Virus record (IMG/VR): IMGVR_UViG_3300013116_000028
Coordinates: 1 to 37,994 of that record
Reading direction: 5' to 3' (one strand)
DNA length: 37,994 bases
DNA from: a virus
The notes beneath the pieces were generated by a model. The model did not search any database. It was not told where the DNA came from and saw only the letters and a program-made list of their open reading frames with translations. Positions 1 through 37,994 of the stretch are shown here, in pieces. The translations under genes were made by a program, and so were the position numbers. Within the stretch, counting starts at the first letter, position 1. Every line of letters begins with the position of its first letter.

Positions 1-77
1 GTGTCATTGTCCATGTCAAGTGCGAGATCGTTCTTAAACGCAGCTTCGAAAGTCTCAACGTAAAGACCACTAGCCAT
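1..77 (-). CDS. 5' end of a phage gene, cut by the window edge
   Basis: An ATG at base 77 opens a leftward frame that stays open to base 1, giving 25 complete codons beginning MASGLYVETFEAAF. It follows the capsid and a 32-aa basic gene in the same direction, so it is probably a virion gene. Openings of this kind occur on small phage virion or tail proteins, but the family cannot be fixed from 25 residues. The frame would continue into the glycine-rich fibre frame at the right end if the two window ends were joined: 77 plus 649 bases make exactly 242 codons. That join is only a possibility. Confidence 0.6.
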   Translation of the reverse strand, partial: MASGLYVETFEAAFKNDLALDMDND

Positions 78-121
78 TAGCAGTACCTGTTCCTTGGATC
101 GGCTTTGGCCTGATCGTTACA

Positions 122-220
122 TCACCGTTTGGTTTTTGCATTCTTTTTCTTTCTTGCGGCAGCAGCAGCCTTTTTACCTTTAGGGGTATAAGGATACTTC
201 TTTCCTTTAACGATAGGCAT
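122..220 (-). CDS. 32-aa lysine/alanine-rich basic protein
   Basis: A short leftward ORF starts MPIVKGKKYPYTPKGKKAAA and ends in a run of Lys, Asn and Arg. Nearly all charged residues are Lys or Arg. Small proteins of the type MPxVKGKKYPYTxKG are seen next to capsid genes in several phages, and I infer a virion or DNA-binding role. It lies between the capsid gene (with a strong hairpin between them) and the next structural gene. There is no clear ribosome binding site, which is the main doubt. A longer overlapping frame on the same strand has a proline-rich, non-natural composition and is taken as a shadow. Confidence 0.6.
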   Translation of the reverse strand: MPIVKGKKYPYTPKGKKAAAAARKKKNAKTKR

Positions 221-237
221 GATTTGAATGATAGCAG

Positions 238-286
238 AGGAGTGCGGGGGACCGGGGAAAGGGGGAAAACCCGGCCCCCCACTCCT
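238..286 (-). terminator. Strong hairpin after the major capsid gene
   Basis: AGGAGTG at 238-244 pairs with CACTCCT at 280-286, GGGGG at 246-250 with the C-run at 275-279, and CCGGG at 252-256 with CCCGG at 270-274. That is 17 pairs with two single-base bulges and a purine loop of about 13 bases. It lies 16 bases past the capsid stop. No U-run follows on the leftward transcript, so it may be a pause or partial terminator, or an mRNA-stabilising stem that raises capsid expression, rather than a full intrinsic terminator. Confidence 0.65.
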
Positions 287-301
287 ATGAGGAGCTAACT
301 A

Positions 302-1246
302 TTAGTTATCTCCGATGCTGGAAGCTGATTCCACACGTTGTCCACATTCCTGACGGAAGAGGCCATATCCAACGAGGTGGTACCAACCGATTGGGTTGAA
401 CCGACGCAGAGTGTCAGTCACAGGACCAACAACAATGCTTGGGTCAGGACCAAACCCTGCTGCACGGGAGAACGCTTTAGCAGCGAACTGACGCCCAACA
501 ATTAGGGTTTGATAAACATCGACAGTACTTGAACCACCGTCGGCAATTAGACCTGCACGGGGGTTTTCAATGTATTCGATGCCATTGAAGGTACCGATTG
601 AACCTGCACGGATCGGTGCACCTTCTTGGTATAGCTGGTACTGGATGACGTCAGTTACCGCTGTGTCTCCACGAAGATCGTAGGAAACATCAGGGTGAAT
701 AATCGCCATGTAGTTACCGTTTGTCCAACCCGGAGCGTTACGTCCACGAAGCTGTGCAACAGCTTTACGGCCTTCAGCAGCGGTATAAAGGTCTGTAGCT
801 GTGATGGCACCACGGCTTGTTTGGCCGACATGCGTTACGTTTGTACCGGCGTTTACTACGTCGGAAACGATTTTGTCGAGCGAATCAGCCATGTTGTAGC
901 CAACAATGTTGGCCGCATCAGCATCTACGTTCAGGAATGAGGTTCCACGGACCTTAGCGCTGGTGATAACAGCGTTACCGTACTCAGCAAGAGTTACGGT
1001 TACTGCACTATCTGTCAATGCAACAGCAGTTACATCGGCAGCTTCAGTGAGTGCTGTAGTTGCCTGCGCCATGTCAGCGTAGAACGTGAATTGTACGCCC
1101 GAACCGTTATGGCTCTGGGCTGTTGACCTGACATCAGCGATCATTTCGAACAACGGTTGCGAACGCAAAGCGAAATACGCAACCTGATCGAACGCCGTTT
1201 TTACCTGATCGTCAAGCGTTGCGGTTGTTACTGTAGGTGTTGCCAC
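302..1246 (-). CDS. Major capsid protein, N4-gp56-like family
   Basis: A protein of about 314 aa forming the head shell. The N-terminus (ATPTVTTATLDDQV), the IIHPDVSYDLRGD segment, the block GAPIRAGSIGTFNGIEYIE and the C-terminal YHLVGYGLFR resemble the N4-gp56 family of HK97-fold capsid proteins. I chose the GTG at 1246 because AAGGA lies 8 bases upstream; an upstream TTG at 1273 would add nine residues with no better signal. It follows the scaffold gene, the normal order for head genes. A stable hairpin follows the stop. The capsid call is firm; the family assignment is from motif resemblance. Confidence 0.9.
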   Translation of the reverse strand: MATPTVTTATLDDQVKTAFDQVAYFALRSQPLFEMIADVRSTAQSHNGSGVQFTFYADMAQATTALTEAADVTAVALTDSAVTVTLAEYGNAVITSAKVRGTSFLNVDADAANIVGYNMADSLDKIVSDVVNAGTNVTHVGQTSRGAITATDLYTAAEGRKAVAQLRGRNAPGWTNGNYMAIIHPDVSYDLRGDTAVTDVIQYQLYQEGAPIRAGSIGTFNGIEYIENPRAGLIADGGSSTVDVYQTLIVGRQFAAKAFSRAAGFGPDPSIVVGPVTDTLRRFNPIGWYHLVGYGLFRQECGQRVESASSIGDN

Positions 1247-1290
1247 TCTTGAAGTCCTTAGTAGGGACTCCAATAGTTAAGAGTTACAGA

Positions 1291-1767
1291 TTACTGAGTA
1301 GCTCCCCAAAGAACGCCTTCAGACTCCATCAAAGCACGCAACTCGTCTGCATTTGTTGTCGCTTTAATACGAGCTTCTAGATCTATAGGTGACACTGGAT
1401 CTCCACCCTCACCGGCTGCTTGTATTCGTTGTTCAGCTACTAACGTATCGTCAGAAACTGCTGAGTTAATTGGTGGTGCATCAGCACCTATGAACCCGGC
1501 AGCTTCAGCTTCCATACGGATAGCTTCCACATCGAGTTCTCCCTCATAACCTTTCACGAAATACTTAGCACGTGGATCGCTAAGATCAATTCCCGCAGAA
1601 CGGAAAGTATCTTGACGTTCATAGGAAGAAGCACGTTTTTCGGCTGCTGTTGCTCTCGCTTCAGCGTCCTTTAAACGATTTTCTAAATCACGTCGCCAAT
1701 TAGGTTTCGATTCAGTTGAACTGTCAGAACCTGCATCACTGTAACCAGTGGAGTCGGAATCTGTCAT
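1291..1767 (-). CDS. Putative scaffolding protein
   Basis: 158 aa, acidic. A Ser/Asp-rich start leads into a predicted coiled coil (about residues 24-52, NWRRDLENRLKDAEARATAA), then a segment DLSDPRAKYFVKGYEGELD that is typical of actinophage scaffold proteins, and a short helical C-terminus. Its place directly before the capsid gene, its size and its charge all fit an internal scaffold that guides procapsid assembly and is later lost. No protease domain is visible here or beside it. Confidence 0.8.
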   Translation of the reverse strand: MTDSDSTGYSDAGSDSSTESKPNWRRDLENRLKDAEARATAAEKRASSYERQDTFRSAGIDLSDPRAKYFVKGYEGELDVEAIRMEAEAAGFIGADAPPINSAVSDDTLVAEQRIQAAGEGGDPVSPIDLEARIKATTNADELRALMESEGVLWGATQ

Positions 1768-1883
1768 ATGTCACTCACCTATCTGTACACACCCTCGTCG
1801 GTGGAACCTCGGGTGGAAGTCGTATTGTTAGCTCACCCTTCCGGGGCCAACAGATAATAGATTAAATGCAAAGAATCTTTATG
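1768..1883 (-). promoter_or_regulatory. Leader before scaffold-capsid genes, possible promoter
   Basis: A 116-base gap in an otherwise tightly packed leftward operon. On the leftward strand it holds TATTAT (complement of 1854-1859) as a possible -10 box, with no good -35 box. A weak stem follows (GTTGGC with GCTAAC, complement of 1827-1851). A dedicated promoter or mRNA-processing site for scaffold and capsid would make sense because these proteins are needed in high copy. The evidence is weak. Confidence 0.25.
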
Positions 1884-3188
1884 TCAAGTACTGGTAGTGG
1901 TTATACCACGCATACCTTGACCTGAAGCAAGGGTATTTGTTCGTCCAGCGAATTGTCGTTCCCGACGTTCTCGCTCACGACGCATCTTTGTTTGGCTATC
2001 TGTGTTAATTCCGAATGCTGCTTCACCCAATTGGGTGCCGCTTAGCCCTTCAGAACTAAAGATACCTTTAGACAACCCAGCAATTGGTGAGGTACGTGCT
2101 GCGATTTCTCGTCTTTGCACATCCATTTCTTGTAAAACATCAGACAAATTTCTATTAAATCTTTGACTTGTGCCCAGTACACGACCTGATTCTGCCATCA
2201 AACCAGCGGCTCCAAGGTTACGTCTAGCTTCAACAATACTGATAGCAGCAGCGGGGTCTAAGAAAGCCGCTGTAATGTCGCCTTCTGTAAATTTGTACTC
2301 TTTAACAAGTATGTCACGTACTGGAGCGTTAGCTGTTCGGCTAGCTTCTTCCGCTGCCGTTACCCGAGTCCGCCATTCTGCTAAGGAAACATCATGTCCA
2401 ATGAGTTGTGTCACACCTGTTTGCATTTTCCCATCCATAGGGAATGCTTGTGAATCTAAAAAGGTAGAAGGTAACCCTGCTGCTGAAGCTATTTGGTAAT
2501 AACCACGTTCCAAATCTATGTAATCTGCTTCAGTTATAGGAGCTAAACGGTTATCTCTACGCATTAGCATTCCGGGGAACCTATTGTCATAGGTGTCTCT
2601 AACATTTGGTGGCACATAAAGAGGGTTTCGTGTTCCATCTTCAAGATATTGAGGAACATTTGATTGCCCGTAACGCAGTTGAGTAAGCATTCCTTCAGCG
2701 CTTACACCATCAGTGATGTTTTGGTGTACCCAATCGCCAAGACCCTTAAGACCGAACCGTCCCAAGTATCCTTCGATAGTGGCACGAGCACTCATTTGGC
2801 TTAATTCTTTTTGGTAGCCAATCCAATCACCTATCCCACCGTCGTCGCCATTGTCGCCGTCGTCCCCTCCGCCAGATTTAGTTTGGCACCATCCTGTTTG
2901 TGTTTCCTCATCCCAATGAAACGTCCCGCCATCTCTTTCGCAAGTCAGACGTATAGCTTCCCAATCCATTGGCGATGGATCATCATCAGTACCATCATTT
3001 TCATCGGAACCATCGGAACCGTTAGAGCCGGTATTAGACGGAGGAGTTATACCACTAGTTATAGGAACCCCAAGGGCGGATTCCATATCGACACCAGCAC
3101 CAGCTTGTCGTCTAGCTCGGTCACGTCGCTTATTGATTTCTTCTTGGAGTGTACTGCCCCCATAAAACTCTGGGTCTATAAAAGCCAT
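1884..3188 (-). CDS. 434-aa putative internal virion protein
   Basis: Not recognised as a named family. Residues about 50-120 are a Gly/Ser/Asp/Asn-rich low-complexity linker containing DGGTFHWDEETQTGWCQ. The rest is helical and the C-terminus is Arg-rich (MRRERERRERQFAGR). It overlaps the lysozyme-like gene upstream by one base and lies between that gene and the scaffold. It belongs to a block of four genes between portal and scaffold; in podoviruses this position holds the internal proteins ejected into the cell with the DNA. That role is inferred from position. Confidence 0.7.
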   Translation of the reverse strand: MAFIDPEFYGGSTLQEEINKRRDRARRQAGAGVDMESALGVPITSGITPPSNTGSNGSDGSDENDGTDDDPSPMDWEAIRLTCERDGGTFHWDEETQTGWCQTKSGGGDDGDNGDDGGIGDWIGYQKELSQMSARATIEGYLGRFGLKGLGDWVHQNITDGVSAEGMLTQLRYGQSNVPQYLEDGTRNPLYVPPNVRDTYDNRFPGMLMRRDNRLAPITEADYIDLERGYYQIASAAGLPSTFLDSQAFPMDGKMQTGVTQLIGHDVSLAEWRTRVTAAEEASRTANAPVRDILVKEYKFTEGDITAAFLDPAAAISIVEARRNLGAAGLMAESGRVLGTSQRFNRNLSDVLQEMDVQRREIAARTSPIAGLSKGIFSSEGLSGTQLGEAAFGINTDSQTKMRRERERRERQFAGRTNTLASGQGMRGITTTST

Positions 3189-5011
3189 CAGCCGACTCCT
3201 GTCATTAACCGATTCAAATTACTAACTGTGCTAAACGCTTTATTAACGGCATTAGTAGTTCCATCGTATTCTTCTGTCCCTCGTAAATACCTAGCAAACC
3301 CTGTCGCCGTGTCATTGCGACCAAGAACATCAACTGCTAATTCTCTGTGTTGCCCTACCCACTGTGGTTTATAACCCATAACTGATTGGAAAACTGTTTC
3401 GTAAGCACCCAATATTGCTAAAGGTGTACGGCCAGCAAGAATCCGGTCAGCGTGACCCGGATATAAATCAGCAGCTTGTTCGCGCAAGAAATCTTTTAAC
3501 TGTTCTAACTCTGTGTCGCCACCGTCTTTCGACAAGAACATCTGAGTTGCCCAATCTTCAATGTCTCTTTCAGTTGGTTCAACAAAATAGTCATTATACG
3601 TTTTTGTGATTTCGTGACGCCCAATATTTTGAAGAGTCCCCGGTATAGCTTCATCATCAAAGTCGATTAAATCTCCAGTAAACGATTCATCTCCAAGTTC
3701 CCCTGAAATAAGGAACTCACGTATATCGTTTACGTCCCAACCATTGAGCCACGCAAATTTTGCTGCTTGTAAAATTTGATCGTCAGTCCAATCAAGCTGT
3801 GCTTCAGCTATAAAACCTTCAATTAACTCTAATTCTGTTTCAACTAGGCTACGCCGTCGTTCTGACCATGCTTCGTGTTGCCCTTCGGTATACCATTCAA
3901 GATCCCGTTCCGCACGGTCTTCCCAATTGTTTTGGTAATACTCTGTTTGAGCAAGTAAACCGAATACCCATTCATCGTATTCAGCAGTACCCGGTGTCAA
4001 CTTACCGTATTGTTCTGGGTCAGTAATGATATCGATTATGTGAACACCGTCGATAGTTAAAGCATCGTTGTTGCCGATCCAACCCCAAATGCCAGCCGCC
4101 ACTTTGTCTTTATATTCAGGAGGCACTAAGCCTTCAGGGTCTGTAGCCATATTAGTTCTCTTACTTGCTAGTTGTATAGGGATGCCTTCGCCTGACGCAT
4201 GTTCGCCAAGATAAACTTCTCGATCTTGATCGTACAACTTAGGGGTAGTTTCACGGTTTATTAGAGGACGATCTTCACGGTTGATAAACTCAAAAGGCTC
4301 TTCTTTGCGGCGATTGTATTCCTCACCCATTAAAGATCTAATGCGGTTTCTTTCGTCCTCGGTTTCAGCTTCTAAGAATTGTTTTTCTAACTCTAAATAT
4401 TCTGCCGAAGGAACATAAGGAGGATTTATTTTTTCGTACAGTTCTTTGGCAAGTGCATGTGCAGCTTCATATCTTTCATCCCGTGCCTCGCGGTCTGCTT
4501 CTGGGATATCTTTGTAATCAGGGTGAGTGGCCCAGTCACTATAATCATCGCCGGGACTCCACACAGAAGAAAGAGCAATTAGATTACGTCTAAACAACTC
4601 TTCTTTACCATGTTTCGGGCTGAAAAACTCTTGCAACGATTGTTGAGTAACTAGATCGAAATCAAACGATTTGCCTGTATCTGGATTTACTCCCCGGATT
4701 CTTTCAGTTTTTAAATATTCTCCCCCCATTATTCTGTTAATTGTTGCCGCTCTTCCTGCGCCATACTCGGGAAGAAAGTTAATTTGCCATATCCCGTAAG
4801 ATCTATCTACTGCGTTCGGACGTTTTAACCCTCGGCTTTCCCCAGTTCTTCTAAAATATTTTTCGTCAAAATCATAGTTCTCGACATCCAGAAAATTGTC
4901 TGATTCAAGAGAAGCTATAGCTATAAGATGTACTGGTTCGTTGGAGTATATCCCCTCGATAGTGGAAACTGCTTCGAGTATTTCTTCTGGCGTGACAAGT
5001 ACTTTTGGCAT
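3188..5011 (-). CDS. Virion-associated lysozyme/transglycosylase-like protein
   Basis: 607 aa. The first ~100 residues look like a lysozyme-fold transglycosylase domain: HLIAIASLESDNF (E36 as the likely catalytic Glu) and DRSYGIWQINF (71-79), the usual SxGxxQI-type signature. The rest is Glu/Asp-rich and helical, with no recognised domain. Peptidoglycan hydrolases of this type are carried in the virion and open the cell wall locally for DNA entry, unlike the amidase at 36.2-37.0 kb, which suits lysis. It overlaps the next gene by one base. The domain call rests on short motifs; the C-terminal 500 residues are unassigned. Confidence 0.75.
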   Translation of the reverse strand: MPKVLVTPEEILEAVSTIEGIYSNEPVHLIAIASLESDNFLDVENYDFDEKYFRRTGESRGLKRPNAVDRSYGIWQINFLPEYGAGRAATINRIMGGEYLKTERIRGVNPDTGKSFDFDLVTQQSLQEFFSPKHGKEELFRRNLIALSSVWSPGDDYSDWATHPDYKDIPEADREARDERYEAAHALAKELYEKINPPYVPSAEYLELEKQFLEAETEDERNRIRSLMGEEYNRRKEEPFEFINREDRPLINRETTPKLYDQDREVYLGEHASGEGIPIQLASKRTNMATDPEGLVPPEYKDKVAAGIWGWIGNNDALTIDGVHIIDIITDPEQYGKLTPGTAEYDEWVFGLLAQTEYYQNNWEDRAERDLEWYTEGQHEAWSERRRSLVETELELIEGFIAEAQLDWTDDQILQAAKFAWLNGWDVNDIREFLISGELGDESFTGDLIDFDDEAIPGTLQNIGRHEITKTYNDYFVEPTERDIEDWATQMFLSKDGGDTELEQLKDFLREQAADLYPGHADRILAGRTPLAILGAYETVFQSVMGYKPQWVGQHRELAVDVLGRNDTATGFARYLRGTEEYDGTTNAVNKAFSTVSNLNRLMTGVG

Positions 5012-5014
5012 TAG

Positions 5015-6349
5015 CTACCTTTGCATAGCTCTCAGCAAAGAAGACCGTGCAGTTCTTTCATTAGTTTTAGCAATTTCATCTGCGTACTCGTTTTCGATTT
5101 CGCTTATATATTTCGCTGAATATTCTGCTTGCGATGGCTGACCTTGCCCAGACATTCCTTTATCCATTTGAACTTCTCTGGTCCACGTATCTGCTAACAC
5201 AAAGAAAGCTTCATCCGGGGCACGACCAGTCAACTCTCGGTAAACGCTTTCCGCAAGAGCATCACTGTATTCTTTCGTGACAGTTTTTACCGCACCTAAA
5301 GCAACAGCTTCATCAAACAAATAATCTGTTAGATCTTTCATTGACATAGCTTGACGATTCTTACCGAATTGTCCCGATTGCCAAGGGTCTTCAAATCCAA
5401 GCTCTGCTTCCGTCAAAGCCGGAATCATATCTAGGGTTTCAAACCCAGTGGACATTGGGTGATCTTTCAACAAACTTGCTTGAAGAGCAGCATCTTCTTG
5501 GATAGTTGATAATGCAATGAATACAGAATCCCGGTCGTATATCAACTCCGGGGTATTCATTATTAGTTTCCTTAAATTAGGATCTTTCATCATCGTTGGC
5601 ACAAGACTTTCAGCAATCAATCTTTGTGCTCTGGGAGATTGTTGATCGTAAAGATTCAATCCATCTTTAATAGTGAACGGTCGGTCTTCTTCAACCATTC
5701 GACGAAACTCGAAACCTTTTTGTTCCATGTCTCTATCTACTTTGGTTGCCGTTCCGATCATCAGTTCATCACTTTCGAGACTGAATCCCGGTGCAAAAAC
5801 ACCAAAGTATGGTTCATCTTTTAACCCAAGTGTGCCTGCTGGGACAACACCCTGCATAATCATGGAACCGCTACGACCAAGGGGATCAAAGCCAGTTGTG
5901 ACAACATCTCCCCCTCCCGGCTGATTAACAAACTCTATATCAGTAATTAAAGCCTCATTTCGAGGGGGACTAGCTGGCGGCACAGCGCCCATCAATAGAG
6001 CTTGTGCGTCTTCGGGAGTCAACTGACCATCAAGAACTCGGTTTTCAAGCCATTCCTGAATATCGGCTGGTTCTCTTCCTCCCGGTTCTTCTGGCTGAGG
6101 ATCAGTTGCTTGTTCTATCGCAGCTAACGACGAGTCATCTGACACTTCTTCCGTCTGGGGTGTAGGCTGCGTATTTCTCTGTTCTTGCCACCACGGATAA
6201 ATATTTTCCTCGAAATAATCCAGAAGGGTCTGAACTGTTTGACCAGCAGACGTCGAGTTCATTCCGCCTTCCCAAAGTTCTTGCTTCCAATTCTGGTCAG
6301 GATCGTCAATAAGATCTTTAATCCAGTCAAATACTTGTTGTAATGACAT
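5015..6349 (-). CDS. 444-aa putative internal virion protein
   Basis: No family recognised. The N-terminus is Trp/Asp-rich (FDWIKDLIDDPDQNW), followed by a Pro/Glu/Gln linker (residues about 58-95) and a helical C-terminal half with no membrane segment. It starts inside the stop of the giant gene (one-base overlap) and ends three bases before the lysozyme-like gene, so the three are almost certainly made together. I infer an ejection or internal head protein from its place between portal and scaffold. Confidence 0.7.
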   Translation of the reverse strand: MSLQQVFDWIKDLIDDPDQNWKQELWEGGMNSTSAGQTVQTLLDYFEENIYPWWQEQRNTQPTPQTEEVSDDSSLAAIEQATDPQPEEPGGREPADIQEWLENRVLDGQLTPEDAQALLMGAVPPASPPRNEALITDIEFVNQPGGGDVVTTGFDPLGRSGSMIMQGVVPAGTLGLKDEPYFGVFAPGFSLESDELMIGTATKVDRDMEQKGFEFRRMVEEDRPFTIKDGLNLYDQQSPRAQRLIAESLVPTMMKDPNLRKLIMNTPELIYDRDSVFIALSTIQEDAALQASLLKDHPMSTGFETLDMIPALTEAELGFEDPWQSGQFGKNRQAMSMKDLTDYLFDEAVALGAVKTVTKEYSDALAESVYRELTGRAPDEAFFVLADTWTREVQMDKGMSGQGQPSQAEYSAKYISEIENEYADEIAKTNERTARSSLLRAMQR

Positions 6350-9300
6350 TAGTTACCTGTCCTTAATGTCGCAGGCGCAAATTGAGAAAGATTGGAAGTA
6401 TTCACACTTTCAATATTACTAAAATACCTGTCGTATACATTTCCAAAGTCTGGGAATGTCAAAAGTTGCAAAAGCCCGATCTCCCATTGACGTGAAAGAT
6501 CTTGATTCCTTGTGTAAGAAAGTCTCAAATATGAGCGATTACCGGTGGCTTCGGCTCGTGCTAAAAGACTTTGGGCTATCCCGTCATGCAACTGTAAATA
6601 ACGTTGGATAAGGGGAATCTCTGGACGATAAGCAAATGCTTCATCTTCGACTATTAATCTAAAGCCTTCCAAAATTTTCTTCTGTGTAATTGGGTCACCA
6701 ATCTTATTAAACTCACTAGCCCACATCGGATTTTTGCGAGATAGTTCCGTAACAAAATTTCGTCGCTGAGTCCACAAGTCAAAGTTTGATTGTGCATTAA
6801 GACTTCCCGAACCACCGGCTTGCATTCGCTTATTCAATTCATTGGTTAACGAATTGCGAAACACCCGGTACTCTCTCCAACCTTTATTAGATCCCGCTTC
6901 ATGTAAGAAATCTTCAGGCGAGAGAGTGTCACGTCGGCCTTCTTGTCGTTCTATCTGTGCAATAGCTTTGTTGTATGCGAACTGCACATCTATAGCACCG
7001 ACTTCGCCAGTTATAAATGCCCCTAATTCAGGGTATTCCGTAGCCATAGCTTTATGGTCTTCGTAGTAACGATGTCCTTCAAGCGACCCTGCTATGACCC
7101 CATCAGCGAGTGTTCGCCGTGCTGTAGCTGCCCAGAGTTCTGGATGGTTTTCCATCAACCAAAGATCAGCTACCTCAGCACCGTATTCTTTTTCGGTGCG
7201 CCAGAACTCTGAAAGGATCGGCCAATACGGTGACTGTTGTTGATAGGAAACTGGTATTGCCAAAGACCGAAGCATCCTCATCGAGTAAATCATTTTGGTT
7301 CGGCGCTCTACTTCATCGAGTAGTCGTTTAGCTCCTGCTTCAGTGTTCGGTAGAAGATTCCCTTGTATGTATTGTTCGGCAAGAATATCTTGCAGCACTC
7401 TCGCCGCTGTCGCTGCTTTCCGATCAGTGTCAAGACCGGCCACTGATGCAGCGCTCTTTATCCAAGAAGGTGTATGGGCAGCAGCGTAGCGTTCCAACAC
7501 ATTGCCTCCCTCTACTAAACCGTAAGGGAACAGAAAATCGAGAGACTCATAAATGTCAGGGTTCTGAATTGAAAGTTCACTTGCGGCAAACGAAACTATC
7601 GGCCCAGTTCCCGCAAAGCCACCGATTAACGAAGCTGAACGTAGATTTAAATCGACTGGCATTTTAGAAGCTACAGAAAGACTGCCAAAGAGTTTGTGTG
7701 AACCAAAGAACTTTGCGTCAATTTCGTAATCAAAGACATTAGGTAACTGGACCATCATTATGCTTTGTCCGTTTTCATCTTCGGCTGTTGCTACAGTCCA
7801 AAGTTTCAACATTCTGAAAACAAACACTGGGTTTTCAGCAGCTATACCGAACCATCGTGTTGTCACTTCTTGCCATGCACCAAAGAACGGGGAGATTTCT
7901 CCAACTAATTCTTCAAACTTTGAACGGTTAGCCAAATCGTAAAGAACATCTTTGGTTTGTTGAAGAGCGCTAGCTCTTGTTCTGTTAACTACACCTTTGA
8001 GAGCCTCGGGGCTAATTCGATAGTTGACACCTTCTATATCGTCTAAGCGATATAGCTGAAGATTTTCAAAGATTTCACGTGTGTAAATGCTTTCGTAAAG
8101 AGTGCCTCGTGAAAGATAATCTTCGACCATTGTCAGATTTTCGAAGATGCCGTCAAGCAAACCTTTGTACCGGTCAATAATATTTTTGCTTTGCATGGCA
8201 TCAATAAACGACGAATCGGTAACAACTTTACCGAAGTCCCCGATACCGTTGGATGCCCACGAAAACTGACCCCTAAGATCAGACCGAACTGCGGTTCCTG
8301 CCAAGTGACGAAACTTTGGACCCCGCTCTTCAGAGACAGCAGTTCTTCGCATCTGTTCGATTATGTCTGTGCTTAAAGTACGGGCAATCAGAACATTCGT
8401 AGATTCGTTGCCGAGAGATTTTTCGACAACATCAACCCATGAATGTTCAAAAATTTCTAGTGTGCCGGGGCCACGAAGATCTTGTCTTACACTGTCCCAG
8501 TCAATTACCCGTTGCCATTGGCGACCTGCGTCAGTTTCATTAAATGGGCGCAACTGACGCACATTATCGGTATCACCAATCCACCGTGGACCTTCAAACC
8601 GTCTCTGGTATAGGTCCTCAAAAAATTCCTGCGGAGTGTAAACAGAACTTGTCGCCTGTCGATATTGTTGAGCGAGTTGCTTATATAAGGCCCAAAAATC
8701 TTCGTGCCGTTGGTTTAACTTTCTGATACCAGCGGCTACTTCAACATTCCACGAAATGGGGTTGCCTTGTATTAGGGATCGTCTTGCTTCATCGAAAACA
8801 TCTATGGAACTTGGCAAGATACTGTTTGCTTCGTACCCCATTTTTACTGCTAATTCGTAAAGCCCATCCCCAATTCCTCGATCAAATCCGTGCCACGCTT
8901 CGGGAAGAAGTTCTTCCACATTATTAGCACGCATCCACTTAACAATTTCATTAGGATCATATCCCCCCACTCTTTCTGTTTCCGAAAATACTTTCGCCCA
9001 CAATTGTTGAGCAAGATTTGTTTTATCGAGATCCTGTGGAATCACGTGGCGAATTAAGAAATCGTCATACGCTTTAGAAAAATTAGCTTCTTCGTATTGG
9101 TTCAATATGTCGTATTGGTGAGCGCCTTGGAATTTTTCGAAACGTCTTTGCACATCGGCTTCAGCGTCAAGTTGTGCTCTTGCCATTGGATTAGCTGATA
9201 TTCCACGTCGCCAAATTTCTTGTTGCTGCGGAGTGTTACCGAACGCTTTATCTACACGTGTGGACCCAACTTGTGTTGACCCGTAACCCCACTCGTTTAG

Positions 9301-12300
9301 AATCTCTGCTGCTTCTTCGAGCATAGAAATTGGTTTACCCATGCTCGGATCTAATTTCGCATCACCAACAATTTTGGTTTGATAGTCATTTACAATTTCG
9401 GCACGGGTAGCCAATAGTCGAGCGACTTCGTTGCGATCTTTAATCGTAGTTTGTAGCTGTTCTGCCAGATTTTTTAATGAGCCTTGTGTATCAAGTATCT
9501 GAGTTACATCTTCTGCTTGGATAAAGAACTGTATATCTGGCATCAATGAGCCTTGCATAGGCGGCCAAACAATTAAGTCCAAACCGTCCACATTTACCGC
9601 CTGAAGCTTATTGAACCTATGTTCGATAATAAGTTGGGTTAAATATGAGCTTCTGCTATATACCTCAGTATTAGCAATATCGTCCCAACTAACTCTGTCA
9701 CCACGAAGTGGAACCCCGCTCCGGTCGACGCCATCTCGCCTAGCGCGGAAAGCACGCATATTCCTCATAGCTTTGTCAGAAGCTGGAGTTACCATTGGAT
9801 CGATGAAATACCGCCCAAAGGGTGTGTCCCCTCTAGCTTTAGCACCTAGTTCTTGAATAAGCTGCCAATTTATACGAGCAGCGATATCTCCTGCATTGAT
9901 TAACCCTTCATCTTCTAACAGTCGCCTGTACATCCAAGATTCTGTAGTGCCTGCTTCATTGATCCAACTATTCCACGCTTCATCTCTGACTAACCAATGT
10001 TCAGCTTTTATCTCTGCTACTTCGTCAAGCGCATACTGCGGAAGGTCAGGATATTGTGCCCGCATAAATTCCGAAATATCTAGCCTGTTCGCACGTTCAA
10101 CCAGATCCAACGCTTCTGCCCGCAAAGCCACACCATATGTATCAGCCAATTGGCGACGTGCAAGTTTCGCCAAACTGTCACGGCTGTATGCTGTGTAAAG
10201 TCCAGCCGCAGCAGCAGCGCCTACCGGACCACCAAAGAACCAACCTGATCCAGTCATGGCAAGAGTTCTTATATTCGCACGTTTATTTGCGTACTCTTCC
10301 CCAATCGCATCAGCTACAAACTCTTCTATTGTTCTTTCAAATCCGACCACACCTTCATCGTGTGATCGTTTATAAAACTCGACTTGCTTAACCCAACCTG
10401 CCCCCATATAGCCATCCGGCAACTGCTCGACAAGTTTGTCAGCCACCACAGCGTTTATATCTACACCAGCTTTACGAAGCCAACGAACACGTAATTCATC
10501 GAATGACCCACCAAGACGCCCCAACGCCATCGCAGCCCCCAAATGTGCGATATTGCGTAATTGCGAATCTGTGTTAACTACCATTTGCCAACGTGGGGTC
10601 AACAGTGTGTGACGCTTCCACATTGTTAATGCTTCACGACGTGTCGCTCTAACTATCGCATTTCTGGCACTAACTGAAACATCAAGGTTTTCTCCGTTAG
10701 GTCCGATAATAGTTTTTATATCGCCTTGGAGTACTTGGAAAAGGCGTTGGAACTTGTCCCACCGTGGCATCACTAATGTTTGCCGCATTTGGGACGGAGA
10801 CATTGGTTTATAAATGAATGTCGTTCCACCTAATTCTGGGATTACTACTTCAGTGAAATCACTATTTCCGTATCGTCGTTCTGTGTGTTCTGCTGCATCT
10901 TCTAATAAACGTTTGGCTGCATCAATATCGCCTCGGAGTATTCCTTTCATTGCAGCCGAAACACCGGCGCTTCCCCAATCAATATCTTTAAATATTGGGT
11001 GGGGGGTTACTGCGTTTATTGCACCGTTAAGAGCCGCTTCGTTAAGACGATCAATTTTGATTGCTAATTCATCCCCATACGAATCAAGGAACTCGATCAT
11101 TAGATCATCGACACGTTGCGCTGCTTCTACCCGATCCCGAGGAACAGGCCACGGAGCTTCCGGCGTACCTTTGTAAGTCATAATCGCAAGATCAAGAAGC
11201 GTAAAATCTTCACCACTAGCTAAACGCCGAGGTGTCTCGGGGGGAGCATTTTTTAATGTTGCTTTTCTCTCACGTCTACCCATGCCGGGAGGCACTAAAA
11301 GATTGATACGTCCTAATTCACGGAACATAACGTCGAGTTGGCTAGCAACTGTGCTCCGGTCATGGACGTTTATAACTCCATGAGGAATTTTTTCAGAGAA
11401 CAACCTAACGAAACGACTATTCATCGGACCTGCTAGTGGTCCTGATTTACTGAACAAAGTTTTCGCTAGCACCCCTGTCTTTGTTGACGGTGCAGATGGC
11501 AAAGCTTTAGCTAACGCAGGATTCAACGGAGCCATCGCAGCTTCTATTATTTGATCTGCGACTAAAGAATGAGCTTCAGTAGAACTAAGCATTTCGGGAA
11601 CTGGATCATCGAACGGAGCAGTTCTTGTCTGCATAACATTTGTAGCTATATCTTCTTTGAAACCGAGAGGGGGGATGCGTTCATAGGTTTTAACCAACAT
11701 CCCCACTAATGCATCATCTAGCCCCAAGACTGCTTGCCAAGGGAATTTATCCATTTCCGAAATGCGGTCAATCAATTCCATGTAAGGACTATTGGGATCA
11801 AACCCAGCAAAATCTATGAGATCATTTGCGCTCTCACGAACAAACCCTCTCGCTGGTGGCACGACCGGAAAGAGATCTTCAAAGTCAGTGAAACCCATTT
11901 CCCGACCTAAAGCATGATCGAACCTAACGTGTTCGTACATATCGATTATGTCGCCAGCTTGACGTAAAGCTTCTTCCGATACGTCTAGGCCAAGTTGTGA
12001 CCAAGCCCAAGCTGGAGCATCTGGTTGTGCTTCTGGTATCCGCATTGTTTCCCAGACTTCGTTCATTAAGTCTTCGATAAGCCGTTTGCCTTGGACTTCG
12101 GCCATTTGCGCTAGGGCACGTGGACTAAACAAATAGTTCTTAATATAAAGAGCGTGGGCTGCTTCTTTGGCTTTAAGTGTTAGACGTAACCGTTCGGCAT
12201 TCGCTTTCGAAAGCGCTTCAAAGGACACATTTGTGTCCATTATTTCAGTCGCTTCGTCTAAAATACTGACCTCATCTTCCCCGTAGTTTTTATCTTCTCG

Positions 12301-15300
12301 TCTTACTTTTTCATCGAATTTGCGCTTCCGTATTGCTTCTTCAAGAGCAAGAATGTTTTGTCGTGCGTGTCGAATTTCTCTAAAGTGCCAATGAACCGTA
12401 ACTCTTTCTTGGTTATGTCTAATCTTCATCGAATTGGGTACCCCATATTGCATTTCGTCACCCGGTTCTCTGGTGCGATCTACAACTTTGTCGATGCCTT
12501 CATCACTAAGTTTGAGTGTTTCCTCGAAGTCTCGTCTATAGGAAAAGTCGATGGTATCGGGATCGTCTGGTCGCCTTCTGGGATCAATCTCTAACAGATC
12601 TCCTCCGGTGTCTCTAATACCACGAGGCTCCACAGGTTGTTCTGCATCATAAAGACTTCGAACTTCATCACCAGAAATATTCCTGATAACAGGCGCTTCG
12701 ATATCTCGCAGCAAAGACCAAATGTAAGAAAAGTCTTTTGCTTGTGCCGTCATCGCTGCTTTGACAGCAGGGTTACCTTTTTCTAATCGAATAAGATTGT
12801 AATAAGGAAGCCACGAAGAACCGTCTACGGGGCCACCATTAGCTAGGCGTGCATATATCTGTGCTCGCTGCCAAAGCTGATCTTTGGGCAATACTTTGTA
12901 GAACGGTCCCCATGTAGGCAACTCTTTAAACAAACGTAAAGTTAAACGATCCAAAAACTTTTCAGTTGTATACGATCCTCTTGCCCCAGCCCAACGATTT
13001 TTGCCATACATATCATCGACATACCGGTTCCAATCATCTGGAGACATTTCACCAGCCATCCCCATCAAGGATGATTGCTCACCGAGAACCTCTCGATAAG
13101 CCTCTTGTGCTTCGAGAAGATTATTAGGGATTGCGGCTCTAACGTAATCATCTATCATTTCGTCGGTGGCAGCGACTAAATAGTTAAACCCTGACTGCAT
13201 CGCTTCGAACTCTGCTGGACCCCAAAGACTTACACGGTTTTCAGGAGCATCGAGCCGTCTTTCGATTGCGCCTTCAACAATGATGTCTTCGATAACTTGC
13301 CGTACTTGTTCTATGCGTTGTTCTAAATCTGCATAGGGGTTAGGGCTATCTGCATCTCTTAATGGTGCTGTATTTCGTTGTCGGTCAAGTAAATCCTCTA
13401 TGACGGTAGTTGCTTGATCTACATATATAGCCCACTGTTCTTGTCTTCCTTCGTTAACAGACCAATCGTCCCCAAACTCAGACGAATCAAATGGACGACG
13501 AGCATCTTCGTTCCCCCCAGCTTGTCTTCGTAAAACATCTCTTAGGTAATCATTATCAAGGAAATCATCCCAACCCATACCGGGGAACTGTTCGTCCAAC
13601 CGTTGAATTAATTCTCTCAATTTTCGAGGCCCGACGCTTCCTCGTCCGGGGTGAAGCGCATTCCAGAGATTATTTATTGCATAGTTTTCGCTACCATCTA
13701 TTTCGTTTAAGGAGCGTTCAATAACACGGTTGAGTTCTTCTGTGAGATTTGTTCTAGTTGTTAATCGGTGCGCATCGATTAGATTTTCCAAGGCCATTGT
13801 GAAGCCAGTATTGCGAACAAGTTGTCCTGACTCTGGTGCCTCTGCGACACCTGTCCAACTAGCAAATCCTCTTCCCTCGTCTTCGGCACGTTTCAGCGTT
13901 TCTCTTGCACGTGCTGGCAAAGGGTTGTCAGCCAAAAGAGCTATGAAGCGTCCCCGTAAAGAATAAAGATCGTCAGCTAATTCATGGTATTGCTCAGGCA
14001 ATACCCTGCCCAAACTACTAGTGGGGTCAATATTGAAGCTGTCGGTGTAAGCACCAAGTGTGTCTTCGATGAATTGATCCAAGCTTCGTAAAACTGCGAA
14101 CAAACCCGTAGTGGGTGTCATCGTAACGTCAGCAGTACGCCTGACGGTTTCTTGGAAAGCTTCTTCTAAAGGCAGGTAACCCTCAAAGATTTCGTCTATT
14201 TTTTCGGGGAGCCGATCTAACGTTGGGCCATCAAATAGTCCTTGCTCATCTCCAAAACTTCGAGCATCCCAGTATTTTCCACTACTTAAACCTTCTGCAA
14301 AGTTATCGAATTCTGTTTGGAAGTCCTCAATCATATTGCGAGTGTTATCTTCGAGTGTCCGCCACGGAGAAGCACCTATGCTGTCCGGGTTTAATTCCCA
14401 AATGAAACTGGCTGGGGTAGTGCCCCATCTAGGGTCGAGGCTTGCTTCCCCCGTACCTATCACATGAAGAGGAATATCTCCCTTATTTAATGCAGACTCT
14501 AATTCATCGTCGAATATTGTTTTAATGCGTTCTGCTTCACCGACGTAGCTTGTTAATGTTTCATCCATTGTGGATGGTTGATCGTCCATCCATTTAGGTT
14601 TATACGAATAGTTTTCAAAGAAAAGTTCGTCACGTACACGGCCCGGAGATCCAACTTTTCTGCCGCCCGGAATAGTCAACATCTCTGTGACGCTTCCACC
14701 GAGAAGACGTGTTAAGGCAGGTGCTTCATGTTCCAATATCCAGTTATGTAACTTTTCACCTCCGATGCGAATATCTCTGCGGCTTGGTGTCCGCAAAATA
14801 ATTGACTCCCGCTGTGCTGCCGGACGTTGTGTTTGGATAAACGGTTCCATGTAAGGTCGTTCGCCAAACAACCCGGGGCGCACAACACCATGTTCTAAAT
14901 ATGGTCCAACGCTAGTAATTGAGCCACCCGATGCATCGTGAAGATTCCGTGCTCGTCTATTCAAAACCTTCAACCGTGCGGCTTTTGCTCCTAGATAAGT
15001 TGGGTCAGCCGCAACAGCTAATCCGACGTCCAGAACCCCAGACGTTATGTAATACATATTTGTTTCTTTGAACTCTTTGAGTTCTTCAGGATTGTAAATA
15101 TTTACACCGTTTAACGCCAGCGTCATTGCTTGACCGGGTGAACGGTGCTGTGTCAAATTCCATGCTTCACGCCACGTCGTCGGATCAAATGTCCGGTGAT
15201 TAAACGGGAGCCAACCGTTCATGCTTGCTACACGGGGATCTACTTCTCCAGACCGGATAGCTTGCAAATATTTACTTTGTTCAAAACTAAGTTGATTCAG

Positions 15301-15669
15301 GTTAGCGATAGTGGCAAGAGTCGCAACGGGACGAGCAATCCCATATGTCCATGTGAAATCCAACCCACTGAGCATCAAGTTCCACTGGTCGGCCCCCAGT
15401 TCTTTTCTTACGTCTTCAGGTATCGCTCCTACAGTTGCCCCGATAATACCTTCCGGTCCCATTGTTGCACCTATAAGGCTGCGTTCGGCTGTTCCCGTGC
15501 CGGAAGGTTTCCCTAAAACGTTATCTTCCCACGATTCTATGAAACCTTCGACAACACCAAACTCGTCATCCCCCAATGCACTAATACCATCAACAAAAAA
15601 GTCCGCAGCTTGTATCCCTATATCAGGGATATTGCGGAATATCTTCCAAACCCGACTACCGAAACTCAT
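6349..15669 (-). CDS. Giant 3106-aa virion protein
   Basis: One uninterrupted frame of 9.3 kb, a quarter of the window. It is largely helical and charged, with few low-complexity stretches. A Gly/Ala-rich hydrophobic segment, SGWFFGGPVGAAAAAGLYTAY, lies near residues 1805-1826, and another hydrophobic part near residue 2600 contains SPFFGAWQEVTTRWFG. It starts in an ATGA overlap with the preceding gene. Its position between portal and the other internal proteins suggests a giant ejected or internal head protein. I looked for the T7/N4-type RNA polymerase motifs, because N4 carries a ~3500-aa virion polymerase, and did not find a convincing set. Function is otherwise unknown. Confidence 0.8.
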   Translation of the reverse strand: MSFGSRVWKIFRNIPDIGIQAADFFVDGISALGDDEFGVVEGFIESWEDNVLGKPSGTGTAERSLIGATMGPEGIIGATVGAIPEDVRKELGADQWNLMLSGLDFTWTYGIARPVATLATIANLNQLSFEQSKYLQAIRSGEVDPRVASMNGWLPFNHRTFDPTTWREAWNLTQHRSPGQAMTLALNGVNIYNPEELKEFKETNMYYITSGVLDVGLAVAADPTYLGAKAARLKVLNRRARNLHDASGGSITSVGPYLEHGVVRPGLFGERPYMEPFIQTQRPAAQRESIILRTPSRRDIRIGGEKLHNWILEHEAPALTRLLGGSVTEMLTIPGGRKVGSPGRVRDELFFENYSYKPKWMDDQPSTMDETLTSYVGEAERIKTIFDDELESALNKGDIPLHVIGTGEASLDPRWGTTPASFIWELNPDSIGASPWRTLEDNTRNMIEDFQTEFDNFAEGLSSGKYWDARSFGDEQGLFDGPTLDRLPEKIDEIFEGYLPLEEAFQETVRRTADVTMTPTTGLFAVLRSLDQFIEDTLGAYTDSFNIDPTSSLGRVLPEQYHELADDLYSLRGRFIALLADNPLPARARETLKRAEDEGRGFASWTGVAEAPESGQLVRNTGFTMALENLIDAHRLTTRTNLTEELNRVIERSLNEIDGSENYAINNLWNALHPGRGSVGPRKLRELIQRLDEQFPGMGWDDFLDNDYLRDVLRRQAGGNEDARRPFDSSEFGDDWSVNEGRQEQWAIYVDQATTVIEDLLDRQRNTAPLRDADSPNPYADLEQRIEQVRQVIEDIIVEGAIERRLDAPENRVSLWGPAEFEAMQSGFNYLVAATDEMIDDYVRAAIPNNLLEAQEAYREVLGEQSSLMGMAGEMSPDDWNRYVDDMYGKNRWAGARGSYTTEKFLDRLTLRLFKELPTWGPFYKVLPKDQLWQRAQIYARLANGGPVDGSSWLPYYNLIRLEKGNPAVKAAMTAQAKDFSYIWSLLRDIEAPVIRNISGDEVRSLYDAEQPVEPRGIRDTGGDLLEIDPRRRPDDPDTIDFSYRRDFEETLKLSDEGIDKVVDRTREPGDEMQYGVPNSMKIRHNQERVTVHWHFREIRHARQNILALEEAIRKRKFDEKVRREDKNYGEDEVSILDEATEIMDTNVSFEALSKANAERLRLTLKAKEAAHALYIKNYLFSPRALAQMAEVQGKRLIEDLMNEVWETMRIPEAQPDAPAWAWSQLGLDVSEEALRQAGDIIDMYEHVRFDHALGREMGFTDFEDLFPVVPPARGFVRESANDLIDFAGFDPNSPYMELIDRISEMDKFPWQAVLGLDDALVGMLVKTYERIPPLGFKEDIATNVMQTRTAPFDDPVPEMLSSTEAHSLVADQIIEAAMAPLNPALAKALPSAPSTKTGVLAKTLFSKSGPLAGPMNSRFVRLFSEKIPHGVINVHDRSTVASQLDVMFRELGRINLLVPPGMGRRERKATLKNAPPETPRRLASGEDFTLLDLAIMTYKGTPEAPWPVPRDRVEAAQRVDDLMIEFLDSYGDELAIKIDRLNEAALNGAINAVTPHPIFKDIDWGSAGVSAAMKGILRGDIDAAKRLLEDAAEHTERRYGNSDFTEVVIPELGGTTFIYKPMSPSQMRQTLVMPRWDKFQRLFQVLQGDIKTIIGPNGENLDVSVSARNAIVRATRREALTMWKRHTLLTPRWQMVVNTDSQLRNIAHLGAAMALGRLGGSFDELRVRWLRKAGVDINAVVADKLVEQLPDGYMGAGWVKQVEFYKRSHDEGVVGFERTIEEFVADAIGEEYANKRANIRTLAMTGSGWFFGGPVGAAAAAGLYTAYSRDSLAKLARRQLADTYGVALRAEALDLVERANRLDISEFMRAQYPDLPQYALDEVAEIKAEHWLVRDEAWNSWINEAGTTESWMYRRLLEDEGLINAGDIAARINWQLIQELGAKARGDTPFGRYFIDPMVTPASDKAMRNMRAFRARRDGVDRSGVPLRGDRVSWDDIANTEVYSRSSYLTQLIIEHRFNKLQAVNVDGLDLIVWPPMQGSLMPDIQFFIQAEDVTQILDTQGSLKNLAEQLQTTIKDRNEVARLLATRAEIVNDYQTKIVGDAKLDPSMGKPISMLEEAAEILNEWGYGSTQVGSTRVDKAFGNTPQQQEIWRRGISANPMARAQLDAEADVQRRFEKFQGAHQYDILNQYEEANFSKAYDDFLIRHVIPQDLDKTNLAQQLWAKVFSETERVGGYDPNEIVKWMRANNVEELLPEAWHGFDRGIGDGLYELAVKMGYEANSILPSSIDVFDEARRSLIQGNPISWNVEVAAGIRKLNQRHEDFWALYKQLAQQYRQATSSVYTPQEFFEDLYQRRFEGPRWIGDTDNVRQLRPFNETDAGRQWQRVIDWDSVRQDLRGPGTLEIFEHSWVDVVEKSLGNESTNVLIARTLSTDIIEQMRRTAVSEERGPKFRHLAGTAVRSDLRGQFSWASNGIGDFGKVVTDSSFIDAMQSKNIIDRYKGLLDGIFENLTMVEDYLSRGTLYESIYTREIFENLQLYRLDDIEGVNYRISPEALKGVVNRTRASALQQTKDVLYDLANRSKFEELVGEISPFFGAWQEVTTRWFGIAAENPVFVFRMLKLWTVATAEDENGQSIMMVQLPNVFDYEIDAKFFGSHKLFGSLSVASKMPVDLNLRSASLIGGFAGTGPIVSFAASELSIQNPDIYESLDFLFPYGLVEGGNVLERYAAAHTPSWIKSAASVAGLDTDRKAATAARVLQDILAEQYIQGNLLPNTEAGAKRLLDEVERRTKMIYSMRMLRSLAIPVSYQQQSPYWPILSEFWRTEKEYGAEVADLWLMENHPELWAATARRTLADGVIAGSLEGHRYYEDHKAMATEYPELGAFITGEVGAIDVQFAYNKAIAQIERQEGRRDTLSPEDFLHEAGSNKGWREYRVFRNSLTNELNKRMQAGGSGSLNAQSNFDLWTQRRNFVTELSRKNPMWASEFNKIGDPITQKKILEGFRLIVEDEAFAYRPEIPLIQRYLQLHDGIAQSLLARAEATGNRSYLRLSYTRNQDLSRQWEIGLLQLLTFPDFGNVYDRYFSNIESVNTSNLSQFAPATLRTGN

Positions 15670-16064
15670 CGTGCTCTAGGTGATGGTGGTACGAATTGTT
15701 CCATTCGACGGACTATTTCTTTCATTCCGTCATCTGCGTAGGGGTTATTAGCTAAAGCACCCATTACATGCAAGAACCTTGGCAATTGTTGTGCCCGTGC
15801 TGCTGAAAGTGGAGGACCGGCTGCCTGAGAATAATTTTCTCCTGTCATCACAGATTCGTTTGGGAACTCTGTTTGCCTAAAGGGACTACCCATAGCCCCC
15901 GGTTGCGGGCCGGTTCGAGGAGCAGGCTCCACTATTTCTGCATCGATGACTTGCGGCAACGGCACAATTTCTTGTGCTTGTTCTTGTACTCCAGCATCAC
16001 CATATGTTTGACCAGTTGCTGTTTGGATTGGTTGGGTTTTGGAACCTTTACCTTTGCGTGGCAT
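15666..16064 (-). CDS. 132-aa protein between portal and giant protein
   Basis: Not recognised. The N-terminus is basic (MPRKGKGSKTQ), the middle is Pro/Glu/Gln-rich and probably disordered, and the C-terminus is a short helix pair (ARAQQLPRFLHVMGALANN). It is coupled on both sides: its start shares a base with the portal stop, and its stop overlaps the giant gene by ATGA. It could be a small head or connector accessory protein. Real gene status is supported by the coupling and by continuous coding composition. Confidence 0.65.
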   Translation of the reverse strand: MPRKGKGSKTQPIQTATGQTYGDAGVQEQAQEIVPLPQVIDAEIVEPAPRTGPQPGAMGSPFRQTEFPNESVMTGENYSQAAGPPLSAARAQQLPRFLHVMGALANNPYADDGMKEIVRRMEQFVPPSPRAR

Positions 16065-17833
16065 TACAGCGCCGCCACTAATTCTTCGAGTGACTGCGGC
16101 GATGCGGGTTCAGGTGGCATAGCGGCCATAGCTTCTGCTCCCATTCCGGGGGCTGCTAACCCCGGCATTGTTTCTGGGGAACCTGCTGGCATTACTTCTG
16201 CCTGTCTTTCTTGCGCTTCACGTTGCACTTTTTCGACAGCTTCAGCCAATTCCATTTGGTCGTTCTTCACTAATTCCATAATCCGAGCTAAGTCACCAGC
16301 AGGAATAACACCTTCTGAAGCTTGTTGTTGCACAGAAGAAAGAAGTGCTTGTTCTAATTGTTCAGCTATTACCGTGTCGTGTTCAAACTCGGGGTCTTCT
16401 ACAAGTGGATCGATAGCCATAAACGAACGCTTCGACATTGTTCCCATACCAACTCGTTGCCCACCACCGATTACTAAATTGTTTATATCTGCACCGGGAT
16501 GGGAGTAGGAAACCACGTTGTCGTTGCTATCAAAGTTTTGATTGGGCACGTAGTCAACTGCGCCTTTAGCGTTTTTGGTACTGACATAAAAGCTACGTTT
16601 CCGTCCCCCGGAGTATGCCTTACAAAGATCTATGGCTAAACGGTTTTCTTCTTGAAGCGACCGAGCCATTATCCGTTGCGCTTCTTGTACTGTGAAGTCA
16701 ACTACAGCCGAAAGAACAGCTTCGCCTCGTCGCCCTGTCCGAATATTGGAGGTTGATTCGCCACCAAATTCTTGTGGGATGCCAGCAGTTAAACGTTGCG
16801 CCCGTTCCAACCTGTCGATGGCTGGGTTTGTCATATACCCCGGCTGGGTTTGTATATCCCGAAGATCCCCACCTCGGACAACACCAACTTCACCGGTTAA
16901 ACCGTCGGCTGGGTTCACAATTTGTGGGGTTTCTCCGGCCCGACCTATGAGATATGTGTCGGGGAATACACCTTTTTGGACAGCTATAACTTCTAAGGCC
17001 ATCAGTCGTGCCTGCATTTGGTACATACCGAGGATGCCGTCGAACTGTCCTTGTGCGTTATCGAGACTAATTCGTTGTGCACAAACAACTGGGGTTTGCC
17101 CAAGCGGATTAGGTATCCGTTCTAATTCAACAATGATTTGTTTTGCTTCACCGGGGCTAACTGGTGACATGAAAGGTAAGGATTTGGGTGTAACGGTACG
17201 CATACCGATGAGAACTTGTTCTTCATGGTCAACGTATTCGATTAACTGAAGGCTTGTATCTTCTGTGGCTGTACCATCTCCACCGAATTGTCGTGCGGCT
17301 TCTGGATACATTTGACGTATCCAACCAAGTTGACGCTCATAAGCAAAGATAACGTCCCGTGGCCGAACATCATCTACCCCCAACATTGTCGCTGGATAGG
17401 TAGTTAATGGGTCACGCACATGCCATGTCGGTGCCCCAATCTTTCTGTCAAACCTAAGATGTGTGCATGTGCTGGCGTAACCAATGAGATGACGTGCCCG
17501 TTTCGCTAATTGGAGGTCCATTCGGCTGTTTTCCCAAAACCCAAACAAAGCTTTGCGACGTATGTCAGCGTTTTCTCGTGCTCGTTTAGTACGTGTATCT
17601 ACCGGCGGACAATAAATATCGGGGCTTGTCGATGCAATACGCATCGCTGTTTGATCTAAGCCTTGGCCGAGAAGATTAGCAACAGCAGATTTTTCGTCGC
17701 TGTTTAATTCTGGTAACGGAATAACAACATCACCGTTATAGTAATCTCGCAGTTCACGCATTTTAGCTTTTGCGCTATCGTTGGTGCGAGATCGTGCCGT
17801 ATATAAACTAATAATTTCCTCTACGGATTTCAC
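16064..17833 (-). CDS. Portal protein
   Basis: 589 aa; forms the dodecameric DNA channel at one head vertex. Typical portal features are the N-terminal YYNGDVVIPLP segment, the central helix-rich core with QARLMALEVIAVQKGVFPDTYL, and RLTAGIPQEFGGESTSNIRTGRRGE near residue 370 (quoted in parts: RLTAGIPQEFGG, then NIRTGRRGE). The C-terminal 60 residues are Ala/Met/Pro/Gln-rich. It starts three bases after the terminase stop, the usual packaging-gene order. The size fits podovirus portals. No protease or fused domain is seen. Confidence 0.9.
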   Translation of the reverse strand: MKSVEEIISLYTARSRTNDSAKAKMRELRDYYNGDVVIPLPELNSDEKSAVANLLGQGLDQTAMRIASTSPDIYCPPVDTRTKRARENADIRRKALFGFWENSRMDLQLAKRARHLIGYASTCTHLRFDRKIGAPTWHVRDPLTTYPATMLGVDDVRPRDVIFAYERQLGWIRQMYPEAARQFGGDGTATEDTSLQLIEYVDHEEQVLIGMRTVTPKSLPFMSPVSPGEAKQIIVELERIPNPLGQTPVVCAQRISLDNAQGQFDGILGMYQMQARLMALEVIAVQKGVFPDTYLIGRAGETPQIVNPADGLTGEVGVVRGGDLRDIQTQPGYMTNPAIDRLERAQRLTAGIPQEFGGESTSNIRTGRRGEAVLSAVVDFTVQEAQRIMARSLQEENRLAIDLCKAYSGGRKRSFYVSTKNAKGAVDYVPNQNFDSNDNVVSYSHPGADINNLVIGGGQRVGMGTMSKRSFMAIDPLVEDPEFEHDTVIAEQLEQALLSSVQQQASEGVIPAGDLARIMELVKNDQMELAEAVEKVQREAQERQAEVMPAGSPETMPGLAAPGMGAEAMAAMPPEPASPQSLEELVAAL

Positions 17834-17835
17834 TC

Positions 17836-19767
17836 TTACCTCGCCAAAAGTTCTGCGTCACCCGTAAGCCAAGTCGGACGCCACTGTCGATTGTTAACTA
17901 TAGTCGGCATATAAAGTTTCTCTAAATTATGTTCGAGAAACCATTGTGCCATAACGCAGTCATCCGTGCGTGAACCGGTCCCTTCAGCATTCCAGCGTGT
18001 TACTTCGTTGACGAGAAGTAGCGAATGAGGTCTTGCTTCAGTGTTCTGTTTACCGGGCAAACGCACTCTGCCGACACGCCATAATGGAGCGAGCATTTGC
18101 ACTCCGTATTTGGGGTCGCCTTTATTTTTAGAATGCGTGTAATGAGGGATAAGTTGGACATTTCGTAATGCCGCCCAGCGTCGGAAATGGTCGTATTGGA
18201 GAATGAACTTCTGTGCAGCGTTAGCTTCAATCACCCAATGAGTAATCGGGTGCCCCATATCGTTGCTTATCTGCCACCAATCCTCGGCTACACCCGTGAA
18301 TCGTTGTTGTTCATGGCTCCAATCCAAAAAGGACGGTGCATCCATCTTACGCCGATATGACTCCAAAAGGTAACGAAACTCTGTTTCGGGGTTATACGCC
18401 CAACATTGGATAGCCCAATAGTTCGCTGGAGAGGGATCTGCTGTTGCTATAACAAACATTTCACCACTCACATTTTGTGGTAACTCCCACAAACCTCGGT
18501 CATTATCCCAACATCCGGGGTGGTGTACCCCATCTTTACCCGGTCCGCCGGTCACCCAAAGGGGGTCTACCAGCACATTGGCAGGGTTTACATCCAACTG
18601 CTGATAAAGAATTTCGAATCTATCAGGCGTTTGTGCTTTGATATGCCGTAATCGTCGCCAAGGTAACCGCCTCGGATACAAGAGGCATCCTTCGGGCCAC
18701 GGTTCTGCATGTGGTTTGTGTGTTTCAGGATCACCTGAACAAATCTCTTCATAATGTGCTTGATATTTGAGATGAGCGTATTTTCTCCATTCGTCTGGAG
18801 CGTCTTCTGGGTCAAATTCGTCGAGTTCGTAGTCGTCCGGGGGCGCAACTTTATCAAGTGCGTATCGGTAAATGTCGTCAGCGGACATTCGCTGTCCTTG
18901 TAATACGAGTAATCCACCGGGTTCGAGCCGAGTTTCAGCCACTTCATCCCACCATCTTCGCATATCTTCACGGGCCTCAGCGGATCTCATCTTTCGTGGG
19001 TCGTATACGTCGTCCCATATCACTAGATCGAAACGGCCACCCAAGAAACCAGAGTCCATTCCGAACGCAGACCACGTTGGTTCTTTTTGGGAAAGGGGTG
19101 TGTCGTCTTTTTGTAAAACAGTGAATGCTTCGGCCCGCCAGATTTCTGACGAATCTGGCTTGAACATGCCGAAGTCCTCTTGCAACGTAGCCTCAGCGTC
19201 AACCGCTAAGTTAAGTCGAACATCGTTCAACTCTGCTTTTACAGGGTGCGCTCGATCAAGTTCGGCACGCAACCTGCGGCAATACCATTCTGCTAGTCGT
19301 TGTGTTGAGGAACCGATCATCCCACGGATAGCTCGGTTACGCACAGTTGCCCATGCGGGTAATACTTTAGCAAAGAATGTTGATTTTCCCGTACCGGGGG
19401 GAGCGTTAATTACGACGTACTCTTCGTATTCTGTCTCCATGAGACCCATAATGCGTTCGGTTGCTTCAACTTGCCACGGTTGTAAAATAATCCCGAAATA
19501 CCTTTTGGCAAAGATTTCGATATTATCGTAAGCAGCCTGCGCCTCGGGACAAAGTTCATCATATTTAGGTACCTCCGGTTGAATTGTTTTGCCGAGGGCT
19601 TCTTGGGCGGCGATGTAATTTCTCGGGGCTTTGTCCCCTTCTGCGTCTCGGCAAGCGTGGTAAGAAATGTCGCATTCTTTTGCTGCGGCATAAAGCGATT
19701 TCCCCTGACGGCGAAGAGCTTGGTAATCCGCCCATTTCTCTATAGTTATTGCTTTCCCTGATGGCAT
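17836..19767 (-). CDS. terL: Terminase large subunit (packaging ATPase-nuclease)
   Basis: 643 aa. Walker A is NAPPGTGKST (121-130) and Walker B FDLVIWDD (246-253). The nuclease acidic residues are likely D443 in TADPS, E513 in VIEAN and D601/D602 in RTDDCVM. It packages DNA through the portal and cuts concatemers. Residues 11-45 (WADYQALRRQGKSLYAAAKECDIS...) look like a helix-turn-helix, a fold normally carried by the small terminase subunit; no separate small subunit gene is apparent next to it, so recognition may be built in. A nine-base gap separates it from the Cys-rich gene upstream. Confidence 0.93.
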   Translation of the reverse strand: MPSGKAITIEKWADYQALRRQGKSLYAAAKECDISYHACRDAEGDKAPRNYIAAQEALGKTIQPEVPKYDELCPEAQAAYDNIEIFAKRYFGIILQPWQVEATERIMGLMETEYEEYVVINAPPGTGKSTFFAKVLPAWATVRNRAIRGMIGSSTQRLAEWYCRRLRAELDRAHPVKAELNDVRLNLAVDAEATLQEDFGMFKPDSSEIWRAEAFTVLQKDDTPLSQKEPTWSAFGMDSGFLGGRFDLVIWDDVYDPRKMRSAEAREDMRRWWDEVAETRLEPGGLLVLQGQRMSADDIYRYALDKVAPPDDYELDEFDPEDAPDEWRKYAHLKYQAHYEEICSGDPETHKPHAEPWPEGCLLYPRRLPWRRLRHIKAQTPDRFEILYQQLDVNPANVLVDPLWVTGGPGKDGVHHPGCWDNDRGLWELPQNVSGEMFVIATADPSPANYWAIQCWAYNPETEFRYLLESYRRKMDAPSFLDWSHEQQRFTGVAEDWWQISNDMGHPITHWVIEANAAQKFILQYDHFRRWAALRNVQLIPHYTHSKNKGDPKYGVQMLAPLWRVGRVRLPGKQNTEARPHSLLLVNEVTRWNAEGTGSRTDDCVMAQWFLEHNLEKLYMPTIVNNRQWRPTWLTGDAELLAR

Positions 19768-19776
19768 ATCAGCCCC

Positions 19777-20049
19777 TTATTGGCAAGATTCACAAATCTC
19801 TGGATTTTCTAAATCACATTCGATTACTTCGTCATCATCAAAAGGATCTACTTCTAGTCGTTCCCCCATCAATTCAGGGTTCTGTTCAAAAACTTCCATA
19901 AGTGTCAGCGGCTCCACATCTACAGGTTCTCCATAATCAAAACAAAAACAGTCATCGGCACAGTCAGGGCAATAATCGCAAGCACAGTCGTAATGATAGA
20001 AGTGACAAATACATTCTTCTTCTTCACAATCACAACCGTAAATAACCAT
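19777..20049 (-). CDS. 90-aa cysteine-rich acidic protein
   Basis: Thirteen cysteines: ten in residues 6-36 (C6, 8, 13, 15, 22, 24, 27, 30, 34, 36) as CxC and CxxC pairs, and three near the end (78, 86, 89). Between them is a Glu/Asp-rich stretch. No signal peptide, so it is probably cytosolic and may bind several metal ions or an Fe-S cluster. Its ATG shares a base with the ferredoxin stop (TAATG), so translation is coupled. It might supply or protect iron or zinc for the ferredoxin or other phage metalloproteins; that is inference. No family recognised. Confidence 0.75.
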   Translation of the reverse strand: MVIYGCDCEEEECICHFYHYDCACDYCPDCADDCFCFDYGEPVDVEPLTLMEVFEQNPELMGERLEVDPFDDDEVIECDLENPEICESCQ

Positions 20050-20291
20050 TACCCAGAACTTACTTCAATGTAAATACATTCCCCCGGACACTCTTCCGCT
20101 GATTCTATAACAGCTTCCAAATCGTCGTCTTTGAAGTTCGCTAACCCAAACGCCCCACCCGGGTCGTCGAACACATGCCCGTTTTCTTGCACATAGGCAA
20201 GCCCGTCATCTCGCATAACGAAAACTTCAGGACATATTTCTGCACACAACCCATCACCGGTACAGAGATCTTGATCGATCCAGACTTTCAT
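20049..20291 (-). CDS. Ferredoxin with a single Fe-S cluster, Asp-type ligand set
   Basis: 80 aa. The motif C10-TG-D13-GL-C16-AEI-C20-P, with C68-P near the C-terminus, matches small one-cluster bacterial/archaeal ferredoxins. The second cysteine is replaced by Asp, as in Pyrococcus furiosus ferredoxin, where CxxDxxCxxxC binds a [4Fe-4S] cluster that converts easily to [3Fe-4S]. It carries electrons in the cytosol; the partner is unknown. There is an extra C72. Start and stop are shared with Cys-rich genes on both sides (TAATG twice). Phage ferredoxins are known mainly as plant-type [2Fe-2S] proteins in cyanophages; this is a different class. Confidence 0.88.
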   Translation of the reverse strand: MKVWIDQDLCTGDGLCAEICPEVFVMRDDGLAYVQENGHVFDDPGGAFGLANFKDDDLEAVIESAEECPGECIYIEVSSG

Positions 20292-20374
20292 TAGCCATCC
20301 ATGTGTCCGCAGCAGTCACAATGGTTGCATCTACACGGGCATGACTCACAACTACAATTTAGGCATTTCCTCAT
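20291..20374 (-). CDS. 27-aa metallothionein-like cysteine-rich peptide
   Basis: A very short leftward ORF with nine cysteines in 27 residues (C4, 7, 9, 12, 14, 16, 19, 21, 22) and two histidines. The Cys spacing alternates CxC, CxxC and CC. Its ATG sits in an ATGA overlap with the stop of the gene before it, and its TAA shares a base with the ferredoxin ATG, so it is locked in translation order with both. That coupling is the main reason to believe it is real. A metal-binding or Fe-S-related role is inferred from composition alone. Confidence 0.6.
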   Translation of the reverse strand: MRKCLNCSCESCPCRCNHCDCCGHMDG

Positions 20375-20553
20375 CCTTCACCGCCATGTGTGTCTTCAGG
20401 AACATATTTCTTGTAAGGGTACATCAATGAATGTTTCTCAAAAACAGAGTCGTGGTTAAACCAGATCCGATCTTCAACAAAATACGGACGCACAATCGGT
20501 CTAATTTTGAAACCCTGACCGGCACACACTGAAAGCTTAAACTTTGTTCCCAT
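20371..20553 (-). CDS. 60-aa protein of unknown function
   Basis: Starts directly after the TAA of the preceding gene and ends in an ATGA overlap with the 27-aa Cys-rich peptide. The sequence is mixed aromatic and basic (FVEDRIWFNHDSVFEKHSLM), with one Cys and no recognised motif. Its place in an unbroken chain of coupled small genes supports it. It is not assignable to a family. Confidence 0.5.
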   Translation of the reverse strand: MGTKFKLSVCAGQGFKIRPIVRPYFVEDRIWFNHDSVFEKHSLMYPYKKYVPEDTHGGEG

Positions 20554-20871
20554 TTAACAACCCATATCTTTTCGTAACTGCTCCCACACTGACCATTGAG
20601 ATTCTGTCCAGTTATGGTCGATTGTATTGTAAAGCTGAGAACACTGGGCACCATACCCCGTTCCCTGCAACAACGCAGGAATCTCAGGTTCCGGGTCAGA
20701 CCCAAAAGGCCACCACATCAACAAAGCACCAATAGCGGTAGCAATAGCTACCCCAGCAGCAGTAATCGCTTTAATAATCTTTTTTATTGCTTCTGACCAA
20801 GCATCCGCTTTATCAGCAACATCCTCAATAGTCACAACAATTCCAACTGGACAGGAGAAGGAACACCCCAT
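20554..20871 (-). CDS. Small membrane protein, about 105 aa
   Basis: One clear hydrophobic segment (about residues 33-53, IKAITAAGVAIATAIGALLMWW) follows a charged helix and precedes a C-terminal soluble part with WTESQWSVWEQLRKD. It overlaps the methylase-like gene by 40 bases if the ATG at 20871 is used; an internal GTG near residue 13 would shorten the overlap, and neither has a strong ribosome site. It could be a membrane-anchored spanin or holin-like accessory or a host-interaction protein. The lysis genes are elsewhere, so I leave function open. Confidence 0.55.
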   Translation of the reverse strand: MGCSFSCPVGIVVTIEDVADKADAWSEAIKKIIKAITAAGVAIATAIGALLMWWPFGSDPEPEIPALLQGTGYGAQCSQLYNTIDHNWTESQWSVWEQLRKDMGC

Positions 20872-21413
20872 TGAGAAGCCATCGCTTCCGCAACCCCCGA
20901 ATATGTCAGACTTCTCGTTTTCGCTCTATCAGGTGAAGGCCACATAAGCCAAGACTTCTGCTCTCTCCCCCTAACAACATTCGTAGACCTCAACATTGGC
21001 AGATTTTTTAACCATAAACAAGTCCGTTTAAGTTCCCCGTGACCGAACTGATAAGGATTAAAAATTTGGTCCGGTTTACGAATATGGGTACTAATCAAAC
21101 CCACCGGATTTTCTATACAGATTCTGTCAATAGGCGCTTCCATCAACAACCTGACAAAATCCAACGCTTCACGCTGTTCTTCACGTTTATCAGGAAACCA
21201 CCTCGCCCCCGACACCGTTAAATGCGTACATGGCGGAAACGCAATCATCAGATCCCAGCCATCCCCCAAAATATCTGACACATCACCCTGATAATGACTA
21301 TTCAGAGGGTCGCCCTCCGAAGGCAACAAATCGCAACTAACAGCATCATGCCCCCGTTCCACAAAGGAATCTCGCACACGACCAGAAAACTCGCAAGCAA
21401 CAAGAACTTTCAT
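20832..21413 (-). CDS. Cytosine-C5-methyltransferase-like protein
   Basis: 193 aa with a Rossmann-type start (ACEFSGRVRDSF, 6-17), an acidic motif II (SCDLLPSEG), the catalytic-type PPC (60-62) and ENP (101-103). These are motifs I, II, IV and VI of DNA cytosine-C5 methyltransferases. It is about half the usual length and shows no target-recognition domain, as in many short phage relatives; it may be a DNA-modifying enzyme with an altered reaction. I chose the ATG at 21413 because the 20 extra upstream residues are a shadow of the preceding small gene. Likely role: protecting phage DNA from restriction. Confidence 0.75.
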   Translation of the reverse strand: MKVLVACEFSGRVRDSFVERGHDAVSCDLLPSEGDPLNSHYQGDVSDILGDGWDLMIAFPPCTHLTVSGARWFPDKREEQREALDFVRLLMEAPIDRICIENPVGLISTHIRKPDQIFNPYQFGHGELKRTCLWLKNLPMLRSTNVVRGREQKSWLMWPSPDRAKTRSLTYSGVAEAMASQWGVPSPVQLELL

Positions 21414-21420
21414 TTTCCGT

Positions 21421-21546
21421 CTACGAAGGTGAGAGTTTCCCATCATTAATACGAGACTGATTGCCATCACCACGCATCAAACGCCAAATCTCTTCAGCCT
21501 CAATCTGGGAACGCTCCCTCTCCACAATCATTTTCTTTTCAGCCAT
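21421..21546 (-). CDS. 41-aa charged protein, first gene of leftward operon
   Basis: Starts MAEKKMIVERERSQIEAEE and is mostly charged helix. GGAG lies 8 bases before the ATG. It is the first ORF after the non-coding divergence region, seven bases before the methylase-like gene. No family recognised. The upstream extension to 21705 is Cys/Pro-rich and is rejected because it runs through structured leader sequence. Confidence 0.55.
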   Translation of the reverse strand: MAEKKMIVERERSQIEAEEIWRLMRGDGNQSRINDGKLSPS

Positions 21547-21900
21547 CAAAAACTCCAAAAATTGAGTGAACCCCCAGACCTGACATGATACAGTACAAAC
21601 GCACTCGCCGCTAACACCGGTCCGATCGCCCGTCAGAGGGGCATCTGACTCCGTGTCCAGACACGACGGCCCAACACAAACCGGGGGGCACGGAGCGACC
21701 AGCACAGAGAGGCTAGGTCAAGGCAAGAGAGGCCCCAACACTCGGAGGATACCAAGGAATAAACCACACACCAAACAAACAACTGAACCAAACCCACCAA
21801 AACAACGTATAACACGTGTAAGAAAGGGCAGGGCCTCGGCACATCCCCCCTTACGAACCAAACAAACGAAGTTAACCACACGGGGGTAGGAAGACTAAAG
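21547..21900 (-). promoter_or_regulatory. Leader of the leftward operon, A/C-rich on the + strand
   Basis: No convincing gene. From about 21660 to 21890 the + strand is strongly A/C-rich and poor in T, so the leftward RNA would be G/U-rich. It contains inverted repeats GTCAGA/TCTGAC (21632-21637 with 21644-21649), CTCCGTG/CACGGAG (21649-21655 with 21689-21695) and CGTGT/ACACG (21652-21656 with 21661-21665); the last two compete. ACACGTGT near 21810 is a perfect palindrome and could be an operator. Leftward promoters must lie here, but no good -35/-10 pair stands out. Confidence 0.5.
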
Positions 21901-21910
21901 ATTTAACGAT

Positions 21911-21930
21911 GGGGGTAGATCCTGGATTTT
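21911..21930 (+). repeat. GGGGGTAG repeat plus first CCTGGATTTT box
   Basis: GGGGGTAG at 21911-21918 is a direct repeat of 21882-21889. CCTGGATTTT at 21921-21930 recurs at 22844-22853 and 24240-24249. All three boxes are on the + strand of the rightward region; the second and third share a 21-base context with only three differences (22833-22853 and 24229-24249). The boxes precede hairpins in each case. Function unknown; an RNA-level site such as an antitermination or protein-binding box is possible. Confidence 0.5.
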
Positions 21931-22136
21931 GAAGGGTTGTGTGGGTGTGGGGGGTGTGAGCTTTAGGGATTAATGAGCCTCCGGCGGCCACGGAGTGATC
22001 CGTGGACGATCAGCCGGGCGCTCCCGGCGGAGCAGAGGATTAGGCGTGTCCGACAATCCCGCATCTTTCCCAAGTGCGGGGAAAGAAGTCGGGGATTGCC
22101 TCGGGGATGCTGCGGGCCTTTTGGAGCTTACGCAAA

Positions 22137-22256
22137 CGATCACATCCGAGTTCGAACATCGACAGGGAGAACGAGACGAGTTTCTCCCGGCCCCTGTTTT
22201 GGGGGGCCAGAAACTCTAAGGGAGAATGAGAACCAGTCGATGCTCGGATGTGACCG
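22137..22256 (+). other. Four-part nested stem within the RNA candidate
   Basis: TCACATCCGAG (22140-22150) pairs with 22243-22253 over 11 bases, CATCGAC (22157-22163) with 22236-22242, GAGTTTCT (22178-22185) with 22209-22216, and GGCCCC (22189-22194) with 22203-22208. The 3' sides of the first two and of the last two are contiguous, with bulges TTCGAA and CCC on the 5' side. The internal loop carries GGGAGAACGAGA on one side and GGGAGAATGAGA on the other. The strand is not settled: one flanking A/C mismatch would be a wobble pair on the minus strand. Confidence 0.7.
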
Positions 22257-22295
22257 CCCGTTGGGTTCAAGCACTTGTAAAGTACCTCCTTGCGG

Positions 22296-22350
22296 ATCCG
22301 CTCGTGCAATCTCATTTGACTAGAGCGGATTACTCTGCGGGAGAGATTGC
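22296..22350 (+). other. Possible H-type pseudoknot (ABA'B')
   Basis: ATCCGCTC (22296-22303) is the perfect complement of GAGCGGAT (22323-22330), and GCAATCTC (22306-22313) is the perfect complement of GAGATTGC (22343-22350). The order A, B, A', B' is that of an H-type pseudoknot with two 8-bp stems. If both do not form together they are alternative folds. The unit lies inside the long-range stem 22274-22286/22409-22421 and abuts the 15-bp hairpin. Confidence 0.6.
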
Positions 22351-22394
22351 TTTTATGTTACAGAGGGGAGAACAAGAGACTCTGTAACATAAAA
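22351..22394 (+). other. Perfect 15-bp hairpin
   Basis: TTTTATGTTACAGAG (22351-22365) pairs without mismatch with 22380-22394, leaving a 14-base loop that begins GGGAGAACAAGA (22366-22377). That loop motif is the third copy of the motif in the internal loop at 22165 and 22220. No U-run follows the stem, so it is not a simple terminator. Confidence 0.75.
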
Positions 22395-22483
22395 CCCGGC
22401 GGACTGCGGGTACTTGACAAGCACTCGAATTTGCGTTTCGAGGGCGTTAGCCCGCCCAAGGGGGGAGGGAAGGAAAGGGAATT

Positions 22484-22828
22484 ATGCCTGAATTTAGAAG
22501 TGGCTTGAAGTGGGAAGAGTGGGGAGAGAGAGTTTTCCTTGAACTTGACGAGGCGGGGGAACTCCTAGAGGGCGAGTGCTCTTCTCCTAAGTACTTGCCT
22601 TGGAAAATTGACAAAGTTAACGAGTTTTGGGCGCAACACATGGGACCTTACGACGTTGCTTGGTGTTTTAAGCCTCGGATGCAGCGGTTTTACTACAGGA
22701 CTCCAATTTGGATACAGATTGGGGAGAACGAGGGCGAAGGATACAAGAAGACGGAGCTTAACTTCGAAGAGAGACTGATTTGCGGGCATAGGGCTGAGTG
22801 CAAGGGACAGGAGGTGCTGGATGTTTAA
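22484..22828 (+). CDS. 114-aa protein, first gene of the rightward operon
   Basis: Not recognised. The frame starts MPEFRSGLKWEEWGERVFLE and is Glu/Trp-rich with aromatic clusters (WCFKPRMQRFYYRTPIWIQIG). Two cysteines lie near the end (ICGHRAEC). A purine-rich site (GGAAAGGG) precedes the ATG at good spacing. It is the first gene after the structured region, and the next gene overlaps its last eight bases. A small soluble early protein; function unknown. Confidence 0.65.
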   Translation: MPEFRSGLKWEEWGERVFLELDEAGELLEGECSSPKYLPWKIDKVNEFWAQHMGPYDVAWCFKPRMQRFYYRTPIWIQIGENEGEGYKKTELNFEERLICGHRAECKGQEVLDV

Positions 22829-23195
22829 AGGAATTAGATTTACCCTGGATTTTAAAGAAATTTTCGCCTCCGGCGGGCAACGGAAAAGAGCGCCGTTGCA
22901 TCACGCTCTTTTTTGCGGCAACGTAAACGAACGTTGCCTTCCTTGTGACCTCACTGGTGACCAGTGGAATCAGCATGTAGTTGAACGGATCGAGAGGTTG
23001 AAGGTGTTACAGAACCAGATGTTACAAAACAGGAGGGACGACATGTCCAAAGTTAAATGGGAAACGGTGCCGTTGCATCGTGTTGGTGACGTAAGGAAGC
23101 AGGACCGCTGGTCTTGGGCCTTGGATTTACTGATTGTGGACAAGGTTGTTCACTGGTCGGTAGAAGACCAAACGTTATCCGAACTGACTGATTGA
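22821..23195 (+). CDS. 124-aa protein with attenuator-like sequence near its start
   Basis: AGGAGG stands six bases before the ATG at 22821. A second AGGAGG stands six bases before an in-frame ATG at 23043, which would give a 50-aa product (MSKVKWETVPLHR...), so two products are possible. The first 40 codons overlap a CCTGGATTTT box and several inverted repeats. Residues 32-42 contain CGNVNERCLPC, a possible metal site. No family recognised. Either the front part is a real domain, or it is a regulatory leader peptide for the 23043 gene. Confidence 0.55.
   Translation: MFKGIRFTLDFKEIFASGGQRKRAPLHHALFCGNVNERCLPCDLTGDQWNQHVVERIERLKVLQNQMLQNRRDDMSKVKWETVPLHRVGDVRKQDRWSWALDLLIVDKVVHWSVEDQTLSELTD
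22877..22938 (+). promoter_or_regulatory. Attenuator-like set of competing hairpins
   Basis: GCAACGG (22877-22883) pairs with CCGTTGC (22893-22899). AAAAGAGCG (22884-22892), in the loop of that hairpin, pairs with CGCTCTTTT (22904-22912), which is followed by more T to give a six-T run (22909-22914), an intrinsic-terminator form. GGCAACGT (22917-22924) pairs with ACGTTGCC (22931-22938) right after it. The first two stems exclude each other, as in antiterminator/terminator switches. CGCTCTTT also resembles boxA of antitermination sites. The set lies in the start of a reading frame, so translation could control it. Confidence 0.5.
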
Positions 23196-23199
23196 CAGT

Positions 23200-23230
23200 A
23201 TGACCTACTCGGCGTGCCCGGGTGGGTCAT
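23200..23230 (+). terminator. 13-bp hairpin between rightward genes
   Basis: Thirteen bases (23200-23212) pair with 23218-23230 across a CGTGC loop. The two T/G wobble pairs are good only on the + strand, so this is an RNA structure of the rightward transcript. No U-run follows, so it is better read as a pause, processing or stabilising stem between the 124-aa gene and the 318-aa gene. The next gene has AAGGAGG just ahead of its ATG. Confidence 0.6.
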
Positions 23231-23269
23231 GGGGGCTAATCAGTCCCGAACATATAAGGAGGGTCAGCT

Positions 23270-24226
23270 ATGTCTGATCGAATTAACTTAGCAACTATAT
23301 TCACCTCACTACGGGGCGATCGTTATCGACCTGCGTTCAATCCGAGTGAGATTGGTAACTTACCGCAGAACTATCACGATACCATCGTGGCGGAGAACTT
23401 TAGGGTTAAATTCTTATCCAAAGTTACTAACGCACGGCATGATGGTAACTCGGCTTGGCCGTTGGAATGGTTCATGGCCGTTGAGGACATGGAGGGTATC
23501 ACGGGTACTGATAAGTCCCTGATGCATCTCGTCGAAACAACTGAGGCTGGTCCTGAGTTGACTGACGAACACGCCATGTTGTTAACGGACGTCTATAGGG
23601 ACAAGATGTACGGGGTTATTAACCCGTTCAACGTTCCAGAGGATTACGATGAGCGTAAGCCGTGGGATGACGAACCGGGCGATGGCCTCATTCTTGATGA
23701 GAACTGGACATACCCTATGGTTGAAATGTTCCTAGATCTAAAGCCGGGGCGTGGTAAGACAGCCGATATACCGCAGGTAGGTTACCAACTGTGGGTCGGT
23801 TATGAGGCCAACGCCGGGGTTAACGTTCCACCAGTGGACGAAGAAACCGGTGAGGTTATCGAACCCGAGGACGGTGAAACGTACTCAACTGAGGAGTGGC
23901 GTGTAGTACCCGGCGTGGACGTGGTTGTGGCTCTATTTGGTCCACAGAAACCAGCGAAGCGTCGGTCTAAGTACGCACCACCTAAGGCTCCTTCGGTTGG
24001 ACGTTACGACCTGTATCAGGTGCATCGGATACCTACCCCAGAAGATGAGGTAGCTCTGATTCCTGAGATGATTGAGGCGGTCAATGCGATGGCTGCTGAG
24101 GGTTACCAACTGATCGGGCAGTCTGAGGCGCAGACGAATGACTCTGCGGCTTGGAGACTGCAACGTGAAGAGAATGCTGCCAAGCGTTGGTCACGTAAGA
24201 CACGTGGGCCTGTAGAGTTTAGCTAG
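23270..24226 (+). CDS. 318-aa protein of unknown function
   Basis: Not recognised. Soluble and acidic, with no membrane segment. Notable parts: EWFMAVEDMEGITGTDKS near residue 67, a Pro/Glu linker near 190 (PPVDEETGEVIEPEDGE), a basic PAKRRSKYAPPKAP near 232, and a C-terminal region HRIPTPEDEVALIPEMIEAV. The basic stretch may contact nucleic acid. A strong ribosome site (AAGGAGG) and a terminator directly after it suggest high, separately controlled expression. It might be a host-takeover or DNA-associated early protein; this is inference. Confidence 0.75.
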   Translation: MSDRINLATIFTSLRGDRYRPAFNPSEIGNLPQNYHDTIVAENFRVKFLSKVTNARHDGNSAWPLEWFMAVEDMEGITGTDKSLMHLVETTEAGPELTDEHAMLLTDVYRDKMYGVINPFNVPEDYDERKPWDDEPGDGLILDENWTYPMVEMFLDLKPGRGKTADIPQVGYQLWVGYEANAGVNVPPVDEETGEVIEPEDGETYSTEEWRVVPGVDVVVALFGPQKPAKRRSKYAPPKAPSVGRYDLYQVHRIPTPEDEVALIPEMIEAVNAMAAEGYQLIGQSEAQTNDSAAWRLQREENAAKRWSRKTRGPVEFS

Positions 24227-24249
24227 AAATTAGCTTCACCCTGGATTTT

Positions 24250-24288
24250 GCCAGTCGGGGACTTCGGTCCTCGGCTGGCATTTTTTTT
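24250..24288 (+). terminator. Intrinsic terminator
   Basis: GCCAG (24250-24254) and the following GC-rich bases pair with the segment ending CTGGC (24275-24279) around a TTCG loop, and eight T follow at 24281-24288. This is a textbook intrinsic terminator on the rightward strand. It begins directly after the third CCTGGATTTT box (24240-24249), 23 bases past the stop of the 318-aa gene. Confidence 0.93.
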
Positions 24289-24328
24289 GCGCTACTACCG
24301 AAGGCCGAATCAGAGAGCACATTCACAC

Positions 24329-24364
24329 CGCTTCTCTTCACTCCTGAGGGAGTGGCGAGAAGCG
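24329..24364 (+). other. Hairpin downstream of the terminator
   Basis: CGCTTCTC (24329-24336) pairs with GAGAAGCG (24357-24364) and CACTCC (24339-24344) with GGAGTG (24349-24354), leaving a two-by-two internal loop and a TGAG tetraloop. No U-run follows. It lies between the terminator and the next gene cluster (starting at 24429). It may be a second stop, a processing site, or part of a leader for that cluster. The rest of 24227-24428 shows no gene and no clear promoter. Confidence 0.6.
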
Positions 24365-24428
24365 AGCGGTTTCAGGATAGCTAACAATCCATAGTAATAG
24401 GATCGAAGGAAGGGAAAGGGCAAAGGTT

Positions 24429-24605
24429 ATGCATCACAAACTCAAACAAGACATACCAAGTTCACGTGACATACCAGAGTACGCAGCAATTTACAGGATG
24501 CGTGATTTCTGGGTAGACATACGCAATGGCGAACATGATGACTACCTAGACGACGCATTGAAAGCGTGCATGAACGAAATCTATGAAAGGAAAAACTTGT
24601 TATGA
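24429..24605 (+). CDS. 58-aa acidic protein
   Basis: A small rightward ORF starting MHHKLKQDIPSSRDIPEYAA and ending YERKNLL. AAAGG precedes the ATG. Its stop overlaps the next ATG by ATGA, so the two are coupled. No family recognised. The composition is balanced and looks coding. Confidence 0.6.
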   Translation: MHHKLKQDIPSSRDIPEYAAIYRMRDFWVDIRNGEHDDYLDDALKACMNEIYERKNLL

Positions 24606-24910
24606 TAGATGACTGCATTAGGAGACCGTTGTTGACTGCGGAAGCGGTGAGTCAGGGTCTGACCAATAGGATTAGTGAGTTGATGGATGCTGCGGTGACG
24701 TGGCATGACAGCCATGATGACCATCGTATGAGTGCGGCTGAGGAGCTTGGACATTCAGCTTTCTGGACAATCATCACGGAGTTACAGCAATGGCGTGACC
24801 GTATTGATTTAGATATTGATGATATGTTGAATGAGCAAGCGCAGGCATATCAAGATCGTGCTTACGATAAGGCAATACATCTGCTTGAAGGGGAACAGAG
24901 TGAAGGGTAG
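24602..24910 (+). CDS. 102-aa helical protein
   Basis: Coupled to the preceding ORF by ATGA. The sequence is mostly amphipathic helix (TELQQWRDRIDLDIDDMLNEQ), acidic, with no motif or membrane segment. It overlaps the next small zinc-finger-like gene by 11 bases. Unknown function; small acidic helical proteins in phage early regions often inhibit or redirect host factors, but nothing here shows which. Confidence 0.65.
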   Translation: MIDDCIRRPLLTAEAVSQGLTNRISELMDAAVTWHDSHDDHRMSAAEELGHSAFWTIITELQQWRDRIDLDIDDMLNEQAQAYQDRAYDKAIHLLEGEQSEG

Positions 24911-25106
24911 CTGTGAAGGTAAGCCTTCTGCTTATAACTATTCCAATGGTTGTAGGTGTGTTGATTGTCGTGATGCATGGCGAATACATGGAGAAGAGGA
25001 ACGAGTTAAGAAGCGGAAGAAAAGTAGGGATACTCCCATTGCTTATGACGATGCGTTGACTCGGAGTCAGGTTCTTAAAGCTAGAGATATGGAGGATCTG
25101 ATATGA
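24900..25106 (+). CDS. 68-aa zinc-finger-like protein (GCRCxxC type)
   Basis: A GTG start at 24900 is chosen because AAGGGG stands just upstream; the longer frame from 24831 runs back through the preceding gene. The core SYxxGCRCxxCRxA-like motif is seen here as YNYSNGCRCVDCRDAW (C18, C20, C23, with C5 as the likely fourth ligand), followed by a Lys/Arg-rich helix. Proteins of this motif are common in actinobacterial phages. It probably binds zinc and perhaps nucleic acid. It ends in ATGA with the next ORF. Confidence 0.65.
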   Translation: MKGSCEGKPSAYNYSNGCRCVDCRDAWRIHGEEERVKKRKKSRDTPIAYDDALTRSQVLKARDMEDLI

Positions 25107-25264
25107 ATACTGAGACTATCTCTCTACCTAAAGAAATGTTAGATAGGTTGATTGTCTATTTGCATAGTGTCGGTGATGACGGTGCTATGTCGTGGATAGA
25201 TATCATCGAAACATACATGTGGATCACTTCCACAAAGGAGAATAACAATGACCGATGTCTTTGA
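25103..25264 (+). CDS. 53-aa protein of unknown function
   Basis: Starts in an ATGA overlap and ends 17 bases inside the next gene. The sequence begins MNTETISLPKEMLDRLIVYL and contains a short amphipathic helix and a Trp-rich end. The start resembles small ribbon-helix-helix-like or toxin-antitoxin proteins only loosely. No family assigned. Confidence 0.5.
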   Translation: MNTETISLPKEMLDRLIVYLHSVGDDGAMSWIDIIETYMWITSTKENNNDRCL

Positions 25265-25454
25265 AGAAGTACAAGGTGCAGTTGATACAGCCTTCGACAA
25301 ACTCGAAACCAGAATTTTATCTGCTGGTAAAGAGATTGGCGACATAATTGTGGTCGTAGCTGAAGCTGTTCTTGAACCAGAAGATTGTGTGATGTTCTTA
25401 GACGAACTCGATAAAGCTTTTGGTGAGAGGAACAAACTCTTTGAACTAGAGTGA
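25248..25454 (+). CDS. 68-aa acidic helical protein
   Basis: Start set by AAAGGAG nine bases before the ATG. The sequence MTDVFEEVQGAVDTAFDKLE followed by an aliphatic stretch (GDIIVVVAEAVLE) suggests a small helical bundle or dimer. Acidic, no cysteine cluster, no recognised motif. It is the last gene before a structured gap with a promoter, so it probably ends a transcript. Confidence 0.6.
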   Translation: MTDVFEEVQGAVDTAFDKLETRILSAGKEIGDIIVVVAEAVLEPEDCVMFLDELDKAFGERNKLFELE

Positions 25455-25628
25455 ACAGGACGTGACCTTTCGGAGGCTTAATCCTGCATAAACCCAGCCT
25501 CGAAGGAGGTTTTGGATTTATTGTTGGTATAATATTTCCTGAAAGGTCGCAAGAAAGGGAGGGGCTGAAACGTGCTATTCAGCTAAGTCCTCAGCCTCTC
25601 CCGAAGATCTAAATAAAGGAGAAATAAA
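25455..25628 (+). promoter_or_regulatory. Structured gap with extended -10 promoter
   Basis: 174 bases. GTGACCTTTC (25462-25471) pairs with 25541-25550 around GAGGCT/AGCCTC (25473-25478 with 25496-25501). Inside the outer loop is TGGTATAAT (25525-25533), a perfect extended -10 promoter with no clear -35 box. Downstream, 25557-25568 pairs with 25591-25602 over 12 bases (one G/U wobble that fits the + strand), giving the new transcript a leader stem before the AAAGGAG of the next gene. Confidence 0.6.
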
Positions 25629-25781
25629 ATGAAAGAGTGGTGTAGCCGGTGCAAAGATCGAGGATGTGATTTTTGTAGATGGGATCTTTTCATACAAAAC
25701 TTAGGGAATTTGCTAGCTGAAAAAGCAAAAGAACCTAATCCAATGTTCATTACATATAAAGGAGAAAAGAATGTCACATAG
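25629..25781 (+). CDS. 50-aa zinc-ribbon-like protein
   Basis: The first residues, MKEWCSRCKDRGCDFCRWD, hold two CxxC pairs (C5/C8 and C13/C16) four residues apart, a compact zinc-binding knuckle. A soluble tail follows. AAAGGAG lies just ahead of the ATG. It is the first gene after the TGGTATAAT promoter and overlaps the DUF932-like gene by 11 bases. No family name; likely a small metal-binding regulator or accessory protein. Confidence 0.6.
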   Translation: MKEWCSRCKDRGCDFCRWDLFIQNLGNLLAEKAKEPNPMFITYKGEKNVT

Positions 25782-26790
25782 GATGACAAAGTTAGATGCT
25801 GAACATGCCTTATACCGTAAGGCTGCTTGGCATGGGATGGGTAACGTTGGACCTATCGATTGGGAGAAAGCTCGTGAGGCTTTTGACTGGTCTGAGGTTG
25901 AACGAAGCCCGATATTAATTGAGCATCATGGAGTAGAAGAAGTTCTTGAAGGCAGAAATGTTTTGAAGATGGTCAACTATCCATATGCTCATGCTGAAGT
26001 AAGTAATCGATATCAGGTAGTTCAGCATCGGTTCATGGCTGATGATTTAACTGGATTGCTTATCGACACTGGGCTAGTGGAGACTATTGAATCAGTTGGT
26101 ACCTATGATAACGGTGCTGTTGGTTATGTGTCTCTAAAGTTTAAGGAAGACATAGAGATTCCGGGTTGGTCAACAGTTGAATCGATGTTCAATATCGGTA
26201 ACGGACATGACAAAAATATTCCATTGATTGCTACTCAGTCTGCACGGGCTGTTGTGTGTGCCAATACTTTCAAGCTAAACATCTTGGATAAGAACGCTGT
26301 CTTCAAGTTTAAGAAGATGGGTGATCCGCAAGGCATGATGCAAGAAGCTGTTGAAGCATTGTGTGATAGCTATGAAAGACATGAGACATACAAGCAACAG
26401 ATTGAACGTATGTCTAATCAACTATTTGTTGATGAGGAATGGAACAAACTTATTGTTGATCTCATTGGTCCTGCTCCATCGTATGAGAAAGCAATAACTG
26501 ATGTGGTTACTGGCAAACAGTTATCACTACAGGGTTTCAGAAATCAACAAACTCGTTGGGCTAACACTAGACGTGCATTAAATAAACGTTTCCACGAAGA
26601 TCAAGACATAAGGGGTGTGCGTAGCACAAAGTGGGGCGCACTCATGGCTGTTCAAGCATGGGAACAGAAAGATAAAACAGTTAAGGGTGTGAACAGCAGC
26701 CTAGAACGTGACCGTAGGCATCAAGCCAACGTCATGTTCGGCAAGCTACCGATGACTGAGAAAGCTGCCAAGATTCTGGTAGCTAACTAG
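25771..26790 (+). CDS. DUF932-family phage/plasmid-like protein
   Basis: 339 aa. The N-terminal part (ALYRKAAWHGMGNVGPIDW), YQVVQHRFMADDLTGLL and the SARAVVCANTFKLNI block match the DUF932 (TIGR03299, phage/plasmid-like) family, which is widespread in actinobacterial phages and plasmids and usually sits near replication or recombination genes. Biochemical function is not established; some relatives lie beside exonuclease and annealing genes, as here. AAAGGAGAAAAG precedes the ATG. Full length for the family, with no breaks. A strong hairpin follows the stop. Confidence 0.85.
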   Translation: MSHRMTKLDAEHALYRKAAWHGMGNVGPIDWEKAREAFDWSEVERSPILIEHHGVEEVLEGRNVLKMVNYPYAHAEVSNRYQVVQHRFMADDLTGLLIDTGLVETIESVGTYDNGAVGYVSLKFKEDIEIPGWSTVESMFNIGNGHDKNIPLIATQSARAVVCANTFKLNILDKNAVFKFKKMGDPQGMMQEAVEALCDSYERHETYKQQIERMSNQLFVDEEWNKLIVDLIGPAPSYEKAITDVVTGKQLSLQGFRNQQTRWANTRRALNKRFHEDQDIRGVRSTKWGALMAVQAWEQKDKTVKGVNSSLERDRRHQANVMFGKLPMTEKAAKILVAN

Positions 26791-26794
26791 ACCT

Positions 26795-26837
26795 GAGATG
26801 GGGTAGCACTTTGCCCTCCTTGGTGCTACCTCATCTC
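26795..26837 (+). terminator. 15-bp hairpin after the DUF932-like gene
   Basis: GAGATGGGGTAGCAC (26795-26809) pairs with 26823-26837 with a single G/U wobble that fits the + strand. The 13-base loop contains CTCCTT (26816-26821), complementary to the AAGGAG (26854-26859) ribosome site of the next gene. No U-run. It may be a pause or stability element, and the loop could mask the downstream ribosome site. Confidence 0.65.
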
Positions 26838-26866
26838 AATAGATCTCAATAATAAGGAGAAAACAA

Positions 26867-27142
26867 ATGAGTATCTACGCAGCAGTAGAAATAGAAGTCG
26901 GAGAGTTCGCTAATGACAGCGGATTCTGCGACATGGTAGGTGACATCGTTGCTGATGTGATCCGAGACAGTGGCGAAGTTGAAGGCATTGTCACTGACAC
27001 GTTATCAAACGATATTGGTTACTACATAAGAGAACACATGCAGGATAACCCAGCGAAACTTGATCTTGATGACGATAATTTCATCAATGCAGTTGCGGAA
27101 GCCCTGATTGCAATATGTAAGGGAGAACATGTCACAGCTTGA
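26867..27142 (+). CDS. 91-aa acidic protein
   Basis: AAGGAG precedes the ATG by seven bases. The sequence MSIYAAVEIEVGEFANDSGF continues with aliphatic/acidic helices (DIVADVIRDSGEVEGIVTDTL) and ends AICKGEHVTA. No motif recognised. It overlaps the next gene by 14 bases. Confidence 0.65.
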   Translation: MSIYAAVEIEVGEFANDSGFCDMVGDIVADVIRDSGEVEGIVTDTLSNDIGYYIREHMQDNPAKLDLDDDNFINAVAEALIAICKGEHVTA

Positions 27143-27503
27143 CGAAGGCAAGCAGCAACGTGACATTGGGATGGCACGGGTCGAGGCATCAGCCCGTCCA
27201 TCCCAGAAACTTGCTGCCAAAAAAGCAATAGAACGAGTGGCTGCTAGACGGGGACCGTGGTATTCATGGACCACCGATCAAGTTCATGCCGAGTTGAAGT
27301 GGATGGGAATTGTCTTAGACAACGCTCGCTTGCTTGGCCCGTTAATGAAACAAGCACAGAGAACAGGGGTCATTGAACCTGTTGTTTGCGAGTCATGTCG
27401 TAGGCAAGAGACTCGGTTATCTGAAAGAAAAGAACGTCATGCTGGTCCGCAATATATGTGGCGAACTACGCCTGAATTTTATTATGAAAGTAGGAAAGAT
27501 TAA
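27129..27503 (+). CDS. 124-aa winged-helix-like protein with a CxxC
   Basis: Start at 27129 is set by AAGGGAG; seven upstream residues in the frame lie in the previous gene. The part AAKKAIERVAARRGPWYSWTTDQVHAEL (in pieces: AAKKAIERVAARRG, then WTTDQVHAEL) followed by RLLGPLMKQAQRTGVIEP looks like a winged helix, a common theme in actinophage early DNA-binding proteins. CESCRRQE is a half zinc site near residue 84. It could be a replication or transcription accessory protein. It shares a base with the next ORF. Confidence 0.65.
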   Translation: MSQLDEGKQQRDIGMARVEASARPSQKLAAKKAIERVAARRGPWYSWTTDQVHAELKWMGIVLDNARLLGPLMKQAQRTGVIEPVVCESCRRQETRLSERKERHAGPQYMWRTTPEFYYESRKD

Positions 27504-27733
27504 TGGCAGAAATATTAGAAGACTATGAGTTCGTTCAATGGGGTCCGCAGGAATGTCTGTATCCATACGATGAATGGTTTGATGGACAAATCTGGAAAAT
27601 AACTAAAGGCATTGACTTTAATTGCACGCTTGAAAGTATGCGAATCAGTTTGTTTAGTCAGGCCAAAAAGCGTGGAATGAAAATACGAACCTCGAAAAAA
27701 GATGACACACTAATTTTTCAAAGGAGAGATTAA
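27503..27733 (+). CDS. 76-aa protein of unknown function
   Basis: Coupled to its neighbours by one-base overlaps on both sides. Contents are aromatic and acidic (YEFVQWGPQECLYPYDEWFDG) followed by a basic C-terminal helix (FSQAKKRGMKIRTSKKDD). Similar short proteins with a basic end occur in phage early operons. No family name. Confidence 0.6.
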   Translation: MAEILEDYEFVQWGPQECLYPYDEWFDGQIWKITKGIDFNCTLESMRISLFSQAKKRGMKIRTSKKDDTLIFQRRD

Positions 27734-27873
27734 TGGAATACTTTTCGATAGACCCACCCGACGATCCGTATGCAGATTTGAGTGAAGAAGAATATGAAGA
27801 AATGCTCGAAGCTAGAGAGATTGCTGAATCAGATTATTGGGATCGCCGCATTGATGAGGCCCGAGGAAACTGA
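27733..27873 (+). CDS. 46-aa acidic protein
   Basis: A small rightward ORF starting MEYFSIDPPDDPYADLSEEE and continuing as a Glu-rich helix. Its ATG uses the last base of the preceding TAA, and AAGGAG lies seven bases upstream. Very acidic, possibly a DNA-mimic or small inhibitor, but there is no direct sign. Twenty-six bases separate it from the nuclease gene. Confidence 0.55.
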   Translation: MEYFSIDPPDDPYADLSEEEYEEMLEAREIAESDYWDRRIDEARGN

Positions 27874-27899
27874 TAGACTGCACGTGGAAAGGGAGAGCG

Positions 27900-28715
27900 A
27901 TGAGTCTTGCAGAACTAGTCCTTCGTGATTTTGTACGTGTACCTGAACCCAAGCCAACCGCTGATGGTTCATTCCTCAGAATTTCCAGTATCACTTCATG
28001 TGACAGGAAACAAATCTTTGATGGGTTCCAATTGCCTATCAGATACGAGGGGGATGAAGCAATCAATGGTTTCGTAGCGAGGGAAATAGGTAACACCTTG
28101 CATGATTGCATTCAGGAAGCATTCGCTACAGATAAACAAGCGATCAGAGATTTTGAGTGTGAGATACCAGTAAGTATTCCATATGCTTTAACTTCTGGTC
28201 ACACTGATGGTGTGTATAAGGCACCAAGCGGAGAGCGTCGTATCTTAGAGATTAAAACGATGCGTAACTACGGGTTTCGTAAAGCACGTAACGACAACAT
28301 GCCCAAAGAGGAGCATCTATTCCAAGCAACTGCTTACGCTTTGGCTCTTGATGTTCATTACATCCACATGGTGTACGTCTGTACTGATGCTACGCCGGGA
28401 AAATGGAAGGACTCCGCTAAAGCTGGTGACATGTATGAATGGGTGTTCAACATCCACGATGACATCAGTGACACAGGTGCATCTTTAAGTCAGATGACAG
28501 CATACTTCTTAGAACAGCACAAGGACATGGCGCAAAATGTTTTAGACACTGGTCTGCTACCGATAGGTTTATTGAGTTCTTGGAACGGAACCTTTCAATC
28601 AGAAGACGAGTTGCCTTGGGAATGTAGGTACTGCCCCCACTTAGAGGTATGTCCAACCGTGTCTTATGTCGAAGATGTATTACAAATTAAGGAGAGCTAT
28701 GACTCAACTAACTAA
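27900..28715 (+). CDS. Cas4/RecB-like PD-(D/E)XK nuclease with Fe-S cysteines
   Basis: 271 aa. Active-site pattern: H68 in GNTLHD, D103 in GHTDG, E117-x-K119 in EIKT, and Q142xxxY146. Four cysteines (C34, then C242, C245 and C251 in ECRYCPHLEVCP) match the iron-sulfur cluster of Cas4/AddB-type nucleases. Such enzymes resect DNA ends. It overlaps the Rad52-type gene by 17 bases, so it probably feeds single strands to it, like an exonuclease-annealase pair. There is no CRISPR array or other cas gene in the window. Confidence 0.88.
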   Translation: MSLAELVLRDFVRVPEPKPTADGSFLRISSITSCDRKQIFDGFQLPIRYEGDEAINGFVAREIGNTLHDCIQEAFATDKQAIRDFECEIPVSIPYALTSGHTDGVYKAPSGERRILEIKTMRNYGFRKARNDNMPKEEHLFQATAYALALDVHYIHMVYVCTDATPGKWKDSAKAGDMYEWVFNIHDDISDTGASLSQMTAYFLEQHKDMAQNVLDTGLLPIGLLSSWNGTFQSEDELPWECRYCPHLEVCPTVSYVEDVLQIKESYDSTN

Positions 28716-29121
28716 GCTAGCCGTTCCCTTCCCTGACAAGTTCATTGAAACTAAGCCGGGGAAATTTGCAGCAGCTTATGTTCCGCACGGAATAGTTACA
28801 CAATTTCTCTTAGGAATTTTGGGAGCTTATGATTTTTCTATTGATGATGTTATTAGGGATGCTGATGGTACTGTCACTGGCTGCCTTTGTACTATTACTG
28901 TTGATGTTGACGGACGAACTACCTCGATACAAGAGGTTGGTGAGTGCGAAAATCCAAACAATTGGAAGACGGACGGAGCACGTTTAAAGGCATGTGCATC
29001 TGACGGAATCAAACGATGTGCAATGAGATTGGGCTTAGGTCTACATCTCTGGCATAAACATGACGGGAACTATGTTCTCGCAAACATTCTCAGCAAACGA
29101 GAGGAAGATAAAGATGAGTAA
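28699..29121 (+). CDS. Rad52/Sak-type single-strand annealing protein
   Basis: 140 aa. The signature is NNWKTDGARLKACASDGIKR (88-107) followed by MRLGLGLHLW, as in Rad52/22-family phage recombinases. It anneals complementary strands during recombination and replication restart. Start at 28699 has AAGGAG upstream; the longer frame from 28666 runs through the nuclease gene. Slightly short for the family, with the acidic tail (KREEDKDE) giving way to the SSB start by an eight-base overlap. Confidence 0.88.
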   Translation: MTQLTKLAVPFPDKFIETKPGKFAAAYVPHGIVTQFLLGILGAYDFSIDDVIRDADGTVTGCLCTITVDVDGRTTSIQEVGECENPNNWKTDGARLKACASDGIKRCAMRLGLGLHLWHKHDGNYVLANILSKREEDKDE

Positions 29122-29506
29122 TATTTCTATCGCTGGCAACGTCGGCGCTGACATTACTCTGCGTTACGCTAAATCAGGTAATGCATTTGTTACTGTTCCC
29201 GTAGCTGTCACACGTGGTCGTGATGACACTAAAGAAACAGATTGGTATGACGTTAAATGTTTCGGTGATCTAGCTGAACGAATATCTGAGATACCTAAGG
29301 GCACTCGGGTTATGTTTATAGGTCGCATGAAACAGGATCGTTGGGAAAGTAAAGAAGGCGAGAGCCGAAGCAAACTTTGCCTGTATGCAGACGAAGGTGG
29401 CCCGTCTTGGCGCTGGTATCCGAAGGGTAAGGATCGTGATAATGTTGCGAAAGAGGCAGTTAAAACTGTCCAAGACGCATTCATCGACGATCAGGAACCC
29501 TTCTAA
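29114..29506 (+). CDS. ssb: Single-stranded DNA-binding protein
   Basis: 130 aa OB-fold SSB: MSNISIAGNVGADITLRYAK at the start, then FVTVPVAVTRG, DWYDVKCFGDLAERI and GTRVMFIGRMKQDRW. The C-terminus is acidic and ends QEPF, close to the usual DDDIPF partner-binding tip. It coats single strands from replication or the Cas4-like nuclease. It overlaps the Rad52-type gene and shares its stop base with the next start. The start at 29114 has AGGAAG upstream. Confidence 0.92.
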   Translation: MSNISIAGNVGADITLRYAKSGNAFVTVPVAVTRGRDDTKETDWYDVKCFGDLAERISEIPKGTRVMFIGRMKQDRWESKEGESRSKLCLYADEGGPSWRWYPKGKDRDNVAKEAVKTVQDAFIDDQEPF

Positions 29507-29784
29507 TGGAAGAAGAAAGCATCATGGTGCCCGTATTATCGGAGGCTCTACGGATCTTAACTGTAGTTGTACCTGCTGAATTTGCAGATCGCTTAGAACT
29601 ACATGCTTTAAGGATGGTTGAAGCGTTTGAGAACCATCCGTCAAGTAATGGAATGTTGGATGAGAACAACAAACTCATGCAAGCGCAGTCGTACATCCTT
29701 CAAACAGCAATCAATAGTTACTTAGACATGGTTGAAGAAGAACCCGAGATGTATTTGCCTAGACAAACTGAGGCCGATGAATAA
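29506..29784 (+). CDS. 92-aa helical protein in the recombination module
   Basis: Starts MEEESIMVPVLSEALRILTV and is acidic and helical, ending PRQTEADE. No cysteines or motif. It shares a base with the SSB stop and overlaps the PD-(D/E)XK gene by eight bases. It may be an accessory factor of the module; function is unknown. Confidence 0.65.
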   Translation: MEEESIMVPVLSEALRILTVVVPAEFADRLELHALRMVEAFENHPSSNGMLDENNKLMQAQSYILQTAINSYLDMVEEEPEMYLPRQTEADE

Positions 29785-30193
29785 ATCTAAACAAAAGGGG
29801 ACAGCTTGGGAAACTGAATGCGTTAGGTTTCTCGAAAGCTATACAAAGCATGAGTTCATGCGGTTGCCCCTGACTGGGACAAAGGACGTAGGGGATATCC
29901 GATGCCTTGACCTACCTGAATTTGTATTTGAATGCAAAAACAGGAAGGATGCTCTCTCGTCTTTGTCTCAGATTATGAAAGAAACAGAGCATGAACGAGT
30001 TAACGCTGATGCTACATTTGCTGCTGCTATAGTTAAGCGGCGCAACTTTGGAACAGGCGGTGCATATGTAGTCATGGAAATGCATACATTCGCACAGCTA
30101 ATAAAGGAGAGAATGGATGGGCGAGGTAGTATATCTAAACCAAGAGTTCACGGATCTGACAGCGATGTTGAATCATTGGTGGAAGGAACTTGA
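29777..30193 (+). CDS. Small PD-(D/E)XK endonuclease, resolvase-like
   Basis: 138 aa. Start at 29777 (ATGAATAAATC...) is preferred to 29732, which lies deep in the previous gene. Core motifs are GTAWETECVRFLE (the helix Glu), KDVGDIRC (Asp) and FVFECKNRK (E-x-K), the layout of archaeal Holliday-junction resolvases and VRR-like nucleases. It likely resolves branched DNA made by the annealase. The last ~30 residues overlap the next gene by 77 bases in another frame and look less conserved. Confidence 0.8.
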   Translation: MNKSKQKGTAWETECVRFLESYTKHEFMRLPLTGTKDVGDIRCLDLPEFVFECKNRKDALSSLSQIMKETEHERVNADATFAAAIVKRRNFGTGGAYVVMEMHTFAQLIKERMDGRGSISKPRVHGSDSDVESLVEGT

Positions 30194-30500
30194 ACGTAAA
30201 CCTTTTGGTGTTAAACCAACCCGCATCCGACATCTTGTCGAGATTGCACATGGCGCAGGATGGACAGTCCATGAATGTTACGAAGCTCTACAAATCACAT
30301 GGGGTTTCACAGAAGCAGCTTTCGAGACAGCGCTGCGGCGCATCGCTGACGAGAAAGCGGTAGCGCAGCAGGACCAGCGTGCTTCTATCGTTGCAAGTAT
30401 CGAGGCAACTCGTAAGAACTTAGATGACATGACCAAGGAATCATTGAGTCTTGAAGAAAATATTAAGCGACTCCGAGAGCTACGTCGGACTTTGAAATAA
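30117..30500 (+). CDS. 127-aa protein with C-terminal coiled coil
   Basis: Starts MGEVVYLNQEFTDLTAMLNH. An N-terminal helical domain with HLVEIAHGAGWTVHECYEAL may bind DNA; the C-terminus (residues about 80-127) is a predicted coiled coil ending KRLRELRRTLK. AAAGGAG stands nine bases before the ATG at 30117; the ATG four bases earlier belongs to the nuclease frame. It could be a helicase-loader-like or regulatory protein, but no motif proves it. It ends the module and is followed by a strong stem. Confidence 0.65.
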   Translation: MGEVVYLNQEFTDLTAMLNHWWKELERKPFGVKPTRIRHLVEIAHGAGWTVHECYEALQITWGFTEAAFETALRRIADEKAVAQQDQRASIVASIEATRKNLDDMTKESLSLEENIKRLRELRRTLK

Positions 30501-30505
30501 GGTCA

Positions 30506-30544
30506 GGGTGCCTCGGAGTTTCCTCTCCTTTCGCCGGGGCACCC
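30506..30544 (+). terminator. 11-bp hairpin ending the rightward module
   Basis: GGGTGCCTCGG (30506-30516) pairs with 30534-30544; one T/G wobble fits the + strand. The 17-base loop is pyrimidine-rich and contains TCTCC (30524-30528). No U-run follows. It lies six bases past the stop of the 127-aa gene and probably slows or ends the transcript or protects its 3' end. Confidence 0.6.
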
Positions 30545-30548
30545 TACC

Positions 30549-30569
30549 TACCACTATCCGTGGTAAAAT
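30549..30569 (+). promoter_or_regulatory. Extended -10 promoter with overlapping hairpin
   Basis: TACCAC/GTGGTA (30549-30554 with 30560-30565) is a perfect stem around a five-base loop. TGGTAAAAT at 30561-30569 is an extended -10 box of the same form as TGGTATAAT at 25525-25533. A transcript would begin near 30576, after the ATG at 30572, which favours the start at 30599 for the next gene. Confidence 0.5.
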
Positions 30570-30598
30570 AAATGGGACATCGTGATTGGAGAATAGCG

Positions 30599-30769
30599 AT
30601 GAATATAAAAGTTAAAGAAATTGCTGCGCAAATAGGACCGAGCTTGAATGTCCAAGGTTATGCCGTGATATGTGACAGTCAGATTCGTGACTGGTATCGC
30701 AGTGAAGAGGAAGCCCTTCGGATGGCTCAACTATTTAAGGATGATGCTTCTAACCCGGAAGATTACTAA
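30599..30769 (+). CDS. 56-aa protein of unknown function
   Basis: The start at 30599 has GGAGA seven bases upstream and lies downstream of the likely promoter; the ATG at 30572 is probably not transcribed. The sequence MNIKVKEIAAQIGPSLNVQG continues to YRSEEEALRMAQLFKDD and resembles small phage proteins with a beta-hairpin and a helix. It shares its last stop base with the next ATG. Confidence 0.6.
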   Translation: MNIKVKEIAAQIGPSLNVQGYAVICDSQIRDWYRSEEEALRMAQLFKDDASNPEDY

Positions 30770-30936
30770 TGAAGGTTGACGACCTTGGTCACATTCGTTG
30801 GGAAAAAAAAGACTTTAAAAAACATGGCACAATAGCTAAGTATTTAATTGGTGAGTGCCGCTGTCACAAATGTAAGAAACATATTCTTAAACCAGACATG
30901 GAACGAACATTACCGGCCAGATATAACGGACTCTAA
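30769..30936 (+). CDS. 55-aa zinc-finger-like protein
   Basis: Starts MKVDDLGHIRWEKKDFKKHG; CRCHKCKKH (C30, C32, C35, H33, H38) may bind zinc. Basic overall. It is coupled to the preceding gene and its stop overlaps the exonuclease stop of the opposite strand by four bases, marking the convergence point. No family recognised. Confidence 0.6.
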   Translation: MKVDDLGHIRWEKKDFKKHGTIAKYLIGECRCHKCKKHILKPDMERTLPARYNGL

Positions 30937-31688
30937 ATAACTTCGGGGCGTTCAACTTGTTGTGCCAGCCGCTCTCTACAATACGCTTTACAGCGGTGGC
31001 ATTGGTACTGCTGATAGGTCAGTGTGCGTGTCCGCCTGACACCACGCTTATGCAACTTGTTGCTGCCGCACGTTGGACAAGCGAACGTGGTTTGATCGAT
31101 AACATTTCTGTTCGGGTGGTTTGTAGCCCAAGGACGCAATCGTTCATAGATATCGATAAGTAAATCGACATCTTGTTTAGCGTACTTCTTCATTACTGCC
31201 CACGCTTTAGCGTCACCCTTCATGCATCCTGCCCATGTTTCAAAACCCCCTGTCGATTCTTTTCCACCTAAGCCGAGATGTTCGCCTAAGTGTCCTAGTC
31301 TATTGCTATTGAATTTGAAATGTCGTCGTGCGATCTTTAATGTGTCAACAGAACTGTAATGGCTTGGTGGCCCAAAGTTATGGTAAACAAATCTTGCGTT
31401 CGCTTTCTTAATATCGAATGCGTCTGAGTTGTGACCGATAACAATGTCCGCTTTGTCCAATAGTTCCCAGAGTTTCTTTACTACTTCCAAATCGTTCTCA
31501 GAGTTTTCATTGTAAAGATCAAAGTCATCTAAAGAAACGACGTGAGTTTTCTTTTGGTCTTCCCATTTGTATGAGAAGCATAAGATGTACCACTCTCGTT
31601 GATGATCGATAACATCTTGTTGCCATTGACCCCAGACATAAGCCAAGTTCGGTGCTGTTTCTATATCAAAGAAAAGAACCTTAGCCAT
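30933..31688 (-). CDS. DnaQ-like 3'-5' exonuclease with C-terminal zinc ribbon
   Basis: 251 aa. RNase H-fold exonuclease motifs: FDIET (D8, E10), GHNSDAFD (D92) and YAKQD (Y169, D173), the DEDDy set. The C-terminal ~50 residues form a zinc ribbon with CPTCG (C204, C207) and CHRCKAYC (C230, C233), resembling ribbons in transposase-like proteins. No polymerase domain is attached. It could proofread for the host polymerase or degrade nucleic acid. It is the last gene of the right-hand leftward block, placed after tail genes, unusual for a DNA enzyme. Confidence 0.88.
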   Translation of the reverse strand: MAKVLFFDIETAPNLAYVWGQWQQDVIDHQREWYILCFSYKWEDQKKTHVVSLDDFDLYNENSENDLEVVKKLWELLDKADIVIGHNSDAFDIKKANARFVYHNFGPPSHYSSVDTLKIARRHFKFNSNRLGHLGEHLGLGGKESTGGFETWAGCMKGDAKAWAVMKKYAKQDVDLLIDIYERLRPWATNHPNRNVIDQTTFACPTCGSNKLHKRGVRRTRTLTYQQYQCHRCKAYCRERLAQQVERPEVI

Positions 31689-31698
31689 GTGCCCCCGA

Positions 31699-33624
31699 TC
31701 AGGATGGAACAGTTAATAACCTAATCAGTAGAGTACCTTCCCACCAGCTACCATCATCGGATAGACGTTCGGGTTGCATCTCTAATCTTTCGATGGTTAC
31801 TGTGTCTGTGCGATCTCCTTCCTTGTAAGTGATCGCTTCACCTCTATCCATCAATGTGCGAAAGCTGTCAAAAGTTTCTTTAGCTGCGAGAGTTTTGTTT
31901 ATGCCAGAACCTCGGGCTGTTCTTACTTCTCGTTTTAAAAAGATAGGAAGAATGATTTCATCTATACGAGGTGGCACAGCGACAGCAGTTAGCTGCCAGT
32001 CATGGCAAATAGGTGCGACAGTGGTAGCTGTAGCTGACCTTTCCAATTCGACAGTCAAATCATAAGAGATTGCTGTCAACTCGTCAGTCGGGAATACAAA
32101 TGTAGCTGCGTTCCCTGTTGTTAAAGAACCTGTTGAACTAGGAATGTAAGCGGAAGTGTTCTGTCTGTTAACTGCTTTAAGTCTTATCTTTCCCGCAGCA
32201 GTCGTTGTTTCTTCACCCAATGTGTACGTGTTATCGCCATCTGTATAGTCAGTACCTGATTCACGATACGGTGTTTTGGATCGCTCATATTGTGAACGGT
32301 CAAGGTCGATGACACCTGATCGAAGTAGTTTAGGAACTACCGTTGACCACGTACATTCCCCTGCAATTAGTTCTCCCGAAGATACCTTTACCCCTGTGTA
32401 ACTTTCTTTATAAAGAGCGCCAGCACCTGAAGCTTTGTTCACGGCAAGGAATAGCTTTGGGTCAGAGGAGTTATTTAAACGTGCTAAAGAAACTACCTTG
32501 TCTCCTGCCGCTACTGTGCCTGACATTTGTAAGTCTGATGCATAAGCAGGGACCAATATCTCTGTGAATTTAGATAGATCTGCACGGTAAACCTGTGCGT
32601 TATCTGCTCCAAACCAAATGAATCTGCCATCAGCTTCAAGAGAATAAACTTCTCCCGCTGTATCAATCGCTGGCCCTAAGGTAACACCTGATGAGCTTTG
32701 GTCGATTAAAGCTAACCTGAAACCAACACTTGTAGCTACACCTATAAGACCTGCATAAGAAATAATTGCGTTAATGGTTTCGTTCCGAGGTAAGGAAGCA
32801 GCGATAGTTGGGGTACGCAATGTGCCATCGGCGTTGTTGACTCCTATGTAATAGAGAGCGCCTGTGTTGTCAGCGTTAGCTGCTGCGTAGATACCATTTG
32901 AAGCTGCTGTTACTGCAACCCATGTTGTTGATGAAAGCGAAAATGAAAAATCTAATGAAGATGAAACCTTTGCACCCGAAGCATCGAGTTCGTAAATCGA
33001 GTTAGCATCTGCACCGATCATACGACCAGCGACAACAGCGAGAATGTCTGGTGTTTCTGTTCCGTAAGCTGATGTCGTGCTGCTTCCGAGTGCGGCTGTG
33101 AGCGGTGTATTGGTGGTATCTCGCCCTATATAAACGGATGTCCCATCTGAGGTAATGCTGGTTACGTTGTTCGTGACACTGAATGTCGTCCAACTTGCTC
33201 CGCCAGTACTGCTGTAGAAAATAATTGAATCTGATACAAGATAAATATATTCAGTACCATCTGTGGCTACGAATCTTTTAACTATTAGATCTTCTGTACC
33301 TAATGTGTGGGATGAAGCTGCATCTTCTGTCGTCGGTAGCAAAGTCATCTGACCTTTAGTCCAAATGTCTATACCTTGCGATGAATAAAATCGGCGTCGA
33401 TCTGAATCTTCTTTATCTACATACAGTTGGCCTGCCCCATAAGACCAATCTGTTTGTGATCTAACCCATGCACCTGTGGTGTCAAGAGTATTTTCTCCCG
33501 GCTCTTTACTGTTATCTCGTTGTTGACGAGCAACAGGAACTGTGGTGCGTCGATACATTTCTGTATCTATTGCGTAGGAAACACCATTCAGTTCTACGGG
33601 TAGAAGCTCAGAGTTGAATGCCAC
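31699..33624 (-). CDS. 641-aa putative tail protein, beta-propeller-like
   Basis: The N-terminus (PVELNGVSYAIDTEMYRRTTVPVARQQRD, quoted as PVELNGVSYAIDTE and VPVARQQRD) and YGAGQLYVDKEDSDRRRFY resemble actinophage minor tail proteins. The middle is a series of short repeats with Thr/Ser and Tyr-Ile strands suggestive of a propeller. C-terminal LKREVRTARGSGINKTL closes it. Position after a connector-like gene is that of the podovirus tail-hub pair. Function as a tail tube or nozzle component is inferred. Confidence 0.75.
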   Translation of the reverse strand: MAFNSELLPVELNGVSYAIDTEMYRRTTVPVARQQRDNSKEPGENTLDTTGAWVRSQTDWSYGAGQLYVDKEDSDRRRFYSSQGIDIWTKGQMTLLPTTEDAASSHTLGTEDLIVKRFVATDGTEYIYLVSDSIIFYSSTGGASWTTFSVTNNVTSITSDGTSVYIGRDTTNTPLTAALGSSTTSAYGTETPDILAVVAGRMIGADANSIYELDASGAKVSSSLDFSFSLSSTTWVAVTAASNGIYAAANADNTGALYYIGVNNADGTLRTPTIAASLPRNETINAIISYAGLIGVATSVGFRLALIDQSSSGVTLGPAIDTAGEVYSLEADGRFIWFGADNAQVYRADLSKFTEILVPAYASDLQMSGTVAAGDKVVSLARLNNSSDPKLFLAVNKASGAGALYKESYTGVKVSSGELIAGECTWSTVVPKLLRSGVIDLDRSQYERSKTPYRESGTDYTDGDNTYTLGEETTTAAGKIRLKAVNRQNTSAYIPSSTGSLTTGNAATFVFPTDELTAISYDLTVELERSATATTVAPICHDWQLTAVAVPPRIDEIILPIFLKREVRTARGSGINKTLAAKETFDSFRTLMDRGEAITYKEGDRTDTVTIERLEMQPERLSDDGSWWEGTLLIRLLTVPS

Positions 33625-33625
33625 G

Positions 33626-34519
33626 TTATGACCTCTGTGGATACATGGCGTGTAAGCGTGCAGCCTCCGCAGCTATTCGGTTATCTCTACGTCCCCATAG
33701 ATCTCGCATTGAAGCAGAGATAGCGCCGGGTGGTACTTCTTCGGCCCGACGTGAGCTTCCTTGTGCATCTATAAACTCTCGCCGTATGGGAGTACCAACC
33801 ATCAATGAGATAGCAGCGCCAAGAGGAGGTAAATCATAGGCAGTAGTAGCCAATCCGGTTGATGCCTTTGTGCTTGCGGTCGATGTCAACAAAGTCAACG
33901 GAGATTTATAACTAATATTTAATTTCTTTCCGGGGAATGCTTGTTGATACAGAACCAACGCTAACCCACTAGCGAATGAGGTAGTGGCTCTATCACGTTT
34001 TAATTCCCACTTGCGGATATCCGGCTCTCGTGCCTCAACAACTACTGGATCAGTATAAGTAACAGAATAAATCGATTGAACTTCTTCACTTGTTAAACCT
34101 GTAAGGTCGTAGCCTTGTTTCGCAGCATTGTATGTAATGCTTTGCAAACTTTTCATTTGAAAGATCCCGCTATCGGGAGAAGTTAAATCACGAAGGTCAT
34201 TATTGAGTGCGTCAAATATTCTGTAAGTAGGGAACTTAGGTGATATACGACAGATGTCACCAGCGGTGTGAGTTATTGCAGTAGATCCTCCATACCCACG
34301 AATGACGCTGACTGTTGAGCCAGCGACTGCGCTAACGTACATAGCTTCCATGCTTATTTCAATGATGACACCGGGTACTATCCCAGAATCACCTGCACCT
34401 GTAACTTCAATCGTTGTTTCCGAAGTGGTACCTATATTGGATGCTAAAAGAAGTAGCTCTTCTACATAACCAGACAAAAGCATGTCTCTTGTCTCATCAA
34501 TCCAAGCCTGTGCAGTCAT
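33626..34519 (-). CDS. 297-aa putative head-tail connector or tail protein
   Basis: Begins MTAQAWIDETRDMLLSGYVE with a helical domain; the next part (GIVPGVIIEISMEAMYVSAV, VIRGYGGS) has the beta-rich MYV-type block seen in phage connector and tail assembly proteins. Coupled by one base to the FmdB-type gene upstream and one base before the 641-aa gene. The call is by position and a weak resemblance. Confidence 0.65.
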   Translation of the reverse strand: MTAQAWIDETRDMLLSGYVEELLLLASNIGTTSETTIEVTGAGDSGIVPGVIIEISMEAMYVSAVAGSTVSVIRGYGGSTAITHTAGDICRISPKFPTYRIFDALNNDLRDLTSPDSGIFQMKSLQSITYNAAKQGYDLTGLTSEEVQSIYSVTYTDPVVVEAREPDIRKWELKRDRATTSFASGLALVLYQQAFPGKKLNISYKSPLTLLTSTASTKASTGLATTAYDLPPLGAAISLMVGTPIRREFIDAQGSSRRAEEVPPGAISASMRDLWGRRDNRIAAEAARLHAMYPQRS

Positions 34520-34929
34520 TATCCACTCCCAAGAACGTCGTTAAGGGCACGTTCTTTGCGTTTCTTTTCTGACTTCGGCCCTTGAAGAAGCGTCCCGGCT
34601 TTAATTTCGTGAGAGGTTGAGGCTTCTCGTTCCATTTTGGCAGAGCCATCAATGTTCTTCGGCTGAATACCTTCAGACCGGAGGCGTTTGTAGGCTGCCA
34701 TATCCCTTTCTTTTTCTCTTTCTTTAACTTTACTCCCAGACCAATCGATCGCTTTTCCATCATGCATACCTCTTGTCGGTGTAGCTGACGCAGCGATATG
34801 TACTTCACCGAAGTATTTACGAAGAGTGCCTTTGCACGTATCGCAAACACCGTCATGTGGTTCATCGAATCCATGACGGATCTCATGTGACAACCCACAA
34901 TCGAGGCATCGGTAAACATAGATTGGCAT
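34519..34929 (-). CDS. FmdB-type zinc ribbon protein
   Basis: 136 aa. MPIYVYRCLDCGLSHEIRHG with C8/C11 and C29/C32 in CDTCKG matches the FmdB/CxxC-CxxC zinc ribbon family. The rest is a basic, Lys/Glu-rich tail. In actinobacterial phages such ribbons often occur within tail gene clusters. Role unknown; perhaps a tail assembly or regulatory protein. Overlaps the neighbours on both sides by one base, so expression is locked to them. Confidence 0.8.
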   Translation of the reverse strand: MPIYVYRCLDCGLSHEIRHGFDEPHDGVCDTCKGTLRKYFGEVHIAASATPTRGMHDGKAIDWSGSKVKEREKERDMAAYKRLRSEGIQPKNIDGSAKMEREASTSHEIKAGTLLQGPKSEKKRKERALNDVLGSG

Positions 34930-35978
34930 TACTCTGGTCCTACTCTGAACGAATATCCGGCTGCAACTAACACTGTTTCTTCTGACTCTGTTAAATCTCT
35001 CGGACTGTCATGCCCTCCATATATCCACCGTGTAACTGTTGCCCAGTCAGCAGGTAAATAATCTTGGACAGTTGTTCCGTTAATAATAAATATATTATCG
35101 CCCCGTGCTCCCGGTTGGAAATGTCGCATTAGTGCGTACCCGGCGGGGGTTGTGTCTTCCCGCCTCCCTATCGGCGGCACGATATTCGAAGTAGGTATTT
35201 CTACTAATCGATACATTGGGTCTGCGCCTATCACTGTTGTCGCCGCAATGGTATCTACAACTGCTGTGTAATTACCGCTCGGTGTTTCCGAAGGCATCGT
35301 TGTCGTAGCTGCAATGACTCCCGGCGTCGCATCGACAGTGATGTAGAGCGAGTGACCGGGGAATGTCGCCGCAGCCGCCACCGTAGCCGCTGTAACGGTC
35401 GCTGAGATGGTGGGTGAGGGGAGGGTAGCTGGGGTAGTAATGCCGCCGTGTACGACGATTGAGTTGGCAGTAACTGAAGGTACAATTACTACCGGACAGG
35501 CGACTGTAGACGGAGTAACCGTCGCCGGGACCGATACGCCTGCCGAGAACGTCGTCGTAACACCGATTGTGGCCGGTGTCGCAATCGCCGCAACAGTAAA
35601 ACCAGTATCAACAGGCTGGGAATAGCCAACACCTGACTGGCTGTAATCCACCAAGACACGGTTATCGGGTACCGAGGTGTCACGTTCGTTGTAATCGAAC
35701 CCGGTCTTGTTGTAGTCATAACCGCTTGAATAGCCTACGCCACCCGGACGTTTCGGTGTATAAACATATGCAAACGTAAGCGACAGATCCGCCGAACACG
35801 CAATAGTGCTGACGGATACAGTCGCATCACGTTTCGTATAAGGAAAGTTAGCTTCCCGATATTGGATGCCACTCTCGTTGTAATCGTAGCTGCCCGGATA
35901 TTTCGGGGCGTAGTCGAACCCCGGCTCTTGATACTCAATCTCATCTTTGTTGTACGGATTGACGGCAGGGAGCGGCAC
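34929..35978 (-). CDS. 349-aa repeat-rich appendage protein
   Basis: The N-terminus carries aromatic repeats: YDYN at 31-34 and 87-90, FDYN at 94-97, DYSQSG at 111-116. Residues 125-250 are an Ala/Thr/Val-rich stretch of about 20-residue units (such as ATPATIGVTTTF and PATVTPSTVACP), with beta-solenoid or collagen-like character. The C-terminal 100 residues are a globular domain ending VAAGYSFRVGPE. It is probably a virion surface appendage for attachment. It may be a hotspot for change because its DNA is repetitive. Confidence 0.65.
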   Translation of the reverse strand: MPLPAVNPYNKDEIEYQEPGFDYAPKYPGSYDYNESGIQYREANFPYTKRDATVSVSTIACSADLSLTFAYVYTPKRPGGVGYSSGYDYNKTGFDYNERDTSVPDNRVLVDYSQSGVGYSQPVDTGFTVAAIATPATIGVTTTFSAGVSVPATVTPSTVACPVVIVPSVTANSIVVHGGITTPATLPSPTISATVTAATVAAAATFPGHSLYITVDATPGVIAATTTMPSETPSGNYTAVVDTIAATTVIGADPMYRLVEIPTSNIVPPIGRREDTTPAGYALMRHFQPGARGDNIFIINGTTVQDYLPADWATVTRWIYGGHDSPRDLTESEETVLVAAGYSFRVGPE

Positions 35979-35995
35979 CGAACAGCCTCATCTTT

Positions 35996-36199
35996 CTAGC
36001 TAGTAACCGATGCTGTTTCTGGATCTCCCACTTTTCTGGCAGCAACAGCCTTAGCAATAGCGATAAGCGCCGCAACTCCGGCGATCTTCAAGGAATCACC
36101 CCAGTCAGGTCCGGGTACAGCCATAGCTGCGGCCCATGCCTGAGCAAAGGTAGAGATTCCACGCTCTAATGAATCTTTAATAAAACGCTGGTTGAACAA
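35996..36199 (-). CDS. Holin, r1t-like
   Basis: The sequence (ERGISTFAQAWAAAMAVPGP, then DSLKIAGVAALIAIAKAVAARKVGDPETASV) is close to r1t-type holins of Gram-positive phages: a short N-terminal helix, one or two membrane segments, and the KVGDPETAS end. I set the start at a TTG at 36199 (67 aa); the ATG frame to 36244 would overlap the amidase by 68 bases. The ribosome site is weak, so the start is uncertain. It makes the membrane lesion that releases the amidase. It lies directly after the endolysin in the leftward operon. Confidence 0.8.
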   Translation of the reverse strand: MFNQRFIKDSLERGISTFAQAWAAAMAVPGPDWGDSLKIAGVAALIAIAKAVAARKVGDPETASVTS

Positions 36200-36989
36200 C
36201 TTCTTGTCTCCGTATCTGCATAGCAGCCCAAGTCTTTGGACCAACTACGCCATCTGCAACAAGCCCTTTAGCTCGCTGCCATTGTTTTACTTTGGCGAGT
36301 GTACCACGCCCGAATATTCCGTCGGCTAAAGCTCCTACTACTCGTTGAACATGAACAACTGCTTGGCTGCGTGAGCCTTTGCGGAGTGTTCCGGGGAATG
36401 GAACAAGTCCGTCCTCTGGTTCTTTAGGTAAAGTCATTGTTGGGACTGATGTAATCATGCGTCGATGAACCATTAAACGTAGTTCTGGCATAGAAAACGA
36501 GGGGTCAACTTTGCGTGAAGTCCATTCTTTGTGGCCTATCACCGCACAGTCGGGGTTCCAGTTGTGTCCGTCGCACAGAAAGGCGCACAAATCTACGAGT
36601 GCGTCCATCTGTGCCTCGGGCACATCTTCCCCTAACCCGTCATTAATAATTGAAACACCTATTAAACGAGAGTTAGCGCTGATCTTACCGGCGCTCGAAG
36701 CGTTACCCGTAACAGGATTATTCTGCTGCATTCGTGTCAACACTGACTGTAAGCCACGACCAGCGTGGTTAGCTTTCACATTCTCAGCCGTCAACTTGAC
36801 AATGGTACCATCACGTTTTATGAGGTAGTTATATAAAGGTCCGGGTACCTTGTTCACTCCTCGAACACACATTGCGACCACGTTGTCGGGATCTGCGTTG
36901 CGGTTGGAAGCGGTGTGGTGGACAACTATGCCGAATGGTTTAAGTGGCCGACCAGCAGTAATTTTGCCGGGTGCGTCTACGATGTTCAT
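36177..36989 (-). CDS. Endolysin: N-acetylmuramoyl-L-alanine amidase with peptidoglycan-binding domain
   Basis: 270 aa. An Amidase_2 domain (residues about 15-170) has VVHHTAS (H24), NYLIKRDGT and IGHKEWTSRKVDPS (H153, D162), the zinc-binding set. A C-terminal peptidoglycan-binding domain spans about residues 205-262 (VVHVQRVVGALADGIFG, WQRAKGLVADGVVGPKTW). It cleaves the bond between MurNAc and the peptide at lysis, using the holin for export; there is no signal peptide. The lack of a signal and the two-domain layout are typical of actinophage endolysins. ATGA links it to the 118-aa gene upstream. Confidence 0.93.
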   Translation of the reverse strand: MNIVDAPGKITAGRPLKPFGIVVHHTASNRNADPDNVVAMCVRGVNKVPGPLYNYLIKRDGTIVKLTAENVKANHAGRGLQSVLTRMQQNNPVTGNASSAGKISANSRLIGVSIINDGLGEDVPEAQMDALVDLCAFLCDGHNWNPDCAVIGHKEWTSRKVDPSFSMPELRLMVHRRMITSVPTMTLPKEPEDGLVPFPGTLRKGSRSQAVVHVQRVVGALADGIFGRGTLAKVKQWQRAKGLVADGVVGPKTWAAMQIRRQEVVQPAFY

Positions 36990-37342
36990 TCTGGATCAGG
37001 AGCAGGGGATTTCTGGTCCCAGTCCTCAATCAGATCATCCCACCACCAAGTATTAGGTGGTTCGCCATAGCCATCTGGGTAAGGTTTGTCGGCAGGTGGA
37101 CCCCACACATAGTCAGCATCTAACACCCAGCCATTATGTGGAGATGCAGGATAAAACAATCCAAGAGGATAACCGTCTGCTTCTGGAACAAACGTCGAAC
37201 CAATAGATGCCCAATTTTTTCGGATGTTATGTGCGGTTTCGTACCACCCAGACCACCCTAAATCTACAGGAGTGCAGTCATCTTCAAATACGGCACGATT
37301 AACCACAATGTTGTTTTCGTCTACTTGTGCAAAAGTTCTCAT
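36986..37342 (-). CDS. 118-aa marine-phage-type structural accessory protein
   Basis: Residues MRTFAQVDENNIVVNRAVFE, GWYETAHNIRKNWASIGSTF and SPHNGWVLDADYVWGPPA match a protein family (AxLDENNxV ... RKNYAGIG ... WxLD) found beside tail fibre genes in many marine phages. It is coupled by ATGA to the amidase. Function unknown; perhaps fibre assembly or virion attachment. The pattern is recognised, but not a named activity. Confidence 0.7.
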   Translation of the reverse strand: MRTFAQVDENNIVVNRAVFEDDCTPVDLGWSGWYETAHNIRKNWASIGSTFVPEADGYPLGLFYPASPHNGWVLDADYVWGPPADKPYPDGYGEPPNTWWWDDLIEDWDQKSPAPDPE

Positions 37343-37345
37343 CAG

Positions 37346-37994
37346 CTATCCATCCGTTAAGTAACGCACGATCAGCACACCAGCTTGGGAAGCTTGGTTG
37401 TGGTAACCTGCGCCTCGCCCATAAGCACTAGCAGGAGGACTTTGGTCACTATTGCCTCCATCGCCACCGCTACCATATACATTGCCATCTAACCACGTAT
37501 AACCAGCGACACCTTCTACGCTGCTAGCCGTGTTCCCACCGCCACCACCGCCACCGCCACCTACGTTGTTATAAGAGTTGAAACTTCCCCAACCATTACC
37601 TGCCTGATGGGTACTCCAAGTACCTCCACCGGTACCGGTACCAGAACTGTAAGTTTGTTGGCCGTAGCCGGGACCGCCAGCGCAGTAGCCGTACCACACA
37701 CCGCCTCCACCGCCTGCTCCACCTGCACGCTGGTAAGGAGTTGTCGTACCGGCGTTAGTTCCCGATCCGCCAGCAGAACAGGCAGCCCAACCGCCGTAAC
37801 CACCGTAGCCTCCGCCACAGGCATAAAGATTCCAGCCAGCTATATTAATAATGGTGTCACCACCATTATCGGCAGATGACGTATCGCCAGCATCGCCAAT
37901 AGTTAAAGAATATGTACCGGCTTCTACTTCGATTCCAGAACCAGCAAGAACGCCGCCGCCACCAGCACCGCCAGTGTTGCTGCCAGTTAGCGCT
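37346..37994 (-). CDS. Glycine-rich tail fibre protein, cut by the window edge
   Basis: The leftward frame is open from 37994 to a stop at 37346, a 215-codon C-terminal part. It is very Gly-rich, with GGG and YGG runs, and ends GVLIVRYLTDG, the typical last strand of glycine-rich fibre domains. The upstream end reads GGGGVLAGSGIEVEAGTYSL and TIGDAGD. Poly-Gly sheets of this type form adhesins or fibre tips. The visible GTG at 37699 is not the start. A gene of this kind is often variable and hard to assemble. Confidence 0.8.
   Translation of the reverse strand, partial: ALTGSNTGGAGGGGVLAGSGIEVEAGTYSLTIGDAGDTSSADNGGDTIINIAGWNLYACGGGYGGYGGWAACSAGGSGTNAGTTTPYQRAGGAGGGGGVWYGYCAGGPGYGQQTYSSGTGTGGGTWSTHQAGNGWGSFNSYNNVGGGGGGGGGNTASSVEGVAGYTWLDGNVYGSGGDGGNSDQSPPASAYGRGAGYHNQASQAGVLIVRYLTDG

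Follow-up and report, generated by a model that had tools for sequence, protein, structure and literature searches.

A new large structured RNA beside a conserved phage RNA at an early/late divergence point, and the likeness of their locus to the Pleft region of cluster A mycobacteriophages

The virus record IMGVR_UViG_3300013116_000028 comprises 37,994 bases, all of which we analyzed and hereafter refer to as the window. Left of a central divergence point, the late genes lie on the minus strand and include a terminase gene (17836-19767). The plus-strand early genes to the right encode an SSB, an annealing protein, nucleases, and a RusA-like resolvase. About 1 kb of noncoding sequence separates a DNA methyltransferase gene (20832-21473) from the first early gene (22484-22828). 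ARAGORN found no tRNA in the window. The minus strand also carries, in the interval from the terminase gene to the methyltransferase gene, a phage-encoded 4Fe-4S ferredoxin (20049-20291; Fer4_15, Fer4_13), as well as a single late-region ORF of 3106 aa (6349-15669) that takes up a quarter of the genome. The window's strongest local fold relative to G+C, at 26701-26880, sits where an ORF that ends at 26790 is separated by a gap from one that starts at 26867.

Two RNAs, which we call RNA A and RNA B, occupy the noncoding interval together with promoter-like blocks:

21586-21594, plus strand: extended -10-like element TGnTACA(G/C)T before RNA A, a putative promoter
21604-21758, plus strand: RNA A, a conserved structured RNA with an invariant CGCCCGTCAGAGGGGC at 21627-21642
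21783-21813, plus strand: promoter-like block before RNA B, (T/C)TGAAC, about 18 nt, then (G/T)ATA(A/G)(T/C)
21835-21844, plus strand: CTCGGCACAT motif just past the second promoter-like block, conserved in relatives
21976-22126, plus strand: 5′ domain of RNA B, with a two-hairpin module, a stem at 22040-22107, and a conserved GGGCCUUUUGGAG at 22114-22126
21988-22005 (GUGA loop) and 22013-22028, plus strand: the two-hairpin module of RNA B, with paired changes
22140-22253, plus strand: middle arm of RNA B, with helices H1 (22140-22150/22243-22253) and H2 (22157-22163/22236-22242)
22274-22421, plus strand: 3′ domain of RNA B, with closing helix 22274-22286/22409-22421 and a hairpin at 22306-22350
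22287-22296 and 22298-22304/22395-22402, plus strand: small hairpin and inner stem of the 3′ domain
22351-22394, plus strand: terminal GUUAC hairpin of RNA B, 15 bp, with a purine-rich 14-nt loop
22484-22828, plus strand: first early gene downstream of RNA B, 114 aa, no known family

An earlier, sequence-only reading of the window had proposed a large structured RNA at the RNA B site on the basis of inverted repeats. All of its repeats that could be identified are present, and the three main ones lie exactly where it had placed them: a perfect 11-bp stem (22140-22150/22243-22253) contained in arms that match at 13 of 14 positions (22137-22150/22243-22256), a long-range stem with 12 of 13 positions paired (22274-22286/22409-22421), and a perfect 15-bp hairpin (22351-22365/22380-22394). 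Its view that they exceed chance was borne out by folding, as the RNA B region of about 500 bases has an RNA minimum free energy of -224.8 kcal/mol (z -6.7) and none of 100 shuffles was as good. The sharpest part, 22272-22424, reaches z -8.2 alone, with 22130-22262 at z -4.9; the stem at 22040-22107 in the 5′ domain is drawn from folding only. The reverse strand of the region scores z -9.3, because inverted repeats fold on both strands. Since an early coding sequence in the same window (25800-26460, 660 nt) also reaches z -4.9, we did not take fold energy alone as proof of an RNA.

The region had also been judged to lack a convincing gene, and our comparison agrees. ORFs overlapping RNA B on the plus and minus strands show similarity to relatives that is short, interrupted, and equal on both strands, a pattern that argues against coding and led us to reject the ORF at 21973-22323 as a gene. 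The first early gene is conserved over all 114 codons, with 59% identity across its full length to its counterpart in the relative L003.

Covariation, not fold energy, is decisive for RNA B as an RNA. We drew relatives from 80 viral contigs found by a terminase scan and 2 found by an early-protein scan. RNA B belongs to class I, which has three distinct members in IMG/VR: the window (with the near-identical L002 and L005), L003, and L019, which is truncated by the end of its contig. A pattern scan designed for class I yielded no members beyond these three. Across the three sequences, 9 of the 21 pairs in the H1/H2 arm (22140-22253) changed on both sides yet remain paired; 96.8% of cells are paired, none of 500 shuffles was as good, and pairing falls to 25-44% when the partner strand is slid. 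For the 3′ domain, alifold of the window and L003 sequences gives a joint closing helix, inner stem, and two hairpins. Four of the five inner-stem pairs are double-changed, and some of the changes run through G-U pairs possible on the plus strand only. Both 5′ hairpins are kept by paired changes in L019 and L082, the first also in L016. Comparison by hand shows a terminal hairpin stem of differing sequence in L016, L008, and L023 with a near-constant GUNAC/GUAAC core. RNA B is a real large structured RNA of the plus strand whose shape is preserved by compensatory changes. The original proposal had named a lack of covariation across homologues as one result that would refute it, and on this point it is upheld.

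A pattern scan for the TTATGTTAC hairpin returned 40 loci, only 2 of them contigs of the phage group and the rest apparently chance. We rejected a -35 box reading of the TTGACA within the closing helix (3′ strand), because no -10 lies at the right spacing and the TTGACA is preserved as part of the helix. Purine repeats (GAGAACGAG / GGGAG) are abundant at 22170-22235 and in loops of L003, L016, L019, and L023. These repeats, in hairpin loops and single strands, could be a protein or anti-Shine-Dalgarno binding feature.

Some hairpins may move, because relatives that are otherwise unlike share the two-hairpin module at 93-97% identity and a GCCTCCGGCGG unit like that of RNA B recurs at 22867. 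Both observations would suit an element that works at the DNA level, either a selfish palindrome array or protein-binding cruciforms, with no RNA function. We consider such an element very improbable in view of the long-range paired changes over 80-150 nt, which would not be expected of scattered palindromes, the variants that need plus-strand G-U pairs, the GNRA loop (GUGA), and the same multi-branched 3′ architecture in the class II RNAs described below. A GCCTCCGGCGG(G/C)C unit with a hairpin after it, the arrangement seen at 21976, is present at 22867-22938 and, in L003, where the first early gene ends; it looks like a mobile palindromic module.

RNA A is conserved across the whole phage group. 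As its fold is no more stable than those of shuffles (z -0.2), its support comes from conservation and covariation: alifold identified 5 pairs changed on both sides (for example, CTCCGTG/CACGGAG versus CTCTATG/CATAGAG), with G-U pairs on the plus strand only. This G-U direction rejects RNA A as a reverse-strand leader of the late operon. The 16-mer CGCCCGTCAGAGGGGC occurs in at least 119 viral contigs, many with the same hairpin in front, and most of its matches in genome contigs look like chance. A 251-base probe around CGCCCGTCAGAGGGGC matches 158 Mycobacterium phage records, with no annotation under the match among the matches listed. A model of RNA A (R1) scores 184 bits in the window, 57-81 bits in diverged marine phages, and about 29 bits in Gordonia phage Coeur and mycobacteriophage Peaches (29.5 bits in Peaches), with E-values that flatter the model because many of the searched loci were preselected by the 16-mer (L044, L057, L042, L047, and L068 came via terminase). 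The R1 search of D29 gave no RNA A match. RNA A is unannotated and absent from Rfam, and it is found in marine phages, Gordonia phage Coeur, and A4 mycobacteriophages. Among 12 chosen actinobacterial genomes, R1 confirms 2. Likely relatives of RNA A were observed in Nocardia and Rhodococcus chromosomes (L251, L261).

The flanks of RNA B are conserved as well. The -10-like element before RNA A is kept in nearly all RNA-A-bearing relatives (TGATACAGT / TGTTACACT / TGCTACAGT), and the block at 21783-21813 is conserved in 21 distinct RNA-A-bearing loci. A standard sigma-70 scan calls neither of the two; the second block is too weak for it, so its promoter status is one that we infer. The RNA B transcript probably starts near 21818, just past this block, and no plus-strand terminator was found directly after RNA B. 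The supported structure, 21976 to 22421, lies within the span of 21961-22453 given by the sequence-only reading, which is slightly narrow with respect to the probable transcript start. Absent from that reading were RNA A next door, the promoter-like block between the two RNAs, and the link to cluster A Pleft RNAs discussed below.

In nearly every relative with enough sequence, RNA A is followed by a strongly folded stretch (z -4.4 or lower). These sequences split into classes I, II, and III plus unclassed ones. The alignment of class II (L008, L020, L009, L214, and L366) has 141 consensus pairs, 18 of them double-changed, and a class II RNA found no blastn match among 50,697 phage records. The class II members (in L008 at 7955-8560, minus strand) are large ornate RNAs at this locus, with many near-perfect stems and no Rfam match. 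Class III comprises L011 and L082, with 79% identity over 228 nt. Its noncoding stretch of 0.8-1 kb (L082 2000-3300 and L011 7300-8400, both minus strand) has a very long closing stem, formed in L082 by GTTTAGCGAGCGATGTTGTTGCGATTC and its complement and altered on both sides in L011.

We built a covariance model (R2) from class II 3′ domains, leaving out every class I sequence, and ran it unfiltered. With filters on, an R2 search of 18 loci gave no match even in the window, so filtering loses this signal and the unfiltered runs are the informative ones. On both strands of the 38-kb window, the sole match with E below 1 was the full-length one at 22275-22420 on the plus strand (E 0.12 in the whole window, E 0.005 in the local 1.5 kb). 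The best local match in L003 was the orthologous site (E 0.05), and in L016 the class II 3′-domain model matched the terminal hairpin alone. Although each match is modest, site, strand, and register agree, which suggests that classes I and II probably have this 3′ domain in common. The shared architecture consists of a GU(A/C)AAG/CUUGAC closing helix, a small hairpin, an inner stem, a hairpin, and a GUUAC/GUAAC hairpin. Most likely, the locus is modular, with a promoter, a constant RNA A, a second promoter-like block, and lastly an ornate, rapidly evolving RNA; phages exchange the 5′ part of this last RNA and retain its 3′ domain.

Searches of known families place RNA B outside all of them. 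At the gathering score, Rfam gave no matches in the window or in 7 relatives, and at E up to 10 over 21400-22900 it returned only miRNA-like and other noise. No family model matched for tRNA, tmRNA, RNase P, or group I/II introns, and none for GOLLD, ROOL, OLE, or HEARO, consistent with what had been guessed from the sequence by eye. At the sequence level, blastn of 21700-22700 against 50,697 phage records found no match. RNA B is new and falls outside every Rfam family. GOLLD and ROOL usually lie near phage tRNAs, and an RNA-only nanocage is a trait of both. A GOLLD or ROOL that had diverged past Rfam recognition would share with RNA B its size class, its phage-borne nature, and, for GOLLD, a variable 5′ and a conserved 3′ part (PMC12286853), but this origin is extremely improbable given the lack of a match to those models at E up to 10, or in the 7 relatives, and of any tRNA nearby.

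Expression data exist for one homologue. RNA-seq of Kampy (A4) showed that an uncalled region upstream of gene 88 has the highest coverage of the genome at all times, accounting for 41% of viral transcription at 5 minutes and 51% at 15 minutes; the study described the region as conserved within A4 only (PMC4626039). The RNA A motif lies in Kampy at 50725-50710, upstream of gene 88 and inside this most-covered region, which is thus linked to the window through RNA A and not through RNA B. In L5, D29, and StarStuff, the most abundant, stable, and processed RNAs come from a segment of about 500 nt that separates Pleft from the first gene; the region is toxic when cloned, and part of it is not deletable and seems essential (PMC5712189). 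RNA A is kin to the Pleft-region motif of A4 phages. The position and the conserved promoter-like blocks of the window locus, with their presumed promoter activity, fit the Pleft layout, and because position and RNA A agree, we regard the locus as being of the cluster A Pleft type.

By analogy with these phages, we favor, with somewhat more confidence than doubt, a reading of RNA B as a Pleft-type noncoding RNA that is made early and in abundance, acts in trans, and has an ornate body that evolves fast. On this reading, a highly structured plus-strand transcript of roughly 450-650 nt, coding for no protein, would be produced early from the 21783-21813 block, perhaps also by read-through from the putative RNA A promoter, and would probably be released by processing. 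Once folded into its 5′ module, H1/H2 arm, and 3′ domain, the transcript would accumulate because it is structured, and it would act in trans on a host target during takeover of a presumably actinobacterial host. The model for this is the abundant, stable, and toxic cluster A Pleft RNAs, which appear to act likewise. Several points count against this reading: the match to the expressed Kampy region is one of RNA A, D29 gave no RNA A hit, class I has only three distinct sequences in IMG/VR, the promoter-like blocks are missed by the sigma-70 scan, and no plus-strand terminator directly follows RNA B. RNA B also ends about 60 nt before the gene, which fits a cis-acting leader as well.

Such a leader is the main rival. 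RNA B would then form the 5′ untranslated region of the early mRNA and regulate that operon through antitermination (of the put or EAR kind), through attenuation, or at the first ribosome site. In its favor, the first early gene follows RNA B immediately, in the same orientation and with no terminator between them. We find this rather unlikely: RNA B is very large and fast-changing, phages that exchange whole 5′ domains also differ in their downstream genes, no conserved element connects RNA B to the ribosome site, and in the cluster A counterpart about 90% of transcripts stop short of the first gene (PMC5712189).

Less likely than the leader, and improbable in our view, is an RNA-primed replication origin, as in the non-RepA prophage origins of cluster A phages. 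The locus lies at the early/late divergence point, and the early genes scanned encode only SSB, annealing protein, nucleases, RusA-like resolvase, and a polymerase exonuclease subunit, with no initiator or helicase recognized. Noncoding RNAs of 400-500 nt are required for replication of the Alma and LadyBird prophages (PMC7157519). These RNAs, however, adjoin parABS and not an early promoter, whereas no ParA or ParB was present among the proteins scanned (part of the ORFs) and no antisense RNA partner was seen at our locus.

More tentatively, the locus might be viewed as a phage "RNA cassette," in which a constant early RNA A, common among actinobacterial phages and overlooked by Rfam, is joined to a slot of interchangeable large ornate RNAs serving as host-directed, RNA-only effectors. 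The cassette would hold at least three classes, with I and II sharing a 3′ domain, would diversify rapidly, and would work in host shutdown or remodelling.

Up to half of early transcription in cluster A mycobacteriophages is noncoding RNA without known function, which had been reported as not conserved outside its subcluster. The RNA A link brings a deep comparative record and secondary structures to this puzzle, and RNA A is possibly more important than RNA B itself. The matching slot in marine phages holds large ornate RNAs, and new families are added to the short list of large natural RNAs. The role of the most abundant early phage RNA becomes directly testable by structure-guided mutants.

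Among known systems, GOLLD (RF01998) resembles RNA B as a large phage RNA with a variable 5′ half and a conserved 3′ half (PMC12286853), and ROOL resembles it as a large ornate phage RNA; RNA B differs from both in having no covariance-model match and no tRNAs nearby. The RNA-based origins of Alma, LadyBird, and RedRock likewise involve a noncoding RNA of 400-500 nt in actinobacterial phages, but they lie beside parABS and serve prophage maintenance, a context that was not seen here among the proteins scanned. The Pleft RNAs of A4 phages and L5 have no shown sequence or structure match to RNA B, RNA A was not found in D29, and the window site differs from the Pleft locus in its central position at a divergence point and in the second promoter-like block that separates RNA A from RNA B. 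In common with our locus, Pleft RNAs follow an early promoter (putative in the window), extend over about 0.5-0.6 kb of noncoding sequence without a canonical terminator, and precede the first early gene, and the A4 phages carry the RNA A motif about 100 nt past their promoter.

Follow-up and report, generated by a model that had tools for sequence, protein, structure and literature searches.

The leader of phage T4 gene 32 holds a pseudoknot and is an example of such a fold in a phage leader. GOLLD and ROOL are long, heavily folded phage RNAs with pseudoknots and of unknown function (PMC12286853). We analysed the window, the whole 37,994-base stretch of a virus record, and detected a structured non-coding region with an interleaved pattern of two 8-mers and their complements at 22296-22350. 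The pattern lies in the 3' domain of the region 21975-22440, which we read, with a probability of about 0.68, as the 5' leader, long and structured, of the rightward phage gene cluster, or as an RNA derived from that leader. Rfam 15 had no family at gathering score in the whole window; the best sub-threshold match within the region was a microRNA model (E 0.071), and identity with a known Rfam family was ruled out, the region having sub-threshold matches only. tRNA or tmRNA identity was excluded as well, no such gene being found in the window.

The region is located between leftward genes reaching to about 21473 (DNA methyltransferase-like protein, terminase large subunit) and rightward genes starting from 22484.

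21975-22440, + strand: structured non-coding region of about 460 letters, candidate leader RNA
22484-22828, + strand: 114-aa ORF, the first in the same sense downstream of the structure

The overlapping ORF 21973-22323 is broken in the near-identical contig L002 by a 1-base deletion at 22036, and this frameshift rules out a coding origin of 21975-22440. A same-sense start codon with a purine-rich lead was detected 24-84 nt past the region end in 11 of the 11 regions tested, with region ends set by the analyst and with short ORFs in L123 and L125. The product of the ORF 22484-22828 had no PHROG or Pfam match, and the stretch from 21470 to 22520 gave no sigma-70-like promoter. The position fits a candidate riboswitch or leader regulator, and on position only a leader function is inferred: 21975-22440 would be transcribed on the + strand, and its stable domain, together with two pseudoknots at the 5' end, could shield or present the start of the operon mRNA, potentially controlling stability or translation.

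Upstream of the structured region the window is A/C-rich and G-poor at 21720-21880 and then G/T-rich at about 21930-21970, just before the structure; similar A/C-rich and G/T-rich flanks were seen by eye in L121, L123, and L054. A short conserved element at 21801-21898, found partly in L016, L030, L013, L011, L033, and L007, could be a promoter or operator acting on the leftward genes. The purine run AAGGGAAAGGG(AGG) recurs in hairpin loops of L121:1-460, L054:1-320, and L019:3660-3700 and resembles the purine run before the window ORF at 22484. Further downstream, 25771-26790 encodes a DUF932 protein, well conserved across IMG/VR phage contigs, in a cluster shared with a Cas4-like exonuclease and annealing proteins.

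Near the end of the region opposite to the 22296-22350 pattern, two short interleaved units stand in tandem.

21988-22012, + strand: PK1, ABA'B' unit CCACG-GAG-TGATC-CGTGG-AC-GATCA
22013-22033, + strand: PK2, ABA'B' unit GCCG-GGC-GCTCC-CGGC-GGAGC, directly after PK1

PK1 is exactly shared by L117, L121, L123/L124, L125, and L019, and altered versions were found in L054, in the second units of L121 and L125, and in the second locus of L124. Stem A of PK1 is changed on both sides in L054, L125, and L124, and its stem B in L121, L125, and L124, so that PK1/PK2 combine interleaved stems with compensated changes in both, as in an H-type pseudoknot. A further unit follows directly after PK1 in five of the seven loci compared (each against 2-7 of 2000 shuffles); L019 has an extra ABA'B' unit before PK1 and not after it, and L054 has no second unit beside PK1. 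The third loops of units of this type are 0-3 nt on the + sense, which is tight for RNA, and PK1/PK2 formation as RNA is therefore only a candidate. By comparison of the sequences, PK1/PK2 appear to be better supported pseudoknots than the combination of the two 8-bp matches at 22296-22350.

The tandem-pseudoknot scan, free of sequence constraints, covered the window and the loci L001-L130 (2,865,438 bases, both strands counted) and returned the motif places and, after merging, two others judged chance by eye (L019 with its duplicate L052; L108). Several candidates were rejected: the pattern matches L140, L141, L143, and L144 were considered chance by eye, the rest of the structure being missing; L126-L130 and nine genome matches, L131-L139, were assigned to chance and are without a complementary A stem; and 22 of 25 further loci, without the downstream hairpin arm and the CTTGAC strand, were dropped. 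One pattern scan missed L038, as the scanned stretch of this contig (L145) ends inside the pattern, so absence in that scan has little weight. Terminase large-subunit genes (phrog_38) are near the element in the window, L121, and L124. A second tandem-pseudoknot region of the L124 phage contig (L124:1080-1440, minus strand) lies between two same-direction genes, behind a terminator-like hairpin read by eye, a placement that speaks for a + sense RNA. Phages that otherwise have little in common carry the tandem module, which may therefore act on some general component of the host by binding or blocking it.

Both strands of the region fold about equally, the folding z for 21960-22460 being -7.8 (+ strand) and -8.3 (minus strand), and the helices are strand-symmetric and nearly pure Watson-Crick. 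Helix sites common to the folds of both strands held 10 G.U and 15 A.C at 1167 flanked sites in 13 regions, a near lack of G.U that differs from what RNA usually shows; known RNAs treated alike held 4 G.U and 1 A.C at 213 sites, a small sample, and G.U polarity does not fix the strand. The two-strand fold agreement, given as the share of + pairs, was 0.50-0.97 in 12 regions and 0.10-0.40 in four ROOL RNAs; L054, outside the 12-region set, goes against the trend with 0.28. Such helices would therefore fit DNA-level hairpins or an origin by template switching as well as RNA. The first of these, an inverted-repeat array of single-strand or cruciform hairpins without RNA function, such as a site of replication or packaging located between divergent gene clusters, is the strongest alternative to the leader reading and agrees with the terminase genes nearby and with the minimum of the cumulative GC skew of the window at about 22 kb. 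However, this minimum falls where the gene direction changes, and the third-position GC skew gave no clear replication-origin signal. On the + sense, purines make up 63% of 636 loop bases, a one-sided richness similar to that of 16S loops, and this, like the same-sense ORF following in every region tested, speaks against the DNA-level reading, so that we regard a purely DNA-level element as unlikely.

Related phage contigs were obtained via protein anchors. The window-type structure was detected in four lineages, and the comparative evidence for it comes from these four only: the window (with L002, L003, L040, and L119 counted as one), L038, L019 (with L052, L120, and L122), and L054, where the contig ends within the structure. 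The annotated phage collection gave no relatives, its matches being short and at chance level. The segments and helices of the middle and 3' domains are as follows.

22296-22303: A = ATCCGCTC, first 8-mer of the pattern
22306-22313: B = GCAATCTC, second 8-mer
22323-22330: A' = GAGCGGAT, third 8-mer
22343-22350: B' = GAGATTGC, fourth 8-mer
22130-22136/22430-22436, + strand: helix PA, closing the middle and 3' domains; 2 double changes and 0 breaks in L038
22141-22150/22243-22252, + strand: helix PB; 3 double changes in L038 and 1 in L054, with one A.C break in L054
22157-22163/22236-22242, + strand: helix PC; 3 double changes in L038 and 3 in L054
22274-22287/22408-22421, + strand: helix P1; same sequence in L038, counterpart with a rewritten sequence in L019
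22292-22304/22397-22407, + strand: helix P2, 5' strand including A; core pairing probability 0.97-0.98
22306-22313/22343-22350, + strand: helix P3, which is B:B'; probability 0.97
22296-22303/22323-22330, + strand: the A:A' match; nested-ensemble probability 0.01-0.025
22351-22365/22380-22394, + strand: hairpin P4, stem TTTTATGTTACAGAG; kept in L038 and L019
22325-22341, + strand: interrupted copy of the P2 3' strand in the P3 loop; all 12 bases present, split by 5 inserted ones

The minimum-energy folds of the window, L038, and L019 have a common plan: P1, P2, and then P3 and P4 side by side. In the window fold A pairs with 22399-22403 in the P2 3' strand (probability about 0.97), and P2 keeps its position with other sequences in L038 (TTCACC/GGTGAA) and L019 (CCTTCTT/GAGAGGG). 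The predicted P1, P2, P3/P4 junction plan is thus shown to be common to three lineages, with A modelled as the 5' strand of P2. P3 is identical in L038 and has four double changes among its eight pairs in L019, paired changes of the kind that had been named beforehand as support if present in both stems. In L054 GCAATCTC is retained, but the arm before P4, in the B' position, is a different sequence pairing elsewhere, so B is not in a P3 helix there; for P4 itself, L054 has the 5' arm only, as the contig ends at this point. B:B' is a conserved helix in L038 and L019, yet L054 counts against its universality.

In the comparisons of PA, PB, PC, P3, and P4 the compensated changes are all double and none is single. 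This, the strand symmetry of the helices, and the copy of the P2 3' strand in the P3 loop are in line with template switching, a mutation process that forms hairpins, as PMC8794818 describes. The hairpins of that description resemble ours in their perfect stems and multi-base compensatory changes, but they represent a mutation process and not an element. If template switching during replication had made the hairpins and kept repairing them, the fold, A' included, would be a by-product in part or as a whole. However, PK1, P4, and the P1 3' strand are retained in phages whose sequences differ elsewhere, and the region is located upstream of a start codon; this retention and position suggest selection, and the by-product explanation is somewhat less probable again than the DNA-level one. 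Within the leader RNA reading, template switching is a plausible way for the helices to change.

The preliminary description had taken the pattern for an H-type pseudoknot or a switch inside a long-range stem. The two perfect 8-bp matches in the order A, B, A', B' are exact at their coordinates, they span 22296-22350, and the unit is enclosed by the long-range helices P1 and PA. Interleaved perfect 8-bp pairs within 56 bases occur at one place in the whole window, and at least one such pattern appeared in 6 of 300 dinucleotide-shuffled windows. With the B:B' stem taken as given, 22276-22305 matched the P3 loop over 8 bases in 70 of the 5000 dinucleotide shuffles of this loop and in 30 of the 5000 mononucleotide ones. 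The pattern is thus unlikely by chance, as had been claimed, at the level of about 1-2%, but not astronomically so.

The A segment and the P3 loop of the window form a duplex of -23.5 kcal/mol, and 1 of 500 shuffles was as stable. No pairing beyond chance was detected between the corresponding segments in L038 (-10.4 kcal/mol, 419 of 500 shuffles as stable), L019 (-6.7 kcal/mol, 302 of 500), or L054 (-3.3 kcal/mol, 460 of 500, and -5.8 kcal/mol, 227 of 500, with the other possible P3 arm). Where L038 aligns with A and A', three of the eight positions pair, and the L038 segment in the place of A pairs with the P2 3' strand. The second group of regions described below has, in five sequences, a hairpin at the P3 position with a 3-nt loop, which therefore leaves no room for A'. 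Independent drift of the arms, named beforehand as the outcome against the pseudoknot, is what the relatives display for A:A', and the H-type pseudoknot of A:A' with B:B' is unsupported for this reason: B:B' is kept in L038 and L019, and A:A' in none of L038, L019, and L054. A:A' as a conserved pseudoknot is ruled out by the missing A-to-loop pairing in these three, and of the initial reading the conserved, covarying B:B' and the enclosing long-range stem stand, with A:A' found in one of the four lineages only.

The presence of A' in the window is explained by the copy in the P3 loop: GCGGA-TTACT-CTGCGGG equals the P2 3' strand GCGGACTGCGGG (22399-22410) with five inserted bases. Among 5000 shuffled loops 9 align equally well, and the copy is absent in L038 and L019. 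A:A' is thereby shown to be specific to the window lineage, whose P3 loop gained the copy, and A is therefore able to pair with either strand; A' would be at most a strand-exchange alternative to P2. A true pseudoknot or a two-state switch in this lineage only, in which A would leave P2 and pair with A' in a helix lengthened to 15 bp and bearing a 4-base bulge, P3 being kept (pseudoknot) or lost (nested), is quite improbable. The stability of the A-segment/P3-loop duplex is in its favour, as is the nested fold that uses A:A', which lies only 3.3 kcal/mol above the minimum; against it, taking P2 out of the minimum fold costs 15.5 kcal/mol, and the arrangement is absent in L038, L019, and L054. 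Pseudoknots carry an energy penalty of about 9 kcal/mol or more, and by a hand estimate with this general value the pseudoknotted form would be at least roughly 9 kcal/mol above the minimum. Within a large leader-like structured region, the feature 22296-22350 consists of one helix together with a single strand of a second, and a more general lesson is that a perfect ABA'B' arrangement in a single sequence can arise by helix-strand duplication.

Across the regions, the ends are conserved and the middle is variable. A second group at the same gene position (L013/L011/L043, L033/L055, L027/L044, L023, and L008) has a body of its own, but its 3' end, which carries a GTTAC hairpin and a CTTGAC strand, is comparable. 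Its consensus fold has at least one both-sides change in 36 of 147 pairs, with a summed covariation term of +2.76 kcal/mol, slightly unfavourable, and with the 5' half of L023 poorly aligned. A third type of structured region was observed at the same gene position in L117 and L046. L117 combines the 5' module of the window with a different body common to L046, and these sequences therefore suggest module exchange between structured regions.

For the leader RNA reading as a whole, we tentatively propose an undescribed class, which we hold to be somewhat less than evenly probable: long structured phage leader RNAs with a near-perfect hairpin array between 5' tandem H-type pseudoknots and a conserved 3' junction, in which helices are replaced whole by template switching and the 5' module is common to phages otherwise unrelated in sequence. 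If the region is RNA, it represents a family of large, structured phage leaders that Rfam lacks at the thresholds used, and the fast helix turnover with pairing kept would make it a test bed of whether RNA structure is maintained by template switching.

A relationship to the large ornate phage RNAs GOLLD or ROOL, which the similar size, phage origin, and unknown function given in PMC12286853, together with the conserved ends and variable middle, could recommend, is very improbable in view of a window without a tRNA gene and of covariance models that had no match at E 10 in the record for either GOLLD (RF02032) or ROOL (RF03087), the ROOL model having matched no control genome and found 4 of 299 other genomes. 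Compared with both families, the region differs in its strand-symmetric helices and in being followed by a start codon at no more than 84 nt, and the four ROOL sequences are far less strand-symmetric than the regions analysed here. The T4 gene 32 leader is like the region in placing a pseudoknot in a phage leader; the candidate leader of the window, about 460 nt long, differs from it in carrying two candidate pseudoknots, one directly after the other and a long way upstream.
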